Origin: Aurantiochytrium sp. KH105
Lineage: Eukaryota; Sar; Bigyra; Thraustochytrida; Thraustochytriidae
Assembly: GCA_003116975.1 (NCBI GenBank)
Contig: BGKB01000134.1
Location: 62,001-126,000 of the forward strand
DNA length: 64,000 nucleotides
Direction: 5' to 3'
The notes beneath the pieces were generated by a model that was not told the DNA's origin, did not search any database, and saw nothing but the letters and a program-made list of their open reading frames with translations. Made by a program: the position numbers and the translations under genes. Shown here piece by piece: positions 1-64,000 of this stretch. Each line of letters begins with the position of its first letter. Position 1 is the first letter of the stretch.

Positions 1-197
1 CTCGCGGAAGGCAAGCCGTTCTTCGTGGTTTCGCCTCGTCTCTCCTCCGCGCCAACAGCATTTGCGGAGTCTTTGTTTGTGATGCTGAGATCTTTCGTGC
101 GGAGGCTTTCGCTCCAAGTCAGCACGACAAAGTCGGCGGCTCGGAGGGTCAGCGCCAGGAGCACCAGCGTCAAGAGCAGCCGCCGTAGCTCGCGCAT
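1..197 (-). CDS. Partial secretory or type II membrane protein, N-terminus only (runs off left edge)
   Basis: Seen: on the minus strand an ATG at 195-197 opens a frame without stop to the window edge (65 codons). It encodes a short basic start (MRELRR) followed by a leucine-rich hydrophobic stretch (about residues 7-20), then a hydrophilic Ser/Thr/Lys-rich segment. This is the form of a signal peptide or signal anchor. Inference: the first part of a secreted or type II membrane protein whose body lies outside the window. The layout resembles the N-termini of the sulfotransferase-like genes at the other end of the window, but there is too little sequence to assign a family. The next gene upstream on the same strand ends at 558, so 198-557 must hold this gene's promoter. 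Confidence 0.5.
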   Translation of the reverse strand, partial: MRELRRLLLTLVLLALTLRAADFVVLTWSESLRTKDLSITNKDSANAVGAEERRGETTKNGLPSA

Positions 198-557
198 AAC
201 TCCTCCCGCGCGAGCTCACCGTTTGCTTCTCGTATTCGCACACCGGAGCGCGTGGCTCGGCGCATGAAGTGCTTGCAATCAATTATGGTCTAGAAATGCA
301 AGAAAGACGATGGAGGTGCTCACTTCGTAGGTCACGAAGAAGGCCAAGGGTTTACATCAACAAAACCAAAAAGCTAATAGAGAAGGGAAAGGTAGTTGCT
401 CATTCACCTTTGACTCCTAACGGCCTCGCATCTCGTCCTCAACACGAAAACGAACACAAACACAATGAGACGAGGCTCGACTTGCAGGGGCGCGTATACG
501 ACTCACATCACCGCCGCGTTGAACTTATCGACTTTGCTTCGCTTTGCCTTCTTCAAA
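198..557. other. Intergenic: promoter of left-edge gene and 3' flank of AA15-like gene
   Basis: 360 bases between two minus-strand genes. Short ORFs here look incidental. No RNA gene or repeat seen. Confidence 0.5.
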
Positions 558-2042
558 TTAGACATCGTCCGAGTCGATCGAAAAACGATACGCTTTGTTG
601 TCGCGGCGAGGAGGATTCATTCCCGGTGGCGGCGAGGAGAAGAGCGGCGAAGGTGGCAAAGGTAGTCTGGAGGGGCCTCGGGATTGCAGAAACGACGGCA
701 AACGAAAACTCGGGGTGCGAGGACGGTTGGCAATGTTCACGCTCGGGGTCGTTGGAGGTGCTACGCTCGGCGGAATCTCCACTTCGGGCATGAGGCCTCG
801 TGGCAATGGTGATGAAGACCCAGCTGTCGTGGCTTGGGCCGTCGTTGTGCCATGAGCCGGATTCGAAATCTCCACTTCTGGCATGATGCCACGAGGCAAT
901 GGAGACGACGATCCTGCCGACGAGACCTGGGCCGTTGCTCGAGGCGAGCTTGCCGAAAGCCGGAATCTGGAGGCAAGCGAGAGTTTCGCAGAGCGGCCAC
1001 TTTCAGTGTGCGGCAAACTCCGAGGCAGTGACGCTGTAAGGACTGAGTTTGTCCCGGTTGTAAATGTAAAGCTTCGGCCAAAGAAGCGCGACTCTGCGTC
1101 CTCCTCGTTGTACGAGCGTCTCCGTATCCATACAAGTGTAGCAAGACTCGCAAGGACGAGAAAGCCGCCGCCCCCGGCAATCGCACCGCTCGCCACTGTG
1201 CTCAATCCGCTCAGGGACTCCTGCTCTTCTGCCTCGATGGCAACGTCGGCGCAATTATATGTTGCAGAAGGAAACTCTCCCGCCGTGGCTGGCGCATCGA
1301 CAATCGCCATTTGTAAGACACAATGCGCACACGTCACGTTCGCAGGAAGCCTAAATGCGATCGAGTACAAAGAGGCGCCGTCGGGGCCAAGAGTGTTAGC
1401 CTCTGGCAGCACCCAACGATCAACATTGGACGACTCCGGGGAGCACTTCCCGCCTTGTCTGCAGCAAAGTCCCCTAGGGCCTCTGTCTGCAATATTTTCG
1501 CACTGGAGTTCATCTGGTAGCGCACTATAATCTGCAGGAGAGCTCAGGTTGTATGGCATGTCGTCACTGTACGAGGTCACAACGGCCGTGAGCTCGTATT
1601 CCAGCACGTGCTCGTTCAAGCATTCCTGGGTCGTCACATTCGCTTCCTCGTCGAGCTCACACAGGCGCATCTCCAGGTGCCCGCCTCGATGCTCGGTGAC
1701 GACAATTTCGGCAGAGAGCACTCCGCCAGCAATGTAGGTCGTCTGAACGTCGCTGACCCAGTCGCCGTTTTCCAGCATGGTCTTTGTGGAGTCGTCAAGG
1801 AGTCCACCGCAGAGTCCGTGACCGCTGGCTTGGTCCAAATCGGGCCCGCCGCCGTCAAAGGCGTCAATCTCCCACGGCGCCTTGAAGGCACCCAAAGCGA
1901 CCACATTTCGCGCTGCCGGCGAGCGCATGTATGCGCGGCCTTGAACATGGTGCGCGAGCACGAGCAGGAGCGCCACGCCCAGGGCGACTTGCCTGCGCCC
2001 CGGCTTCAAGCGCATCCTCGGCGTCGGCGTGCTCAAGCTCAT
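558..2042 (-). CDS. AA15 LPMO-like (chitin-binding type-4 fold) single-pass membrane protein
   Basis: 494 aa. Seen: signal peptide 1-30 with a good cleavage site (VLA before HH); an ectodomain about 31-270; a transmembrane helix about 281-306 followed by RRR; a Ser/Pro-rich cytosolic tail to 494. Ectodomain motifs match AA15 lytic polysaccharide monooxygenases: RSPAARN near the N-terminus, LCGG (77-80), LEMRLCE (123-129), TQEC, NVTCAHCVLQ (235-244) and NCADVAIE (263-270). Known: AA15 enzymes use an N-terminal His plus an internal His to bind copper and cut chitin or cellulose. Odd: both His positions look shifted (see findings), so activity is doubtful. The C-terminal membrane anchor is also unusual for a secreted LPMO. 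The tail holds two near-identical 22-residue repeats (371-392 and 402-423). Likely at the cell surface; a binding role without catalysis is possible. Confidence 0.72.
   Translation of the reverse strand: MSLSTPTPRMRLKPGRRQVALGVALLLVLAHHVQGRAYMRSPAARNVVALGAFKAPWEIDAFDGGGPDLDQASGHGLCGGLLDDSTKTMLENGDWVSDVQTTYIAGGVLSAEIVVTEHRGGHLEMRLCELDEEANVTTQECLNEHVLEYELTAVVTSYSDDMPYNLSSPADYSALPDELQCENIADRGPRGLCCRQGGKCSPESSNVDRWVLPEANTLGPDGASLYSIAFRLPANVTCAHCVLQMAIVDAPATAGEFPSATYNCADVAIEAEEQESLSGLSTVASGAIAGGGGFLVLASLATLVWIRRRSYNEEDAESRFFGRSFTFTTGTNSVLTASLPRSLPHTESGRSAKLSLASRFRLSASSPRATAQVSSAGSSSPLPRGIMPEVEISNPAHGTTTAQATTAGSSSPLPRGLMPEVEIPPSVAPPTTPSVNIANRPRTPSFRLPSFLQSRGPSRLPLPPSPLFSSPPPGMNPPRRDNKAYRFSIDSDDV
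774..932 (-). repeat. Two-copy 22-residue direct repeat within the AA15-like gene tail
   Basis: Copies at 867-932 and 774-839 encode AQ-x-x-x-AGSSSPLPRG-[IL]-MPEVEI. They differ at only a few residues and are separated by nine codons. A recent internal duplication in the cytosolic tail. Confidence 0.8.
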
Positions 2043-3532
2043 GCTCGAGTTTCTGATGATGATGCCTGTCCTCCGCGTTCTTGACGCGCTCGGGATGGGT
2101 CTCGGCCGGCGAAGCGAACCAAGTCGAGTAGACTTGCGTCGCGTCGCGTCGTGTCGCGATGACTTTTAGCCGCGCGCTCGCGCGCTCCCTCTCGATCCGG
2201 ACAGCGCGCCTCGCGTTCGCGCGGTAAGTTAGGGAGGTCCTCGCCGCGCGCCACGCCATGCGGGACTGGGACCGGCAGCGGGTCACTCACTCACTCGCTC
2301 TTGTCTTGTCTTCGAAGTTACTCGGAAGTAAAGGACGTACTACCCAGCCTAATAAGTAGCGCTTCAAGAGTGCTCTTGGACGGGGATCGACTGCGACTGC
2401 CACTGTGCAAGGCTTGCCACGGACCCAAGCAGCGCAGCCACTCCAGCGACAGCGAGCTGCGGCCAGCCCCCCGAAGTCATTGTCTCCTTGTCAAAACGAC
2501 GGGATCGCATGGGAGTCGCATCGCTCGCACAATCGATAAGAGCATCCTTGTGACGAATCGATCGTCATCGATAGCCATGCCAGCCAGACAGCCACTCACG
2601 CCGCGCCACACAACAGCCAGCCACCCACGTCACCTCCGGCTCGAGCTCCATCTCCATCTCCATCTCCATCTCCAGCCAGCTCCAGATGCTGCTGCTCGCT
2701 GTCGCACACATTGGTACGTACGTGCGTACGTACCCGTCAGCAGCACCCGTGCTCCTGCTCCTGCTCTCTGCACGGCTTACGGACGCTCGCCCCAGCCAGC
2801 TCCGGCTGGCACGTGCGGCACGTGCACCATCGATCACTCGTACGTCCCCTCAACCACGCGCCGCAGCCTTTGTAGTATACGTACGTACCCGCTCCAGCTG
2901 CTCAGGTTGCACTTGGTTGCTCGAGCCAGGCCTAGCCACGATGGCCGCCATCGTTCATTGATTGCCGCCACCGACAGCTGTGACTGCCTGATCAGGACAA
3001 GCGTTTGGGAGTGCAACCTTCATTCGCCAATCGTAGCGAAGCGTGGCGTGGCGCGGCGTGCAACTGGCGAGGTGAGGCCCGGGTCACCAAGTTGTTCTTG
3101 TTCTTGGTGTCAAGGCGATCGCTACGATGTCGTGTACGATAAGATAACCTGGTCGCTGGGACAGACCGCCGCAGTCCCGCTGCCGGGCTCGCCAACGGCT
3201 CTTCGTCCCACGAGCACCATTTTAGCTACAAGCTAGCTCGGAACAAATTATACAGGGGAGAGCCGTACTTGGCGAGACGAAGAAGACGCGCCTCTCTTGC
3301 TCGCTTGTACGCTCGCTTGCTGACCTGCTTGCCCACCGCGAGCGGCGCACCAAGGGAGGCAACAAGCGCCTACTCCCTTGCGCCCTTGCGCCCTTCCGCT
3401 CTAGCGCCCGTCTTCAGTGTTGGACGAGCGCAAGCGAGCTGAGCGCTGGGTCATGAAGAGCGCGGACCTCCTTGGGCTCCAGAGCACACGTCAGGGGTCG
3501 CAAAGGCGTAGACAACTCGGCAGCAGCCGGCG
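2043..3532. other. Divergent intergenic region between AA15-like (-) and C2/coiled-coil (+) genes
   Basis: 1,490 bases between two outward-facing start codons, presumably holding both promoters. It contains a CTCCAT hexamer repeat at about 2646-2674 and a palindromic GTAC/GTGC cluster at about 2712-2732. The 311-codon plus-strand ORF at 2301-3236 reads through these repeats, has biased low-complexity composition and no recognisable domain, so it is not called a gene. Confidence 0.5.
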
Positions 3533-6500
3533 ATGGCAGCAACTCTCGAGGTTGAAGTGCGCAAGTGCACGTTCGCCAAACCGCTCAACTATTTTCTCTC
3601 TCTGCAATTGAACGATGGCGAGAAATTGCGCACAGAAGTGGCCGACGCGTCAAGCAAACCAGTGTTCAAGAACAACACGTTCCGCATGCGAGCGAATGCC
3701 GGCGAAGACCTCGCTTTCCTTCGCATTGGAGGTTTCTTGATTGTTCGGAAAGATGGCGAAGCCAAAGGTCAGCCGTCTTTGCTCGGCAGCGGCGAAGTGG
3801 ACCTTGGCGCCCTCGGGAGACAACTTGCAGGGGGCAAGAGCGTGCTCTGCGACGATGTCACGCTGCGCCGCAAGTCCAAAAAACAGGGGCAGGGAGAAAT
3901 TGTTGTCGGCAAGGTTCAGCTGAACATCCGGGCTCTCGATCCGCTCAATCCCACAGGCTCCGCAGACCTTACCCCAACACTCCATCCGGACACATGTCTC
4001 TGTAACATGATTGTGCATCGCGCTCTCGTCAAATCCACGAGCGGCTTGCAGCCACCTCTCGATGCAAATCGTTGTCTTGCTGTGGAAGGCCGCGTCGTTT
4101 CAGAACAGGCGCATTTCTTGATGATGGCCTTACGAGAAGATCCGTCGCATCGAACAGAGTTTACGCAGATGTGGCCAATGCCGGCCTGGCGCGGATCAAT
4201 GCGCTCGCAAGCTCATCGTCGTCAGCGTCCGGATAACTTTGAACAGTTCGACTGGAATGAAACAGACGTCTTTAGGATAGAACCGCGCATGGCAGAAAAC
4301 AACAAAGCTGTGCGCATCGATCTTGTCGATCTTCCCGTGCCGGACGCCTATACAAACGATGGGTTACCTCGTGGATCTTCCGACGCGACGCTGCACTCGC
4401 GAGCAGTCTCACCCCGGTTCGACCCGCTCATGTGGGAGAGCCGAGGCGGAGCCACGCTGGCGCTCGGCTTTCTGCGCAAGCTGCAACAATACAATCTTCG
4501 TTTACAATTCACAGATGAACTGGAGCTCGACCTCTCCGTGGAGCTTCAGCCTTCATTCAATGACAACTACAGACTCTTCTCTGCCCAACGCAGCAATGCG
4601 CACGCGACGCTGCGCCGTGTACACGTTCACGTGGTCGGCATTCAAACACCTCTTCACGCAGCTGTCTCGGACTGTTTTGTGCGGGTCTCGGGAACTGCCA
4701 AGGACCCAAGTCTTGTTTTGCCTTCGGACCCGTTTGTGACTTGCAAATCGCTCCAACGTATCGACGAGGATATTGAGCCCTCACGCAAACCGCCAAAGGA
4801 GGCTCATGTCAGCCTGGAAACCTATCCTGTCGCCGAGCCATACAAGGTGACGGCACGATCTGGTCCTTTAAAAACGCAGACGCCCCGTTGGGACTGTATT
4901 CTTGAGTTCAACGCAGAAGGAGACTCGTTTGCAGACGCGATTTCTCTCGAGTTCTTTCGTGACGACGCCGTCAAGTTTGCGCAGGCATCCATTAATGTTC
5001 ACGGTCTCGCCCGCAATGGCACGGTCCATTCGTTCAGCGATGTTCCCTTACGGTCAGTGCGAGCAAAGCCGAAGGACCCTGATCCGGCAGAGGCGGAGGC
5101 CACGATCAGTCCAGAGACCGAGATCGAGGCCGAAACCAAGGTTGATCAAGACGTCGAATCAGAGGATCCACCGACTTGTCAGTTGAATGTGCGCATTTGG
5201 GATTGCGCAGCGTATCTCGACCATTTGGGCAGCACGTTAGAGGAAAGAGCTACAGGAAGCCCGCGCATTCTCTCCACACGTACCAGCGAATTTGGTGACG
5301 TCGAGAGCGCAGCACCTTTGTCAACACGAAGTCCACGCCAACATGCCGCGAGTTCGGAATCAGCGCAAACGCCTCATGTGCCGCGTCTTCCTATTGCGTC
5401 TGGAGAGCAACCGCGACTCGAGAGAAGCAACACCAAGATGACACGATCCAGCGCAGCTGATGGCGAAGAGGCGCGAACAAAGTCCCGCCGCCAGCGTTCG
5501 CCTCAGCAGCAACAGCCTGAGCGGGTCTCCGGTCGTTTGGAAGACCGACCCACGGTGCTGACTTCGCGAGAGCCGCCGACACCAGAGCTTACCCCAGTTC
5601 CTTCGCGCAGTAGCACTCCGTCCGAGCCCGAGGTTCATGAAGACGTCGGCCGAAACGATAGTCATGCTAGCAGAAGACGTCGTCGATCTTCAATTGGTCG
5701 CAATGCGCCCGAGCTCCCCTTGCCAGAGAGCGGTGTCGATGAAAACTCGTCGGCAGAAGCGATTCTTGAGGAGAGGCTTGCTATTGTCACGAGCGATGTG
5801 AAAAACAAGCAAGTGCTTATTGACAAACTCCTCGATGACCTTGATCAGCGCGCGGAAGCAATACGCATTTGTGGCGCTGAGATTGTGGAGCTACGCAAAG
5901 AAAAAGATGGAATCGCTCGTGCCAAGGATGCAGTAGAAGCTAGGCTCCGAGCCATTGAAGAGGAGCACGCCCAGGACGCAGCCGCGCTCGCGCAGGATAT
6001 ACAAAACATTGGTGATCCAGACGATCTCCGGCGACGCGTAACCCTTCTGGCGCGCAAGTATGCCAACGAAAGGAAGCGGAACCAGGAAATGATGGATCGT
6101 CTTGGTCGTGTGCAAGAGGTGGTGGACGATCATCGAGCGGCTGTGCAGCAGCTAGAGGAGCTGGAGCGCGCACACCAAGCGCAAGGGCGTGTCGTACTCG
6201 AACTTCAAGAGGAAAACGCCCAGCTTCAGCTTTTCCAGACGACCATCAAAACACAAGAAAAAGTCATTGTCAAACTCGAGGACCTCCTCGAGTCCAAACT
6301 TCGCGAGCAGAGCGCAATCGGCATGAATCCTGCAGTCCGCGAAGACCTCGAGCGGGAAATGGAACAATTGCGCAGCAGAAACAAAGACCTCGAGGACAAA
6401 CTTTTGCACGGCGATCTTTTGAACATCAGTGGTGCGGATGAGTTGCGTTCGCGCATCAAGGACCTCGAAGCACAACTTGAGGAAGCGCGCGCTACGTCCT

Positions 6501-6700
6501 CATCCGTAGTCTCTTCCGCACGGGGAACGTCAGAGTCAGGGATTGGCTCTGCTGTTGGCGACGGCAAAGACGAACGCATCGAGGCTCTCGAGGAGCAGCT
6601 TGTGCAAAATGCTAAATCCTTTGCTGGCGAAATTGCCAAAGCGCGAATGAAGATCTTCGAGTACGAAGCAATACTTGATGAGGGCGACAACACGTTTTGA
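3533..6700 (+). CDS. C2-domain plus coiled-coil protein (CCDC33/CEP120-like architecture)
   Basis: 1,055 aa, single exon. Seen: N-terminal beta-rich segments resembling C2 domains, at about 1-140 (begins LEVEVRKCTFAKP) and again around 355-530 (VHVHVVGIQTPL, then DPFVTCK). A Ser/Pro/Arg-rich disordered stretch follows at about 560-735. Long heptad coiled coils run from about 740 to 1050, including TQEKVIVKLEDLL. Known: C2 domains followed by coiled coils occur in ciliary/centriolar and spermatid proteins such as CEP120 and CCDC33. Inference: a structural protein of the flagellar apparatus or a membrane-docking protein. I could not see a full set of calcium-binding Asp residues, so lipid or calcium binding is unproven. 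The start is the first Met of the conserved-looking C2 segment. Orthology is unsettled. Confidence 0.6.
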   Translation: MAATLEVEVRKCTFAKPLNYFLSLQLNDGEKLRTEVADASSKPVFKNNTFRMRANAGEDLAFLRIGGFLIVRKDGEAKGQPSLLGSGEVDLGALGRQLAGGKSVLCDDVTLRRKSKKQGQGEIVVGKVQLNIRALDPLNPTGSADLTPTLHPDTCLCNMIVHRALVKSTSGLQPPLDANRCLAVEGRVVSEQAHFLMMALREDPSHRTEFTQMWPMPAWRGSMRSQAHRRQRPDNFEQFDWNETDVFRIEPRMAENNKAVRIDLVDLPVPDAYTNDGLPRGSSDATLHSRAVSPRFDPLMWESRGGATLALGFLRKLQQYNLRLQFTDELELDLSVELQPSFNDNYRLFSAQRSNAHATLRRVHVHVVGIQTPLHAAVSDCFVRVSGTAKDPSLVLPSDPFVTCKSLQRIDEDIEPSRKPPKEAHVSLETYPVAEPYKVTARSGPLKTQTPRWDCILEFNAEGDSFADAISLEFFRDDAVKFAQASINVHGLARNGTVHSFSDVPLRSVRAKPKDPDPAEAEATISPETEIEAETKVDQDVESEDPPTCQLNVRIWDCAAYLDHLGSTLEERATGSPRILSTRTSEFGDVESAAPLSTRSPRQHAASSESAQTPHVPRLPIASGEQPRLERSNTKMTRSSAADGEEARTKSRRQRSPQQQQPERVSGRLEDRPTVLTSREPPTPELTPVPSRSSTPSEPEVHEDVGRNDSHASRRRRRSSIGRNAPELPLPESGVDENSSAEAILEERLAIVTSDVKNKQVLIDKLLDDLDQRAEAIRICGAEIVELRKEKDGIARAKDAVEARLRAIEEEHAQDAAALAQDIQNIGDPDDLRRRVTLLARKYANERKRNQEMMDRLGRVQEVVDDHRAAVQQLEELERAHQAQGRVVLELQEENAQLQLFQTTIKTQEKVIVKLEDLLESKLREQSAIGMNPAVREDLEREMEQLRSRNKDLEDKLLHGDLLNISGADELRSRIKDLEAQLEEARATSSSVVSSARGTSESGIGSAVGDGKDERIEALEEQLVQNAKSFAGEIAKARMKIFEYEAILDEGDNTF

Positions 6701-6879
6701 GGAAAAATCCATGACATACAGTCGACACAAAATTCCGTGGATCAGCTAGCAACGAGCTTTCTTCTCTCATGATTTACGCTCATACATTGAGCAAGATCGA
6801 TCGATCGATGCTCATGTAATGAGAGCGACATCGATTGATGTTCATGTTCTGGGCAAGAAATTGAAAAAAAAATGCGCTA

Positions 6880-7872
6880 TCATGTGTTTGGAGTTGGAAA
6901 TCGATGAGGAGCAATTCCAAAGGAAAGAAGCTTGGAGACAGTTCCGGAGATCTTCGCGCTTTCCTTGACGTTTTGCGGCGGAAAACCTGTAGTGTGAACA
7001 GTAAACTTGCCAAGAGTTTTCGTGTGAGCCGTACTACTTTCGGACTTTGCTGTTGCTGACTTAGGAAAAGCATTAGGATCCACTTGAAATCTTCCCAGTG
7101 CAGTTGATGGCGGTTTTGCGGGAACAGGCAGACCTGATGCGCACTGCGCGATTGAGGGAAATGATCGTTGTGGGTGAATCTGAAAAGCACGCAATGATTT
7201 TCTTTGAGACGAGGACTGTTCGGCATGTATGTGAGAGGATGACTTTGACGACGGAGGAAAACAGCGAGGCGCTGCACCAAATTTGACGAGTCCACGAGTC
7301 CTGCTCGAGGAAATCTGACGGTCCGCAGGTGGGAAGTGAGTCGTCGAAATGCCGAACTGCGCGAGTCCATTTTGCCGCACTGACGAGTTCTGATCGGGAG
7401 GAAACTTGGCTGGGTCCGCACGGAAACGCACAATCGATGATTCGTGAGCGCTTGTGCGAGCATGGTCCGGTGAGTGCTGCAAGTTGTTCTGCGCGCGAGA
7501 CGCATCAATTGTGGCATCTGCAGGCTCGTCGGTGTGGAAAGGTTCTTTCTCTTGCTGAGGCCGTGGTCTGCCAGGCAAGCCCTGCGGGTGCACTGCGAAC
7601 TTGCGAAGACGGGCGACAGGTCGCACGGCCCATGGATTCCGGAGCTCTGATCCCTTTTCTTCATCTTCAAAATCGGGCAATCGTGGCTTGTCCTCAACGC
7701 TCGGGCCTTGGAAGCGATGGAGGAGCACCCGTTTTCCAGGGCTGCACCCACCTTCGGGCTCTGGCGTATACGTTTCATAAAAGGTTTCGAATTTTTCCTT
7801 TCGCTTCTCGCGCAGCCTTTGCTTGCGTTCGGCTAGGCTTTCCTCGTTTCCTGCAGCTTCATCCTGCGTCAC
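6880..7872 (-). CDS. Protein with eight F-x-[IV]-x-P-x-x-F-P motif repeats, unknown function
   Basis: 330 aa. I do not recognise a family. Seen: a charged helical N-terminus (about 10-35, RKQRLREKRKEKFETFYETY) and no membrane segment. A short motif then recurs eight times, near residues 88-100, 147-158, 169-181, 194-206, 226-239, 258-270, 286-297 and 314-326. The consensus is [LIV]-x-x-F-x-[IVA]-x-[PT]-x-x-F-P; examples are LGRFQVDPNAFP and LGKFTVHTTGFP. Spacers are Ser/Gln/Lys-rich and 10-46 residues long. Inference: a disordered multivalent ligand in which each motif docks one copy of a partner, or a filament- or microtubule-binding repeat array. Converges with the C2/coiled-coil gene (179 bases between stops). 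Confidence 0.65.
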   Translation of the reverse strand: MTQDEAAGNEESLAERKQRLREKRKEKFETFYETYTPEPEGGCSPGKRVLLHRFQGPSVEDKPRLPDFEDEEKGSELRNPWAVRPVARLRKFAVHPQGLPGRPRPQQEKEPFHTDEPADATIDASRAQNNLQHSPDHARTSAHESSIVRFRADPAKFPPDQNSSVRQNGLAQFGISTTHFPPADRQISSSRTRGLVKFGAAPRCFPPSSKSSSHIHAEQSSSQRKSLRAFQIHPQRSFPSIAQCASGLPVPAKPPSTALGRFQVDPNAFPKSATAKSESSTAHTKTLGKFTVHTTGFPPQNVKESAKISGTVSKLLSFGIAPHRFPTPNT

Positions 7873-8421
7873 GTTGTCACCCGCTGTCAGTAACCCACGA
7901 ACCTCTGGTCCACCTACCTCGTCGTCTCGTCGTCGTTGTCGCCGTCGCCTCGCCTCGCCATCTTGCGGCTCTTTCGCTTGCGTCTACGCGCGAGCGCACA
8001 AGGCGAGTCGAAAGGGCTCAACTTACCCCTGTTGCACTCGCTGATCGCGCGCCCCGAAGGCTGCGCGCGCGCCAGGACCGAAGTTGCATGGCCGCCTGTC
8101 CTCGCGTCGCGTCAAGGTTGGTTTGCTCGTCGAGCTCGTTGTCGGTCTCTTTTTGTCACGGTCCGTCAACTCATGGGTCAGCCACGCCTTTTGGCTGCCA
8201 AGGCGCAAGTGGCCGCAACGGGGCAAGACTAATCTTGCGAACAGTTAGTGAGTAATCTAAGCCTGCCGTTGCAATGAACTGCAAGCCTTCCCTTCGAGCG
8301 CCTAAGAAGATTCTTGGAATACCAAAAAGAGAGGGGAAATGAATGACGCAGCATTGTTTGGATACAAAGCTCTTACTTCGTGATGACTTCTTTTGTTGTT
8401 GTGTTCTAATTTTTGATAAAC
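7873..8421. other. Intergenic: promoter of FP-repeat gene and 3' flank of the FHA/RAMA gene
   Basis: 549 bases between two minus-strand genes. No convincing coding or RNA feature seen. Confidence 0.45.
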
Positions 8422-11400
8422 TTAGAGAGCAAATCCATCCATGGACCAGGGGATAAGATCCGAGCACATGTCAGGGTCAGTTCTGTCAATGCGGCCTGCG
8501 CCGGCCTTTGCGAGATGAGACTTGTCGAAAATTCTGAGAACGTTGGCGGCGCTCTCGCGCCAGCGCTCATCTTGAACGCGGTAGCAATCCGACTTTGCCC
8601 AATCGACGGCAAGCATACGCGTTGGGTCGTTCGGGCCAAGCGAGATCCACTCGGTCAGAAGCGGATTGAAGGCGTATATGATGCGATAGGGGGTGTCTGC
8701 ATGGTGCGTAAAGTCCACCTCGGAGATCTTGGCAGGAAACCAGCCCACCGGATTTCCCGCAGGATACTCGAGCCTGGACATGACGATAGTGCCAGCCGTA
8801 TACACTGCAACGCGATCCTTGATGACGCGCTCACTTTTCACGAGGCGGAGCTCCACACCGTCGCCGGAGCACAGCGGACAGATGAATTCACGCATCCTCT
8901 CGCCGTCTCGCTGCGAAATGTCAAAGTCAAAACAGCGTGGGTGGATCCACCCATTGCAAGCCCCAGTCGCCTTGGAGCACTGCAGATACCACCTGCCCTC
9001 GCCCTCCATCTCGCTATCGTAGCCTTCGGACTCGCTGGCCGCCGCACTAGCATCATCATCTCCGTTGCGACGCTGGCACATGCAATACATTTTCGAATCA
9101 TTCGTCTGCCGCGGCGTATTCAAGGCTGCGCGCCCCGCCATCTTGCGACGCTTGCGCTTCTTGCGTCCAGGGCCCGCGCGACTGCTGACGCTTTGCGTTT
9201 CGTCTTCCTCGAGCGCGGCGTCGCCTTCGCCAACAGCGTCCTCGGCCGCAGCCGATGTTGCTTGCGGGCGCCACTGCAAATGAGGGGCCTCGAGGTACTG
9301 ATGCGAAGCAAGTTCGTCTTCTCGGGCGGCCAGGGCAGGCGAAGGCTGTTTCTTGGCGCGGAGCGCACGGATCTCCGAAAGCAGAGAATAGCTCTCTTTC
9401 ATTTTCTGCTGCCGACGCGACTCACGCACGGAGCGGTAGAGCTTGCGATACACGTGCAGGTTCTCAAAGGTTGTCTCCTCATTATCCTCGTCAATGCCGC
9501 TACGCATGTCGTCATCGTCGTCGTCATCGTCGTCCATGTTGTTTTGGTCCTGATCGTCTTTGTTGCCTCGGCCCGCCTCCCCACTATCGCGGTCATCATC
9601 GCCGCCAGCACCACTACCGTTGCCACTTCCTGTTTCTGTAGTCGCCGCCGCAGACCCGGGCGGAATGTAAAAGATCGAGTACCAGCCCGAGTCTGACCGA
9701 ACGTTCGGATTCACGCGCCGCTTGATTTCGATTGACCACAGCGAGGGGCTCGCGTACTCGCCGTCCGTTACGCAGTCAACAATGATACCATCGGTGCGAA
9801 GGTCTGCCCAAAACTCGCGCCCCTTGTAACGTACGCGTAGCACACGTTTGCCGGGCCGCAAGACCTCTGCGTCGATCAGGTTCTTCATGGTTTCATCCTT
9901 TTTCGAGCTGCGCACAGCCGGGAGCGGGCCAGCATTAGCCAGCTTGACGCCCGGAGGGAGGCGCGAGGCATCTTCGTCTTCGAGCTCGCTATCACTCTCA
10001 ATCTGCAGCTCAAAAAAACCTTGTTGGCGCGTCGCCTGCTGGCGTGTCGAGATGCGTCCGCCGCCACGGCGCGAGCCCGGCTCTGCGCTCGACCATGGAG
10101 CTGTAGTAGTCGCTGGGCCTTGACCTGCGACGCCAAGATTTGCGACGCTGCTCCGAGTGGAAGATGCAAAGTTCGCAGGGAGCGAGGTCGAACACATTGA
10201 GTTCGTACGCTGCAGGTTGGCGCCAGAGGAAGTGCTGGCTATTGCCCCAGTCGTCACAGAGGATCGCCGCGAGGCGCGACCACTGGGCGCTGCATCGCCA
10301 GCGATGATTGGCTTCCCCGCGGGCGCGCCGGCGGCGCCCTGCTCGGCGAGCTCTAGAGCCTGCTTCTTTTCCTGATACTTTGCCCGAATAGAGTCGAGAG
10401 TCTTGCCACGAAACACAATCGAGAGCCAGCCATTGTCCCCACTCAGCTTCGGGTTCGTTTTGCGCTTGCAGTGCACGCTAAAGCTGGACACCGAGTCAAA
10501 GACGATCCCGTCGCAGAGAATAGTACCATCCGGATTCAAGGTCGCCTGGGTCAGGTTGTTCTGATACTCGACCAGCAAGACACCCTCGCCAGGCTCCAGA
10601 AACCCAAGCTTGATCATATCGAGCAGAATACCGGGCACGTTCTTTGGTGTGCGAAGAGGAGTCGTGGCGCCCGAGGAGCTTCCGGCGAGGATGCCCGTTC
10701 CGACACCGGTATCAAGGTTGCTTGGGCGTGCCCCCGCACCGCTCTCGGCCAAATCTGTTCCTCGCGGCGACATGTCTCCGCCATGCCCATCTTCATCGGC
10801 AGCATTGTATTCAGGGGGTAAGCCCGCGTTTGTCCCCTCTGTGACAAAAGCCTTCCAGCGGGCGTACTCGGGCATATCCTTGTACTGCTTGTAATAGTAC
10901 GCGATGAGGTCGTGCGGAGACTTGCCGTTGTTGCGGAAGATCGGGTCATTCCTATAGATTGAAATAAAGTCCTTCAGACTCTCGTACATGCCCTTGTTGA
11001 AAGCGCGGCGTTCAGCGGGCGTCCAGTCGAGGGTCGTGTCGGCGCGATCGTCCGCGTCGATGGGCAGGGGTTCCGGTTCGTTGTGCATGAGCTTGTTCCA
11101 CGCCCCGATGCTGCCCTTACCCTTGCCCACCAGCAGAGGGTCTTTCACCTTACGGAGCATTGCTGGAATTTCCACCTGAAAGTCGTTACCCACACGAGCG
11201 CCAGGGCCTTGCGGCAGAATTGTACCGCCATCTTTGATCGCACCAGGAGGCACCCCTGGGTTGGCATCAAGTTCTTTCAGGGCAGCGAGATCGTCCTTGA
11301 GCGCCGCAGACGTGCTGTCTGCGGCCGAGGATCCGATAGAGTTGCGTCGGCTTGCTCGTCCGCCTCGCTCGCTGCCCTCGCCAGGAAGGCCACTGCGGCT

Positions 11401-13155
11401 GACCTCATGTCCAGCCACTCGGTCCTTTGACGCGAGCGCGCTGTCGGCTTCGTCATTGTTCTTGTCGCTCTTGATATTATCAATGTTGTCGGCACCCTCA
11501 TCGTCGTCGTCGTCGTCGTCCTCCTCCATCGCGTCACCATCATCACCCTTGCGAGAGCGGCTACTACGCCTGCGACGCTTGCCATCCGCAGGATCCGCAT
11601 CATTGGAAGCTTCGCCCGAAAGATCGCGATGGCCTCCGATGGCCACCGCCGCCGCTGCGTCTGCGGCGCTATCGGTGGAGCGTTTACGCTTGGCCACTAC
11701 GCGCGGAGACATGACGTGCGGGTGGTGCTTGTCGCTGTCGAAAATTGATGCCCCTCCGGGCGGTTTGCGCACCGACTTGGAAGGCTCGTTGGGAAATGGG
11801 CATTCGTTCGCCGTGCGCACGGTTTCGCTGGTGGGCGGGCCTGCGCCAAAGACGGGTGATTGCGATCGTGAAGCTGCGAGAATGTCGCCTGGCATGCTCG
11901 AGCCGTCGTCGCTGCGCCGCGGGGACCCTTCGCCAGGGGCACGTTCGCCTCGCACGGCAGAGTTCCACGAAAAGACGGTCTCGTCCTTATGGTCCATGCC
12001 ACCCACTGCGCCGGCGGACCCGCTTCCAGACTGCGCAGAGAGTCGTCGCTGCCTCGGGGACATCCCGTTCCAGATACGTGGGGACCCTCCCAAAAGCATG
12101 CGGCTACTCGAACCAGGAGAGAGACTTCCGTGGCGCTGGCGCGGATGAGCAGTCCCTGCAGGAGGCTCGTCGATGGCCCACTGTGCGCTGGACGTGCGTT
12201 CAAGTGGCGCAAGTGCCAAGTCTTCTGTCTCTGACTTGGTTCCGACACGAGCCAGGCCTATGTCCTCCTTTACAGCAGCACTTGCGGCATTTGCGGCATC
12301 CGCAGCTGCAGGAAGAGTTGCATCGGTCGCTTTGGTCGTATTGGCAGCATCTTCAGCAGCAGCAGGAGGAGCAGCATCGTCAGCAGCAGCAGAAATAGCA
12401 GAAGAGGATGACGTCACTTTGCCATTCTTCGTCTCTTCTTTGATTGCACCTGCGACGGGGTCCGAGTCTTTCTCTGTCTTCTTTTTCTTTTCCTCCTCCT
12501 TTACCTCTACTTGTTCTTTGACGGCCTTGTCGCCGACCTTTGCGATATCAGACTCACTCTTTAATCCGAGGGAATCCTTGGCGCTGGCCGCAAGAGCTTT
12601 CTCGAAACTTGAGTTGTTCTCGGAGGACTCCGTTTTCACAAGTTTCGTCTCGGATTTTGTATCCTCATCTTTCGGCCTACTTGTACTCTTCACAGGGCTC
12701 ACAAGGTCGCGCGCTTTGACATTGCCAGCGCCGCCCATTACGTGTACAAGGTCCCCTTCACGTCGGATACAAAGCTGATTTGAGAGTCTGTTCTTGAAGT
12801 GCAGCTCCACCATGCCTTCTCTACTCCAAAAGAAGGTGTCTCCAGTCTTGATTTTGATCCGCGTGGAGGGCTTTGCGCTATTTTGGTAGTACGCCATGGC
12901 GTTCTGTCCTAGGCAGAGGCATTCAAGGCCCCTGGAACGCCCTGTAACACGGAGTTGTTTCCGGCTCACTTTCATGTCTTCGATGCCAAGCGCAGATTCG
13001 GTCATGCTAGGGTAGTCTCGACCGATCATTTGCTCTTCTCCGATTGTGATTCGGCGAAGAGCCTTCGTTTGTCGCGATGGATCGAAAACGATCCAGGCCG
13101 TTGTCTTGGCTGGTGGTGATGCAGATGCATCCTCGCCGTCCTTCTTGTCAGTCAT
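8422..13155 (-). CDS. FHA / ELM2-SANT / tandem RAMA / PHD / Tudor-like chromatin protein
   Basis: 1,577 aa, single exon. Seen in order: FHA-like fold about 20-140 (IGRDYPS, VSRKQLRV); long charged linkers with nuclear-localisation-like KRRRR and KRKR; ELM2-like segment about 652-675 (RVGNDFQVEIP) leading into SANT about 708-762 (LDWTPAERRAFNKGM, HDLIAYYYKQYK); RAMA 1 about 843-918; RAMA 2 about 1090-1163; acidic tract about 1207-1216; PHD-type zinc finger about 1357-1430 (YCMCQ, NGWIHPRCF, FICPLC); Tudor/chromo-barrel-like end about 1443-1545. Known: ELM2-SANT modules recruit and activate class I histone deacetylases; RAMA domains occur in restriction and adenine-methylase systems and in eukaryotic MPND, which binds N6-methyladenine DNA; FHA binds phospho-Thr; PHD binds histone tails. 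Inference: a nuclear co-repressor scaffold that may read DNA adenine methylation. Both RAMA copies share PG-x-x-VL, DG-x-I and GW-x-SI positions. The domain combination is unfamiliar to me. Confidence 0.82.
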   Translation of the reverse strand: MTDKKDGEDASASPPAKTTAWIVFDPSRQTKALRRITIGEEQMIGRDYPSMTESALGIEDMKVSRKQLRVTGRSRGLECLCLGQNAMAYYQNSAKPSTRIKIKTGDTFFWSREGMVELHFKNRLSNQLCIRREGDLVHVMGGAGNVKARDLVSPVKSTSRPKDEDTKSETKLVKTESSENNSSFEKALAASAKDSLGLKSESDIAKVGDKAVKEQVEVKEEEKKKKTEKDSDPVAGAIKEETKNGKVTSSSSAISAAADDAAPPAAAEDAANTTKATDATLPAAADAANAASAAVKEDIGLARVGTKSETEDLALAPLERTSSAQWAIDEPPAGTAHPRQRHGSLSPGSSSRMLLGGSPRIWNGMSPRQRRLSAQSGSGSAGAVGGMDHKDETVFSWNSAVRGERAPGEGSPRRSDDGSSMPGDILAASRSQSPVFGAGPPTSETVRTANECPFPNEPSKSVRKPPGGASIFDSDKHHPHVMSPRVVAKRKRSTDSAADAAAAVAIGGHRDLSGEASNDADPADGKRRRRSSRSRKGDDGDAMEEDDDDDDDEGADNIDNIKSDKNNDEADSALASKDRVAGHEVSRSGLPGEGSERGGRASRRNSIGSSAADSTSAALKDDLAALKELDANPGVPPGAIKDGGTILPQGPGARVGNDFQVEIPAMLRKVKDPLLVGKGKGSIGAWNKLMHNEPEPLPIDADDRADTTLDWTPAERRAFNKGMYESLKDFISIYRNDPIFRNNGKSPHDLIAYYYKQYKDMPEYARWKAFVTEGTNAGLPPEYNAADEDGHGGDMSPRGTDLAESGAGARPSNLDTGVGTGILAGSSSGATTPLRTPKNVPGILLDMIKLGFLEPGEGVLLVEYQNNLTQATLNPDGTILCDGIVFDSVSSFSVHCKRKTNPKLSGDNGWLSIVFRGKTLDSIRAKYQEKKQALELAEQGAAGAPAGKPIIAGDAAPSGRASRRSSVTTGAIASTSSGANLQRTNSMCSTSLPANFASSTRSSVANLGVAGQGPATTTAPWSSAEPGSRRGGGRISTRQQATRQQGFFELQIESDSELEDEDASRLPPGVKLANAGPLPAVRSSKKDETMKNLIDAEVLRPGKRVLRVRYKGREFWADLRTDGIIVDCVTDGEYASPSLWSIEIKRRVNPNVRSDSGWYSIFYIPPGSAAATTETGSGNGSGAGGDDDRDSGEAGRGNKDDQDQNNMDDDDDDDDDMRSGIDEDNEETTFENLHVYRKLYRSVRESRRQQKMKESYSLLSEIRALRAKKQPSPALAAREDELASHQYLEAPHLQWRPQATSAAAEDAVGEGDAALEEDETQSVSSRAGPGRKKRKRRKMAGRAALNTPRQTNDSKMYCMCQRRNGDDDASAAASESEGYDSEMEGEGRWYLQCSKATGACNGWIHPRCFDFDISQRDGERMREFICPLCSGDGVELRLVKSERVIKDRVAVYTAGTIVMSRLEYPAGNPVGWFPAKISEVDFTHHADTPYRIIYAFNPLLTEWISLGPNDPTRMLAVDWAKSDCYRVQDERWRESAANVLRIFDKSHLAKAGAGRIDRTDPDMCSDLIPWSMDGFAL

Positions 13156-14599
13156 CTCGTGATTGTGTTTCGCCCGCTAGGAAAAAAGAAAGTGGAAGGG
13201 ACACCACGGGTCTTGCTCTTTGGCGCAGAGACAGCGTCAGAAGCGGGATCTCTTCGCCTTTGTCTGTACCTGCTCGCTTCGAGAATAGTTGTCGTTCTTG
13301 TTGGTCTGTCCTTTTCTCCTCGCCTTGAACCCCTCCAAAAGAAAAAAAAAAAACACTTCACACGCGAGCAGGTCGCAACGATGCTGCGGCTGCAAGGGGA
13401 AAAAGCCTCCCCTTCTTTCTTTCTTTCCTTCTTTCTTTCCCAGGCAGGCCAGCCTCCCGAGCGCGGAGACGCAGCGCCCGCGTAAATGCCGGCGACGTTC
13501 CGCGTTGTGCCTCTCGCGCGCTGGGGCGTAAGCGGCCACGTCCAAGGTCCGAGGTCGCGGCCGCAAAGTCCACGCGGCGATGGAGAACAGCAAGAGCAGG
13601 CAGCAGCAGCGGCAGCAGCAGCAGAAGCCGCAAACCGGCAGCAGGAGCCGTGAAGCCTCGCAAACCTGGCGACGGCCGCTTCCGGAGTCGCCGGCGCTTT
13701 TGCCGGGCCGCGCTTGCGGGAGCTCTCGCCCTTTCGCCGCGGAAGGCGCAGAAGAACGCCGCGAAGAGCGCGCAGCGGCACCGCGCAACGTGCGCGGCCG
13801 AGACGAGTTTTTGGTTTTGGTTTTGGTTTTGTTTTTGTTTTTGTTTTTGATTTTTGATTTTTTGTTTTTGTTTTGATTTCGATCAATCGATCAATCAATG
13901 TCGCTCCGAAAGCGAAAGAGAAAGAAGGAAAGTGGGATACTTGACTTGCCGGTATACCCTATACTGCACTTGCTATGCGCAATAGCTTATTCGAACCGTC
14001 GCAGCAGCAGCGATTGACCGTGACGGTGACGAAGTCAGAGAGAACCTTGCAAAGGCGCAACTGCAGGGTCGCTGTGTGAGATCCGCTGGACCTGGTGGTG
14101 ACGAGCACGTTATAAGGATGAATTGAATGGATTATTGGGGCTCTCGCTCGCCAATCCGCTGCAGAAAAACGTTTGGTTTGTTTCCTTTCAAGTTGTTTCT
14201 TGTCTTCTCCTTTTGTTTTGTTTTGTTTTGTTTTGTTTTGTTTTTAGTATAACCTCTTCTTCTTTCTTCTCCCTGTCAGATTGGGAATCGCAAACTTTGT
14301 TCTCTGCATACTTTGGGGATTTTGTTTCATGCGTTCAGTACTGTTGCCGTGAGCATGTTTGGATTCCGTAAGGGAAAACTTCGATTGTAATAAAGGCTAT
14401 CTCTCCTCCGTATACAGTAAGGTTGACCTAAACGTTTAAACTTATACGCCAAGGTCTAGGCCTTTCAAAGCATAAAAAGGAAAAGAGAAGATGACTCTGG
14501 CCCAAGCCAATTGGACCAGCCTGCCTGAGCCTGACGCAGGGAAAAAGGACACTCTCTTTTTGTTCCTCACTTTGCAAAAATCCAGCAAGGTAAATCGAA
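13156..14599. other. Intergenic: FHA/RAMA gene promoter and 3' flank of YbaK-EMAPII gene
   Basis: 1,444 bases. Contains a poly-pyrimidine stretch (about 13410-13440), TTTTG/TTTGG repeats at about 13807-13878 and 14213-14246, and ATCA/GATC tetranucleotides at about 13877-13900. ORFs through the GC-rich part (13358-13898) are low complexity in every frame. No gene called. Confidence 0.45.
13807..13878 (+). repeat. T-rich TTTTGG/TTTTTG microsatellite
   Basis: About 70 bases of GGTTTT followed by GTTTTT units, upstream of the FHA/RAMA gene start. A second, shorter TTTTG run is at 14213-14246. Confidence 0.85.
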
Positions 14600-16130
14600 T
14601 CAGGCGACCGAGGCGGGCAAGGGGATCCCGTCCGCCGTGCAGACCGCAGCATCACCATCACCAACAACAGCCCAAGGAACACCAGCGAGCGAGGCACGAA
14701 AGCTACCGTCGACAGCGAGCTCTGGAAGAACCTTCTCAAGAATCTTCTTCTTTTTCATCTGCGCAGCGCTTGCGGGCTCTCCGGGCGTTCCTGAAGAGCC
14801 AAGGAGCCCGATTCGGGCCCCAGGCTGCGCATCAGGCGGAGCTTCCACAAGCAAAAGAGCGTCTGTTGCCGTCGATTTGGCGCACATGACCATGCCTGCA
14901 GAAGGAATTCCGGCAAGCTTTTGCGGCTTGAGGTTGCACACAACGACAACACGCCGACCAACAATGTCCGCTGGCTCATAGTATTTGCCAATGCCAGAGA
15001 GAATCTGACGGGGCTCCGCGTTCTCGCCTTCGTCGCCAACGTCAATTTTCTCGATGAGAAGTTTGTCTGATTCAGGATGCCGCTCTGCGCCAACAATGAG
15101 ACCTACACGCAGATCGACAAGCCCAAAGGCGCTCTCTAGGTCTGCATTGAGGCTCGCTGCGGGCGCGGGCCCGGACGTGGACGCAGGAGGTGCATCGCCA
15201 GCAGTAGCAGACGCGGAGGCGGACGCGGACGCGGACACAGACGCGGAGGCGGACGCAGGTGCAGGCGCGAGCGCCTCGACGCGAGGAACTGAACACTTCA
15301 CAACAAAGGCGCCAGTTGCCTTGGCAAACTGCTGCGCGTTGACCTGGAGCTTGAGGTCGACCTCACCACCCCCCAGGTAAATGACGCCCGGTTCGAGCTC
15401 GGCAACTTCGCGCGCCACAATCACAGTGACCTCGCTCTCCGCCTTGAGGCCGAGCGGCGCAACGGCGTTGTGCTCGAATCCGCAGATCGCGTCAGCCTCC
15501 TCCGGCGTCGCGTGGCGAAAGCTGTATTTGGCCTTTGGCGGGCGGTCCTCCTCTGGCACGAGGTTTCGAATAGCGCGCCAAAGCGCGTCATCGTCGAGCT
15601 TGGCCACGTACTGCACAATGACGAGAAAATACTGGGCATTTTCTGGGCCCTTGTACGCGCTCTCGTCCCAGGCCACGTTCTATCCAAAGAAATTCCATGG
15701 CCGCCGCCACCGCAGGGATGCATCACGAGGTTGTTGGTCAGTTTTCGGGACGATTCTTGCTGCTGGCGCTGGCGCTAGTGCGGCTGCTCTCTGAAGCATC
15801 CGCGCCTTGGACGCGGCACGCCGGCGGACTTACCTTGACAAGGACGCTCTTGCACAGCTGCGCCTTGCCGCGCCCCGCGTGCAGCAGCTTGGCGCGCTCG
15901 TCGAGGCTGCGCCCGTAGTAGTCCCCCGGGACCCTGTAGAACCTGTGCGCGACCCCGAGCTGCCTGCACCGCGCCGCGACCCTCGCGTGCGCCTCGCTGC
16001 GCACCTCCTCCTCCGCCTCGCGCCCCAGCTCCACGCTCCGCGCCGCCGCCGCGTCGCCCACCGCGGCCGCCGCCTCCGCCCCGCGCAGCTCCGCCGCGCC
16101 CAGCCGCGCCTGCAGCCGCTCCGCCGCCAT
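14600..16130 (-). CDS. YbaK-type trans-editing domain fused to EMAPII tRNA-binding domain (two exons)
   Basis: CDS = complement of 15834-16130 joined to 14600-15679, 458 aa. Seen: exon 1 (99 codons) ends LCKSVLVK with a consensus donor AAG|GTAAGT; the acceptor is TTGGATAG|AAC, giving KSVLVK-NVAWDE in phase 0. Residues about 50-232 form a YbaK/ProX-like aminoacyl-tRNA deacylase domain (RFYRVPGDYYGRS, GFEHNAVAPLGL). An Ala/Ser linker (about 238-280) follows, then an EMAPII/Arc1p-type OB-fold (VDLRVGLIVGAERHPESDK, LSGIGKYY, VVCNLKPQKLAGIPSAGM) and a C-terminal tail. Known: YbaK-like proteins hydrolyse mischarged tRNA in trans; EMAPII domains bind tRNA non-specifically in aminoacyl-tRNA synthetase complexes. 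Inference: a cytosolic proof-reading factor that carries its own tRNA-binding arm. Start is the Met at 16130, after a repeat-rich leader; an upstream Met is not excluded. Confidence 0.8.
15680..15833 (-). other. Spliceosomal intron, 154 bases
   Basis: On the minus strand it starts GTAAGT at 15833 and ends in a pyrimidine-rich TTTCTTTGGATAG at 15680. Removing it joins the two halves of the YbaK domain in frame. It is the only intron I could support in the window. Confidence 0.8.
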
Positions 16131-16206
16131 CGCCGCGCCCAGCCGCGCCTCGCCTCGCCGCGCCTCGCCTGCTCCCTCCCTCGCCCTCCCTCCGCGCCCG
16201 CGGCCA

Positions 16207-16251
16207 CGAGCGCGAGCGCGAGCGCGAGCACGAGCACGAGCACGAGCACGG

Positions 16252-16287
<36 letters not shown>

Positions 16288-16312
16288 GCACGAACACGAA
16301 CACGAACACGAA
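16207..16312 (+). repeat. GAGCAC/GAGCGC hexanucleotide repeat
   Basis: About 105 bases of CGAGCA, CGAGCG and CGAACA units in the 5' leader of the YbaK-EMAPII gene. Confidence 0.9.
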
Positions 16313-16550
16313 CTGCCGGCTCGGCAGGGCGGGAGAGCAGAGGCAAGCCGCAGCAGAGGCAGCGCCGGGCCAGAGAGAGGCCAGAAAGAAGGGCCGACGC
16401 TCCCGGACGAGCTCGCCAGCTGCTTGCTACAGTGAGAGCAGAGACGCAGAGCAGGCAAGCAGAGCAGGCAAGCAGGCAAGCAGGCAGAGCAGGCAGAGCA
16501 GAGCAGGCAGACCGCGAGCCGCGAGGGCGGGACGCGGCGCGGCGGCGCGG

Positions 16551-16603
16551 AGGGAGGGAGGGAGGGAGGGAGGGAGGGAGGGAGGGAGGGAGGGAGGGAG
16601 GGG
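16551..16603 (+). repeat. AGGG tetranucleotide repeat, about 13 units
   Basis: Uninterrupted AGGG on the plus strand just upstream of the CLC start. Its runs of three guanines at regular spacing could fold into G-quadruplexes. Confidence 0.92.
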
Positions 16604-16713
16604 AAGGGAGGAGAGGCAGGCGGCGCGCTGCCCGCCCGCCGGCCTGCGCGTGTGGCTGGTGCGCGTGTGGCCGGCGCGCGTCTGGCTGCCCGGCGCCGGC
16701 GGAGGGACCCGCC

Positions 16714-19239
16714 ATGCTCGCGGGCGGCACGGGCGCAACGGCGGAGGCGCGCGGGCACAAGGCTGCGCGCGCCCGCGTGCGAGCGCAGAGCGCCCGCGAG
16801 GAGGACGACCAGCAGGGCCTGGAGCGGGACCAGGGCCAGGGACAGGAGGCAGGCAAGACCTGCACCGGCAGCACCGGCAGCACCGGCAGCACCGGCAGCA
16901 CGGAGAGGGACCGGCAGGGCCTGGACCTCGAGCCAGGGAGGGCGCCGGCCGCCCAGCCGGCCGCGGCGCTCACGCCGCTGGAAACCTCGGGTGCGAAGAC
17001 GAGAAAAACACTCGCGCCGCGCGGAGAAAAGCTCGAGTACCACTTCGACAGCAACTCGTTCTCGATTCGCAGCGCGGCGCAGACGCTCGACTTCCCAGAT
17101 GAGGATGCTCTCGTGGTCGACCCGGTCCCTGACATGAACGGGAGGCCCGCCCCCACCGTTGAGGTCTCGCCGCAGCGCGCGCATGCTCTCAGGCGAGAGT
17201 TCTCGTCGAGCTCGCTGTCCCCACCGCGCGAGGTCTTTGGCTTGGACGCTGACGGACTTTGCTGCGAGGGTATTTGTCTCCTGCCGACCTCGTCGCACGC
17301 CCGACTCGCCAACGACGAAGACGCCAATAGCGACCCCGGCGCAGACACAGGCGCTGTCGCTATGAAATTCGAAAGCTCGGGATCGGCCTGCTCTCGAATA
17401 CGTGCGCGACTCAAAACCATCTGGGTCCAAGTCATCTTTGAGAGTTCGTGGCTCTTCCTCTGCATCCTCGGCATCGCTAGCGCAGTTCTGGCGTGGTGCA
17501 TCGACGAAGCTGTTGCGCTACTTGCACAGGGCCGTACCGAGCTCGCCAATACAGCGCAGAGCTCGGTCGTTTCGTACCTTTTGTGGACATTGTTCACGAC
17601 CATGCTGGCCGTATTTTCGGTGTTCACGACAGCCAAAATTAGTCCGCTCGCGGCCGGGTCGGGTATCCCGCAAATGCGCAGCATGCTAGGCGGTTTTTCC
17701 ATTCCCGGGTATCTGAGTCTCGCAACGCTCACGAGCAAGGTGCTCGGGCTCCTTTTGGCCCTTGGCGGCGGCATGGTCATCGGCAAGGAGGGGCCCTTTG
17801 TGCACATCAGCTGTATCATTGCGAATCAGATGCTGCGAATTCCCATTTTCCAGGAAATTCGATCCAGCCCCGCATTAAAGAAGCAAATTCTTGCTGCGGC
17901 CTGCGCCGTCGGCGTCTCGTCGACATTTGGCGCCCCCATCGGCGGCGTGCTCTTCTCGATTGAGGTGACGTCCTCTCTCTATCAGACGAGCGAGTACTGG
18001 AAGGGCTTTTTCTGCGTCGTCTGCGGCGCTTTCGTCTTCACTGAGCTTTCAAACTTTGGCCAGTCGCGCAACAATGTTGCCTCTCTCTTTACGACAGACT
18101 TTGACCCTCTGCCGTACTCTTTTCTGGAGATCCCACTCTTTCTCATCTTGTCCGTGGCTTGCGGCTATCTTGGTGGACTCTTTGTGATTTTCCAGAAAAA
18201 TATTGCGGACATTCGCCATGATCCGCGAAGTTCTCGTGCTGTGCGAAACCCGTATTCCGCGGCCATTCTCATCGCTGTGCTTTCATGCACGCTCAACTTT
18301 CCCCTCGGCGACTTTATGCAGTACAGTTTGCACAACGCCATTGACGATCTACTCATCAATGACTCGATGCGGAATGCGCGCTACTCCCCTCATTGGGACG
18401 AACCTACCGTCTTCATCAACCTCCTGCTTTTTGCAACCATCAAGTTTATCCTCTCAGCGCTGACCATCAATCTCCCAATTCCCTGTGGCGTCTTCACACC
18501 ACTCTTTGCCGTTGGTGCTGCAATTGGCCGCTTCTTTGGAGAACTCATTGTTGCGCTGGGTGCCGATGGCGTCGCCGCGGGTGGGTATGCGCTGATTGGG
18601 AGCAGCTCCTTTGTTGCCGCGGCAACGGGCTCTGTGAGCACGGCCGTCATTGTATTTGAGCTGACGAATCAACTCTCGTACATGCTTCCCGTGCTTTTAG
18701 CGGTCCTTATTGGCCAGGCGACCGGTCGCACCATTAGCGACTCAATCTACGAGTCGCTCGCAAAGTCCAAGAATTTGCCGAGCTTCCCGCATGTGCGCAG
18801 GCAAAAATCGTACTCGCTGCCCATTTCCAAGGTCATGCATTCCGACGCGGCCTGCATTCCTCGCGTCGTCACCAAGACAGACGTCGAAGCAGCGTTGCTG
18901 CGGGCCTATAACCCAGCACTCGATCCGCTTTTTACCATTGCGGTGGTAGATACGCTCGAAGCTGGGTACTATATTGCATCCGTGACGTGGCGACAGCTCC
19001 ATTACCTTTTGCACAATCAATGGACCGAACGACCCGTGACGGAGCCTGTCGATCTCTTGGAGGTTTGCAATATTGACAAGTCCACCATCAGCTTGCCTGC
19101 GATCACACCTTTGAATGACGCCATCAACCTCTTTGATGTCCACAAGAAGAAATCGTTCTTTGTTGTGCGTCGCGGAAAGGTGATTGGCAAGCTCAATCTC
19201 CGTGAAATTGCCAAACTTTGCGATGACGGCCGTCTCTAA
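16714..19239 (+). CDS. CLC-family voltage-gated chloride channel with two CBS domains
   Basis: About 841 aa from the chosen Met (16714). The frame is open from 16432, but residues upstream of 16714 come from simple repeats. Seen: a charged N-terminal tail, then the CLC membrane core with GSGIPQ (about 315), GKEGPFVHI (357-365, gating Glu359) and the GxFxP motif in IPCGVFTPLFAVG. Two C-terminal CBS segments follow (ISKVMHSDAACIP; DKSTISLPAITPL, ending KLNLREIAKL). Known: chloride/proton exchangers keep a Glu at the internal proton site, while ClC-1/2/K-type channels have Val there. Here the motif is LFSIEVTSS, with Val418 at that site, as in ClC-2. Inference: a passive chloride channel of the plasma membrane rather than an exchanger; the CBS pair probably senses nucleotides. 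Confidence 0.93.
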   Translation: MLAGGTGATAEARGHKAARARVRAQSAREEDDQQGLERDQGQGQEAGKTCTGSTGSTGSTGSTERDRQGLDLEPGRAPAAQPAAALTPLETSGAKTRKTLAPRGEKLEYHFDSNSFSIRSAAQTLDFPDEDALVVDPVPDMNGRPAPTVEVSPQRAHALRREFSSSSLSPPREVFGLDADGLCCEGICLLPTSSHARLANDEDANSDPGADTGAVAMKFESSGSACSRIRARLKTIWVQVIFESSWLFLCILGIASAVLAWCIDEAVALLAQGRTELANTAQSSVVSYLLWTLFTTMLAVFSVFTTAKISPLAAGSGIPQMRSMLGGFSIPGYLSLATLTSKVLGLLLALGGGMVIGKEGPFVHISCIIANQMLRIPIFQEIRSSPALKKQILAAACAVGVSSTFGAPIGGVLFSIEVTSSLYQTSEYWKGFFCVVCGAFVFTELSNFGQSRNNVASLFTTDFDPLPYSFLEIPLFLILSVACGYLGGLFVIFQKNIADIRHDPRSSRAVRNPYSAAILIAVLSCTLNFPLGDFMQYSLHNAIDDLLINDSMRNARYSPHWDEPTVFINLLLFATIKFILSALTINLPIPCGVFTPLFAVGAAIGRFFGELIVALGADGVAAGGYALIGSSSFVAAATGSVSTAVIVFELTNQLSYMLPVLLAVLIGQATGRTISDSIYESLAKSKNLPSFPHVRRQKSYSLPISKVMHSDAACIPRVVTKTDVEAALLRAYNPALDPLFTIAVVDTLEAGYYIASVTWRQLHYLLHNQWTERPVTEPVDLLEVCNIDKSTISLPAITPLNDAINLFDVHKKKSFFVVRRGKVIGKLNLREIAKLCDDGRL

Positions 19240-19447
19240 TAACAAGACAGAAGCGCGGCTTGACGAAACAAGCGCCTATTGTGAAGTTGCTGCAAAGAGG
19301 TTGCGTTGCAATGCGCTGTCACCAGAGTGAGGAATCTCTTTGGCAGCTGTCTCTACGAAGGGTTTGTCACACAAAAATCAATCCCTGACAATGCCCTAGA
19401 GTCGTTGTGTTCCTCTGCTAGCTTCATGTTTGATTTTTTATGTAAAG

Positions 19448-19488
<41 letters not shown>

Positions 19489-19665
19489 GAAAGAAAAGAG
19501 AAGAAGAGATCGAGAGAGCAAGGATGACTTATCTACTCCACTTACTATCACTCCACCTTCCTTGGATCAAAAGTCTTGAGACAGGTAATGTGTTATCTCT
19601 TTTACTTATTACAGAAGAAGCGAGCAAAGCAAGCAAGCAAGCAAGCATGCAAGCAAGCACGACAC
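19240..19665. other. Convergent 3' intergenic region with GAAA/GA repeat
   Basis: 426 bases between two stop codons. Holds a GAAA then GA microsatellite at about 19444-19500 and a GCAA repeat at about 19620-19660. No gene seen. Confidence 0.5.
19444..19500 (+). repeat. GAAA/GA purine microsatellite
   Basis: About eight GAAA units followed by about ten GA units. Confidence 0.92.
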
Positions 19666-22194
19666 TCACCGTCGCGCATACCGCTCACTTGATGGAAGGA
19701 TGCTCTCAATCGCAGGAAGCACGTCGCCTCCATTGCCGGAGCTGGCAGCACCTCGCGGGGCAATTTCAATGTCAGGAAATTTGGCCTCCTTCTTTGATTT
19801 GGAGCCCGCCTTTGACGACACAATACCAGCATCCTCCTCTTCGCGAGATGTCTGCCCTTCTTTTTTGGCCTCTTCAGCGTTGTCTTCACCAGACACATCA
19901 CCATCATCAGACTCATCATGAGACTTGACTTCGTCATCAGAGTCATCAGAATCACCATCCTCGTCGTCTTCAGAATCGGGATTATTTCCTCCAGACACCT
20001 TGGTGCCACCCAGCATGCTCAGGTTGAGACTGGACCCATCCAGTGAGCCGACCTGAGAAAAGGCAAGTGCAAAGCTAGCACGGAGCTTGTTAGCTTCCTG
20101 CTGGATGCGCTTTGTCTCCCGATTCGAGGTGGTTCGCGTCCAGTCCAGCTTAGTGCGCAGTTGCACATACTTTTCATCCATGAGTCGCAGCTGGTCCTCG
20201 AGGATCCGTGTCCCCTCTTTGAGTTCCTGCGTGACGCGATCCCGCGACTTGGCCTTTCTCTGTAGCGAGGCGTTCCGCTGCCGGAGCACGGTTGCCTCCT
20301 TTTTGTAATTCTTCACCTCTGTGAGGGCAATGTTCTTCGCTGCGGCCTCATGTTTCAAGTGAATCATTACCTTCTCGATGTGCTTGGACAGTGCCTGAAT
20401 TCGTTCGTTGGCCTTGTCCAGCTCGCCATTCGTCTTGCCGCGAAGATCTTTCTCCAGTCGTAGCCTCCTCACCAAATCGTCTGTGCGCCGCTTCAAGGTA
20501 TCCATACTTTCAATGGCTGCCTGACCTGTTCGCTCAATGGACTCAATGCTGTCTATCTTGGCCGTCAGCCGCTTATTATTCTGCCGCAAGACCTGCAATT
20601 CGATCTGCAAGCGAGAAATTATATCTGAATTTGCCGATGCAGCCGCAGCAGCGCGCTCAGCGCGCCGGTCGTCGTCTTTCATGTCTTCCTTGAGCCCGCG
20701 ATCAGCCCCGTTCGGTGGAGCCGCGCCGTCGCCATCCTGCACGCAAAATTGAGAACCGCCCACTTCGTCGCTCTCGTCGTCACCTCCGCTGCTCTGGCCG
20801 AGATGCGAATGCTGCGCACGCGAAAGGCGAATGAGATCTTGCACGCTCACGTTCGCAAAGCGATCTACCTCGACGCCTTCCCCTGCAATTTCCTGCAGCA
20901 AAAGCGTGCGAATGGCGGTCAACTCGTCGCGAGACTTGTCTTCGCGAGAGGTCAGCTTTTCCAGCTTTTCGTACAGCTGATAGCTCTTTTCGCCTTGCGT
21001 GACGAGCTCTTGGAGCTTTTCCTCGAGCTTCGTCTGAAGGTTCGTGACCTCCTTTTCTCGGTCCTCGAGCTTAGCTCGCAGCACGGCCACTTCGGTCCGG
21101 AGGCCGCGTGCCTCATCGCTCGTGTCGACCTTGAGCTTGGATCGTTTGGGAGACATGACCTCTGCAAGAGTAGGCAGAGATTTCGACTCGAGAACAGATG
21201 GCGACGAAGGCAGTTTGGACTCGCGTAGCTGTGGTTGGTCTTGCGGCAAGGGTGGCGGCGGCGACGGCGAGCCCGGAATCAAGGAAGGCGGCGGCGGCGA
21301 AGGCACAGGGGATCGCGCCGGCGGCGAAATCATCGCTGGCTCGGTGACGCTCGAAATGAGACGCGAGTCCACAGGTGGAGCACTCTGTGGGCTCGTCGGA
21401 GCGCCGTGCTCACCCCGCGAGGAGGACCGCTTTCGTCCGGATCGCGAGATTCGACGTGTCGTCTTTCGGGAGGGTCGCCGCGTCGACGACAAGGATCTGC
21501 GGCGTGAAGGCGACGCAGGAGATCCTGCCTCGAGCAAACCCGATGGAGACGAGTCCAAGTCGTCTCGCAGCGGCGAACTCACAGACTTGGCGCGCCTGCC
21601 GCGGGAGGTCGTTTCGGACATTCGCTGGCCTTTGGCAGCATTCGCCTCTGCAAGTCCGGACCTTTTTAATGCAGCCTCGGTGGCAGCCTTGACGGCCTTT
21701 TCCTTTTCTTCCGCTGCTTTCTTTGCCGCTTTTTCGAGCTCCAGAACACGGTCTTTTGAGGAGGCGAGTTCCTGCTGCAAATCGACGAGCGATTGCTCAA
21801 GCCCTCCGCGTGCTGCCTCTGTCGCCTCAAATTCTTGCAGTTGCGCCTTGAGGTTGTCCAGCTCCTGCGCCATCGCCTCTTGAGAGCTTGCACGTTCTGC
21901 CTCTGCATTTCCCATGCTTGTGAATCTCTCATCCCAGGCCTGTGCGTCCGCTTCGTACTGCGCGCGGATGTTGTTGTACTCTGCTTCCCATTGATCTGCG
22001 CGGGCATTTTCCTTGCTCGTTGCTGCCAGGAGATCAGAAGCGGCAGCTTCTTTTGCGGAGAGCAGATCACTTTCCGCGCGTTTGGCGCGCTCCGTAGCCT
22101 CGTTGGCGCGCGCATTTGCCTCCTGCGCCTCCTTTTCAGCCTTGGCTAGCGCGTCCTCCAGCTCGCGCACACGCTTTTTCCCTCCTGAAAACAT
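19666..22194 (-). CDS. Long coiled-coil protein with proline-rich centre, unknown function
   Basis: 842 aa. Seen: coiled coil from residue 4 to about 190 (Ala/Glu/Lys heptads such as RELEDALAKAEKEAQEA); a basic Ser/Arg/Pro-rich disordered section about 195-345 with PPPP runs; a second long coiled coil about 365-740 (KLEEKLQELVTQGEKSYQLYEKL, in part); an acidic Ser/Asp stretch about 755-800. No signal peptide, membrane segment or enzyme motif. Inference: a cytoskeletal or scaffold protein, with the proline-rich part a candidate SH3 or EVH1 ligand. I do not recognise the family. Its start region faces the Tubby-like gene across 1.5 kb. Confidence 0.72.
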   Translation of the reverse strand: MFSGGKKRVRELEDALAKAEKEAQEANARANEATERAKRAESDLLSAKEAAASDLLAATSKENARADQWEAEYNNIRAQYEADAQAWDERFTSMGNAEAERASSQEAMAQELDNLKAQLQEFEATEAARGGLEQSLVDLQQELASSKDRVLELEKAAKKAAEEKEKAVKAATEAALKRSGLAEANAAKGQRMSETTSRGRRAKSVSSPLRDDLDSSPSGLLEAGSPASPSRRRSLSSTRRPSRKTTRRISRSGRKRSSSRGEHGAPTSPQSAPPVDSRLISSVTEPAMISPPARSPVPSPPPPSLIPGSPSPPPPLPQDQPQLRESKLPSSPSVLESKSLPTLAEVMSPKRSKLKVDTSDEARGLRTEVAVLRAKLEDREKEVTNLQTKLEEKLQELVTQGEKSYQLYEKLEKLTSREDKSRDELTAIRTLLLQEIAGEGVEVDRFANVSVQDLIRLSRAQHSHLGQSSGGDDESDEVGGSQFCVQDGDGAAPPNGADRGLKEDMKDDDRRAERAAAAASANSDIISRLQIELQVLRQNNKRLTAKIDSIESIERTGQAAIESMDTLKRRTDDLVRRLRLEKDLRGKTNGELDKANERIQALSKHIEKVMIHLKHEAAAKNIALTEVKNYKKEATVLRQRNASLQRKAKSRDRVTQELKEGTRILEDQLRLMDEKYVQLRTKLDWTRTTSNRETKRIQQEANKLRASFALAFSQVGSLDGSSLNLSMLGGTKVSGGNNPDSEDDEDGDSDDSDDEVKSHDESDDGDVSGEDNAEEAKKEGQTSREEEDAGIVSSKAGSKSKKEAKFPDIEIAPRGAASSGNGGDVLPAIESILPSSERYARR

Positions 22195-23677
22195 GACGAT
22201 ATTGCGCTCGTTTGCCTCGAGCTTGAAGTATGTGACGTTTGCCTTGGCCGCCCGCGACCCGTCTGCCGTGCTTCAACGCGCTAGCCGATCGCGTCGGCGT
22301 GCGACCGTGAGACTGGCCTTGCAGTTTGCTCAAATTTACAGCTTGCTCCTCGTCACGGTCCTCCAGCAGCAGAGAAGTGAATGTACTTCATTCACAAGCA
22401 AATCTCTTGCTTCCTTGCTTGCAAGCTTGCCTACTTGCTTGCCGCAAATGCCAAAACGGGGCGAAAGTCTCACTATGCGCCTCACGTGTCAGTCGATCGC
22501 TCTGGAGAGCTAGAATCCTTGCTCAAGCGAAAAACGCAGGCTGTCTCCTCTCATGCGTGCAACCAACCAATCAATCGAAGAATCAGATCAATCAATTCTT
22601 TCTTTCTCGCCGATTGTCCATTTATTCTGAGACACCCATCAATTTCAATCGCCGCGCGCGCCTCGCTCAATGACGTGCGCCTGTGTGAAACGAATGCACG
22701 TGGCGCACACTTCCTTCCTTGCTTGTTTACTTTGTTTTTGCCTATGCTTAGTGTACCCTCCTCGAAGAGAGGACAGATGAACCTCGTCGCAACCCATTTT
22801 CCGGTGAACGGATATATTGGACCAACACGACGCACCGCGCCGGTATTCTGTCGTCCACCTTTCCGTGAGATAACCTCATGCGTCTCCAGGAGGCGAATTA
22901 TTTACAAGATCACGCGCTCGAGGCGCATGATGGCTCGAAAACCTGGCCATTCCCGCGGTCGGATTGTCATGTCATGCAAGCCGAGCGAGTTTGAGTCAGC
23001 GCTCTTGCCAACGGCTACGGAGCCGTTGGTACTACCAGCTATCTATGTCTATCACTAGTAGTAAGATATGAAAAAACAGAAGAAAAATAATCAGTAAATG
23101 CCCCAAGATTCTGAGCGAAACTTGCCTTTATTGCCTTGGACAAGCGAATTCATCATAGTAAGTGCGAGAAAAGTAGTCAAGCCTGATCTTTCGAGGTCTG
23201 AAGCGCCCGGCCCGGCCGGTTACTACCTCAACTTCCTGCATAGCAATGCAATTAGCGGAGCTGCAGCAGCGTGCGATACAAAGAAAGGACAAAGTATCGA
23301 TAATAATCTACGGTCCGTCTAGGAGAGCGTAAAAGTGACCGCTGGAAGGCAGGCAAACCCGCTTGGTTGACGCTGTCACCTGGCTAGTTTTGTGCGCTGA
23401 GCTCGCGCGGGTGGGCGGCACAACATTGCATCGCCAGCGAGCGGATTGCAGAACTCCGACGTTCGTCCTCGCGATCATCACGTCGAGCACTACTTCCGCC
23501 GAGGCTTACGCACGTCTTAGCTACTTTAAGACTTGACTTACTTCGGCACCGAGGCGCGTGCATTGAGTTGCAGCAAGCAGACTTGGTCCCCTCTCTCGCA
23601 GAGTTGTAGGCAGAGCAACCAATCTGAAAGAAAGAAAGGCACGACTCCTCGAGGCGAATCGCCAAGTTGCCAAAATC
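22195..23677. other. Divergent intergenic region between coiled-coil (-) and Tubby-like (+) genes
   Basis: 1,483 bases. A 225-codon plus-strand ORF (22381-23058) has no domain, hydrophobic pattern or composition typical of neighbouring genes and is not called. Short GCAA/TTGC and TCAA runs occur near 22400 and 22560. No RNA gene seen. Confidence 0.45.
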
Positions 23678-25708
23678 ATGTATCAGAACATGCACAGCGA
23701 GTCGAAGGACGACGACATTTACCTTGATGAAGCGTCCACACCCGGTAGCCTCGGCAGTGCCGGCGGCCTGAATTCTGCCTCGAACCGGCAGCGCGCCCTT
23801 GAGGAACAAAAGAAGCGACTCATGCGAAAGCAGCAAATGCGCCGTGGATCCGCAGGCGCCGTGCAAGCCAACCGTGCCTTCACGGGTGCAGCCAAGAAGA
23901 TCCCGATTTCCAAGACAGGGTCTTCGTTTCGAAACTTTTCCGCGCCCAAGGCCATCGACCCTCTGGAAGGCGAGGAAGACGACGACGAGGGCATCACCGG
24001 TCTCCGAAAGACCGGATATGCCGACAGCTTCCGTGGCTCGAGCCGCAACGCGAGCGGCTCGTACGGCGGCGTATACGAGGCGCTGCACCAGCCTCTGCAC
24101 CAAACGTCGTCAGCATCCAGCGAAACCTTCGAGGACGCCCGCGTGGCTAACGTCAAGACCGCATCGCGCCCTTCCGACAACCAGAACGATCTCGACGGTC
24201 GTCGACGGGCAGAAGGCGAGAGCAAGTTTGCGGACAAGAACAGGCGAGACGCCGCAGAAGCAAAGTCTCAAGAGCCAGTCCGGGAATCATTTACTGCGGA
24301 GGACCGCAGTCCTGCAATTGCCGAGGACTTTGAAGAGGCTCCCGTGCGTCGCAAGAGCTCGAGTAAATCGCGCTCGCAACGCAAGAAGGAGTCAAGCAAG
24401 ACCAGCAGCAGCTCGAACAATAGCAGCAGCAGCGGCACGGGCAGCAAGTCGAGGTCGAGCAGTTCCAAGTCTCGCTCCTCGAGCCGTCGCAAAAACTATA
24501 ACTCCGACGATGCTGTCGAGGAGGAGGAAAGCGCAGACCTCTCTCCCGAGGCCGAGCTCAGTCAGAACGAGTCGCGCCGCAAAGATGCAGACTCGGCCAC
24601 TTCGTCGACTTCCCGTCGCCAGCAGCGCGCAGCCTTGGCCCACAAGCAAGAGGTTGCGTCCTCAGCGTCTGAAGACGAAGATGCCGCAGAAATGATTGTC
24701 CCGCGTCCGCCGAAGAAGTCGTCGCGCGTCAAGAAATCGGCTGACAAAACCCGCAAATCGCGCAAGGATATTGAGAGCAAGTCAGGAGACCGCGCGACTG
24801 CTGCAAAGGGCGTCGACGAGGTCGAAAACGACTCGGATATCGAGCGCAAGGAGTCCGAAGACCACTTTGACGAGGTTCCTCGGAATGGATTGCACACCAA
24901 GACCTTGTCTGAGGCGCCGCAGATCGACCTTACTGATATGCGCGCCTTCCTCATGAACCCTGTGCCCCGGGCCTACGGAACTCTCCAATGCTACATCGAG
25001 CGCAACAAGAGCGGCGCCAACAAGTTGTACCCCGAGTTTCAGGTTTTCCTCAAGGACGGTGACCGTTTTTTGATGAGCGGCAAGAAGCGCTCCAAGAACC
25101 GAACAACCAACTACATTGTCACAATGGACCCTAGAGATTACAACCGGGAATCCCCCAACTGCCTTGGAAAGCTCCGCTCCAACTTTATTGGCACCGAGTT
25201 CCAGATCTTCGACAAGGGTGTGAACCCAAAGAACGCTGACCCAGATTCATTGCACGTCGGCACAACTCCCGTCCGTGAGGAGCTGGGCGCTATTCTGTAC
25301 AACTCAAACGTGCTCGGATCGCGAGGTCCTCGCAAGATGAAGGTTGCCGTCCCCGTCGTCGACGAGAAGACGAACAAGCGCAAGACGATGCGCTCGTCCA
25401 AGAAGGGCGATGAGCTCTTGGGCCGCTTCAAGGACCGCGACATGGGGGATCTTGTTGAACTCATCAACAAGCCACCGCGCTGGAATGACCACGTTGGCGC
25501 CTACGTGCTCAACTTCAATGGCCGCGTCACCATGGCGAGTGTCAAGAACTTTCAGCTCATCACTGCGGAGAACGAGGACGAAGTCATTCTCACCTTTGGC
25601 CGTTGCGGAACCAACCTCTTCTCCATGGACGTCGCTTGGCCGCTCAGCCCCTTTCAGGCCTTTTGCATCGCCATGTCTTCGGCAAGCAGCAAGCTTGCTT
25701 GCGAGTAG
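23678..25708 (+). CDS. TULP: Tubby-like protein (TULP)
   Basis: 676 aa. Seen: a disordered N-terminal half rich in Ser, Arg, Lys and acidic residues (about 1-415), then the Tubby beta-barrel about 420-676. Both family signatures are present: NGRVTMASVKNFQL, and a C-terminal motif ending FCIAMSSASSKLACE. Other conserved pieces are FLMSGKKRSKNRTTNYIV and LGKLRSNFIGTEF. Known: the barrel binds PI(4,5)P2 and, in animals, Tubby/TULP3 carries membrane cargo into cilia with IFT-A. Inference: a phosphoinositide-anchored adaptor at the plasma membrane or flagellum. The IFT-A-binding segment of TULP3 was not recognised. A second in-frame Met lies four codons downstream. The C-terminus KLACE followed directly by the stop is exactly as in animal Tubby proteins. 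Confidence 0.95.
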   Translation: MYQNMHSESKDDDIYLDEASTPGSLGSAGGLNSASNRQRALEEQKKRLMRKQQMRRGSAGAVQANRAFTGAAKKIPISKTGSSFRNFSAPKAIDPLEGEEDDDEGITGLRKTGYADSFRGSSRNASGSYGGVYEALHQPLHQTSSASSETFEDARVANVKTASRPSDNQNDLDGRRRAEGESKFADKNRRDAAEAKSQEPVRESFTAEDRSPAIAEDFEEAPVRRKSSSKSRSQRKKESSKTSSSSNNSSSSGTGSKSRSSSSKSRSSSRRKNYNSDDAVEEEESADLSPEAELSQNESRRKDADSATSSTSRRQQRAALAHKQEVASSASEDEDAAEMIVPRPPKKSSRVKKSADKTRKSRKDIESKSGDRATAAKGVDEVENDSDIERKESEDHFDEVPRNGLHTKTLSEAPQIDLTDMRAFLMNPVPRAYGTLQCYIERNKSGANKLYPEFQVFLKDGDRFLMSGKKRSKNRTTNYIVTMDPRDYNRESPNCLGKLRSNFIGTEFQIFDKGVNPKNADPDSLHVGTTPVREELGAILYNSNVLGSRGPRKMKVAVPVVDEKTNKRKTMRSSKKGDELLGRFKDRDMGDLVELINKPPRWNDHVGAYVLNFNGRVTMASVKNFQLITAENEDEVILTFGRCGTNLFSMDVAWPLSPFQAFCIAMSSASSKLACE

Positions 25709-25997
25709 GCTAATTTTAAGCTCAACTTTTTGATAAACCAAGGTGAGTCACCAATCGGTGAGTTTTACTGGGAGGGTTGATCTCTTCGTGCACCAGTGGG
25801 CCGGGCGGCCGGTCGGGCCTACGCGTTGGATAGAGAGTACTCTAGTAGTAGTGATAGCACAAGTAAATGGAAACGAAAGATGAATGACAACAGAGAACAC
25901 GAACTTTTTGCAGCCAGCTAAACACGAACAAGCACGCGCGGGACCCCCGCCTCCAGGCCACGCAGTGTCTTGCCTCGGGTCGATCGCACTCGCTGGC

Positions 25998-26667
25998 ATG
26001 GCGGCTCCATCGCAGCTGTCCGCCGACGAGGCGGCAACCCGCGTCGCCGAGGGCGCGGCCAACAATGCTGACGGCGACGATGACAGGGTTATCGAGGCCC
26101 TCTTCGAAGAGCTCGGCTTGGACGCGCGGCAAGAGGTGGCACAAAATATGGATCATGGGAGCAGCCTAGATGATTTTCTCCAAGACTTGCAAACGGATAA
26201 TGTCGCAAGTGACAACCCCATTATCGAAAGCAACCACGAGAACGACGACGTCGACATTGTCGTCGAGGACGACGGGAACAAGGACGTGAACGAAGACGAC
26301 ATAGATGATGTGGAGGAAGAGGACGATGATGAAAACAATGACGAGGAGTTCGAAAGGCAGATGAACAAGATTTTGGCCATTGGCGACAATTCCCTCTCCA
26401 CAGAACTATCGGAGCCTTCCTGCTTCCGTTTACAAACACCCAAGCCAATCAATCTTTACTTTCGCATCGCTGACGAAAAGTATGCTGCTATTCGTGTGGA
26501 TGGCCGGTCCTCAAATCGAGCACTTGCAGGTCTTCGGGCTTGTATTGAAGAGCATTGCCTCCCTCAAAACGTCGCAATCTCGCTTGAACGGGCGTTATGG
26601 GCCAAACTTTCCGCGCTCAGTCCCTTAGAAATACGATCGTCACCGTTCTCGCTGTCGTCGTCATCGT

Positions 26668-26700
<33 letters not shown>

Positions 26701-28391
26701 TGTTATCGTCATCATCAGAAGATCGGCAGGCCTTGGAAATCAAAGAGTCCGAATGGATGGATTATTACGCATCGCTAGCAAACGAACGGGAGCAGCAGTC
26801 GCGACATCGTGCGTCGGGGTCGTTGCCGTGGTTCAAGGACGACTGTAGTGAAGCTGTCTTTGTTTTCCGGCGAGCTGCCAAACTAGCTTTGGAAAACAAT
26901 GCAATCGCTCTTGAAATGTGTACATTTGAAGCCGAGTGCAGCGCTAAATTCCAGGACTTTTATCAAGAAAAGGTCCTCGCGCTTGACAAACTTAAGACCG
27001 TACAACAGCATGAGTTGAGGTTCATGCAAGACTCCTTGGGAGGGGATCATGGCATATCCAAAGCCGATATCGAAAAGCTTCGAGATTCCCACCAGCAAAC
27101 GCTGTCGCGTTTCGAAGCCGAGCAGAGGCGCCAAGAAGAGGAATCGCTATCAGACTGGCTGCAAACGTATCGGCGTCTTGTCCTCTCCCGAGTAGGGAAC
27201 CTTAGGGATGACCAACAAGATCCAACATTCGCGACCAAGGAGGCTGATTCTAGTTCTTCTATCAAAGATCACTTGCACGATGCATACGAACCACGAGACG
27301 CGAATTCGCCAGACGTTTTGCGGGCAGCACACCACCTAGGGCTTGGCGCCTTGCGTCCTGAAGCGCCTCAATCGCACTCGTCTGGAGCCCACAGAGGCAA
27401 AGTAGCAAAGCTTGCATCTGCTTCGCAAGGTGTCTTTGGTGCTACGTTGGGCAATCTGACAATGGGTGCTTGGGTCGGCCAATTGGTACCAACGGAGCTG
27501 CTTTCGAGCGATCTTAGGCTCGAAGCCTCCGCCTCGGGCGCTCGCGTGCGCGAACGTCTCGATAAAATGGTTTCTACCGACGTGAACGTGGTTGATGTAT
27601 ATCTCGGAGCGCAGCTCAAGGTTCTTTTGCACGTTCGCGTCGAAACAGTCATTGGCGGAGCGCTCTGGGCGCTTAGTCATGCGTCTCCTTGTGTTTCTGA
27701 CACGGAAGACTTTGCAAACTGGCGTCAGTCGCGGCTGCTTCGGCTCTTTTCCTCGCGCAAGTCATCAGGAGAACCAATTTCCTTTGTCGCCATTGCCTTG
27801 CCCGGAGCGCAAGCGGCAAGAATCGATGCCGCGCTGCACCAGACGGTCGATCTCTTCCGGCCGTACCTTGACCAAAATCATGAGAAGCAAAGCAAGCAAT
27901 CTCAAAGGACTGGCATGTCGGATGGCAAGGTTTTATCCACGTTGCACTCAAATCTCGGTCTCGACGTTGTGTGCGTTATGCGCAGCTTTCCTAAAGACCG
28001 TGATCCTGCATTACGAGCTGTGATTGAAGACGCAGCTGCTAGAGGCGTCACGAATCTTTGTATTCCTCTCCGTGACTGGATACTGGAGGAAGAGGCTTTG
28101 CGGACCGAAGACAGCGAAGCGACCAATGGCAAATTTACGCGCACGCGCCTAGGTAAAGCGGAGGTCGAGCAGCTTGTGCGCGTCGTGCGCGCATCATTGT
28201 TGAGTCTGGCGCATCGGAATATAATGGGCAAGCTTCGCGAAGTGACGTTTCTCCTCAAGTCAAGTTGTGCAGATGCAAGTTTGGCAAGAGGCGATGCGGA
28301 GATTAGCGCTCGCAAGGTTCTTTGTGAGCAAGACGGCTTGATTGTGAGCAAAGCGATGACCCTCATCAAGGCTACTTTCGACGCTACCTGA
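25998..28391 (+). CDS. FERRY3 (C12orf4)-like protein
   Basis: About 797 aa from the Met at 25998 (context GGCATGG); an in-frame Met at 25884 would add 38 residues of uncertain merit. Seen: an acidic N-terminal third (runs of D/E); a charged helical middle (FYQEKVLALDKLKTVQQHELRFM, in part); a C-terminal alpha/beta region with YLGAQLKVLLHVRV, STLHSNLGLDVVCV, then RDPALRAVIED and TNLCIPL, and REVTFLL near the end. From memory, human C12orf4 (FERRY subunit 3) has the same order: THSNL-like, RDPA, T-x-x-x-IPL and VQFL. Known: FERRY is a Rab5 effector complex that ties mRNAs to early endosomes. Inference: an endosomal RNA-transport subunit. A profile search against PF10154 would settle it. Confidence 0.6.
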
Positions 28392-28567
28392 CTGCGCACA
28401 ATACCTTTCAGCCTGGATGGAGCGTGGTGCGTGGTGCGCGATCCGTGGTCGAATGACGAGTGCTTTGGGGGAGAGCCGGTGCGTGCGGGTCGAGTGACGA
28501 ATTCTGTAATCTGAACTTTAGAATGGATATTACACGGGAGCAGATCTTGTACTAGGAGGATGCCAAT

Positions 28568-30865
28568 CTAGAATGTAAAAGTTTGAATCCGAACTTGCTC
28601 AATGACGGGCCCACTTTCACCTTCATCAGGACGCTGCTGCTTGCTCTCCAGGCTTGCGTTTGAGCTCGTCGCATTTCCGGAAGCAGCTGGCACGGAATGG
28701 TCGCCAGCGCCTTGTGCTGCAGGATCGTCAGGTGGCCAAATGGGGGGGATCGAGGTCCCCGCCGTTGTGCTTGGCGCAGTTTGAGGCGGTCCAGCGTGGC
28801 TTTCCTCGGGGCCTGCTCGACGCAGCGTGCCCCCCAGCGACGCCACAGTTTTGGGTCTGTCAACGAGTGCGGGCAAGGACGAAGGCCCATTGCCACGAGC
28901 TGCATCTGCCTGATTGAGTCCCGAAGGGCTTTGAAGAGGCTCCCAATCTTTGCTATCCACGTCGTGAACAAAAGGAGCCACGTGATCGTGGCCTCGACGC
29001 GGATCTGGCCGAAGAGCCTTGCTTTTCACTGGGAACATTTTCCTATTGTTTCCCGCATCTCTCGATCGCACCTGCTGACGGTTCATCGCCGCGTTGTGCA
29101 TTGCCGGAGCTCGACGCAATAGATCCATCTGACCGGGTGTGATCTTGCGATTGCACGCAAGGCAGGTGAGCGGATCCTTGGGGCTGGGAGAGGCCCCGTG
29201 CGGGCTGAGCGGCTGACCGATGACCCACGGCTTGACACCGTTGTGCTCATCAATGGCGAGACCAATTTCCGCCTTGAGTCTCCGATGCAACATCGAAAGC
29301 TTGACGCCAAGCTCTTCCTTTGCGACCTTGCCAGAAACCAAGTCGTCGGCCTCGGCGCGCGAAAGTTTGTCTTCCATGTACTTTTGTAGCATTTCCACCT
29401 TGTCGCGCATACGCGCATCGAGCTCCAGTTTTTTACGAATGTCGAGCACCTCGGACTGATCAGCCTTGCTTTGCGACAAGGTTGTGCACATGTCTTGCAG
29501 CTCTTGTGCAGCGCGCTTGAATTCTTCCTCGTCGGCACCAGCGCTTGCAATCGCTCGGTCGAGTTCCTCAATGACCTCGTCGAATTTGACTTCGATCTTG
29601 CTGTCAACGCCATCGGCGTCGAGCTTCGTGTCAATATCAGCCTGCATCTTGGAGAGCTGCGAGGCTGTCGCGTTCAGGACGCCGCTCAGCACGTTGACCT
29701 CTGCCTCAAAGCGCTGAGGTAGGTCGCGCATGCCGCGGCACACACGGTATGCCCCAGAGGGCGCCGATTGAGATGAGGCGCGGATCTCCGCCAGCTTGCG
29801 GTCATGTTCAGAGGGCTGCGCTGCTCCGTTTCGACTCGAGGCATCGACGGAAAGACTTTGCGACGGAACCACGGGCGGCTTGGCTTCCACCACGGCAGCA
29901 GAAATGCTTGCTGCAGGAGGCGCTTCGGCAAAGACGCCGGCTTCGTAAAAGCTTCGCAAGAGGCCATCAAGGTTAGTGCACGTCGTCTTGAACTCCGTGC
30001 TGAGAACAGCCATCTCATCATCAAAGGCGCGCTTTGCAATTTCGGCCTCGAGATCAAGCAGAGCATCTGCGGTAGTACCCCGGCTTTTTTCAAGCGTGGA
30101 CATTTTCGCCGCCAGCGTCTGCATAAGCTTGGCAAGGGGCACAAGATCTTCGCCAAGTTCACCCGTCGCAAAGTCGACACTCTGGCAATAGACCTGTTCG
30201 GAGGAGAGTCGAAGGTTTTCGGTATCGACAGGTCCAGCAGCAAGCGCGGCTGCGGCAGCGCCGCGCGGGGGGCCGGAAGCGCGTCCAGAGCCTCTGTTGT
30301 CGCGTCTGCTTGGTCTCTCGTTGCTCGTCTGCTCGTTCTTCGTTTGCTCGGCATTTTCTGCGGCTTCCTGCGCCACGGCCAGGGCCTGCCTGGCAACGTC
30401 TCCAGCAGAGCCCACGTCGAGCTTGAGAACCTGGAGGACGGACTGCTGACGATCCGAGGCGCGCAGAAGACGCTGGAGCTCCGTTTCGTGCTCGCTGACC
30501 TCTTCTCGAAGCTGTTCGCGCGCTGTTTCGAGTTCGGCAATGAGATCGGCATTCTTGCGCTGTTCACGCATTAGGTCCTTTTTCTGCTCAATCATCTTCT
30601 TGTTTGCTTGCTTGAGGCCCTGCTCTGCCTCCAGAACGCGCCGGCTCAGAACGCTTTGGCTGTCTTCAAGCTCCTTTCTTAATTTCTTCTCTTGGTCGAG
30701 CTGCGCTTGCTGCTCGTCCGCCTTTGCAAACAGCACGCCCACGGCATCGCTCATCTTTTTTAGTGCGTCCGCGAGGTTTTCTTTGCTGATCTTTTTGTGC
30801 GTGTACTCGTGCTTCGTGGACCCGGCCAAGAGCGCCGCCACGGCGGCACCGTCGAAGCTGCCCAT
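28568..30865 (-). CDS. Coiled-coil protein, DUF4795/QRICH2-like
   Basis: About 765 aa from the Met at 30865 (AACAACATGGGC); the frame is open to 31051, but the extra 62 residues are Arg/Gly/Pro-rich. Seen: extended coiled coils about 30-165, a linker rich in Arg/Gly/Ala, further helices about 200-330 and 390-560, then a CxxC motif (LACNRKITPG). The tail is disordered. Known: DUF4795, found in sperm-flagellum protein QRICH2, has helices ending in a similar C-x-x-C box (CxxCDRP-like). Inference: an axonemal or flagellar structural protein. The match rests on helix-then-CxxC order only, so another coiled-coil family is possible. Converges with the FERRY3-like gene (176 bases between stops). Confidence 0.6.
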   Translation of the reverse strand: MGSFDGAAVAALLAGSTKHEYTHKKISKENLADALKKMSDAVGVLFAKADEQQAQLDQEKKLRKELEDSQSVLSRRVLEAEQGLKQANKKMIEQKKDLMREQRKNADLIAELETAREQLREEVSEHETELQRLLRASDRQQSVLQVLKLDVGSAGDVARQALAVAQEAAENAEQTKNEQTSNERPSRRDNRGSGRASGPPRGAAAAALAAGPVDTENLRLSSEQVYCQSVDFATGELGEDLVPLAKLMQTLAAKMSTLEKSRGTTADALLDLEAEIAKRAFDDEMAVLSTEFKTTCTNLDGLLRSFYEAGVFAEAPPAASISAAVVEAKPPVVPSQSLSVDASSRNGAAQPSEHDRKLAEIRASSQSAPSGAYRVCRGMRDLPQRFEAEVNVLSGVLNATASQLSKMQADIDTKLDADGVDSKIEVKFDEVIEELDRAIASAGADEEEFKRAAQELQDMCTTLSQSKADQSEVLDIRKKLELDARMRDKVEMLQKYMEDKLSRAEADDLVSGKVAKEELGVKLSMLHRRLKAEIGLAIDEHNGVKPWVIGQPLSPHGASPSPKDPLTCLACNRKITPGQMDLLRRAPAMHNAAMNRQQVRSRDAGNNRKMFPVKSKALRPDPRRGHDHVAPFVHDVDSKDWEPLQSPSGLNQADAARGNGPSSLPALVDRPKTVASLGGTLRRAGPEESHAGPPQTAPSTTAGTSIPPIWPPDDPAAQGAGDHSVPAASGNATSSNASLESKQQRPDEGESGPVIEQVRIQTFTF

Positions 30866-31343
30866 GTTGTTGTTTTCGGCCTTGCGAGCTAGCTGGCCTG
30901 CTCTGCGCTCAACGCCAGGCCCTGCGCACGACTTGTCGCGCGAAGGGCGTCCGCCGCCTCTGACCGACGGGGGCCGGCCGTCGGGCAGCCACTCGGGCGG
31001 ACTGCCAGCCGCTTTCTCGCCCGCCCTCTCGTCGCTTTGGCGCTCGCTCACCAGGTTGCCAGAACCAAGCGCGCGGCGCCGGGAGCAGATCCGTTCTAGC
31101 GCGGCCCCTGCTCGAAGCTACGTTCTCAAGAGCACACACCTTTTTTCTCCTGATTTTTTTTATAGGCCCATACCTCTTTTTTTCAGGACAAGGACCACAC
31201 AGCAGCAAGACAAGCCCGGGCACATGCATGCATGCATGCATGCACGCATACATACACGCATACATGCCCAGCAAACAAGTCACTGGAAGTGAGCGAATGG
31301 GCCAAACAGCGCAAGTATAATACTGAATCATCGCCATCGTCTA
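30866..31343. other. Intergenic: DUF4795-like promoter and WD40 gene 3' flank
   Basis: 478 bases between minus-strand genes, with ATGC/ATAC tandem units at about 31224-31266. No gene seen. Confidence 0.45.
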
Positions 31344-33164
31344 CTATTTGTAGATGCGCACAGCGTTATCAACCTCGTCAGCCGCAGCAATCGCATTGCA
31401 CGTGGGGCTGGCCGCAAGAGCAACAGGGGCATGCGGCAATGTAAGATTGCAGCGCCTTGAGCTTCCCTTGTTCGGGCTCTCCCACTTTGCTGTCGGGTCA
31501 GGAGCTGCGGCGGACCCAAGGTCGAACAATTGCACTGCCGGGATTCCCGGAAATCCTGCGCAAATGACATTTGCATTCTCAAACCTGAGTGAAGCAAGAC
31601 AGTTCCTGCGCGCTGACTGTGCAGTGAAGAAGGTGCGCGTAATGTCCTCTACCGTGGAATGCAAAAACCTCCCATCGCTCATCATCTCGCTTTCGGTCCG
31701 TCGCGAACACTCCACGCGTTCGCGGGTGGTGCCTTGGATGGGATCAAAAACACGTATGGTGCCTGTTTGCTGCTGAATGATCATTTCGAGCCTTTCCGGA
31801 TCAGGGCCGTGGTGCATGGTCACGACACCATCCATTGCCTGAAGCCCGCGGGTCTGTGGCGTGAGACGGGTATATGCGAGCTCACCCTTGTAAGGAAAGG
31901 TCCATTGATGAAGGCAAGCGGGTTCCTTGCGGGCAGAAAAGGTCCGCTTGCGCATCATGCGAAGGTCGTAGACGAACATGTAGCCATTCAAGGTCGACGC
32001 CACGACATGACGACCGTCTTGGGCGCGACAAACGCCCGTGACAACTGACGAGCCGTGCACGCTTCGCTTCCTTGCATCTTCCAAAAGCTGAAGATGCCAG
32101 ATGTCAGAGCTCTTGACGCGGCGATCCCAGGCGAGAAGATTACCGCTGTTCGATCCAGCCATCAAAAGCGTCCCATCAAAGCCAAAATCAAGCGACGATA
32201 TGGATGAGCACGACCTGGAAGAGAGTTGTTTGGTCATGCCATCTGCCCGCACCACGTCAAAGTAGCTCACCGTGGAGGAGAGCCGGCCGCCGACTGCTAC
32301 TTTCGAAGAGCGTGCCGGGTCCCACGCAAGCGCTTGAAGGACAGAATGGCCTTCGATGCGTTTCCATACCGACTGTGTCTTTGAACGGACCTTGCCGAGG
32401 TCATAAAAGTAATCTTCACGGCTCTCGTCCTCCACAACCTCGACCTCACCAGAAGTTTGCTGACGAAACTTTGCCCGCTTAAGAGCAACTTCGCGCTTGC
32501 GTTGCCGCACAGAGCTCACCATTCTTCGTACCTGGTTGCCACGGATTGAAGCCCCGCTGAGAATGCGCCGCATGGAATGAATCGAGACACCTCCATCAGA
32601 GGCTGCAGAGGCCAGTAGGTCTCCCTTTGGGTGAAATTGAAGCACATTAATTCTGCCCGGGCGCTCCGGTGAGGCATGAATCCTGCCGTTAATTTCGACG
32701 CGCTTTTGCTGGACGAGCGTCACCGGGAGCATTTGCATGCGAGCAAGCGCAAAGCGACGAATCTCGGCATTGTAGACGCCAGGCAAGCGGGGAAGGCCGC
32801 TGCTGATTTCGCGCTGCAAAACGCATCGTGGGATATTGGTAGCGATATCGCTTCGCAATAGACCATCAAATCGTGTTGTACGTCGCCGCGCCAACTGAGC
32901 TTCCCTTTTCTTCTGCTCGCCTATAAAGTAGCCGAGAAGTGCCTTGTCATCTTTTGGCGCCGTGCCACCGGCAAAAGGTCCTGCCAAGACGCGCTTCTTC
33001 CCGTGACCTCGGTCTCGTTGCGTCGGGGCGTCAGGTACCTTCCATGGAGCTACGTCCTCATCCCCGTCCGCCTCGTCGCGCTTTTCCTGCGGTGCTGCAA
33101 GCTCGTCGTCGCGGCGTTGTCTCTTGTGTGATTTTTGCCTCACGATCGTCGGGGCCGCTGACAT
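31344..33164 (-). CDS. WD40-repeat protein (possibly DCAF4/WDR21-like)
   Basis: About 606 aa from the Met at 33164 (MSAAPTIVRQKSHKRQRRDD); the frame is open to 33281. Seen: a basic/charged N-terminus about 1-110, then a segment LPRLPGVYNAEIRRFAL, followed by a beta-propeller from about 175 to the end. Propeller motifs include INVLQFHPKGDLLASAASDG, NLLAWDRR, VYDLRMMR and IRVFDPIQG. Known: DCAF4 (WDR21), a substrate receptor of CUL4-DDB1 ubiquitin ligases, has a similar PGFYYD/RYFRL segment before its propeller. Inference: a CUL4 adaptor or another nuclear scaffold. The WDxR box needed for DDB1 docking is suggested by AWDRR and VYDLR, but assignment below the level of WD40 is tentative. Confidence 0.75.
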   Translation of the reverse strand: MSAAPTIVRQKSHKRQRRDDELAAPQEKRDEADGDEDVAPWKVPDAPTQRDRGHGKKRVLAGPFAGGTAPKDDKALLGYFIGEQKKREAQLARRRTTRFDGLLRSDIATNIPRCVLQREISSGLPRLPGVYNAEIRRFALARMQMLPVTLVQQKRVEINGRIHASPERPGRINVLQFHPKGDLLASAASDGGVSIHSMRRILSGASIRGNQVRRMVSSVRQRKREVALKRAKFRQQTSGEVEVVEDESREDYFYDLGKVRSKTQSVWKRIEGHSVLQALAWDPARSSKVAVGGRLSSTVSYFDVVRADGMTKQLSSRSCSSISSLDFGFDGTLLMAGSNSGNLLAWDRRVKSSDIWHLQLLEDARKRSVHGSSVVTGVCRAQDGRHVVASTLNGYMFVYDLRMMRKRTFSARKEPACLHQWTFPYKGELAYTRLTPQTRGLQAMDGVVTMHHGPDPERLEMIIQQQTGTIRVFDPIQGTTRERVECSRRTESEMMSDGRFLHSTVEDITRTFFTAQSARRNCLASLRFENANVICAGFPGIPAVQLFDLGSAAAPDPTAKWESPNKGSSRRCNLTLPHAPVALAASPTCNAIAAADEVDNAVRIYK

Positions 33165-33602
33165 GGCTGGTGCTGACGTACGAGAACAACCTCTGCTGTG
33201 CGTGCGGCGACAGGTGCTGAAGCGAGTTGGCCGTGGCGGACGGCAGGCAAGTGCCAGGGCTGCGATCGCTCGTCGCGACACTGTGTATTGCGCTTTTCCT
33301 CGATTGCAGTTCGAGGCAACTTGAAGTGATTACCTAACGACGAGTTTTTTCCCAAACCCCGCGGCGCCGCTGGACCTTCAAAAAAAAAAAGGAAACAAAA
33401 GCACAAAAGCGACAAGACAAAGGAAAGAATGGAAGGGATCATCATGATGTGGAAAATGGGGCGCGCGGGGGAGGTGGAAGAGAAGGCAACTTTTAATCGC
33501 CAGCTTTCGCCTGCTTTTATCTTTCTGCTTTCGTCCTGCCCCCACCCAGAACTATGGTGGTGACAGTGAGTCAAGATTGACGGAGGTGACGACGCGAGTT
33601 TT
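33165..33602. other. Intergenic: WD40 gene promoter and FZ-like gene 3' flank
   Basis: 438 bases between minus-strand genes; an A-rich stretch at about 33379-33425. Nothing else seen. Confidence 0.45.
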
Positions 33603-36600
33603 TCACAGAGCCTCGACGGGAGTGACTTTCGTAGCAGCCTTCTTTGCGTTTTTACGAGACTTGCGCGCGAGGAGTTTTTGGCGTTGTCGATCTTTCTGGG
33701 CGGCTAGCTCCTCCTTGAGCTGCTGCTGCGCAGAATGGTGGTCCTCCTTGAGCCGATTGACCTTGTGCTCGACGGTGATAATCTTGTTAAAGACATTGGC
33801 AACCTTGCTTGCAACCTCACGCTGTCGTGCTTCCGCAGCGGCGCGCTCACGCTCCATCTTGGCTTCCGTTTGTTGAAGGCGCTGCCGAACCTTGACCCGC
33901 CTCTGCTCCAACGTCTTGAGCTTGGCGGCACGGTCAGTGCGCTTCTTCTCCTCAAGTCGCGCAAGTGCCGTCTCATACTCTTCTTGAGAAGGTGCTTCGG
34001 CTCGAAGACTTGCCAGTTCGGCCTTAAAGTCTCGCTCCACACCTGCAAGTACCTCTGCAACGAGTTCGTTGGTAGTGGCTGCTCCATTGGCGGCAGTGGC
34101 GGCGGCAGCAGCAGCAGCAGCAGCGTGTCCATCGCCGTCGAGGTCAGAGAGGTCCGTGTTGCTCTTGGCGTCCTCAATCACCATGGCAATACGATGTTTG
34201 CGTCGTTCAGCAAGCTTGGCTCGATGGTGCTCACGACGGTCGACGATCGAATTTTGCAAACTGTTTAGCGAGGCGGTATACTCTTGCTTGATGCGTTCAC
34301 GCGGATCTTCAGCAACATCGCGAAGCGCTCCTTTCGCGACAAGGCCGTCCACAAAATGAAGAAACGCCTCGGCGTCGATTTCGTCCTGCAACTGATTGCG
34401 AAAAGCCTTGAGTTTGGCAACATCCCCCACCTCTTGGCCCTCGTCAAGACGTTGCGGTGCATCATGGACTCGCCTTGCCGCGGTGACTGGCGTGACTGCG
34501 GCAAGAAAGCGCTCTGCACCAGCTTCTAGATCCTCGGTTGGCATCTTGTCTTGGAAACTTCTTTGCACGGCTTCGAGCTCCTCGCGCGAGCCGCTCGCCA
34601 ACTCCTCGTGGAAAGCTGCCTCGTCGGCTTCAAGAGCCTCCGCTGCTTCGGGATCAAGATCACGAAGCTCTTCCTTTTCGACAGCCTCGACTTCCTTTGC
34701 CGCATCTTCCGCTTCCTTTTCGAGAAATTCTCGCTCCTGGTCGAGTCTTTCCTTTTCTGACAAAAGCTCCTTCTCCTGGGCCTCCATCTCTTTTACCTTG
34801 GCAGCGAGCTCCTGCTCGCGCGCGTCGAGAGATGCTGCCTTGCGATCCACAGCTGCTTTTTGAACATCGAGCTCTGCTTCGCGGGCGCGAAGGTGTCTCA
34901 TCCTGCGACGGATCACGAAGCCAGCACCCAGCACGGCAATCCCAAGCACGCTCGCGATGACGGCAATGATTTTTGCGTCCAGCGTCGTACTTGTTGCAGT
35001 GGTGAGGCCGCGCAGCTCCTTCAATGAGCCTCCATCGATACTGACAAACGCTACCGCGGCGCAGCTGTCCGATGCGTTGATTAGGCCTGCATTGAAAAGC
35101 GCCTGCGCGAGAGGATATACAAAAAGCGGATCGAGAAGTCGTGCTTCAATTGCCGACTGATTGGCCGTTGTCGTTCTGATCTCTGTATGCACGCTTGTTT
35201 CCTCGAGCTCAAGGACACGGACGTTGGGCACCCCAAAGTCAAGGTCCAGGTCGGCGTTCAGAACCTCGACAAATGCGACCCGAAAGAGGTAGACATCAAA
35301 GTTGTCAACATTCCCAATGTTTAAAAGGACCTTCGTGCGCAAATAAACGATATCCGAGTCCGAGGGCGGCAGAACCTCCTCATCAACGACAGAAAAGTCA
35401 AGGACAAGTTCTGCGCTCGGTGCCTTGCCTCGACCTACGGTACGCAAACGTACGATGTGACGCCCTTGACGTACGAAACTGAGCCACTTGCCATTCGGGA
35501 CGAGATCAACCAGCCCCGCGTGGTAGTTGGCCGGCGTCGGGTCTTCAGCACAGCTCTTGTCGCATGCATCAGACGCTGCCGACGCGTGCGCCACAAGGAT
35601 ATCGCAGGCCGCGTCGCACCGCAGCTGCATTTCGAACGGCACACTCCACACACCTGAACTGACTTCAGTGGCGCCAGAGTCAATTGTCACCGTTGGCGCG
35701 CCCCAACGCTCGACGTCGGGGTCATTCTCTTCGTACGAGTACGTATCTTCGAGGTAGGGAAGATAACATTCGAAGATGACCTTGCCATCCTCAGTTCGGT
35801 CGACGGGTTCCCACACGCCACCATTACGCTCACAAGACTCCCGCGTAGAAAAGATGCACTCCGGCGATTCAGAAGAATATGCGTCGCCATCGCGAAGAAC
35901 ATACTCACCACCCTTGGCTTCGCAGCGAGCTTTAAAGTCGTCATTGTCGAGGTATTTGTCATTCCAAAAGTAGTCTTCGTCGCTGTAGATTTCCTCCTCC
36001 TCGGCTCTTTTGCCCCAGCAGGGGGAGGCGAATGTTTCATCGGAGGTGGGGTCTGTCACGCTTGTATCCCAATCAACGAAGACGTTTTCCCCTTGCCATT
36101 GCGCCAAGTAATTACGCGTCAGGTAGCTATGGCCTGTGGCTTCATTGCCGATGACTGCGTCGCAGTTGACGACGCGGTGTGCTTTGCCATCATTTTTCAA
36201 ATGCTTGAAGGCTCGAGAGCACGCGTCCCAAATCGTGTCGCACTCTGACTCGCACAACCTTTGTGGCGCCTCCACGCCAGCTTCGTTGTTGATGTAGCAT
36301 GGAGGCAGCGCCGTCAGACAGAGCCTTTGCTTCCATCTTTTGCGGCAGTGTTCGTCTGGCTCGTCTCTCGTTGCATTGCGTACACTTTCAAGGCCATCTG
36401 CAATGTCGGCGACCTGTTCTGCCTGTGACATTCCATCGTAGACCCAGACAAAGTCGACATCGAGCACATCATCGCAGGCAAGACCCGTTTGGCGGCGCTT
36501 GCAGCTGCCCCACTCGTGCGCCGTTTGCTCAGGAGCTGCCGGGGCTGCTCTTGTGCTGCGCAGTTCGTTGGCCAGCGACACGAGTCCGCCAAGCAGAAGA

Positions 36601-36611
36601 AGTGCCTTCAT
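33603..36611 (-). CDS. Single-pass membrane protein with Frizzled-like Cys-rich ectodomain and coiled-coil cytosolic tail
   Basis: 1,002 aa. Seen: signal peptide about 1-22; a Cys-rich segment about 35-145 with the order of a Frizzled CRD (CKRRQTGLACDDVL, then RLCLTALPPCYIN, CESECDTIWDAC); further Cys-containing and acidic ectodomain to about 540; a transmembrane helix about 546-568 (VIASVLGIAVLGAGFVI) followed by RRRMRH; then about 430 cytosolic residues of nearly continuous charged coiled coil, interrupted by a poly-Ala stretch and ending in a Lys/Arg-rich tail. Known: FZ domains bind lipidated Wnt in animals, but the fold also occurs in protist membrane proteins. Inference: a surface receptor or adhesion molecule tied to the cytoskeleton. 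No kinase or seven-helix region is present, so it is not a Frizzled receptor. Confidence 0.75.
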   Translation of the reverse strand: MKALLLLGGLVSLANELRSTRAAPAAPEQTAHEWGSCKRRQTGLACDDVLDVDFVWVYDGMSQAEQVADIADGLESVRNATRDEPDEHCRKRWKQRLCLTALPPCYINNEAGVEAPQRLCESECDTIWDACSRAFKHLKNDGKAHRVVNCDAVIGNEATGHSYLTRNYLAQWQGENVFVDWDTSVTDPTSDETFASPCWGKRAEEEEIYSDEDYFWNDKYLDNDDFKARCEAKGGEYVLRDGDAYSSESPECIFSTRESCERNGGVWEPVDRTEDGKVIFECYLPYLEDTYSYEENDPDVERWGAPTVTIDSGATEVSSGVWSVPFEMQLRCDAACDILVAHASAASDACDKSCAEDPTPANYHAGLVDLVPNGKWLSFVRQGRHIVRLRTVGRGKAPSAELVLDFSVVDEEVLPPSDSDIVYLRTKVLLNIGNVDNFDVYLFRVAFVEVLNADLDLDFGVPNVRVLELEETSVHTEIRTTTANQSAIEARLLDPLFVYPLAQALFNAGLINASDSCAAVAFVSIDGGSLKELRGLTTATSTTLDAKIIAVIASVLGIAVLGAGFVIRRRMRHLRAREAELDVQKAAVDRKAASLDAREQELAAKVKEMEAQEKELLSEKERLDQEREFLEKEAEDAAKEVEAVEKEELRDLDPEAAEALEADEAAFHEELASGSREELEAVQRSFQDKMPTEDLEAGAERFLAAVTPVTAARRVHDAPQRLDEGQEVGDVAKLKAFRNQLQDEIDAEAFLHFVDGLVAKGALRDVAEDPRERIKQEYTASLNSLQNSIVDRREHHRAKLAERRKHRIAMVIEDAKSNTDLSDLDGDGHAAAAAAAAATAANGAATTNELVAEVLAGVERDFKAELASLRAEAPSQEEYETALARLEEKKRTDRAAKLKTLEQRRVKVRQRLQQTEAKMERERAAAEARQREVASKVANVFNKIITVEHKVNRLKEDHHSAQQQLKEELAAQKDRQRQKLLARKSRKNAKKAATKVTPVEAL

Positions 36612-37308
36612 CGCTCTCGCTTTTGACGTTTGTGCCTCGAGATGGCTCGAGCGCGACTTTTTAGCATGCCGTCTTGGCGTTTACTGTATTAGTATCTGCT
36701 CTGAGCTTTCAGCTGCTGAAGACCGTTACGGCAGCGGTCCTTCAAGTCGGTCACTTGTAGCATGAAGGTAGTATCCGTCTACAGTGGTGATTGCGAGTGA
36801 ACCTAATTATACTACTTGGCCTACTGTGATGGTGCGGACGTGAGATGGGCGATCGGCGATGTGGTAGAGACCTCCCGGGGCTGGTAACTTGGGACATTTC
36901 TATGGCAGAATCCTTCAATACTTGCTGTATACCATGCTCACAAGAAAGAGAGAGAGAGAGAGCGCGCAGTGGATGACGGGAGGGGAAGAAGAAAGGGAAG
37001 AAGATCGATCGTCACAGAGTGTCGCGTAGCAGGCCCTTTTCTGTAAGATAAGTTAGGAGTTCGTACTTTTTCCATGGCCGAGTCCGCTCTTTGCGCACTC
37101 GCCAGCAGCGCTCCAGACCCGCTGGTAAATCTTCTTCTCCAAGTTCTTCTTCTTCGCGTGCGCAGGAAAGTACGACAGGCCCAAGAAGAAAAGCACCCTT
37201 GAGCTTGAGACGGCGCGCAGCACCGTCGCAGAAGACAGCGAACGAGTGCTGGGGAATAGACGCAGAAGGAAAAAGGCTTGTGTTGCTGAGCTCATTGGGG
37301 ACGCAAAG
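36612..37308. other. Divergent intergenic region between FZ-like (-) and SDR (+) genes
   Basis: 697 bases between start codons, with a short GA run at about 36947-36963. Antisense ORFs at 37012-37688 run into the SDR gene and are shadows. Confidence 0.45.
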
Positions 37309-38301
37309 ATGACGCTCGGCTGGGGAAGCACGTGCGAGCAGGTGGCCGCAGCGCTGCCCGAGGGCGCCCGCGAGATCGCCAGGACGACGGTCATTGTGAC
37401 GGGGAGCAACACCGGGATCGGGCTCGAAGCAGCCCGGCAATTTGCCCGGCTCGGCGCGCATGTAGTGATGGCCTGCAGAAACGCGGCCAAGGCCGAGAAG
37501 GCGCGCGACGAAATTTGCGCCAAGAACGAGGATACGGTGCCGCAATCGCGCGTGTCGATTATCACGGTAGACCTTGGAGACCTTGCCAGTGTGGAGAATT
37601 TTGTCAAGGAATTCTCGCAGCGTAGTAAGGACGGAAACTGGCCTCCTCTTCGTACGCTCGTACTAAATGCAGGTCTCATTCTCAGCAAGGCGGAGCGCTC
37701 GGCACAGGGTTATGAGAAGACCTTTGCAACGAATCACCTGGGCCACATGGCTCTTACGCTGGGGTTGCTTCCGATCTTGCGCGAGAATGCGCCGGGCCGC
37801 GTCGTTGTGTTGTCCTCGGACAGTCACTATGGGCCTCTTGCGGAGAAAAACGTCGAGTCTGTTGAGGCGCTACGGAACGTGTTTGTGCAACCTTCAGGCG
37901 ACCCGGGTGCGTCGATCTCGCTCAAGAAAGGGATGGAGCTCTACGGTTCGAGCAAGCTCTGCAACTTGCTTTTCGCAAAGGAACTGCACGCGCGCGAATC
38001 CGACAACGGAATCGTAGCCTGCTCGCTACACCCGGGCACACTGATTGCGACAGACATCGTTCGCAATCAGAATGGCTTGGTACAGTTCCTTACCCGTTAT
38101 GTGATTGGTTTTTTCACCAAGTCGGTGAATCAGGGAACAAGCACGACCATGTACTGCTCCCTTGCGCCGCATGACTCGCTGCAAGGACAGTACTACGATA
38201 ACTGCGCGCCAAAGCGGGAAAGCAAGCGGGCTACCTCCACAGCAGCCAAGGTACTTTGGGACTTATCGGAAGAACTTTTGGGTCAGCAGTCGCGGCTTTA
38301 A
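37309..38301 (+). CDS. Short-chain dehydrogenase/reductase, retinol dehydrogenase/WWOX-like
   Basis: 330 aa from the Met at 37309 (CAAAGATGACG); 21 Arg/Lys-rich in-frame residues upstream are probably leader. Seen: cofactor motif TGSNTGIG at about 31-38, ACRN after beta-2 (an NADP-type arginine), NAG (LVLNAGL), Ser in VVVLSSDSHY, and the catalytic Tyr212-x-x-x-Lys216 (YGSSKLCN). The order and the NHLGHM segment match the classical SDR subgroup that includes retinol dehydrogenases 11-14 and WWOX. Known: these reduce or oxidise retinoids, lipid aldehydes or steroids with NADP(H). Inference: an NADPH-dependent carbonyl/lipid aldehyde reductase; substrate cannot be read from the sequence. No WW domain is present, so not WWOX itself. 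Length is normal. Confidence 0.9.
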   Translation: MTLGWGSTCEQVAAALPEGAREIARTTVIVTGSNTGIGLEAARQFARLGAHVVMACRNAAKAEKARDEICAKNEDTVPQSRVSIITVDLGDLASVENFVKEFSQRSKDGNWPPLRTLVLNAGLILSKAERSAQGYEKTFATNHLGHMALTLGLLPILRENAPGRVVVLSSDSHYGPLAEKNVESVEALRNVFVQPSGDPGASISLKKGMELYGSSKLCNLLFAKELHARESDNGIVACSLHPGTLIATDIVRNQNGLVQFLTRYVIGFFTKSVNQGTSTTMYCSLAPHDSLQGQYYDNCAPKRESKRATSTAAKVLWDLSEELLGQQSRL

Positions 38302-38753
38302 GATTTGTAGCGAGCGAGCCTCTGTTTTTTTCGTTTGTTTTTTTCATGACAGCACAATGCACAAGTTCCAGGACATCCTTCGACCAAGCAAGCAAGCAAT
38401 CAATCAATCAAAATCAATCTTTTTCTTTGTTCGCTAGCTTGCTGCTCACTCATGAAGCAAAATCCATCAGGCAGCCAAGTAAAACTCTAAAATCGACTGG
38501 GAATTCTGACGGATACAAGATCGACATTCTACGCCACGCCAAAGACTCAGATGGAGGCCACCAACTCGCTCCGTTCGACTAGCATCGCTTCGGCCGCACA
38601 TGTACGTACCTCTGAATCTTGCAATGCGCCAGCTCACGTGCCCTCTGCATCTTCATTCCTGCCTGCTCATGCATATAGGAGCCTTCAAGAGGTAGGTTCA
38701 TGCGATGCGCAGAAACAGGCAAAGACACAGAGAGGATCGACTCAAGTCCCAGA
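38302..38753. other. Convergent 3' intergenic region (SDR and STRAP)
   Basis: 452 bases between stop codons, with a GCAA/TCAA repeat at about 38388-38412. No gene seen. Confidence 0.45.
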
Positions 38754-39806
38754 TCACTCTTCAGCGGCCTTGTTCTCGTCGGCCTCATACTTCCAGAGGC
38801 GGATGGTACCGTCCTCGGAACCACTGGCAACGACCTCGCCGTCAGGGCGGTAGCGCAAGCAAAAGACTGGCCCGTGGTGACCCTTAAAGGCCGTAAGCTC
38901 CTTGCCGGTCTCAACATCATAGAAGTGAACCCAAAGGTCGGAGCCGCCCGCAACAAAATGCTTGCCTGTAATCGGGTGCAGCGATGCGCCCTCGACATCA
39001 ATGGTGAGGTCAACGGTCTTGCGGAGCTCGAGGGACTTGAGGTCGTAAAAGGAGACCTGCTTGCCAGCTGCAATGGTAATGGTACCCTGCGAGGCACAAA
39101 CCTCGAGGTCCTTGACCCGGCCGCCAGGGGCCTTCCACTCGCGCTCCGGGCCGGCTGAGGCATCCTTTTTGGTGTCCCAGACCTGAACGGCGCCGTCGTC
39201 GCAACCGAGGATAATTTTGTTTGTGACGGCACCAGAACCATTCTCAAGCAGCCAGCTTGCCTTTCGGATGGGGGCAGGGGCATTGATCTCCACCTCACAA
39301 GGCATACCCTCAGCCTTGAGGTTAAAGACGCGCAGCTTCTTTTCGCTGCCGCCCGTAAGCAGACGCTCGTCGTCGGGGGAGAACTCGACCGTTTTGACCA
39401 CGTGCTTGTGGTCAAACTGATGGATGAGGTCGCCGTTGACGGCGTCCCAAAGCCTCGCGGAGAAGTCGCCGCCGCCCGTTGCCACGCGAGTAGCGTCCGA
39501 ATTAAAGGCGGCGCTCCACACGGCGCCCTTGTGGCCCTCAAAGGTACCGATCCAGTCTCCGTTATCTGCCCAACGCAGCATCGGGCTCTTGTCGTGGCAT
39601 CCGCTCACCAAGAAGACGCCGTCCTCCGCCTTGGTGCTGAAGCGCACGTCCACCACGGGCCGCAGGTGGCCTGGGCACACGATCGGGAACTTGGTCTCCT
39701 TGATGCCCGCCTCGCCGCCCGCCTCGGGCTGGCCCGCGCCCTCCGCCTCGCGCGTATCTTCTAGGCCCTCCGCCGCCGCGCCCTCCGCTGGCGTCTTCCG
39801 AGCCAT
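38754..39806 (-). CDS. STRAP: STRAP (serine-threonine kinase receptor-associated / unrip) orthologue, WD40
   Basis: 350 aa. Seen: a Glu/Ala/Gly-rich N-terminal extension (about 1-38), then seven WD40 blades. Diagnostic stretches are GHLRPVVDVRFS, DWIGTFEGHKGAVW, HKHVVKTVEFSPDD, LLTGGSEKKLRVFNL, ASLHPITGKHFVAGG and YRPDGEVVASGSEDGTIRLW. They line up blade for blade with animal STRAP/unrip. Known: STRAP binds the SMN complex for snRNP assembly and, with UNR, regulates cap-independent translation; in animals it also modulates TGF-beta receptors. Inference: only the RNA-related roles are likely to be ancestral here. The animal C-terminal extension after the last blade is absent; the protein ends about 10 residues after RLWKYE. 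Confidence 0.93.
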   Translation of the reverse strand: MARKTPAEGAAAEGLEDTREAEGAGQPEAGGEAGIKETKFPIVCPGHLRPVVDVRFSTKAEDGVFLVSGCHDKSPMLRWADNGDWIGTFEGHKGAVWSAAFNSDATRVATGGGDFSARLWDAVNGDLIHQFDHKHVVKTVEFSPDDERLLTGGSEKKLRVFNLKAEGMPCEVEINAPAPIRKASWLLENGSGAVTNKIILGCDDGAVQVWDTKKDASAGPEREWKAPGGRVKDLEVCASQGTITIAAGKQVSFYDLKSLELRKTVDLTIDVEGASLHPITGKHFVAGGSDLWVHFYDVETGKELTAFKGHHGPVFCLRYRPDGEVVASGSEDGTIRLWKYEADENKAAEE

Positions 39807-40586
39807 CTTGCTTTCCTCCGCGCGCTGCCCCGCGTGTCCGAGCGACGCTCCCTTCCTCGACCGCCTGATCGATCCTCGATCTCAACGATGATGATTTGCA
39901 TGCATCCTCACATTGTGGTGATGATAATGATGGGATGGAGCGTAGCCTGAATAGGGAGGGGATGGGATGAGGCGACGGCTTGGATGCACTGCCTCGACCG
40001 TCTGCTCGTGCGTTGCATTGCATGCATAGCATTGCATTGCAGTGCACTGCATTGCATTGGCAAAGGGACAGAGCTCCGACTTGCTTCGCGAGCAGAGCTC
40101 AACATCGGTCATGTGACGCTGGGCATCTTCGCTCGAGCTCAGAGATGGCTAAAACCCTGTATGTGAGCCGCAAACGATGACGAAGCTGTTTCTAGCGTAT
40201 CATATACTTTTATTGAACACGAAATGCTGTCATGACTGCTGACCAATGCCTACCTTCTTCTGAAAGATTTTCGACTTTGGTGCGGCAGCACACGGCGAGA
40301 AATCGAGGACCATGGCAAAGACGATGACCAATGACGATTCATTCAACGATGACACGTGTCGAGTAAACGTGCAGAGAGAAGATGCTTCAGTTATTTTGCA
40401 TCATGGTTGCGTTGTTGAAGGCCTGGGTGTTTTCATTGTTTCCGCTTGCACCAATCGGTCGGTACCAACCGTGATCCGTGCGGCCATCGCGGAAGTCCTA
40501 TGGTACCCATTTCTAGGACAGCGCCATTGTATGAACCAAAGGCGCCAGCACCAATCCATTGGATCAACGATCAGGGGTCCACGACG
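39807..40586. other. Divergent intergenic region between STRAP (-) and PUS10 (+)
   Basis: 780 bases. Contains a TGCAT/GCATT-rich patch at about 40011-40060. A 92-codon plus-strand ORF (40312-40590) overlaps the PUS10 start in another frame and has no features. Nothing else seen. Confidence 0.45.
40011..40060 (+). repeat. GCATT/TGCA-rich tandem patch with dyad symmetry
   Basis: Repeated TTGCATTGCATGCA-type units including GCAGTGCACTGC, an inverted pair. About 210 bases upstream of the STRAP start on its strand. Confidence 0.75.
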
Positions 40587-41930
40587 ATGACGGCGACGTG
40601 CAGCGTGGCATGCGGCGACTCGGCCAGCGCGACGTCGGCGTCGGGTGTGTGCGGAACATGTCTGGGTCTGCGCTCGCCAGGCACCGCGGAAAAAGCAGCG
40701 GACCTCGTGGCTCAGGCTTTGCGCGCGCACCGGGACGCGACGACGAAACAGCGCGGCGCCGACCAAGAGCAAGAGCAAGTAGAGCAGCATCGATACGCCT
40801 TGGAAATAAGCGTGCCGGCTTCGCAAATGCTGTGGAGCGATCTCTCCGACACGGAGAGCTTTGCCGACTCCCACCTCGCCAAAATTGACGTGGCTGCTGC
40901 CTTCAAAAGTGCCGTCCGTGAGAAATTACGCGAAAAGCTGCGCGAAAATGATGGCATCGTGCTAGACTCCGAGGCACAAGTGACTGCACGGCTCTCTGTT
41001 CGCCACGACGCGAGTGATGAAGCCGCGCGCGCACTTCTCATTGCCGAGAAGTTGGGTCCGAGCCGCAAACGGAAGCGCGGCGAGGCAGACCTGCTTTCGC
41101 GCGCCAGGCTGACCGAGCTTGTTGGGCGTCTGAAGCGACAGTCCGGGTCTACCGGTCCTGACAACTTCGTTCCGAGCCATTTCGAGGATGCCTGTGCAAT
41201 GGATGTCTCGCTTACAAGGGCGCCTATCTTTGTGCAAGGCCGGTACCGCAAGCTTGCGCGCGGGGTAAGCCAGACGCCGTGGCTTCTCAAGAACAACCCC
41301 GCTCCCTCGGTGGAGTCTCTCATTGCTCCAGCGCTAAAGGAGCGATCGGGTGCGGCTTCGTTCAAATTTCATTCTGCTGGTCGCGAAGATATTGATGTGC
41401 GGATGCTCGGTGGCGGAAGGCCGTTTGTAGTCGAGCTAGAAAACGCCTCTCGCATCCCCACACAGCAGGAACTCGTGGATATTCAAGAGGAACACATCAA
41501 TAAGGACCCCGAAGGTCGCGTCGAGGTCCTCGACCTCGTTGTGGCCGATCGCACGTGCATGGACCGCCTGCGGGAAGGCGCTCTCAGCAAGAAGAAACAG
41601 TATACCTGTCTCGTGTGGACGGCATCGCCGATGCGGCCGAAAGATCTTCACAAGTTAGATGCCGTCAAAGATCTCGTCGTATCGCAGCGTACTCCTATCC
41701 GTGTTCTCCATCGCCGGTCTGCTTTGGATCGCGCCAAGGTTATCCATTCGTGCGCGTGCGAATACATCAACGCGCATTTCTTCATTCTCAGACTTGTTGC
41801 TTCTGCGGGTACCTATATCAAGGAGTTTGTGCATGGTGACTTTGGGCGTACGTGTCCAAGTGTTGGGTCGCTGCTCTCGTGCGAGGCTGACATTCTGCAG
41901 CTCGATGTTGAAGAGCTCATCTATACCTGA
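40587..41930 (+). CDS. PUS10: tRNA pseudouridine synthase Pus10
   Basis: About 447 aa from the Met at 40587; the frame is open from 40446. Seen: an N-terminal zinc-type CxxC (VCGTCLGL), a middle region with GRYRKLARGVSQTPWLL, catalytic motif GREDIDVRMLGGGRPF (about 265-280, catalytic Asp within ED-x-D), LVIPTQ-like and RTPIRVLHRR motifs, and a C-terminal GTYIKEFVHGDFGRTCPS. These match archaeal and human PUS10 in order. Known: PUS10 makes pseudouridine 54 (and 55) in the T-loop of tRNA and, in human cells, also aids miRNA processing. Odd: human PUS10 has an extra N-terminal CPRC pair that I do not see here, so either the zinc-binding site is reduced or the N-terminus is incomplete. Confidence 0.94.
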   Translation: MTATCSVACGDSASATSASGVCGTCLGLRSPGTAEKAADLVAQALRAHRDATTKQRGADQEQEQVEQHRYALEISVPASQMLWSDLSDTESFADSHLAKIDVAAAFKSAVREKLREKLRENDGIVLDSEAQVTARLSVRHDASDEAARALLIAEKLGPSRKRKRGEADLLSRARLTELVGRLKRQSGSTGPDNFVPSHFEDACAMDVSLTRAPIFVQGRYRKLARGVSQTPWLLKNNPAPSVESLIAPALKERSGAASFKFHSAGREDIDVRMLGGGRPFVVELENASRIPTQQELVDIQEEHINKDPEGRVEVLDLVVADRTCMDRLREGALSKKKQYTCLVWTASPMRPKDLHKLDAVKDLVVSQRTPIRVLHRRSALDRAKVIHSCACEYINAHFFILRLVASAGTYIKEFVHGDFGRTCPSVGSLLSCEADILQLDVEELIYT

Positions 41931-42093
41931 AATTTCGCATGTAAAGAATGTTCATTACTATGTCTGCATTTTGTAGTCTTTTCATCACCGATGCATTTTT
42001 CCATGTATGAAATTGAGAATGATTTGGCAAAGACAAGCATATCGTTATTCCACAGGCCTAGATCAGCAGACCCCTAGGCCTCGAGTTAAAAGT

Positions 42094-42130
42094 CATTCAT
42101 TCATTCATTCTTTCATCTATTCATTCAATC
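42094..42130 (+). repeat. ATTC tetranucleotide repeat
   Basis: Imperfect TCATTCATTC run in the 255-base gap between the convergent PUS10 and SANT-PHD genes. Confidence 0.8.
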
Positions 42131-42185
42131 ACTGTCAGAATAGCCGAGACAAATCATTTTAGTATACCTAAATCGTATTTTTTTC

Positions 42186-42351
42186 TTAATCGTGAGAGAG
42201 TTTGGGAGTCTTGGGTGCGCGCCCTGAATTTTCTTCCTTTGCTTGCACATCCGTCGCTGCTGATGATTTCGAACCCTCCGACACTGGTGTTTTTCGCTTT
42301 TCTGCACTGCGCGCAACGCTAGCTGGGGATGCATTCGTTGACACTGGCGCA

Positions 42352-42385
<34 letters not shown>

Positions 42386-44315
42386 TGGAAGAAGATGCTT
42401 GGGCACTCGAGGACTTTCCACTTTTAGAGCGCGGTACAAGGGTATTGACCGGCGACGACTTGGTGGCCCCACTCTGCGCAGATTTGCTACGAGGCACGAG
42501 TGTGTTGACAGGCCCCGAGCTCGCAACAGTTTTGGACTTGCTGCGCGCTTGCAAGGTATTTACAGGCGCGTTCGAAGCGAGACGCGGTTTGGATATCGTC
42601 GTCTTCGTCGCTGCGGATTTTGATGCTACTGCCGCTGCCGTTTTCTTTGTGCTAGCCTCTGCCCCTGCAGAGGTCTTGTGGCGCGGCGAAGAGGACATGC
42701 GCGGGCGTTTGGCCTTGCGACGAGCGTCGGAATTATGTCCAGAACCTTCGCCTTCATCGGCATCCTCTTCCTCCTCGTCACCCGCGTCAATAATTCCAGT
42801 TCCACCCCCCGATCGCCGCGCCCCACTTCCCGAGGCTTCGCGCTTGTTGGATCCACGACTCCCGCTGCTGGCGGTAACTCCGGCTCGGGACCCTTCGTTA
42901 TCGGTATCACTATCAAGATCGCTCTCGGCAACTTCGGGAATTGGAGGGTCATCATCTTCTTCCTCGTCATCCTCACGCACCATGCCATCGTCGTCCTCGT
43001 CGTCGTCCTCGTCGTCATCTTCCTCGTCGTCTTCGTCGTCGTCATCTTCCTCGTCGTCATCTTCTTCGTCTTCTTCGTCGACATCGTCGTCTTCGTCTTC
43101 TTCTTCATCGTCTTCTTCTTCATCGTCCTCGTCGTCGTCATCATCGTCCTCCTCGTCATCGTCCTCGGGCCCACCACCGGGCTTGCCGTCTTGCCGCTTA
43201 TCGCTGCGGCCCTTAAGTTCGGTCTCATATCGATCGACAAACTGCTGCAAAAGCTTACTTTCGGCCTTGGGAATATTCTCGCTGACAAAGCCCGAGAGGC
43301 CCTCGATTTCCCGCGTGATCTTTTCAAAGTCGGCATCGGGAGCTTGTACCATTCGTTTGAGGGTTTGTGTGACAATGCCTTCGATTTCCTCGCCATCCTG
43401 GGACTCGAGAAACTCAGCGTTGCGCTCCTCTGAAGAAGCTTTGGCCGTGCCGACGTCCATAAATACCTTAATGTAGTCCCGCCAGCTTCGGTCATCGAGT
43501 TCCGAGTCGTCGACGATATCTTTGGCGTTCGCAAGGCATTCAGGGCAAAACCACTCGTCCTCCTCGGGAGGTTCCTCGATACCCAGACACGGCAGGTGAT
43601 AAGATCGCGGACAGCCATCGCACAATAGCAAGTCGCCCCCTTGTTCACAGAGTGAACAAAAATCCTCATTCTCGCTCTTGATGCCAACTGAGGCCACGCG
43701 AGGCCTGCCGCGGGCACCTTTTTCAATCTTGAGCAGGACGCCCTCCTCGCCGTCAATGTTACGGGCGACCAGAATTTCGTCGTCGCCATGAAAAGCTTCC
43801 TTGAGCACGGCAAAGCGCACGGGGAGGGCTTCTAGGGGACACTCGAGGCCCGCAAATACGGGATCCGACTCAATGACGGCCCCCCAATCGCCGAGCCCGT
43901 AACGCTCTACGCCGCGGACCAGGGCATTGTCTTGTGCTCGCGTAAACCACAGTGACCTCTGCATGCGCTCCTTTTCGGCATTTCCCGCTGCAATTGACTC
44001 TGCGGCGAGGCGCTTGGCGCGCTCGTTCTCCTCGGAGGACTTTGTCTTTTGCCGAAAGTGTTTCTTGTTGAATGGAGGACAGGTTTCGAACTCGAAGCCC
44101 ACGAGGTGGCCCAGTTTGCTCTTGAGTCTGCGCGCAGCGTCCTCCGATTTGCCCTTACGCGTCAGCGAGCGCGGCGTGGACCCTGCCGCCGCAGCAGCAT
44201 CCTCGGTCGCTGGTGCCAGAGCGCGCCGTATCACCGCGGGGAGCGCTCCTGCCGGCGGCAGAAAGTCCAGCAGGCCCGCCTTGACCTCCCCGCCACTCCC
44301 CGTAGCGCCGCCCAT
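42186..44315 (-). CDS. Myb/SANT-PHD finger chromatin protein with acidic tract
   Basis: About 709 aa from the Met at 44315 (MGGATGSGGEVKAGLLDFLP); the frame is open 18 codons further. Seen: a Myb/SANT-like helix set about 120-175 (LWFTRAQDNALVRGVERYGLGDWGAV); a complete C4HC3 PHD finger about 218-262 with Cys220, 223, 232, 235, His240, Cys243, 257, 260 (CSLCEQGGDLLLCDGCP); a ~75-residue Asp/Glu tract; then a Ser/Lys-rich tail with three PVNTL-x-x-RSKS repeats. Known: PHD fingers of this EQGGDLLLCD type (as in BAZ/AIRE/CHD) read unmodified or methylated H3K4. Inference: a histone-tail reader in a remodelling or transcription complex. The acidic tract may bind histones. Substrate state of the PHD cannot be read with certainty. 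Confidence 0.85.
42420..42570 (-). repeat. Three PVNTL-x-x-RSKS peptide repeats in SANT-PHD tail
   Basis: Coding copies encode APVNTLQARSKS, GPVNTLVPRSKS and SPVNTLVPRSKS, spaced by Ser/Lys/Ala-rich linkers. Confidence 0.85.
42950..43175 (-). repeat. GAC/GAT/GAA-rich microsatellite encoding an acidic tract
   Basis: Encodes about 75 residues that are nearly all Asp or Glu in the SANT-PHD protein. In other frames it yields poly-Ser or poly-Val/Ile/Phe shadows. Confidence 0.9.
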
Positions 44316-44803
44316 GCTCGCTCGCTGGCTCGCTGGCTCGCTCGCTTCAGCGCGCGCAGCGCAGCGCACGCACGTGGCGTGCGTGCGTGCTTAGGTGCCT
44401 TCTGCTGGGAAATCAACTTTGCTTTTTCTATTTTTGTTGTTGTTATTTTGACGCGACCTCGCGCGCACCACCTCTTTTTGGGTGGGGTGTCATGACTTTC
44501 TACTTCATCCAAAAACGAATGCTCTTTCATGTCGCGATAGGTCCTAGGTTAAGAAGAAAATCGTCAAGCGACGCCGTTACACAGAGACACCACGGAGAAT
44601 GCTCTTCTCATTGTGCTTGTTTTCTACAAATACGGCAAGCTGGCTGGCTGAGACGGACGGTGCACGATGAACACAAAAATCTCGCAGCTAGACTCTCCCT
44701 TTCTGCATCGTCAAGCAGTTCACCATCGATTTTAGCCAACTAGGCGAAACATCAAACGCACTCCCATCATTGCAAAATATTGATCGCTTACATCTACGCA
44801 CAT
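44316..44803. other. Intergenic: SANT-PHD promoter and CFAP96-like 3' flank
   Basis: Here the SANT-PHD gene starts at 44315 and the CFAP96-like stop is at 44804, both on the minus strand. 488 bases with CGCTCG/GCTGG and GCGTGC units near the start codon. No gene seen. Confidence 0.45.
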
Positions 44804-45868
44804 TTATCGGGGCTTGGAGGAGAGGCTGTGCTTTAGCGCAGTCGGGTTGAGCATGACACTTCGCACAGGCCGAGTTTGCGAGGCGCTAGAAGGGCGCCAA
44901 GACTCACGCTTGCCCGACGCTTCATTGTTGTCGCGACGACGCTTCGGATCACTTGGATTTGACTCGGGCATATAAGGAAAGGGGGCGCCCGGTGCGTGAA
45001 CATTACCTGAAGGACGAAAGGGTTGCGCGCTAGCAGGTCTGCTACGTGCAGGACGCTCCCGGCGCCTTCCGTCGTCAATGGGTGCATGAATAAAGGTGTC
45101 CTCATCTCTTCCAAAAATGCCAGAAGTGGCAGGGCCAGCGGAACAAAAGGGTCGACGGTCAGGGCCCGTCGTGCCTCGCTTTGCCGTGCGCAAAGGCGCT
45201 GCAGAGGCCGGTCGCGAGCGCTCCTCCCGTGGGTCGCTCGTCAAATAGATTTCGGACAGCAGCACCCCTGGAGTGCCGTAGGACCCTTTTTTCATGGGCC
45301 GAGTCAAGAAGTTAGGTTTTGTCTCGCTCGTCTTGGCACGGATTGCCTTGATACGGCGGCGGTCCGCAGCGAGAAGATCCTCGCGTGTCTTGCGAATGAG
45401 AGCGCGGATTTCGTCTCTGGACATGCTGCTGTCCGACGCAGAAAAGGCGCCAACATAAGCTCCAAATCCAACCGAGCCTCCACCACCCGCGCGAAAAGGG
45501 GTTGAGCTGACTGGCTTGGCGCGATTTTTGGTTGCAGCGTCAGAGCCGGACACTTTCGCAGCAGCATTGTTCGCAGTTGCAGCCGCCGCCGATGCAGAGG
45601 GGGCACTTACGGATGCTGCATGAGCCGAGTTATCCATGGGCGGCGGAGCTTTTCCAGCCTTAAAGTTAGGCTTGTTCTTGGCAAAGCTTCGCGATACCTG
45701 GACCGGGTCGCGGTACGGGTCGCCGACACAGACAGGGGTAATCTCGTGGAACATGCCATTTTTGCCCTTCATCTGCTCTGACGTTGCTCGCGCCTCATCG
45801 ACGATCTCCCTGCGTCTCTTTTCCCGCCAGACGCGATCCTTCGCGCGCGACCCGCGAAGGTGCGCCAT
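44804..45868 (-). CDS. CFAP96: CFAP96 (C4orf47)-like ciliary protein
   Basis: 354 aa. Seen: a basic helical N-terminus; ITPVCVGDPYRDP followed by KNKPNFKAGK; a glycine patch FRAGGGGSVGFGAYVG; FLTRPMKKGSYGTPGVLLSE in the middle; two SRPASA-P-type repeats; and a C-terminal TRPVRSVMLNPTALKHSL. From memory, human C4orf47/CFAP96 has ITVGDKY, KNKQMLPG, CGLGSYYGTI, NPGKKGTGYG and SRPVESIMTLNVRRAL in the same order. Known: CFAP96 is a cilium- and flagellum-associated protein linked to microtubules and centrosomes. Inference: a component of the flagellar microtubules of a zoospore. The Ala-rich insertion (about 80-110) is extra. No membrane segment. Confidence rests on ordered short motifs rather than a computed alignment. 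Confidence 0.68.
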   Translation of the reverse strand: MAHLRGSRAKDRVWREKRRREIVDEARATSEQMKGKNGMFHEITPVCVGDPYRDPVQVSRSFAKNKPNFKAGKAPPPMDNSAHAASVSAPSASAAAATANNAAAKVSGSDAATKNRAKPVSSTPFRAGGGGSVGFGAYVGAFSASDSSMSRDEIRALIRKTREDLLAADRRRIKAIRAKTSETKPNFLTRPMKKGSYGTPGVLLSEIYLTSDPREERSRPASAAPLRTAKRGTTGPDRRPFCSAGPATSGIFGRDEDTFIHAPIDDGRRRERPARSRPASAQPFRPSGNVHAPGAPFPYMPESNPSDPKRRRDNNEASGKRESWRPSSASQTRPVRSVMLNPTALKHSLSSKPR

Positions 45869-46756
45869 TGCGTCGAGACCGCCCGAGCGCCGCTTCGACG
45901 AAACCAGCGCCGGTCTGCTCGTTGACGCTGGAGACAGCCTTGCCTGTTTGCCAAGCTGCGCTTGTGACCGCTTTGCTGCAACGCCAGTGAGCAGTATGAA
46001 TACCCGCGCACCGGCCTCTCGCTTCAGTTCGATCCGTCAACGCCATCCCTGTCTCCTGGCTGTCCTCGGTGTGGTTCCTCTGATAGATAGATGGCCTTCG
46101 AGTCATCTGCGCAAACTCATCTCAACGGATCTCGTTTTGCTCTGTTCACTCTGCATTAGGCCTATTTGGCCAAATCTACAGTATCATTTGGCCTTCAGAT
46201 AGTATGGAGAAGAAAGAAGCTAGGCTGGTCGCAGTAGCAGTGTATGCACGATGTCGCAAGTCGCAGCTGCTTCTTTCTCTCCTTCTTTCGTTTTGTGTCA
46301 GAGGTGATAACTGCGGGCTGCCTCGGAGCTAGCTTTTCGTCTTGGGCATGGAAACAAGAGTGCGTGCAGGGGAAAGCGAACATGCTAGCTATTGGATGAT
46401 GAAGGTGAAGGGGGAGGAAAGAATAGAAAAGAAAATGAGAAACCTCATCCGTTCTCTTGCAGACGACGCGATGCACGATGCGACGGCATTGACTGTGAGC
46501 GAATGAAAGAATGAAAGTCAAACAGCAAAGCAAACGAACGATGATGGTGGGGAAGGGAGACCCTAAAATTGGAAATGTGTTTTTCCATGATTGACTATGT
46601 ATGGGAGCGATTGTTTGACGAACGAACGAACGCCGGCCGCGAATAAATGGCAACAGCATACAAGACAGGGGAAGCAAAGGTGTCCTCATCGAAAGAATCA
46701 AATTAGCTTTGTGAGCAACAACAGAAGCGCCTGAAGGCCACGTACAAACAGCGGGG
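45869..46756. other. Intergenic: CFAP96-like promoter and Cys-rich gene 3' flank
   Basis: 888 bases between minus-strand genes. A 239-codon minus-strand ORF (46195-46914) overlaps the end of the Cys-rich gene in another frame and is Ser/His/Lys-rich without a domain, so it is treated as a shadow. Short GAAC/CGAA units at about 46617-46632. Confidence 0.45.
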
Positions 46757-47779
46757 CTACAGGCTGACAGAATAGCCATATGTCCATGAGATGCGCGCAA
46801 GATTGGCTGTTTCTTCGGCATTGAAAGGGCGTGTGATGGACGACTTGATGTTGGATGCGCGGCGCGTTCGCGCAGCCACAGCCTGGAAGAGAGGTCCCGA
46901 TTTGCACTCATCACACTGAATGCACGGATTAAGGCGAAAAGGCCCGTCTTCGTACTGGAACGGGTGACAGATGTTGTTGCCGTTCATCGTATTCTTGCAA
47001 ATATCGCAATAGTCGACATTGAGCGTTTTGCAAAGAGGATTCAAGTTGCTGCACTTGAACTTCGTACTCTCGTTCGGGGCACTGTTGCGGTAGCTAAAGC
47101 ATGTAGCCGCGCATCCTTGCGCAGTAGAGATGGTGTTCCAAAACCAGATGTCGCGGCACTTGTGGCGCAAGCCCATTCCTTGGATGCAGTTTTTGCCATT
47201 GCGAATCTCGACATCGCTCAGACCAAAAGTCAGAAAGTCAATGAGGGATGACATCGCACACGACTTGGTCATCTCGGTCATGGTCGAGCGCGTGCGCACA
47301 TAGACGGCAAGCGCCTGGAGGGGCGAGCACGCTCCGCACTGTCCCAGATGCGTCACGAATTTGCCAAGATATGCCCCGCCAGAGTTGGTGCCATTGACGT
47401 CCTCTGTGCCGGTCAGGTCGGTCGTCAATCTGTAGACCAGCTGAGGCTCGTCCTCGTCGCCCAAGCTCAGCACCTCGGCGTAGCAGTCGACGCCTTCCTG
47501 GACCTGCAGCGCGTGGTTATTGATGTCCACCATAGCATAAGGGTTCGCCTTGATCTCGTCATAGAGACCTTCTTCCTCGCAGTTGACGCACTCGGACGCC
47601 TCGAGCACATCGAGCAGCGCGTCTAGCCCTTGAAGCGTCGGCCCGAACCCCGGCACGCTCAGGATCGTCTGAATGTACGTCGGCAGCGTCACGGCCACGG
47701 CGTCTGCGTCCACCTCCATGGTCACCAGCGTCGCGCACGCCATGACGCCCACCCATGCTCGCGCCATCTTCCCCATCAT
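46757..47779 (-). CDS. Secreted cysteine-rich protein, conserved-looking, unknown function
   Basis: About 340 aa from the Met at 47779; alternative Mets at 47776 and 47767. The upstream frame to 48097 is Arg/Gly/Ala low complexity. Seen: signal peptide (MARAWVGVMACATLVTMEVDA), then about 22 Cys in the mature part with C-x-x-C and C-x-x-x-C spacings: ECVNCEEEGLYDEI, QCGACSPLQALAVYVRTR, KCRDIW, GCAATCFSY, DYCDICKNTMNG and NPCIQCDECKSGP. No membrane segment after the signal. The run CGAC-SPLQ-AVY and the QCDE-KSGP box look like a conserved unit seen in secreted proteins of algae and other protists, as I recall. Inference: disulphide-stabilised extracellular or vacuolar protein. No enzyme motif is visible. 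Confidence 0.78.
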   Translation of the reverse strand: MMGKMARAWVGVMACATLVTMEVDADAVAVTLPTYIQTILSVPGFGPTLQGLDALLDVLEASECVNCEEEGLYDEIKANPYAMVDINNHALQVQEGVDCYAEVLSLGDEDEPQLVYRLTTDLTGTEDVNGTNSGGAYLGKFVTHLGQCGACSPLQALAVYVRTRSTMTEMTKSCAMSSLIDFLTFGLSDVEIRNGKNCIQGMGLRHKCRDIWFWNTISTAQGCAATCFSYRNSAPNESTKFKCSNLNPLCKTLNVDYCDICKNTMNGNNICHPFQYEDGPFRLNPCIQCDECKSGPLFQAVAARTRRASNIKSSITRPFNAEETANLARISWTYGYSVSL

Positions 47780-48222
47780 CTTCACCGCGCGCGCACGCAC
47801 GCGCCCGCGGCCGGCGCCGCCCCGCCCGCCCGCCCGCCCGCCCGCCCGCTCACCGAGACCGACTCGGCACGCCCCCTTCCCCCCCACGCGGCCCCGTCTC
47901 GCGCGCACGGACGACGCGCCGTCTCGTGTTGCCGCTCTGCCGCGCGTGCACCCCGACGGGGTCACCGCCGGGAGAACGCGTGCACAAGTAATACGGAGCA
48001 AGGCGGAGAACATATACTCCCGTGGACCCGGCCGGGGACCGCAAGCAGCAGCAGCAGCAGCAGCTGCACCATCATGATGTGCAGGATGGTCGATCAAGGA
48101 CTCGGAGAACTACTTTACTAACTGTTGGGGGGATGGATTACTCACACGAAACGGGATAGAACACAGGACACAGAGGGGGCCAGGGGAGCGGGGAGCGGCG
48201 AGAGCTGAGCGCTGGTGGCGCG
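47780..48222. other. Intergenic: Cys-rich gene promoter and protease 3' flank
   Basis: 443 bases, GC-rich, with a CCCG run at about 47819-47848 and a CAG run at about 48043-48064. No gene called. Confidence 0.45.
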
Positions 48223-49803
48223 TCATGACTCGCGGTCGATAAAGTCGAGCACGGCGGCGTCCAGATTGCCACGGTGCTCTTCGAGGTAGAGGAGGAGGAG
48301 GTCGTCCTGTGAGGCCACGGCGCCAAGGCGGCGCCCCTGAGCAGCCTGCAAGCGTCTTCGGAACTCAGAGAGCTTGTGGCCGTAGCGATCCCGGCGTTGA
48401 GCAGCCTCCTCATCCTCTCTCTCTGCAGCGTCCAAATACCCTTGTGCACTTGTTAATCCGCCAGAGCGCTTCGAGCCCATGGTGGAGGCGGAAGAGATGG
48501 AACGGCGAAAGACGTCCTTGAAGGCAGCGAGCTTCGAGGCCTCAAGACGGTCCTCGCGGTCCTCGCGGCGCATCTTGCGTAGAAACAACACTACGCCAAT
48601 AATGATAAGCAAGCCCAGCGACACCGAGACGCCAATGTAGATGCCATCCTTGTCGCTCGAAGAGCTTCCTGACGAGTCAATCGACGAAGCATCGAACGCA
48701 TAATTCGCGGCAAAGTATTTCGACGATTGACACCCGGTCTCTACGGTGCAGAACTCCTCGTTTGCATACGTCGAGCAGGGCGCATTGTAGGCGAGACCAC
48801 AGGTGACCGCGTAGGGCTCGAGGTAGTCAGCCTGGTACAAAATGTTGCACGCGCCATAAGGGCGCGAGTCGGAGCGAACATTGCGCGCCAAACGGACGTA
48901 GCCGTCTTCACCCCACGCGGGGCCCCAGGAATTTTTGGCAATATAATAGTCGACGCCGTCATCAGTTGTCCCGTAGCCGACAATGAGCAAGGCGTGGTCA
49001 ACAACGTCATCCGAGTCGCACGCCTCGTCATCCAGGACGCCACCCGTGTAAGTCAGAAAGGCATTGTTGTAGCCTGCCGAGGCCACGGATACAGGGCCAA
49101 TTTGCAGCGCCTCCAACAGCGCGTCTTCTGTGCGAGGGCTCACAGACATGATGGAGGCGCTTTCGTTGAGTGCGAAGACGCCTTGCCGCGTGTACGTTTC
49201 TGAGCAAAAGTCATCGCTCTCTGCGGCATCGGCCCGGGAGCTCTGCCCGCTCGAAGACAATATGTAAGGAAACTCTTCCTCTGTGTAAAAGTTGCCGCTC
49301 CATCCTGCAATGGCCGTGAGCTGGTTTCCGCCCGAGCACGCCTGGTTGATGCTGTTTCGCGAGCAGTCCATGACCTGCTGCTCGGAGAGCGAGATGAGTG
49401 TGCCGTAGTCGAGGGCATACCTCGCCTCGATGAGGCCCGTCGTCACAAACGCCCAGCACGTGCCGCAGGACCCCTGATACTTGACGTCGGAAATCACGCC
49501 CTCGTCCCGCCAGTCGATCGCATCCGCGACGGAGCTCGTGGTCTTCGTCGAGGTCCCCGCCGCCGCCGCCGCGCCCGACTTCGCGGTCACGGTCAGAGGC
49601 ACGTCTCGCGCGGCGAGCGCGCTCGCGTTGAGCGGCGTGAACCCGTGTCTGTGCGTCTCCGCGAAGGCCTTTCTGAAGGACTCGTCCAGGAACGGGTTCG
49701 CCGCCGCGCCGCCCCCGCCCAGCGCGCGCCGCCGCAGCCGCGCGGCCTCGGCCTCGCCCGGGGTCTCGCCGCCGCGCGCCGCCATCGCGCTCGGCATCCC
49801 CAT
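48223..49803 (-). CDS. Papain-family (C1A) cysteine protease with C-terminal membrane anchor and UBA-like tail
   Basis: 526 aa. Seen: mature-type C1A domain from about 95 (AIDWRDEGVISDVKYQGSCG) to about 330. Catalytic residues: oxyanion Gln110, Cys116 (CGTCWAF), His270 (VDHALLIVGYG) and Asn291 (KNSWGPAWGEDGY). A Cys-containing spacer follows, then a transmembrane helix about 387-408 and a charged cytosolic tail ending in a UBA/CUE-like helix pair about 498-524 (LLLLYLEEHRGNLDAAVLDF). Known: C1A proteases act in lysosomes/vacuoles and are made with signal peptide and prodomain. Odd: the N-terminus (MGMPSAMAARGG) is not a signal peptide and the 95-residue pro-region is short and non-canonical. 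Either an upstream exon is missing or the TM helix targets the protein. Inference: a vacuolar or endosomal membrane protease whose tail may bind ubiquitin. Confidence 0.88.
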   Translation of the reverse strand: MGMPSAMAARGGETPGEAEAARLRRRALGGGGAAANPFLDESFRKAFAETHRHGFTPLNASALAARDVPLTVTAKSGAAAAAGTSTKTTSSVADAIDWRDEGVISDVKYQGSCGTCWAFVTTGLIEARYALDYGTLISLSEQQVMDCSRNSINQACSGGNQLTAIAGWSGNFYTEEEFPYILSSSGQSSRADAAESDDFCSETYTRQGVFALNESASIMSVSPRTEDALLEALQIGPVSVASAGYNNAFLTYTGGVLDDEACDSDDVVDHALLIVGYGTTDDGVDYYIAKNSWGPAWGEDGYVRLARNVRSDSRPYGACNILYQADYLEPYAVTCGLAYNAPCSTYANEEFCTVETGCQSSKYFAANYAFDASSIDSSGSSSSDKDGIYIGVSVSLGLLIIIGVVLFLRKMRREDREDRLEASKLAAFKDVFRRSISSASTMGSKRSGGLTSAQGYLDAAEREDEEAAQRRDRYGHKLSEFRRRLQAAQGRRLGAVASQDDLLLLYLEEHRGNLDAAVLDFIDRES

Positions 49804-50557
49804 CCTCCCCGCCGCCGCCGCCGCGCGCCCGCCCGGAGCGCCTCGCCCGCGCGCAGCCGCGCCTCGCGATCGCCGGCCGCGCGCGCGATGGCTCCAGCGA
49901 TTGGGCGACTGCTCCTCGATCGACCGATCGATCGATCGATTGCTCTATCGATTGATTGATTGATCGATCGATCGACTGACCGAGCGCCTGCTTGCCTGCC
50001 TGCCTGCCTGCTTCGCGCAAGTTGACTTGCCTTGACTCGCCGTCTGTGCTGCAAGTGGAGAACTCGACTTCCTCGCAGGCCCCACAACACGGTATACACT
50101 GTACTACGTACACTCGCGAAGTGGAAACCCGGGCCGCACCGCCGACTCGAGGCGCCGCGCGTGCCGCAGCCGACGCTGACGGTCGGGTCGGTCACAGGCC
50201 CGCCCCTTCCCCTCCCGCAGGCGCCGCCGCTCGTGTCGCAGGGGCACCTGCGCCCCGGCTCCCGCCGCGCCGTGCTTCGCCTCGCCTCGCCTCGCCTCGC
50301 CTCGCCTCGCGCGCAGCGGCAGGCAGGCAGGCTGCGCGTGTGCATTCCATTCCATTTCGATCCCACCCGCACCGGCAGCGAGCGAGCGAGCGAGCGAGCG
50401 AGCGAGGGAGTCGGCCGGCGCACACCCCGGGAGGAGGGGTCCCCGGACACTCAGCCTGCGCACCCAGTGTGCGCCGGGCAGGGCGGTGGGTGTCTGTCTG
50501 CGAGTCACAGTCAGGTGCCGCCGGGCCGGCATCGTCGCGCGAGCCCGAGCGCGGAGG
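49804..50557. other. Divergent intergenic region between protease (-) and Asteroid-like (+) genes
   Basis: 754 bases. Holds GATC/GATT tetranucleotide repeats at 49917-49980, CCTG units at 49990-50015, CGCCT repeats at about 50278-50310 and GCGA repeats at about 50379-50406. Frames open across it on both strands are repeat-derived. Confidence 0.5.
49917..49980 (-). repeat. GATC/AATC tetranucleotide repeat in protease 5' flank
   Basis: Two blocks of GATC separated by GATT (AATC on the gene's strand), about 115-180 bases upstream of the protease start. Confidence 0.88.
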
Positions 50558-51979
50558 ATGGGCGTGCGGGGCCTGGCGCGCCTGGCGAGGACCAGGTGCA
50601 CGCCGACGCGGGTCGAGCTGGGGCCGGCGAACAAGCTTCTCATCGACGGACCTGCGCTGACGTACCATCTTTTCCAGGAGACCCGGATCCCGTGGCACGC
50701 GGGCGGCGACCTGGCCAGCTTTGCGCGCGCCGTGCGCGACTTTGCAAGCGACCTTTGCAGCTGCGGCGTTCGCCTCGAGATCTTCTTTGATCTCGCAGAG
50801 GCCGTCGATGACGCAAAGATCCAATGCACGCTTCAACGTAGAGCTGGCGACGTTCGCGCGGTGAAAAAGGTCGTCAAGGCGCTCGCCAACGCGGAGTGCC
50901 CTCCGGGCTTTGTGCTTCCACTGCTTGCCTTCGACGTCGTGCGGACTGTTTTCAAAGACTTCGGCGTCCCCGTTACAGAGGCAAGCGCGTCGGCCCCTTT
51001 CGGATGCGAGGCCGATCCTTATATTGCGCGCGCAGCGGGCCTCGATCCCTCGGCCATTGTTCTCACCAATGACAGCGACCTTCTGTGTTTTGCTCAGGTC
51101 TCCGCGGTCGCCTTTCTTGACTATCTCGAAGTGGTCGATGACTCCTTGACTGTAGTTCGCATCTTTCGGCCGCAACAGGTGGCTGCTGCTCTCGGCATTG
51201 CAGAGAAAGACTTGCCATCACTCGCTTGTCTCGTGGGCAACGATCACGGCGACCCGATGGAAATCGCGCTCTGGCACGACAAGCTGAAATTAAATCGATC
51301 TGCGCTCAACTCGCAGCAGGTCATTCTTGCTGCTGCCGCGGCACTGCGCAAACAGGGCCCGGCTCTCGCTACAAAACTTGGGTCTTCATGGCAACAAGCC
51401 CATGCTCACACAGAGGCATGGTATGGCGAGGCTTCTCAAAGCGCAAGTACGCCTAGCGTCTCTGTGACCGACTGCTATTGGTGGCCACGACCTGTCGTGG
51501 AAGACTTCGGCAAGAGTGACTTTGTTGCCGATATCTTGCGCCCTCTGCGCGAGGCGATTCTCGGCGACCAGCTTCGTTTGGAGCGAGGCCCACCACAGTT
51601 TACGCCCATCTTGCGGTGCTTCTCAGACTCGGAGAGTACGTTGCAAGAGCTTAGGTCTTGCGCAGAGCGCGTCAAGACTGGGATGAATACGGACGCAGTC
51701 ATCGACATAGCCCAATTGTGCCTGCGCATGTCGTCGATTGAACCCTTTGATGATGCTGAAATTGCGCGTATCAAGACCGTCTGGTCGAAATCAAATGAAT
51801 CGCACAATGCCTCCGCGATGGTATCCGCGAGTCATAAAATACCGACACCTCGCTTGGCATCGACGGCAAGCCTTTTGCAGGGTGTTTTGCACACGGTCTT
51901 TTCGCTCTCCGGCTCTTCCGATACGAACAAAACCATACCGCTGTCCTATTTCTTCAACGCATCACATTTGATACCATAG
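50558..51979 (+). CDS. ASTE1: Asteroid (ASTE1)-like XPG/PIN-fold protein
   Basis: About 473 aa from the Met at 50558. MGVRGLARL is the usual N-terminus of XPG-superfamily proteins; the open frame upstream to 50486 is Arg-rich. Seen: acidic active-site positions in LLIDGPALTYHLF (Asp), EIFFDLAEAVDD, CEADPYIARAAG and VLTNDSDLLCF, spread over about 30-200. Variable helical segments follow, then a C-terminal region without recognised motifs. Known: Asteroid proteins share the FEN1/XPG nuclease core; human ASTE1 is a 3'-overhang nuclease that limits DNA end resection with shieldin, and fly Asteroid affects EGF-receptor signalling. Inference: a structure-specific nuclease or nuclease-fold adaptor. 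The key Asp/Glu set appears intact, so activity is plausible. Confidence 0.85.
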   Translation: MGVRGLARLARTRCTPTRVELGPANKLLIDGPALTYHLFQETRIPWHAGGDLASFARAVRDFASDLCSCGVRLEIFFDLAEAVDDAKIQCTLQRRAGDVRAVKKVVKALANAECPPGFVLPLLAFDVVRTVFKDFGVPVTEASASAPFGCEADPYIARAAGLDPSAIVLTNDSDLLCFAQVSAVAFLDYLEVVDDSLTVVRIFRPQQVAAALGIAEKDLPSLACLVGNDHGDPMEIALWHDKLKLNRSALNSQQVILAAAAALRKQGPALATKLGSSWQQAHAHTEAWYGEASQSASTPSVSVTDCYWWPRPVVEDFGKSDFVADILRPLREAILGDQLRLERGPPQFTPILRCFSDSESTLQELRSCAERVKTGMNTDAVIDIAQLCLRMSSIEPFDDAEIARIKTVWSKSNESHNASAMVSASHKIPTPRLASTASLLQGVLHTVFSLSGSSDTNKTIPLSYFFNASHLIP

Positions 51980-52341
51980 ACAAAAGTGATGATGTCTCAT
52001 TCCAAGATCTAAACCCCCAACTTCGGAAACACAGAGAGAACTTTGTGAAGAAGAAGAGAGTATGGAAAGAAAGGCCAAGGAGGATGGATGTGTGAAAAAA
52101 TAAAAAGGAGAATTACAAATGTCTGCAAGCTTGGACACAGAAAGAAACCAGATGATCAAATTCAATCGGCCAACAACGAAAAGCTTTGTGTTAGCCCAGC
52201 CAAAGCGACAGGGTCATAACTTCTGTGGGGCTTCGCTTCAAAATAACAATGCTCAACCAAGCCAGGGCAAATGGAAGAGAACTTCGAAAAAAGAAAACTT
52301 CATGTTTTATAATAAAAAAAATGAGTTCGGGAGCAAAATTT
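51980..52341. other. Convergent 3' intergenic region (Asteroid-like and TPR genes)
   Basis: 362 A-rich bases. AATAAA-like hexamers at about 52099 and 52308 on the plus strand could serve as poly(A) signals for the Asteroid-like gene. No gene seen. Confidence 0.4.
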
Positions 52342-55300
52342 TCAATGCTGCAGGGTTGGAGCATCGGCCTCCTGGTGCTGACGCAAATGCGCTAGGGCCA
52401 GAGCAGCAGCCTCGTTCTTCTGATCTAACTCGAGTGCACGACGAAAATGATTTGCGGCATCGTGCGTAGCTCCACGGCTATAAGCAATCACACCCAGATT
52501 ATTCTCAGCCCCCGACGCATGCGCAGGAAAAGACGTAGAGACAACCTCGTACAAGAGCACAGCCTCAGAAAATTGACTTGTCCGAAAGTACGCATTCGCG
52601 AGATCCATGAGAACTCGCGCATCGCGTACCTTGGCCGCCAACACCCGCTTCGTCGGCAAAGCGTCTACAACACTCAACACAGAATTGTTCAGGTGCAAAA
52701 AGAGTGCTTTGCGGTACACACGCACAGCTTCCTCGTGCTGGCCCGACTCGACAACAATATCTCCCATGAGTCGCACGGCCTCAAAATTCATCGGAAAGTC
52801 GCGCAAAATACGCACTGCGAGGCCAACGCGGCTCGTTCTGCGATATAAGCGAGCTAATTGACACGCAAGTACGGGGCGCAGGTCACCCGCAACCTCATCC
52901 TCGTTCTCGCTATCCGTCGAAAGCTCTTGCAGACCCTCGGGGCCATCATCGCGCGTCAGGTGGTCTTCATGGCTTCCTCGCCGCTCCTCGAGCGCCTTGA
53001 GCGCCGTACGCGCATGAAGAAGCGCTGTGTCGATTCGCCCAAGCTCCTCGTTCGCAAACGCTAAATTAACCCGAGCGCTCTCTTTGCACACATTCGTGTC
53101 CTTGGCTCGCTCATCGCACAGAACGAGAACACGGTCCAAGATCTCCACCGCACGCTCGTACTCGCCCTGCTTAATGAAAACTGCGCCCAAGTTGTTCGCT
53201 GCCCCAATATGTCTCGCCAACAAAGGATGCTCGAGGTACCGTACAGCTTCATCAAAGTGGCCCAGATGAAATTTTAGGCTGCCCAAGGCGTAGAGACTGC
53301 GACCCAAGTGCTTGTTATTGAGGTACATTTTGGACACCACGAGGTCCAGGAGTGCAGCGGCTGGCTCGCCTTGTTTCTGAAGTTGAAGCCTTTCTGCATA
53401 CTCGAGAAATCCGTCAGGAGCGCAATACAGCGTTTCCGGGTTGTTTCGGGCGCTTGAAGACGCGTCCTTTCCCAGACTTGCGTGCAAGGCTGCAGCCGCC
53501 TGCGCCAAAACGGCAAAGCTTTCCTCTTGGGTCCCGCTCACATTATCTTCAAGGCGGAGCAATGCAAGTCCGCGCATCGCGAGTTCACATGGGCTTGAAG
53601 AGCTGGCGTCTTGAAGGACCCGGACGGCTTCCCGCGGTTGTCCGGCCTCAAGAAGGAGAAAGGCGCGACCCGACGTTTGCCCAGCGCTCGTGAAATGTGC
53701 AAGAGACACAGCGCGCGCATGGCGGGCCACCGCGTCCGTGACAAGAGCACTGGCGTCGTGGCAGGCCCACGCGGAAAGAATATGCATTTCCTTGACGAGA
53801 CGGTCCTCTTTCGGAAGGGCCGAGAGAGCCCACCATGCGTGCATCGCTGCCGCCATGGGTCGGGAACGGCCAAAGAAATGCCGTGCGAGATGTGCGTGAA
53901 CTAGTGTCGAGACAGACGACATGAGCGGAGCTTGATCCAAATCACGACCCACGGAGAGGCGCTCCGCAATGAGCAGATGCGCGGCAAATGCTTCCATTTC
54001 AGCATCGGCACTCGCCAGCGCTGCAGTGAACTCGTTGCCCAACACGGATCCGAGGCGTTCTGCAGTTGCATCAGATAATGCCCTCCTTTCCTCTCGCGTT
54101 TCCGCTTCTTCGAGGGTAGCCTCGTGCACGGCAAGAGCAACGGCGCTTGAATTCTCGCTGTATGATTTTGCAAGCGAAGTGGCGGCCAATGCTGCTCGGG
54201 CAGGCGGACTGGCGTGGCGAAGCGCGTCCACGAGAGCATAGGCGCGTTCACCTGCCGCAGGCAGCGCCATAATAGCGTCAATTGCACGTGGAAGATCCTC
54301 GGAAAAAGTCGCGAGCTGGCTTGCATACGTCGAAGCGGCGCGCGCTCTTGAGCGTGCAGCAACAATTTTGGCGACGCGGGCTCGTTGTGATGGCGCGCTG
54401 CGCACGGCATCCAGCGCCTCGTCCAAAAGGCCCCAGGACTCGAGGTCATCGGTGGCGTTGGCGAGCCGCACGGCTTCCTCCATTTGTCCGGCTGCGCGAA
54501 GAGTTCGCAACAAGTGGGTGTCGGCCAGCAACGAGCCCCTGCTGGACGCTCGAGCAAACCAGAGTGCAGGGCCCGACTGGCCATCTGCCGCATAAACATA
54601 ACTGAGCTCGCGAAGTGCTGGCGCGCCCGCGCCAACGTCAATAGCGTCCACAAGAAGGTCCGAGGCGTCTTGTGGCCGTCCAAGACGCCGTAAGACGCTT
54701 CCAAGCTCCAACAGGGTCCGCGCATGCATGGCGTCGACAGTCTCAAAGGCCCAGCTCCACGGAAACATTTGCGCAGAGCTTGAGGGAGGAATTGTTGCTG
54801 TTGCCTCATCCTTTGGCGCGGATGAGGCGCCATTGCTTATGTGGTGAGCTCGCGACGTGAAGACGAGAACTCGCGTGAGATACGTAGCTGTGAGCTCGAG
54901 ATCCCTGGGCTCGCGCTCGTCATAGAGACGGGCCAATCGGTAATGTGCATCAGCAGCTGCGCGCGTCGAATTGTCTTGCATGCTCGCAATGGCCTCGAGA
55001 AAAGCATCACGAACTTGCTCAATGCTAGCCTCGGATCGGCTGGCAAGCTCCACCCCGAGAGCGTGGAATGCAGCGGGCTCCTCTGGATGCGCACGCGTCG
55101 CATCTTGAAGCATTTCGAGCCTTTTGGCCTTGCCAACAGCGTGAGCAGTCCAGAGCATTGCGCTAAGATGCGCGGGACCATTAGGATTCAAGAGTGTCAT
55201 GGCTCTACCAAGGTGATGCAACGCCATGTGACGGTCGCCCATGCTAAGCAGAACGACGCCGAGTTCGAGCTCAGCGCGCGGGGCGAGTGGGGAGGCCTCG

Positions 55301-58248
55301 TGCGCAATAACGTGCTCGAAGCAGTCTGCCGCCGCATCGAGGTCCCGATGCGCTGCGAACAAGAGACCCAGGCTCATCAACCCGCCAACATCGCGCGAGA
55401 GCGGGACACCTTCCCGAGCAGCCTTGGCGACGCGCGAATCCGTCAGCGAGAGGGCCACCGTCTGATTGTTGCTTGCAGCCTTGGAAGATGCGCGGGCCCG
55501 ATCCTGCACCGCGCGCGAACCTGTGTGCAACGCGTCATCATTGACGACCAGGCCTGGGGCGCGCAAGGGCAAACCGACGAGAGCCTCGGACCACTGCGAG
55601 AGCCGTGTCGCCTCGAGCTCGTGCTCTTTGGCGAGCGCCGGCTTACCCTGAGCAGCGAGAAGGAGGGCTAAACTCCGGTGCACAATCGAATTCTTCGAAT
55701 CAATCGAGTTTGCTTCTTGCAAGAGCTTAAGAGAGCGCGAAGGGGCCCCGCGCCTCATTTCGACCGTGGCCAGATCCACGCGAGCCTCCATTGCGACGAG
55801 CTTGAGTTCTTCGGTGTCGCCAGAGGACGCTGACTGTGCGAGATCGATGGCGGAGTCAAGGCTGTCTTTGGCCTGCTCGAGATGGCCGAGGTGTGCCTGC
55901 GCGCGACCGATGAGCAGATGCGTCTCAGCATGCGCGGGGTGAATACGATGCGCAGCAGCCGCGATTTCCAAGGCGCGGTGCGCACGACCATGGTCCATAT
56001 GAAGTCTAGCGAGGGCGAGCATGCAGTCCATGCATGTGGGATCGGCGTAAAGGGCGCGCTGCCAAGCGACCAATGCAACCGTTTCGTCCTCAGCGTTGTG
56101 GGCCAGCATGATGAGAGGCGCTGTCTCCCGCGGCCAGAGCGTTGTCGCGGCTTGCAAAACTGCGCGCGCTTCTTCTTGTCTACTGGACGCAAGGACCAGG
56201 ACGCGCGCCGCCTCGACATGAGTCTCGACACTGCCAAGATTATTTTCATACTGGCCCTGAAAAGCGGTCCAATAATAATCAGCTGCTTGGGCCGCCTTGC
56301 CTTGGGCCACGAGAGATCGAGCCAGACCAAGATTGGCTTCCGTGTCGTCGTTGGCGAGTTCAAGTGCGGCCTGAAAATGGTTTGCAGCCTCGGCGTACTT
56401 GCCCGCACCCAAGGCCGTATGGCCTCGACCCAAGAGACCACGGAGCTGGATGACGTTGGCAATTCCGTCGGAAGAGAGATGCTGCGCGAGCTCTTCTGCA
56501 CGGACAAAAGCTGCTTCAGCACTATCAAATTTGTGCTGCGCTAGAATGACTTCGGCGTGCAAAAGGTAGGCGTCAGCTTGCTCAAAGGATGCCTTTTCGT
56601 TTTCCTTACTGAACTTGTCTGCTTCGAGGAGCTCGCGTTGCGCAATGGCTTCGGCCTCGCGGGCTCGACCTCGCTCGAGATACAATCTCGCGAGAAGGGG
56701 CTGCGCGTTGCGCGTCACGCTGGGATTCTCGAGCACCTTGATGGCGTCATCGAGACGATTTCCTTTGACAAGTGCCTGCGCGAGTTCCACTCTCGAGCGA
56801 TCGTGTGCGCGAGATCGAGGTGACATGGGCGAGTTAATTTGCGCGTCGGCGTCAACGTTGGGATTCACGTCGACGCCAGCATCGCCTTGGTGTTCCTCGG
56901 CACCTTCGATGAGCCAAACGGCCTGCTGGAGGTGGGAAATGGCGCGGCGCAAAAGGTTGTCGGATTCAAGCTTTGTCGCGGCCTGCGAAGCCGCGTGCGG
57001 GGTGGCGTGGATCTCCATGAACTCGTTGCGGAGAATGCGACTCCGCGCACGTAGCACACGCGCAAGCCCGAGATGCGCATCGGCTGAACTAGGCCACCTT
57101 TTCACGGCACGGGAGAGAATGCGGGCAGCCTGGTCCCATTCTTGCCTTTCGGCAAGAAGCGACCCAACCCGAATGAGGACGTGGGCATCACTGCAACCCG
57201 CCGCCACGGCACGCTGAAGATGATCGAGAACACGCTGCGACAGCGCGCCATCCGAGTCCGTCGAGACTGGCTCTACGCTGGAAAGCGCAAAGCTCTCTGA
57301 CTTGACGACGAAGCGACGAAGGAGCGAGGAAGTCTCGTCGATCGCTTCTTTTTCAGAGTCTTCCGATGTGGCATCGGCTCGCCTTCGGAGAGCAAGAAGG
57401 GCGTCGGCGCTCAGCCCGAGGCCTTTGTTCGCCTGCAGCGACAACGGTGCGTCTCGCAGTACACGCGCGAAGAGTTGAAAGGCCTCGCGCGCTAGGCCGC
57501 GTTCATAAGCGAGTCTTCCGGCGGCAGCGCCAAGAAATTCGCGTAGGTCCGTCTCTGCCCATGGTGGTGCACGCCAGAGGCTTTCCTCATATAGCTCTGT
57601 CAATGCGTTCTGTGCGCGAGCCTTGTCACCAAGGTGCATGAGCGCCTCGGCGCGTAGGCAAGCGGCTAGCTTGGCACCGGTGGATGTTTGGAGCTCGGGA
57701 ACCGAAGCTGCTAGAGATTCAATGTGTTGTGCTCCGCGGAGTGCTTCAGACCATGCGCCTTGGGCAGCGGCTCGCACGGCGCGTTGGAGCTCCTCGTTCG
57801 CTCTGTGGGCCAGTTCTACGTGTGCAGTCGCGGCCTCGAGGTCCTCCAAGGTCCCCAGGTCGTCCTGCGCGTTGGATATTGCCCGACCATCTCTGTGCAC
57901 AGCGCCTGTGTTTTCCTGCTCGACCATGCCCCCGGCCTCGCCCTCCGAGGCCGCCCATCGCGCGCGCTCGTCGTCGCCGCCGTTGTTGGGACAGTTGGAG
58001 TGCAGCCATGCCTTGGCGTCCAAGGCGCCGCTCGGGAATGGCGTCGCCGCGCGTGCGCCCGCGAGGAGGCACCCGCGGTGCACCGGCGCTGGCGTCGCCG
58101 CCTGCCGCGTCTCCTCCGCCGCCGCCGCCGCCGCCGCCGCCGCCAGCGCGACCGCGACCGCGAGCGTCGCCAGGGGCCGCCGCCGCGTCTTCTCCTGCGC
58201 GCGGGGCATGGGCCATCTCCCCCCGCCCCGGGCGCCAATTCGCGTCAT
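52342..58248 (-). CDS. Giant secretory-pathway TPR-repeat protein
   Basis: About 1,968 aa from the Met at 58248, or 1,955 aa from 58209 (MPRAQEKTRRRPLATLAVAV), which gives a cleaner signal peptide. The frame stays open to 58581 through a GATT/GATC repeat that encodes SINQSV-like residues and is probably leader. Seen: signal peptide or signal anchor (poly-Ala core), then tetratricopeptide-type helix pairs through almost the whole length, e.g. AHLGLARVLRARSR, ANKGLGLSADALLALR, ETHLLIGRAQAHLGHLEQAKDSLDSA and NNLGVIAYSRGATHDAANHFRRALELD at the end. No later membrane segment or catalytic domain was seen. Known: TPR arrays are protein-binding scaffolds. Inference: a luminal or surface scaffold, unusual because most long TPR proteins are cytosolic. 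Family not recognised. Confidence 0.82.
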   Translation of the reverse strand: MTRIGARGGGRWPMPRAQEKTRRRPLATLAVAVALAAAAAAAAAEETRQAATPAPVHRGCLLAGARAATPFPSGALDAKAWLHSNCPNNGGDDERARWAASEGEAGGMVEQENTGAVHRDGRAISNAQDDLGTLEDLEAATAHVELAHRANEELQRAVRAAAQGAWSEALRGAQHIESLAASVPELQTSTGAKLAACLRAEALMHLGDKARAQNALTELYEESLWRAPPWAETDLREFLGAAAGRLAYERGLAREAFQLFARVLRDAPLSLQANKGLGLSADALLALRRRADATSEDSEKEAIDETSSLLRRFVVKSESFALSSVEPVSTDSDGALSQRVLDHLQRAVAAGCSDAHVLIRVGSLLAERQEWDQAARILSRAVKRWPSSADAHLGLARVLRARSRILRNEFMEIHATPHAASQAATKLESDNLLRRAISHLQQAVWLIEGAEEHQGDAGVDVNPNVDADAQINSPMSPRSRAHDRSRVELAQALVKGNRLDDAIKVLENPSVTRNAQPLLARLYLERGRAREAEAIAQRELLEADKFSKENEKASFEQADAYLLHAEVILAQHKFDSAEAAFVRAEELAQHLSSDGIANVIQLRGLLGRGHTALGAGKYAEAANHFQAALELANDDTEANLGLARSLVAQGKAAQAADYYWTAFQGQYENNLGSVETHVEAARVLVLASSRQEEARAVLQAATTLWPRETAPLIMLAHNAEDETVALVAWQRALYADPTCMDCMLALARLHMDHGRAHRALEIAAAAHRIHPAHAETHLLIGRAQAHLGHLEQAKDSLDSAIDLAQSASSGDTEELKLVAMEARVDLATVEMRRGAPSRSLKLLQEANSIDSKNSIVHRSLALLLAAQGKPALAKEHELEATRLSQWSEALVGLPLRAPGLVVNDDALHTGSRAVQDRARASSKAASNNQTVALSLTDSRVAKAAREGVPLSRDVGGLMSLGLLFAAHRDLDAAADCFEHVIAHEASPLAPRAELELGVVLLSMGDRHMALHHLGRAMTLLNPNGPAHLSAMLWTAHAVGKAKRLEMLQDATRAHPEEPAAFHALGVELASRSEASIEQVRDAFLEAIASMQDNSTRAAADAHYRLARLYDEREPRDLELTATYLTRVLVFTSRAHHISNGASSAPKDEATATIPPSSSAQMFPWSWAFETVDAMHARTLLELGSVLRRLGRPQDASDLLVDAIDVGAGAPALRELSYVYAADGQSGPALWFARASSRGSLLADTHLLRTLRAAGQMEEAVRLANATDDLESWGLLDEALDAVRSAPSQRARVAKIVAARSRARAASTYASQLATFSEDLPRAIDAIMALPAAGERAYALVDALRHASPPARAALAATSLAKSYSENSSAVALAVHEATLEEAETREERRALSDATAERLGSVLGNEFTAALASADAEMEAFAAHLLIAERLSVGRDLDQAPLMSSVSTLVHAHLARHFFGRSRPMAAAMHAWWALSALPKEDRLVKEMHILSAWACHDASALVTDAVARHARAVSLAHFTSAGQTSGRAFLLLEAGQPREAVRVLQDASSSSPCELAMRGLALLRLEDNVSGTQEESFAVLAQAAAALHASLGKDASSSARNNPETLYCAPDGFLEYAERLQLQKQGEPAAALLDLVVSKMYLNNKHLGRSLYALGSLKFHLGHFDEAVRYLEHPLLARHIGAANNLGAVFIKQGEYERAVEILDRVLVLCDERAKDTNVCKESARVNLAFANEELGRIDTALLHARTALKALEERRGSHEDHLTRDDGPEGLQELSTDSENEDEVAGDLRPVLACQLARLYRRTSRVGLAVRILRDFPMNFEAVRLMGDIVVESGQHEEAVRVYRKALFLHLNNSVLSVVDALPTKRVLAAKVRDARVLMDLANAYFRTSQFSEAVLLYEVVSTSFPAHASGAENNLGVIAYSRGATHDAANHFRRALELDQKNEAAALALAHLRQHQEADAPTLQH

Positions 58249-58406
58249 GGCGCCACGGCGCGACCGCCGCTGCGGACGAAGGCCCCGCGCGGCCCCGCGC
58301 AGCCTCGCGCCCCGCGGCCGCCGCTGCTGCGCGCGCGCCGAGCCAGCCGAGCCGAGCCGAGGCGCGGGATCGACCTCGCGGCCTCCTCGCCTTGCTTGCT
58401 CGCCTG

Positions 58407-58565
58407 CTTGATTGACTGATTGATTGATTGCCGATTGACCGATCGATCGATCGATCGATCGATCGAGTGCGCTCGTGGAGTTGACTTGGTTGCCTGATGT
58501 GAGTGACTGACGGATTGACTGACTGACTGATTGATTGATTGATTGACTGACTGGTTGATTGACTT
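58407..58565 (-). repeat. GATT/GACT/GATC tetranucleotide repeats in TPR gene 5' flank
   Basis: Blocks of GATT at 58408-58430, GATC at 58440-58466, and GACT/GATT at 58505-58563. Similar in make-up to the tract before the protease gene. Confidence 0.9.
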
Positions 58566-59770
58566 GCGGCCGGTCAATCAAGTCAATCGGCCAAGGGCGA
58601 GCAGCAGCAACAAGAGCCTCCCGTCGGTACAGAGAGTCGAGTGACTCGCCCCTTGCGTGTCCTGGCTTCGCCCCGCGAGACCTTCATTTGCGAGGCGCCG
58701 CGTCTCCTTTCTTCTGTCTGGACGCAGCCTTGCCGGCCAGCCAGCCAGCCAGCCAGACAGCTCGATGAAAAGCTTGACTCGGCCGAAGATGCTGCCAATC
58801 AAATCCATTTTTTCCCTTTTGGTGCTAGTAGCGCACAGGCACAGACGAGGCGCCGCGCCGCGCCGCGCCGCCCGCGCCGAAGCTTCTCCACTCGAGACGT
58901 GGGGAGACCGCTCGGCTACGGCACGGACGGACGGATGGATAGCGCTGTTGGAGAGCGGGCGACCGCGAGCTGCGGCTGCCGGCAACATCGCGCTTGCAGG
59001 TCCGCCGTCCACGAAGCAGTATAATGTAGAAGCAACATTGGTGTGTGTGGGGGGGGGAAGGCGGCAGAGGCGGGTCTTTCGCCAAGTCAGACTCTCGAAG
59101 CTGCGACAGTGGATCTCATCCCGCCTCTTCAAGCCGCGGCAAGCCTGCATCCAAGCATGCATGCGCGCAGGCCAGCGCGCCCGTCCTGACGAAGCGCCGG
59201 CACCGCGGGCGCAGCCCAGGCCCTACGCAGACCTCACGGGGAAATGCACCAGCGCCGCGCTCGCGCCTCCCAGCGCTCCAGACGGCCTTGATTGACCTGA
59301 TTGACCCGCCTGACTCACACCTGAGCCAGAGAAGGGCAGGAGAGCCGCTATGGCCCAGTCCCAGACAGCGCCGTCAGCAGCAGGCGTCGATCGCCGCGCC
59401 TGGGCGCGCCTGGGCGCGCTGGGGAGCAGGCCAGGGCCCCGCGGCCGAACGCGCACGGTCAGTGTCAGGCATGTGTACCTGCAGCTGATCATTGACCGAC
59501 GGACACGAGGCCAGCGCAGCGGCGGTTGGGCTAACGAAGCCAATCGGGCCCTCCGGGCAGTACTAGTATTAAGCCTAGGTAGTCCGCCGAACCGTCGCCG
59601 AGGCACAGGCAAACAGGCAGACAAGCAGAGGCAGGCAGGCAGGCAGGCCTTTTTCATCATGGCGATGAGGCTTCACGATTGATTATGGTGGTGACTAGGT
59701 CGACGTGGGCAATGTTTGAGTCCTCGTGCGGCATTGTTGGGAGGCATGTGACAACGTTATCTTGTTGCCT

Positions 59771-59945
59771 TGCATGAGCATTTTTTCAAGGTTGGTAGTG
59801 TAAAGAGAGCCTCGTGCATCACTTGGAGTGGCAAATTGAACTTTTGCTCGCTCACAATGCATGAGCATTTTTTTCAAGGTTGGTAGTGTAAAGAGAGCCT
59901 CGTGCATCACTCGGAGTGGCAAATTGAAGTTTTGCTCGCTCACAA
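59771..59945 (+). repeat. 88-base tandem duplication
   Basis: Copy 1 at 59771-59857 and copy 2 at 59858-59945. They start TGCATGAGCATTTTTT and end GCTCGCTCACAA, and differ by one extra T and two substitutions. Confidence 0.93.
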
Positions 59946-60399
59946 GGCCGGCGACGTTCAACACATGACCAGGCTTAGGTGACCCAGAATACAAATCATA
60001 ATCAATTTATGAACACACAAAATTCGTTTCAGATTAGACGTTGCTTCAACAGCATCGCAATGCGCTGACTGTGAATAACTTTTTTTTTGCTTCGTATAAA
60101 AGCACGGGGCATGACACCACATCCTTTGGTCTTTCTATTTGCAAACAGCCAGGCAAAATTCCTATCGAGAGAAAAAAATGCTTGCAAGCGGTGCACGTAC
60201 GTCGTCTTTTTTGGGTGAAAAGTACGTGTCAGTCGGGTGTAGCTGTGGCTTGGCGTACCAGTTATACATGTGTTGCCAGACGAGGGCAAGTTTTCCAGTG
60301 AATGGGTGAAGAAGTAGCGACTTGCAGTGGCGCGTCTTGAAGAGAATTCCTTTCCCCAGAGCGCCAGGGAGAAGCGATTAGGCAGCAGCATCTTCCAAC

Positions 60400-61281
60400 C
60401 TACATGAGATCGTCGTCAAGTTGACGACGAAGAGAACGAAGATAATGATTGCCAGACTTGAAGCGAGGAGGTGTAAACTCCTCTGGTGAAAGCTCGAGCG
60501 AGGTAAGAATTCGCTCCCAAGTCTCGGGGGAATCAAGAGACTCGTACTCGACATGAACGACACGATCACTTACGAGCGTCGAGTTGATGGCACGCTCGAT
60601 GAGCTGAAGTGCGAGATAGCTCTCTGCGACGGCCAGCTCCTTGTGGAAGCAATGATGACGGAGCACAGATCGCAGAGCAAAGTCTGGGTCGCGCGTGAGC
60701 ACAACTGCCTTCGAGTTAGGTGTTCTGCGCAAGGCCTCCTCAATGTCAACAAAGAACCGCACGAACGGAGGGTCCTTCGAGGTGTCGCACATGTCCACAT
60801 TGGGGACCACACGGATCTCCTTGTTGCAGAAATCGCCCCAAGGCAATGAAAGGTGCTGAATATTGACATAGCCGCCATCGCTTGGGTCAATGTGCGTCAC
60901 ACAAGCAGGTATCTCGCCGTCCCATAGAGACTCGGGCTCGAACACATGAGATAGCGTGCGAGTCATGAATCGCGTCCCGGTGGACTCGGGTCCGAATACA
61001 AAAATGGTTTTCATGGGCGTGCCATACCGCTCGGTGCCTTGCTTCTCTCGGCGATACAAGAAGAGCTTTGACCGTGCGAGCGCCTCCATTCGTGCCAGAC
61101 CGTCGCGTACTTTGTGGTCATTAAAGAGAGCAGCCGAGACCACGAGCACTGCGAATACTGCCGCGAGGTATCGCAGCCTTCTTCGCCAGGGCGAGCTCGG
61201 TGCGTGGAGCGCGTCCATTTCCGGGGAAGCTTTCACCTCCATCGGCAGCATAGTGCTGACCTCGCTGCGCTGCTCTTTCAT
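60400..61281 (-). CDS. Sulfotransferase-like type II membrane protein, copy 1
   Basis: About 293 aa from the Met at 61281; other Mets at 61251 and 61242. The open frame to 61386 is a GEALRGVALRG-type repeat from a simple sequence and is doubtful coding. Seen: a short cytosolic tail, signal-anchor helix about 37-54 after RRR, and P-loop-like FVFGPESTGTRFM (about 95-106), corresponding to the 5'-phosphosulfate loop. Then come CVTH, GGYVNIQHLSLPWG, VPNVDMCD and VVLTRDPDFALRS (about 193-205), the 3'-phosphate region. Known: Golgi sulfotransferases are type II proteins using PAPS in this loop/strand arrangement. Inference: a Golgi sulfotransferase-like enzyme of extracellular polysaccharides or glycans. 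Substrate unknown, and another P-loop transferase is possible. Confidence 0.72.
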   Translation of the reverse strand: MKEQRSEVSTMLPMEVKASPEMDALHAPSSPWRRRLRYLAAVFAVLVVSAALFNDHKVRDGLARMEALARSKLFLYRREKQGTERYGTPMKTIFVFGPESTGTRFMTRTLSHVFEPESLWDGEIPACVTHIDPSDGGYVNIQHLSLPWGDFCNKEIRVVPNVDMCDTSKDPPFVRFFVDIEEALRRTPNSKAVVLTRDPDFALRSVLRHHCFHKELAVAESYLALQLIERAINSTLVSDRVVHVEYESLDSPETWERILTSLELSPEEFTPPRFKSGNHYLRSLRRQLDDDLM

Positions 61282-62519
61282 GTCCACGTCCTCGTCCTTG
61301 TCAACGGGATTGTAGCTGCCACGCCACGCCACGCCACGCAACGCAACGCCACGCAACGCCTCGCCACGCAACGCCTCGCCACGCAACGCCTCGCAAGAGG
61401 GTCACCAAGCTTGCCGCTTTCCGTGTGGCGTTGGGGTCGACTTTTGCCGCTCTTAAGCTGTTCTTCTCCCCTGTGTACTATACGCAGTTCGACCCCCCGC
61501 GCGCTCCACGAGCCGCCGTCGAAGCCGCCGTCGAGCCGCCACGCCGCGCGCGGTTTTCGTCTCGATCCCGTTCTGCTCCGACGCGTGCCAGTCCTCGCGT
61601 CCTCTCACTGGTCCGCTGTTCGGCTTCGTTTGTGTCTCCAGGCAAACAAAGAAGCAGCCATGGCAGGTACAGCCGAGCGTTCGTTCACAAGCTTTCTTCT
61701 TTCTCTCACCCGTCCATCCTCACACTGGGTAATAACCATGGTAACTGTAACAAGTAAATTAACAATGCAAGTCGCAGTCGCCAAGACAGTAGACAATCCC
61801 CGCGTCTCACCGCCGCAGCCGCGAGCGTGGCGGTTCTTCCTCCCCTTCTTCCTATTTTCCCCCCTTCCGCGCACACCTTGCGCAGACTGCTCCGACCTCG
61901 CTCGCGGCTCGTGCTCCCTTCCTCTCCGACCCGACCCGGCCCGCCCCTCGCACGCGCCTGCGCTGCTGCGTGCTCTGCTGCGCTGCTGCGTGCTCTGCTG
62001 CTGCTGCGCTGCTGCGTGCTCTGCTGCGCTGCCCGCGGCGCGCGACAGGGGTGGTCCCGATGGTGGCCCGGTCGTACTCGCGGCGGCGCGGTGTGCCCTG
62101 AATCACCCTACCTATCCCACCCTTGACAGCTGATTAAGAGGGTGCAGCTGCGCGCGTGAGCGTTCGGCAGCGGTCTGTGCTGCGAAGCAGGGCTGGTGAG
62201 ATAAGATGCCAGCTTTGGGACGCTGCAGCTGTGCAGCAGCAGCAGCTGCTGCTGCTGCTGCTGAATTTTTGGGCAAAAGGTGGCGACACGAGCTATGCGA
62301 GGAGTTGCGAGCGACTCTCCTCGCATGTTCGTCGTCCTCGTGGCTCTATCAATGAGCAGAGAACAAAACAAAAGCTTGCATGGGGGGTAAGGCAAGGAAT
62401 GTCTAAATTCAAGATTTAAAAAGTTTGTGAAAAAGAAGTGGTGATACGTAAGGATACAAGCATGCGCGCCTTTCCAGTGGCGCCATTTTGGGGAAATGGG
62501 AGCCCACCACGAAAGAGAA
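61282..62519. other. Intergenic between sulfotransferase-like copies 1 and 2
   Basis: 1,238 bases between minus-strand genes. Holds a CCACG/CAACG repeat at about 61318-61390, GCTGCGCTGCT units at about 61971-62035 and a CAG/CTG run at about 62230-62262. A 339-codon plus-strand ORF (61114-62133) crosses these repeats and has no domain. Confidence 0.45.
61318..61390 (+). repeat. CCACG/CAACG/CCTCG pentamer-based repeat
   Basis: About 70 bases at the 5' edge of sulfotransferase-like copy 1. Translated on the minus strand it gives RGEALRGEALRGVALRG. Confidence 0.88.
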
Positions 62520-63527
62520 TTACGCTTCTTGGGAGGATGCCAACTGGGCCAATGGAGAGCGTCGGCTTTGTCTGAACACCGGCAACGTGTACCCCCGTGG
62601 AGGTTGTATACCGACAAAATCAAAGACTTGTCGCCACGTCGTTTCTGGCTCGATTCCAAGCGCTTCGTAATCGACACGTAGCAAGCGTTGGGCGATCTCT
62701 CTCGTGTCAAATGCGTCCTTAATGAGCTTGAGCGCGAGCGAGTATTCCATCTTTGCAAAAGTTGCGTTGCGACAGTGGATGTCCGCAATAGATCGCATCG
62801 ACGCTGCCATGTCTCTTCGGAGCACTATTGCCTTTGCGCGGGGAAACCGGCGCAGCGTCTCGGTCACGTCGATGAAAAAACGCTTTGGAAGGGGGATCTC
62901 CCGATTGCACATGTCAACGCTGGGAAGAACTCGAACATTTCCATCGCACAGCCCTCCCCACGGCAGCGACAAGTGTTGAATATTCACATAGCCAAAGCTT
63001 GCCTTGTGCGTCACACAGCCAGGTAGTTCTCCGTTCCAGCTGGACCCTGGATCGATAAGTCTCGAAAGGCTTCTCGCCATGAATCTCGTGCCCGTTGCCT
63101 CCGGGCCAATGACAAATATCGTTTCCACGGGAATGCCATTGCGCTTTGTCTCGCTCGGATACAATTGAAATATAATCGGTAACTCAGCTGTGTCACGAGC
63201 TTCGCGATATCCACGTTTTGACGTCTTTGCACTGCCTCGAAAGTGAGTGAATTCTACTTGTCTCGATTTCGTGGCAGCAACAATGGGCGAGGGGCTTGAT
63301 TTGAGTGCAGGCGCTCCGCTGGCCGTTCGAGGTGTCGCTGTCACGCTCGCTGTCGCTGTCACTGTCGAGCTCGCTGTTTGCGCAGCGCTTGCATCTTCTA
63401 CTGGGGTGATCACGCTCATCGCGGCCAGCGTCACGATACCTAGACCAAGCAGTACGGCCAGTGCAAGCAAGCCCGCGCCCCCTGGTCGCCTCAGCTGCTG
63501 GCGGCGAAAACGTTGCCCATGCGCCAT
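62520..63527 (-). CDS. Sulfotransferase-like type II membrane protein, copy 2
   Basis: 335 aa. Seen: signal anchor about 17-40 after RRQQLRRP, a Thr/Ala/Ser-rich stem about 45-75, and a luminal domain with P-loop-like FVIGPEATGTRFMA (138-151), CVTH, YVNIQHLSLPWG (180-191), LPSVDMCN and AIVLRRD (233-239). A C-terminal DYEALG-x-x-PE segment mirrors copy 1 (EYESLDSPE). It is clearly a paralogue of the gene at 60400-61281, with the same motif order and spacing but a longer stem. Inference: the same PAPS-dependent sulfotransferase-like activity with possibly different acceptor. The Asp after VLTR (copy 1) or VLRR (copy 2) is kept. Start is the first Met, which directly precedes the basic stretch. 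Confidence 0.75.
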   Translation of the reverse strand: MAHGQRFRRQQLRRPGGAGLLALAVLLGLGIVTLAAMSVITPVEDASAAQTASSTVTATASVTATPRTASGAPALKSSPSPIVAATKSRQVEFTHFRGSAKTSKRGYREARDTAELPIIFQLYPSETKRNGIPVETIFVIGPEATGTRFMARSLSRLIDPGSSWNGELPGCVTHKASFGYVNIQHLSLPWGGLCDGNVRVLPSVDMCNREIPLPKRFFIDVTETLRRFPRAKAIVLRRDMAASMRSIADIHCRNATFAKMEYSLALKLIKDAFDTREIAQRLLRVDYEALGIEPETTWRQVFDFVGIQPPRGYTLPVFRQSRRSPLAQLASSQEA

Positions 63528-63743
63528 CTTCGATCAAGACGTCCCCTCGCTCGGCCTCTCGCAGCGCGTCAAGTCAGACCACGCCACGTTGCGCCGCGCC
63601 GCGCGGTCCGACGCACGACGCACGACGTACGGCGCGACACGGATGGAGCTCGCACTAGGCTTTCTCGCGTGGCCGTTGCTATTGCTGTGGTCCGAGTCAC
63701 TGTGCCAGTGGTGGTTGTTGTTGTTGTTGTGTTGTTGATCAAA

Positions 63744-64000
63744 TCACTGTTGTTGGTCTTGGTCCACTCCGACGGCTGCCTCGCTTGCTGCCTTCCTTGC
63801 CTCGCGCAGCAGGCGCCGACGATGGTTACCGGAGCGAAAGGCAGGCGGCGAAAAGTTGGCGGGGCGCTGGATGTCTGCAAACTGCATGATCTGCGACCAG
63901 GTCAGCTCGGGCAAGAGCCCCAGAGACTCGTACTCGACGCGCAAGACGCGATTGCCGACCTCTGGGGACTCTACCGCCTTGGAGATGAGGTCGAGCGCGG
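63744..64000 (-). CDS. Sulfotransferase-like protein, copy 3 (C-terminal part; runs off right edge)
   Basis: 85 codons in frame to the edge. Seen: ALDLISKAVESPEVGNRVL followed by RVEYESLGLLPELTWSQIM and a tail with FSPPAFRSGNHRRRLLREA. This matches the C-termini of copies 1 (VHVEYESL, ERILTSLELSPEEFTPPRFKSGNH in part) and 2 (LRVDYEALGIEPETTWRQV). Inference: the third member of a tandem family on the minus strand, truncated only by the window. It ends in a Gln-rich tail (DQDQQQ) from a short repeat. Confidence 0.75.
   Translation of the reverse strand, partial: ALDLISKAVESPEVGNRVLRVEYESLGLLPELTWSQIMQFADIQRPANFSPPAFRSGNHRRRLLREARKAASEAAVGVDQDQQQ

Follow-up and report, generated by a model that had tools for sequence, protein, structure and literature searches.

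A candidate histone deacetylase scaffold with two RAMA domains, a reduced ELM2-SANT region and a PHD finger in Aurantiochytrium sp. KH105

RAMA domains have been described in MPND and CcrM, where they touch the backbone of the DNA but none of its bases; the RAMA domain of MPND, which is also flanked by acidic regions, binds double-stranded DNA through the backbone, and this binding is not raised by N6-methyladenine (6mA) (PMC9963953). Analysis of MPND mutants revealed that the S-x-S and W contact residues are each required for DNA binding (PMC9963953, section 2.4). As summarized in the same paper, Iyer, Zhang and Aravind (2016; its reference 8) proposed eukaryotic RAMA proteins as 6mA sensors, and a pull-down study (its reference 9) reported 6mA selectivity. 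The selectivity of this domain for 6mA is thus disputed even for MPND.

According to PMC12695648, AMT1-dependent 6mA is documented across several eukaryotic supergroups, the species bearing it include the stramenopile Aurantiochytrium limacinum, and in the profiled AMT1-encoding eukaryotes it is found after transcription starts, between H3K4me3 nucleosomes. The identification of potential 6mA readers is described there as key, and according to PMC13297926 a canonical 6mA reader has yet to be identified in fungi.

On the deacetylase side, MTA1 (NuRD) and MIDEAS (MiDAC) carry an ELM2 box followed by a SANT domain, an arrangement that recurs in the protein described here (P0001), whose genome also encodes a class I histone deacetylase (HDAC). 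In Set3C and other PHD-guided HDAC complexes, PHD and SANT are located in separate proteins, which are not known to carry RAMA. Reading of H3K4 methylation by a PHD finger coupled to 5′-end deacetylation would follow the same logic as that considered below for P0001.

P0001 was found in the window, the whole 64,000-nucleotide stretch that was analysed, and comprises the following features:

8422..13155, minus strand: single uninterrupted reading frame (P0001), 1577 aa from the first in-frame ATG
12787..13098, minus strand: FHA-like domain, tentatively of APLF/PNKP type (residues 20-123; pairwise alignment)
11563..11580, minus strand: basic NLS-like stretch KRRRRS (residues 526-531; motif only)
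11488..11532, minus strand: acidic stretch (residues 542-556)
11152..11199, minus strand: ELM2 N-terminal box ARVGNDFQVEIPAMLR (residues 653-668; sub-threshold Pfam match as piece)
10846..11031, minus strand: SANT domain (residues 709-770; pairwise similarity to MTA1 and MIDEAS)
10363..10638, minus strand: RAMA domain 1 (residues 840-931; Pfam RAMA 70.1 bits as piece)
9655..9915, minus strand: RAMA domain 2 (residues 1081-1167; Pfam RAMA 61.6 bits as piece)
9466..9606, minus strand: acidic stretch after RAMA2 (residues 1184-1230)
9142..9165, minus strand: basic NLS-like stretch RKKRKRRK (residues 1331-1338; motif only)
8860..9090, minus strand: PHD finger, C4HC3 (residues 1356-1432; zinc ligands, sub-threshold Pfam match)
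8587..8826, minus strand: C-terminal segment (residues 1444-1523)

The second haplotype copy (C128) is likewise an intact frame, of 1579 aa, with 1517 of 1574 aligned residues identical and eight gap columns. Over the whole frame dN was 0.017 and dS 0.059 (dN/dS ~0.29), so that the frame is conserved as a coding sequence, with constraint differing among its parts: dN was 0 in residues 641-790 (ELM2-SANT; dS 0.05), in RAMA2 and in the PHD region (residues 1351-1435), the linker 131-640 was weakly constrained (dN 0.029, dS 0.044), and RAMA1 changed too little, at synonymous and nonsynonymous sites alike, for a judgement (dN 0.004, dS 0.014). Between the haplotypes, the FHA domain diverged most of all domains, with 11 changes over 130 residues.

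The presence of two RAMA domains is certain. Pfam RAMA (PF18755; curated cut-off 35.2 bits) matched two stretches of the whole protein with 120.9 bits, and the separate pieces scored far above the cut-off, which confirms the two repeats of the first-pass annotation at nearby coordinates. RAMA1 and RAMA2 matched MPND (PDB 7ydt) with E 2.4e-12 and 2.6e-13, respectively, and the MPND contact residues S113, S115 and W135 correspond to S888, S890 and W910 in RAMA1 and to S1136, S1138 and W1158 in RAMA2. P0001 thus resembles MPND (PDB 7ydt and 7ydw) in its RAMA sequence, in the three DNA-contact residues, in the acidic stretches near RAMA and in a histone-linked setting, whereas MPND presents one RAMA and an MPN domain, without ELM2-SANT, PHD or FHA, and P0001 two RAMA domains and an HDAC-type scaffold. 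With the eukaryotic RAMA proteins of the 2016 proposal, P0001 shares the domain put forward as a 6mA reader.

The genome itself was investigated for a 6mA writer. An MT-A70-type methylase gene was detected, which scored 193 bits against the MT-A70 chain of PDB 7f4r/7yi8 and 93 bits against METTL3. That chain is named only “MT-a70 family protein”, with MTA9 or AMT7 as partner chains, and we take it to be Tetrahymena MTA1/AMT1. The AMT1/MTA1 type of MT-A70 protein is the eukaryotic 6mA DNA writer. Judged by these scores, the sole MT-A70 gene detected is of this type; an absence of AMT6/7 is not claimed from this profile-based search, because in PMC12695648 a profile missed divergent AMT6/7 that were caught with BLAST. 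A third MT-A70 match (E 0.118) contains two stops and was considered noise. Two further RAMA chromatin proteins were identified in the genome, one with bromodomain, FYRN and WSD and one with PHD.

Our reading, tentative if not far from probable, is that P0001 acts as a DNA- and nucleosome-reading HDAC scaffold at 6mA-marked gene 5′ ends. The most serious alternative, which we consider possible, is that RAMA is a methylation-blind DNA binder and P0001 a general nucleosome-binding HDAC scaffold without a 6mA link, comparable to MTA1, MIER or MIDEAS with RAMA replacing other DNA-binding domains. This would agree with the backbone-only contacts of MPND and CcrM RAMA and with the failure of 6mA to raise MPND binding (PMC9963953), an observation that also speaks against the scaffold reading as worded above, and the residues conserved in the RAMA domains of P0001 are exactly the backbone contacts. 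Against it stand the presence, side by side in one genome, of RAMA chromatin proteins and an AMT1-type gene, and the 6mA selectivity attributed to the pull-down study (reference 9 in PMC9963953).

The ELM2-SANT region was only in part borne out. Pfam ELM2 scored 16.5 bits as piece (cut-off 21.7), covering profile positions 2-17 of 53 with 16 matching residues, and the family was not listed in the Pfam search of the whole protein; the SANT region scored 16.7 bits to DUF7952, under the cut-off of 33.4 (Pfam, piece). Pairwise likeness to MTA1 and MIDEAS nevertheless stood: alignment to the presumed MTA1 sequence gave a score of 53 for the SANT part, against 27.5 +/- 4.5 for shuffles (0 of 1000 reached 53), and MIDEAS was matched with E 0.1 overall, in stretches of 2.8 bits (ELM2 box) and 10.8 bits. 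Set against the presumed MTA1 sequence, P0001 keeps the tyrosines of the inositol-phosphate site, which we take to be Y-Y-x-x-K in MTA1-type SANT domains; to align the site lysine in SANT helix 3, a gap of one residue must be allowed. The stretch between the ELM2 box and SANT is much shorter than that of MTA1. The C-terminal part of ELM2 present in MTA1 and MIDEAS is missing, and the other domains of MTA1 are replaced in P0001 by two RAMA domains, PHD and FHA. A paralogue in the same genome (D; ELM2-SANT-PHD) has the same ELM2 box in the same short form, and its ELM2 scored above the Pfam cut-off both as piece (26.8 bits) and in the genome search. From these comparisons the SANT appears related to HDAC-binding SANTs, and an ELM2-SANT reduced to the N-terminal box of ELM2 is supported.

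A putative partner is encoded by an HDAC1/RPD3-type class I deacetylase gene (470 bits), which has Lys and Arg at positions presumably equivalent to HDAC1 K31, R270 and R306; another gene, C37, was rejected as class I HDAC and is HDAC6-like instead. As to a MiDAC-type complex, the dimerisation domain of its partner DNTTIP1 gave no match in the genome, where no positive control matched either. We regard as improbable that the ELM2-SANT is degenerate and HDAC docking lost, leaving a reader that links DNA and H3 to other partners: the 16 sub-threshold ELM2 residues, the gap needed for the MTA1 lysine and the short box-SANT linker (both relative to the presumed MTA1 sequence) would fit such a loss, but residues 641-790 carry no amino-acid change between haplotypes despite a dS of 0.05, and paralogue D shares the short form with an ELM2 above cut-off.

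The PHD finger stood as to its zinc ligands, with all eight of the C4HC3 pattern present (C1358, C1360, C1393, C1400, H1405, C1408, C1426, C1429), but not as to its Pfam score (17.2 bits in the whole protein and 22.3 as piece; cut-off 24). The nearest PDB PHD was BPTF (E 0.089), and Y1357, Y1390 and W1403 align with what we take to be the BPTF aromatic cage residues (part of the BPTF sequence presumed); these three may form a methyl-lysine cage.

For the FHA domain the pairwise comparison agrees in part with the earlier annotation. The local alignment score to the APLF FHA was 46 (shuffles 24.1 +/- 4.2, 0 of 1000 reaching 46) and that to the PNKP FHA 44 (reached by 3 of 1000 shuffles), while an aprataxin FHA fragment scored 30 (98 of 1000). 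The GR, SR and C-terminal GD motifs of PNKP and APLF align with P0001, which differs in a six-residue insertion after GR and in that the PNKP and APLF domains sit in DNA-repair proteins. On the other hand, no Pfam family was found for this region at E up to 10, the one PDB match was a designed protein (E 0.59), and AlphaFold without alignment gave an unusable model (pLDDT 32.4). The Tudor-like nature annotated at first for the C-terminal tail found no support: the tail had no Pfam family; its only PDB match, to tyrosine hydroxylase (E 0.0037), covers a short segment and was judged coincidental, and the AlphaFold model of PHD and tail (pLDDT 35.8, without alignment) was unusable. Of 33 own-genome candidates 30 were scored, and ten of them matched with E 0.1 or lower; none of the ten was an FHA or tail paralogue, and four weak ones fell in linker or acidic stretches only.

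All motifs lie in one uninterrupted frame, as first noted. The other two frames of the minus strand contain 35 and 72 stops over P0001, and a random frame of this length would stay open with a probability of ~10^-25 at the base composition of the window, which together with the intact haplotype copy rules out a chance open frame. That the frame represents two genes or a mis-joined assembly is very improbable, since the same complete and overwhelmingly non-random frame is kept in the second haplotype, even though its domains are separated by long low-complexity linkers. No P0001 homologues were found in viral and prokaryotic genome contigs (with search patterns mostly from low-complexity linkers), RAMA1 alone and ELM2-SANT alone had no match in viral contigs, and PHROGs and NCBIfam searches gave nothing useful.

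Returning to the scaffold at 6mA-marked 5′ ends, we infer that P0001 would be a nuclear protein that brings a class I HDAC to the 5′ ends of genes. Its two RAMA domains would grip linker DNA via backbone contacts, possibly favouring 6mA deposited by the AMT1 of this genome; the PHD finger would read the H3 tail, probably H3K4 methylation because of its aromatic cage; the acidic stretches may modulate the contact with histones, similarly to those of MPND; ELM2 box and SANT would dock the HDAC1-type enzyme; and the APLF/PNKP-type FHA may contribute a phosphothreonine input. We would then expect active genes to be deacetylated locally, near their first nucleosomes, rather than silenced in the classical sense. 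Yeast Set3C follows the same kind of logic, with 5′-end deacetylation at active genes. The domains read at first largely hold, and the case for a link between 6mA and deacetylation is strengthened by the AMT1-type gene, the class I HDAC gene and the two further RAMA chromatin proteins of the genome; a simple methylation-to-silencing output appears less likely, given that 6mA goes with active 5′ ends in AMT1 species. A deacetylase is, in the usual view, not an activator. Speaking against the scaffold reading are the suggestion in PMC11760949 that 6mA readers could recruit activators, the truncated and sub-threshold ELM2, the gap needed to align the SANT lysine, the sub-threshold PHD, an FHA assigned from pairwise scores and variable between haplotypes, and the weak constraint on the linker 131-640.

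A broader and rather unlikely possibility is that this lineage has a 6mA read-out system, in which AMT1 writes at 5′ ends and several RAMA chromatin machines read: the HDAC scaffold (two RAMA and PHD), the bromodomain/WSD protein, of a kind that partners ISWI-type remodellers, and the PHD-RAMA protein. If true, P0001 would provide the first direct connection between 6mA and histone deacetylation. Three RAMA genes and an AMT1-type writer in one genome represent concrete small-domain candidates for 6mA readers, and P0001 makes the question of the eukaryotic 6mA reader directly testable. If any of these RAMA domains prefers 6mA, deacetylation or remodelling would become an effector pathway of the mark, and the hypothesis on RAMA would extend beyond the disputed MPND to a lineage that apparently has the writer.

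On the minus strand of the window, an uninterrupted reading frame runs from the first in-frame ATG across positions 13155-8422, 1577 codons in all; at the base composition of the window, the chance of an equally long random frame staying open is near 10^-25. The assembly is eukaryotic and 76.0 Mb in size, and its matches to RAMA, HDAC, ELM2 and MT-A70 are mostly paired on two contigs, consistent with the presence of two haplotypes. The second copy of the scaffold gene, on contig C128, has the same uninterrupted frame, with 1517 of 1574 aligned residues identical and eight gap columns (dN 0.017, dS 0.059 over the whole frame). No amino-acid changes separate the haplotypes in residues 641-790 (ELM2-SANT), RAMA2 and the PHD finger, while four were found in the tail, 11/130 in the FHA region and one in RAMA1, where changes, synonymous or not, are too sparse to judge constraint. 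The linker (residues 131-640) is much more weakly constrained (dN 0.029, dS 0.044 between the two haplotypes). The single frame described in the first-pass annotation was thus borne out, and one conserved predicted gene is the only reasonable reading of the sequence.

The two RAMA domains proposed for the scaffold were likewise confirmed. The Pfam RAMA profile scored 120.9 bits on the whole protein and 70.1 and 61.6 bits on the two excised segments (cut-off 35.2), and both domains matched the solved MPND RAMA in phmmer (E 2.4e-12 and 2.6e-13). According to PMC9963953, MPND S113, S115 and W135 hydrogen-bond the DNA backbone, and mutation of each nearly abolishes binding. S888, S890 and W910 (RAMA1) and S1136, S1138 and W1158 (RAMA2) align with these positions (by our own count, the chain numbering runs one ahead of the protein numbering). 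Since the three contact positions are kept in both copies, both look competent for DNA binding. RAMA was predicted to be a eukaryotic 6mA sensor by Iyer et al. 2016 (as cited in PMC9963953), and selectivity for 6mA is the main weakness of the proposal that the scaffold reads this mark. That RAMA in the scaffold is methylation-blind keeps substantial weight, because 6mA gave no gain in MPND RAMA binding in PMC9963953, a result opposed by an earlier pull-down report.

The proposed ELM2-SANT module is supported by sequence, but in reduced form: SANT similarity to MTA1, MIDEAS and protein D held, whereas the ELM2 is short and under the Pfam cut-off (16.5 bits against 21.7 for the excised piece, profile positions 2-17 of 53; not listed in the scan of the whole protein). 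In the SANT region Pfam reported DUF7952 alone (16.7 bits, cut-off 33.4). Against MIDEAS the region reached E 0.1, with 2.8 bits from the ELM2-box stretch and 10.8 bits from the SANT stretch. The alignment with MTA1 scored 53 over the SANT part only (shuffle mean 27.5, 0/1000 reaching it), and MTA1 has a longer C-terminal part of ELM2 that is absent from the scaffold. Protein D, an ELM2-SANT-PHD paralogue on contigs C27 and C56 (1893 and 1887 codons), gave an alignment that starts at the ELM2 box and extends to the SANT, with a score of 68 reached by 1/1000 shuffles, and shares the short ELM2 form. Its ELM2 scored 27.0 and 26.1 bits in the two haplotypes in the genome search and 26.8 as a piece, and was not listed in the whole-protein Pfam scan. 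Protein D also carries very long glutamine runs.

The remaining domains fared unevenly. The PHD finger has all eight zinc ligands, although its Pfam score stays below the cut-off of 24, at 22.3 bits for the excised piece and 17.2 bits in the scan of the full protein. Its closest solved relative is BPTF (weak, E 0.089), and Y1357, Y1390 and W1403 fall opposite aromatic residues that we take to be the BPTF H3K4me3 cage. For the FHA region, local alignments with the APLF and PNKP FHA domains scored 46 and 44 (reached by 0/1000 and 3/1000 shuffles), but no Pfam profile matched at E up to 10 and the sole PDB match was a designed protein (E 0.59); a short aprataxin fragment scored 30, reached by 98/1000 shuffles. 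The Tudor-like tail found no support in profile and PDB sequence searches. AlphaFold without homologues returned low-confidence models for the FHA region and for the PHD finger plus tail (mean pLDDT 32.4 and 35.8).

Genome-wide, RAMA gave eight matches, all eight of which were scored, corresponding to three genes in two haplotypes, with two domains supplied by the scaffold gene. This single genome thus encodes three distinct RAMA-bearing chromatin proteins. With the threshold relaxed to E 10, a search for MT-A70-type methylases still gave no more than one gene in two haplotypes and a single match judged to be noise.

RAMA and MT-A70 genes outside the window
C33:183001-202000 (other haplotype C47): protein B, large, in one frame
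C41:52480-55737 (other haplotype C16): protein C, PHD followed by a C-terminal RAMA
C167:74560-75126 (other haplotype C37): MT-A70 gene, AMT1/MTA1-type, the only one found

Protein B comprises, in order, a bromodomain (58.0 bits), MBD (19.3, below the cut-off of 21), FYRN (42.6), RAMA (61.4), a second bromodomain (63.9), WHIM1 (14.3, below 19.1) and WSD (41.1). Plant MBD9 and animal BAZ-type proteins, partners of ISWI remodellers, are built in this way, and protein B is likely an MBD9/BAZ-like remodeller subunit carrying RAMA. Protein C scored 21.9 bits for PHD (cut-off 24) and 44.1 bits for RAMA. The contact tryptophan is kept in both; the first contact serine is Thr in B, and S-x-S is replaced by S-P-P in C.

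The second exon of the MT-A70 gene scored 193 bits to the MT-A70 protein of PDB entries including 7f4r and 7yi8, against 93 to METTL3. The PDB names that chain "MT-a70 family protein", with MTA9 or AMT7 as partner chains; we take it to be Tetrahymena MTA1/AMT1, a DNA 6mA methylase. No METTL3, METTL14 or AMT6/7 gene turned up in the MT-A70 search (E up to 10), and introns or divergence could hide them; in PMC12695648, BLAST was needed to recover AMT6/7. RNA m6A writing may be absent from this genome or hidden by introns.

Histone deacetylases gave 26 matches. Of two examined, one is HDAC6-like and the other HDAC1/RPD3-like (470 bits), with a Lys and two Arg at what are presumably the inositol-phosphate contact positions of HDAC1. 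Cytosine methylases gave three matches. Pieces of a PfaA-type polyunsaturated fatty acid synthase reached 930 bits (profile positions 6-1035), none above the whole-family cut-off of 1010, as in 11/14 control genomes, which also match below it. These pieces tentatively point to a stramenopile of labyrinthulomycete, thraustochytrid-like affinity.

Other features of the window, all on the minus strand
6880-7983: frame without a match in the Pfam search, in which motifs recur, among them KFAVHPQGLP, QFGISTTHFP, KFGAAPRCFP and RFQVDPNAFP
42186-44369: second PHD-finger protein of the window (PHD 39.7 bits)
44804-45868: CFAP96-like protein
52342-58581: long TPR protein whose TTC21-type matches fall below the cut-off

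The TPR/TTC21-type and CFAP96-like proteins are consistent with a flagellated eukaryote.

Searches of the available literature found no paper joining the RAMA domain with ELM2, ELM2 with 6mA, 6mA with both RAMA and AMT1, or N6-methyladenine with labyrinthulids. The main text of PMC12695648 contains neither RAMA nor any word starting "deacetyl". The domains of an HDAC-scaffold architecture around tandem RAMA are known; their combination was not found described, with an earlier listing by Iyer et al. 2016 being possible.

In PMC12695648, 6mA was profiled in 18 unicellular eukaryotes, the stramenopile Aurantiochytrium limacinum being named among them; it was robust only with AMT1, lay 3' of transcription starts in the gaps separating nucleosomes marked by H3K4me3 (H3K4me3 data for few species), and the identification of readers was called key. 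The scaffold architecture fits a class I HDAC scaffold that recognises such a state: tandem RAMA, a PHD finger with a possible H3K4me cage and ELM2-SANT would together recognise combined 6mA/H3K4me3 chromatin and bring a class I HDAC to it. Yeast Set3C resets acetylation over the first nucleosomes. PMC11760949 raises the possibility of activator recruitment by 6mA readers, which counts against a deacetylase output. For a scaffold recruiting a class I HDAC, the output would likely be a resetting of acetylation over the first nucleosomes rather than silencing, because the 6mA/H3K4me3 state is an active one.
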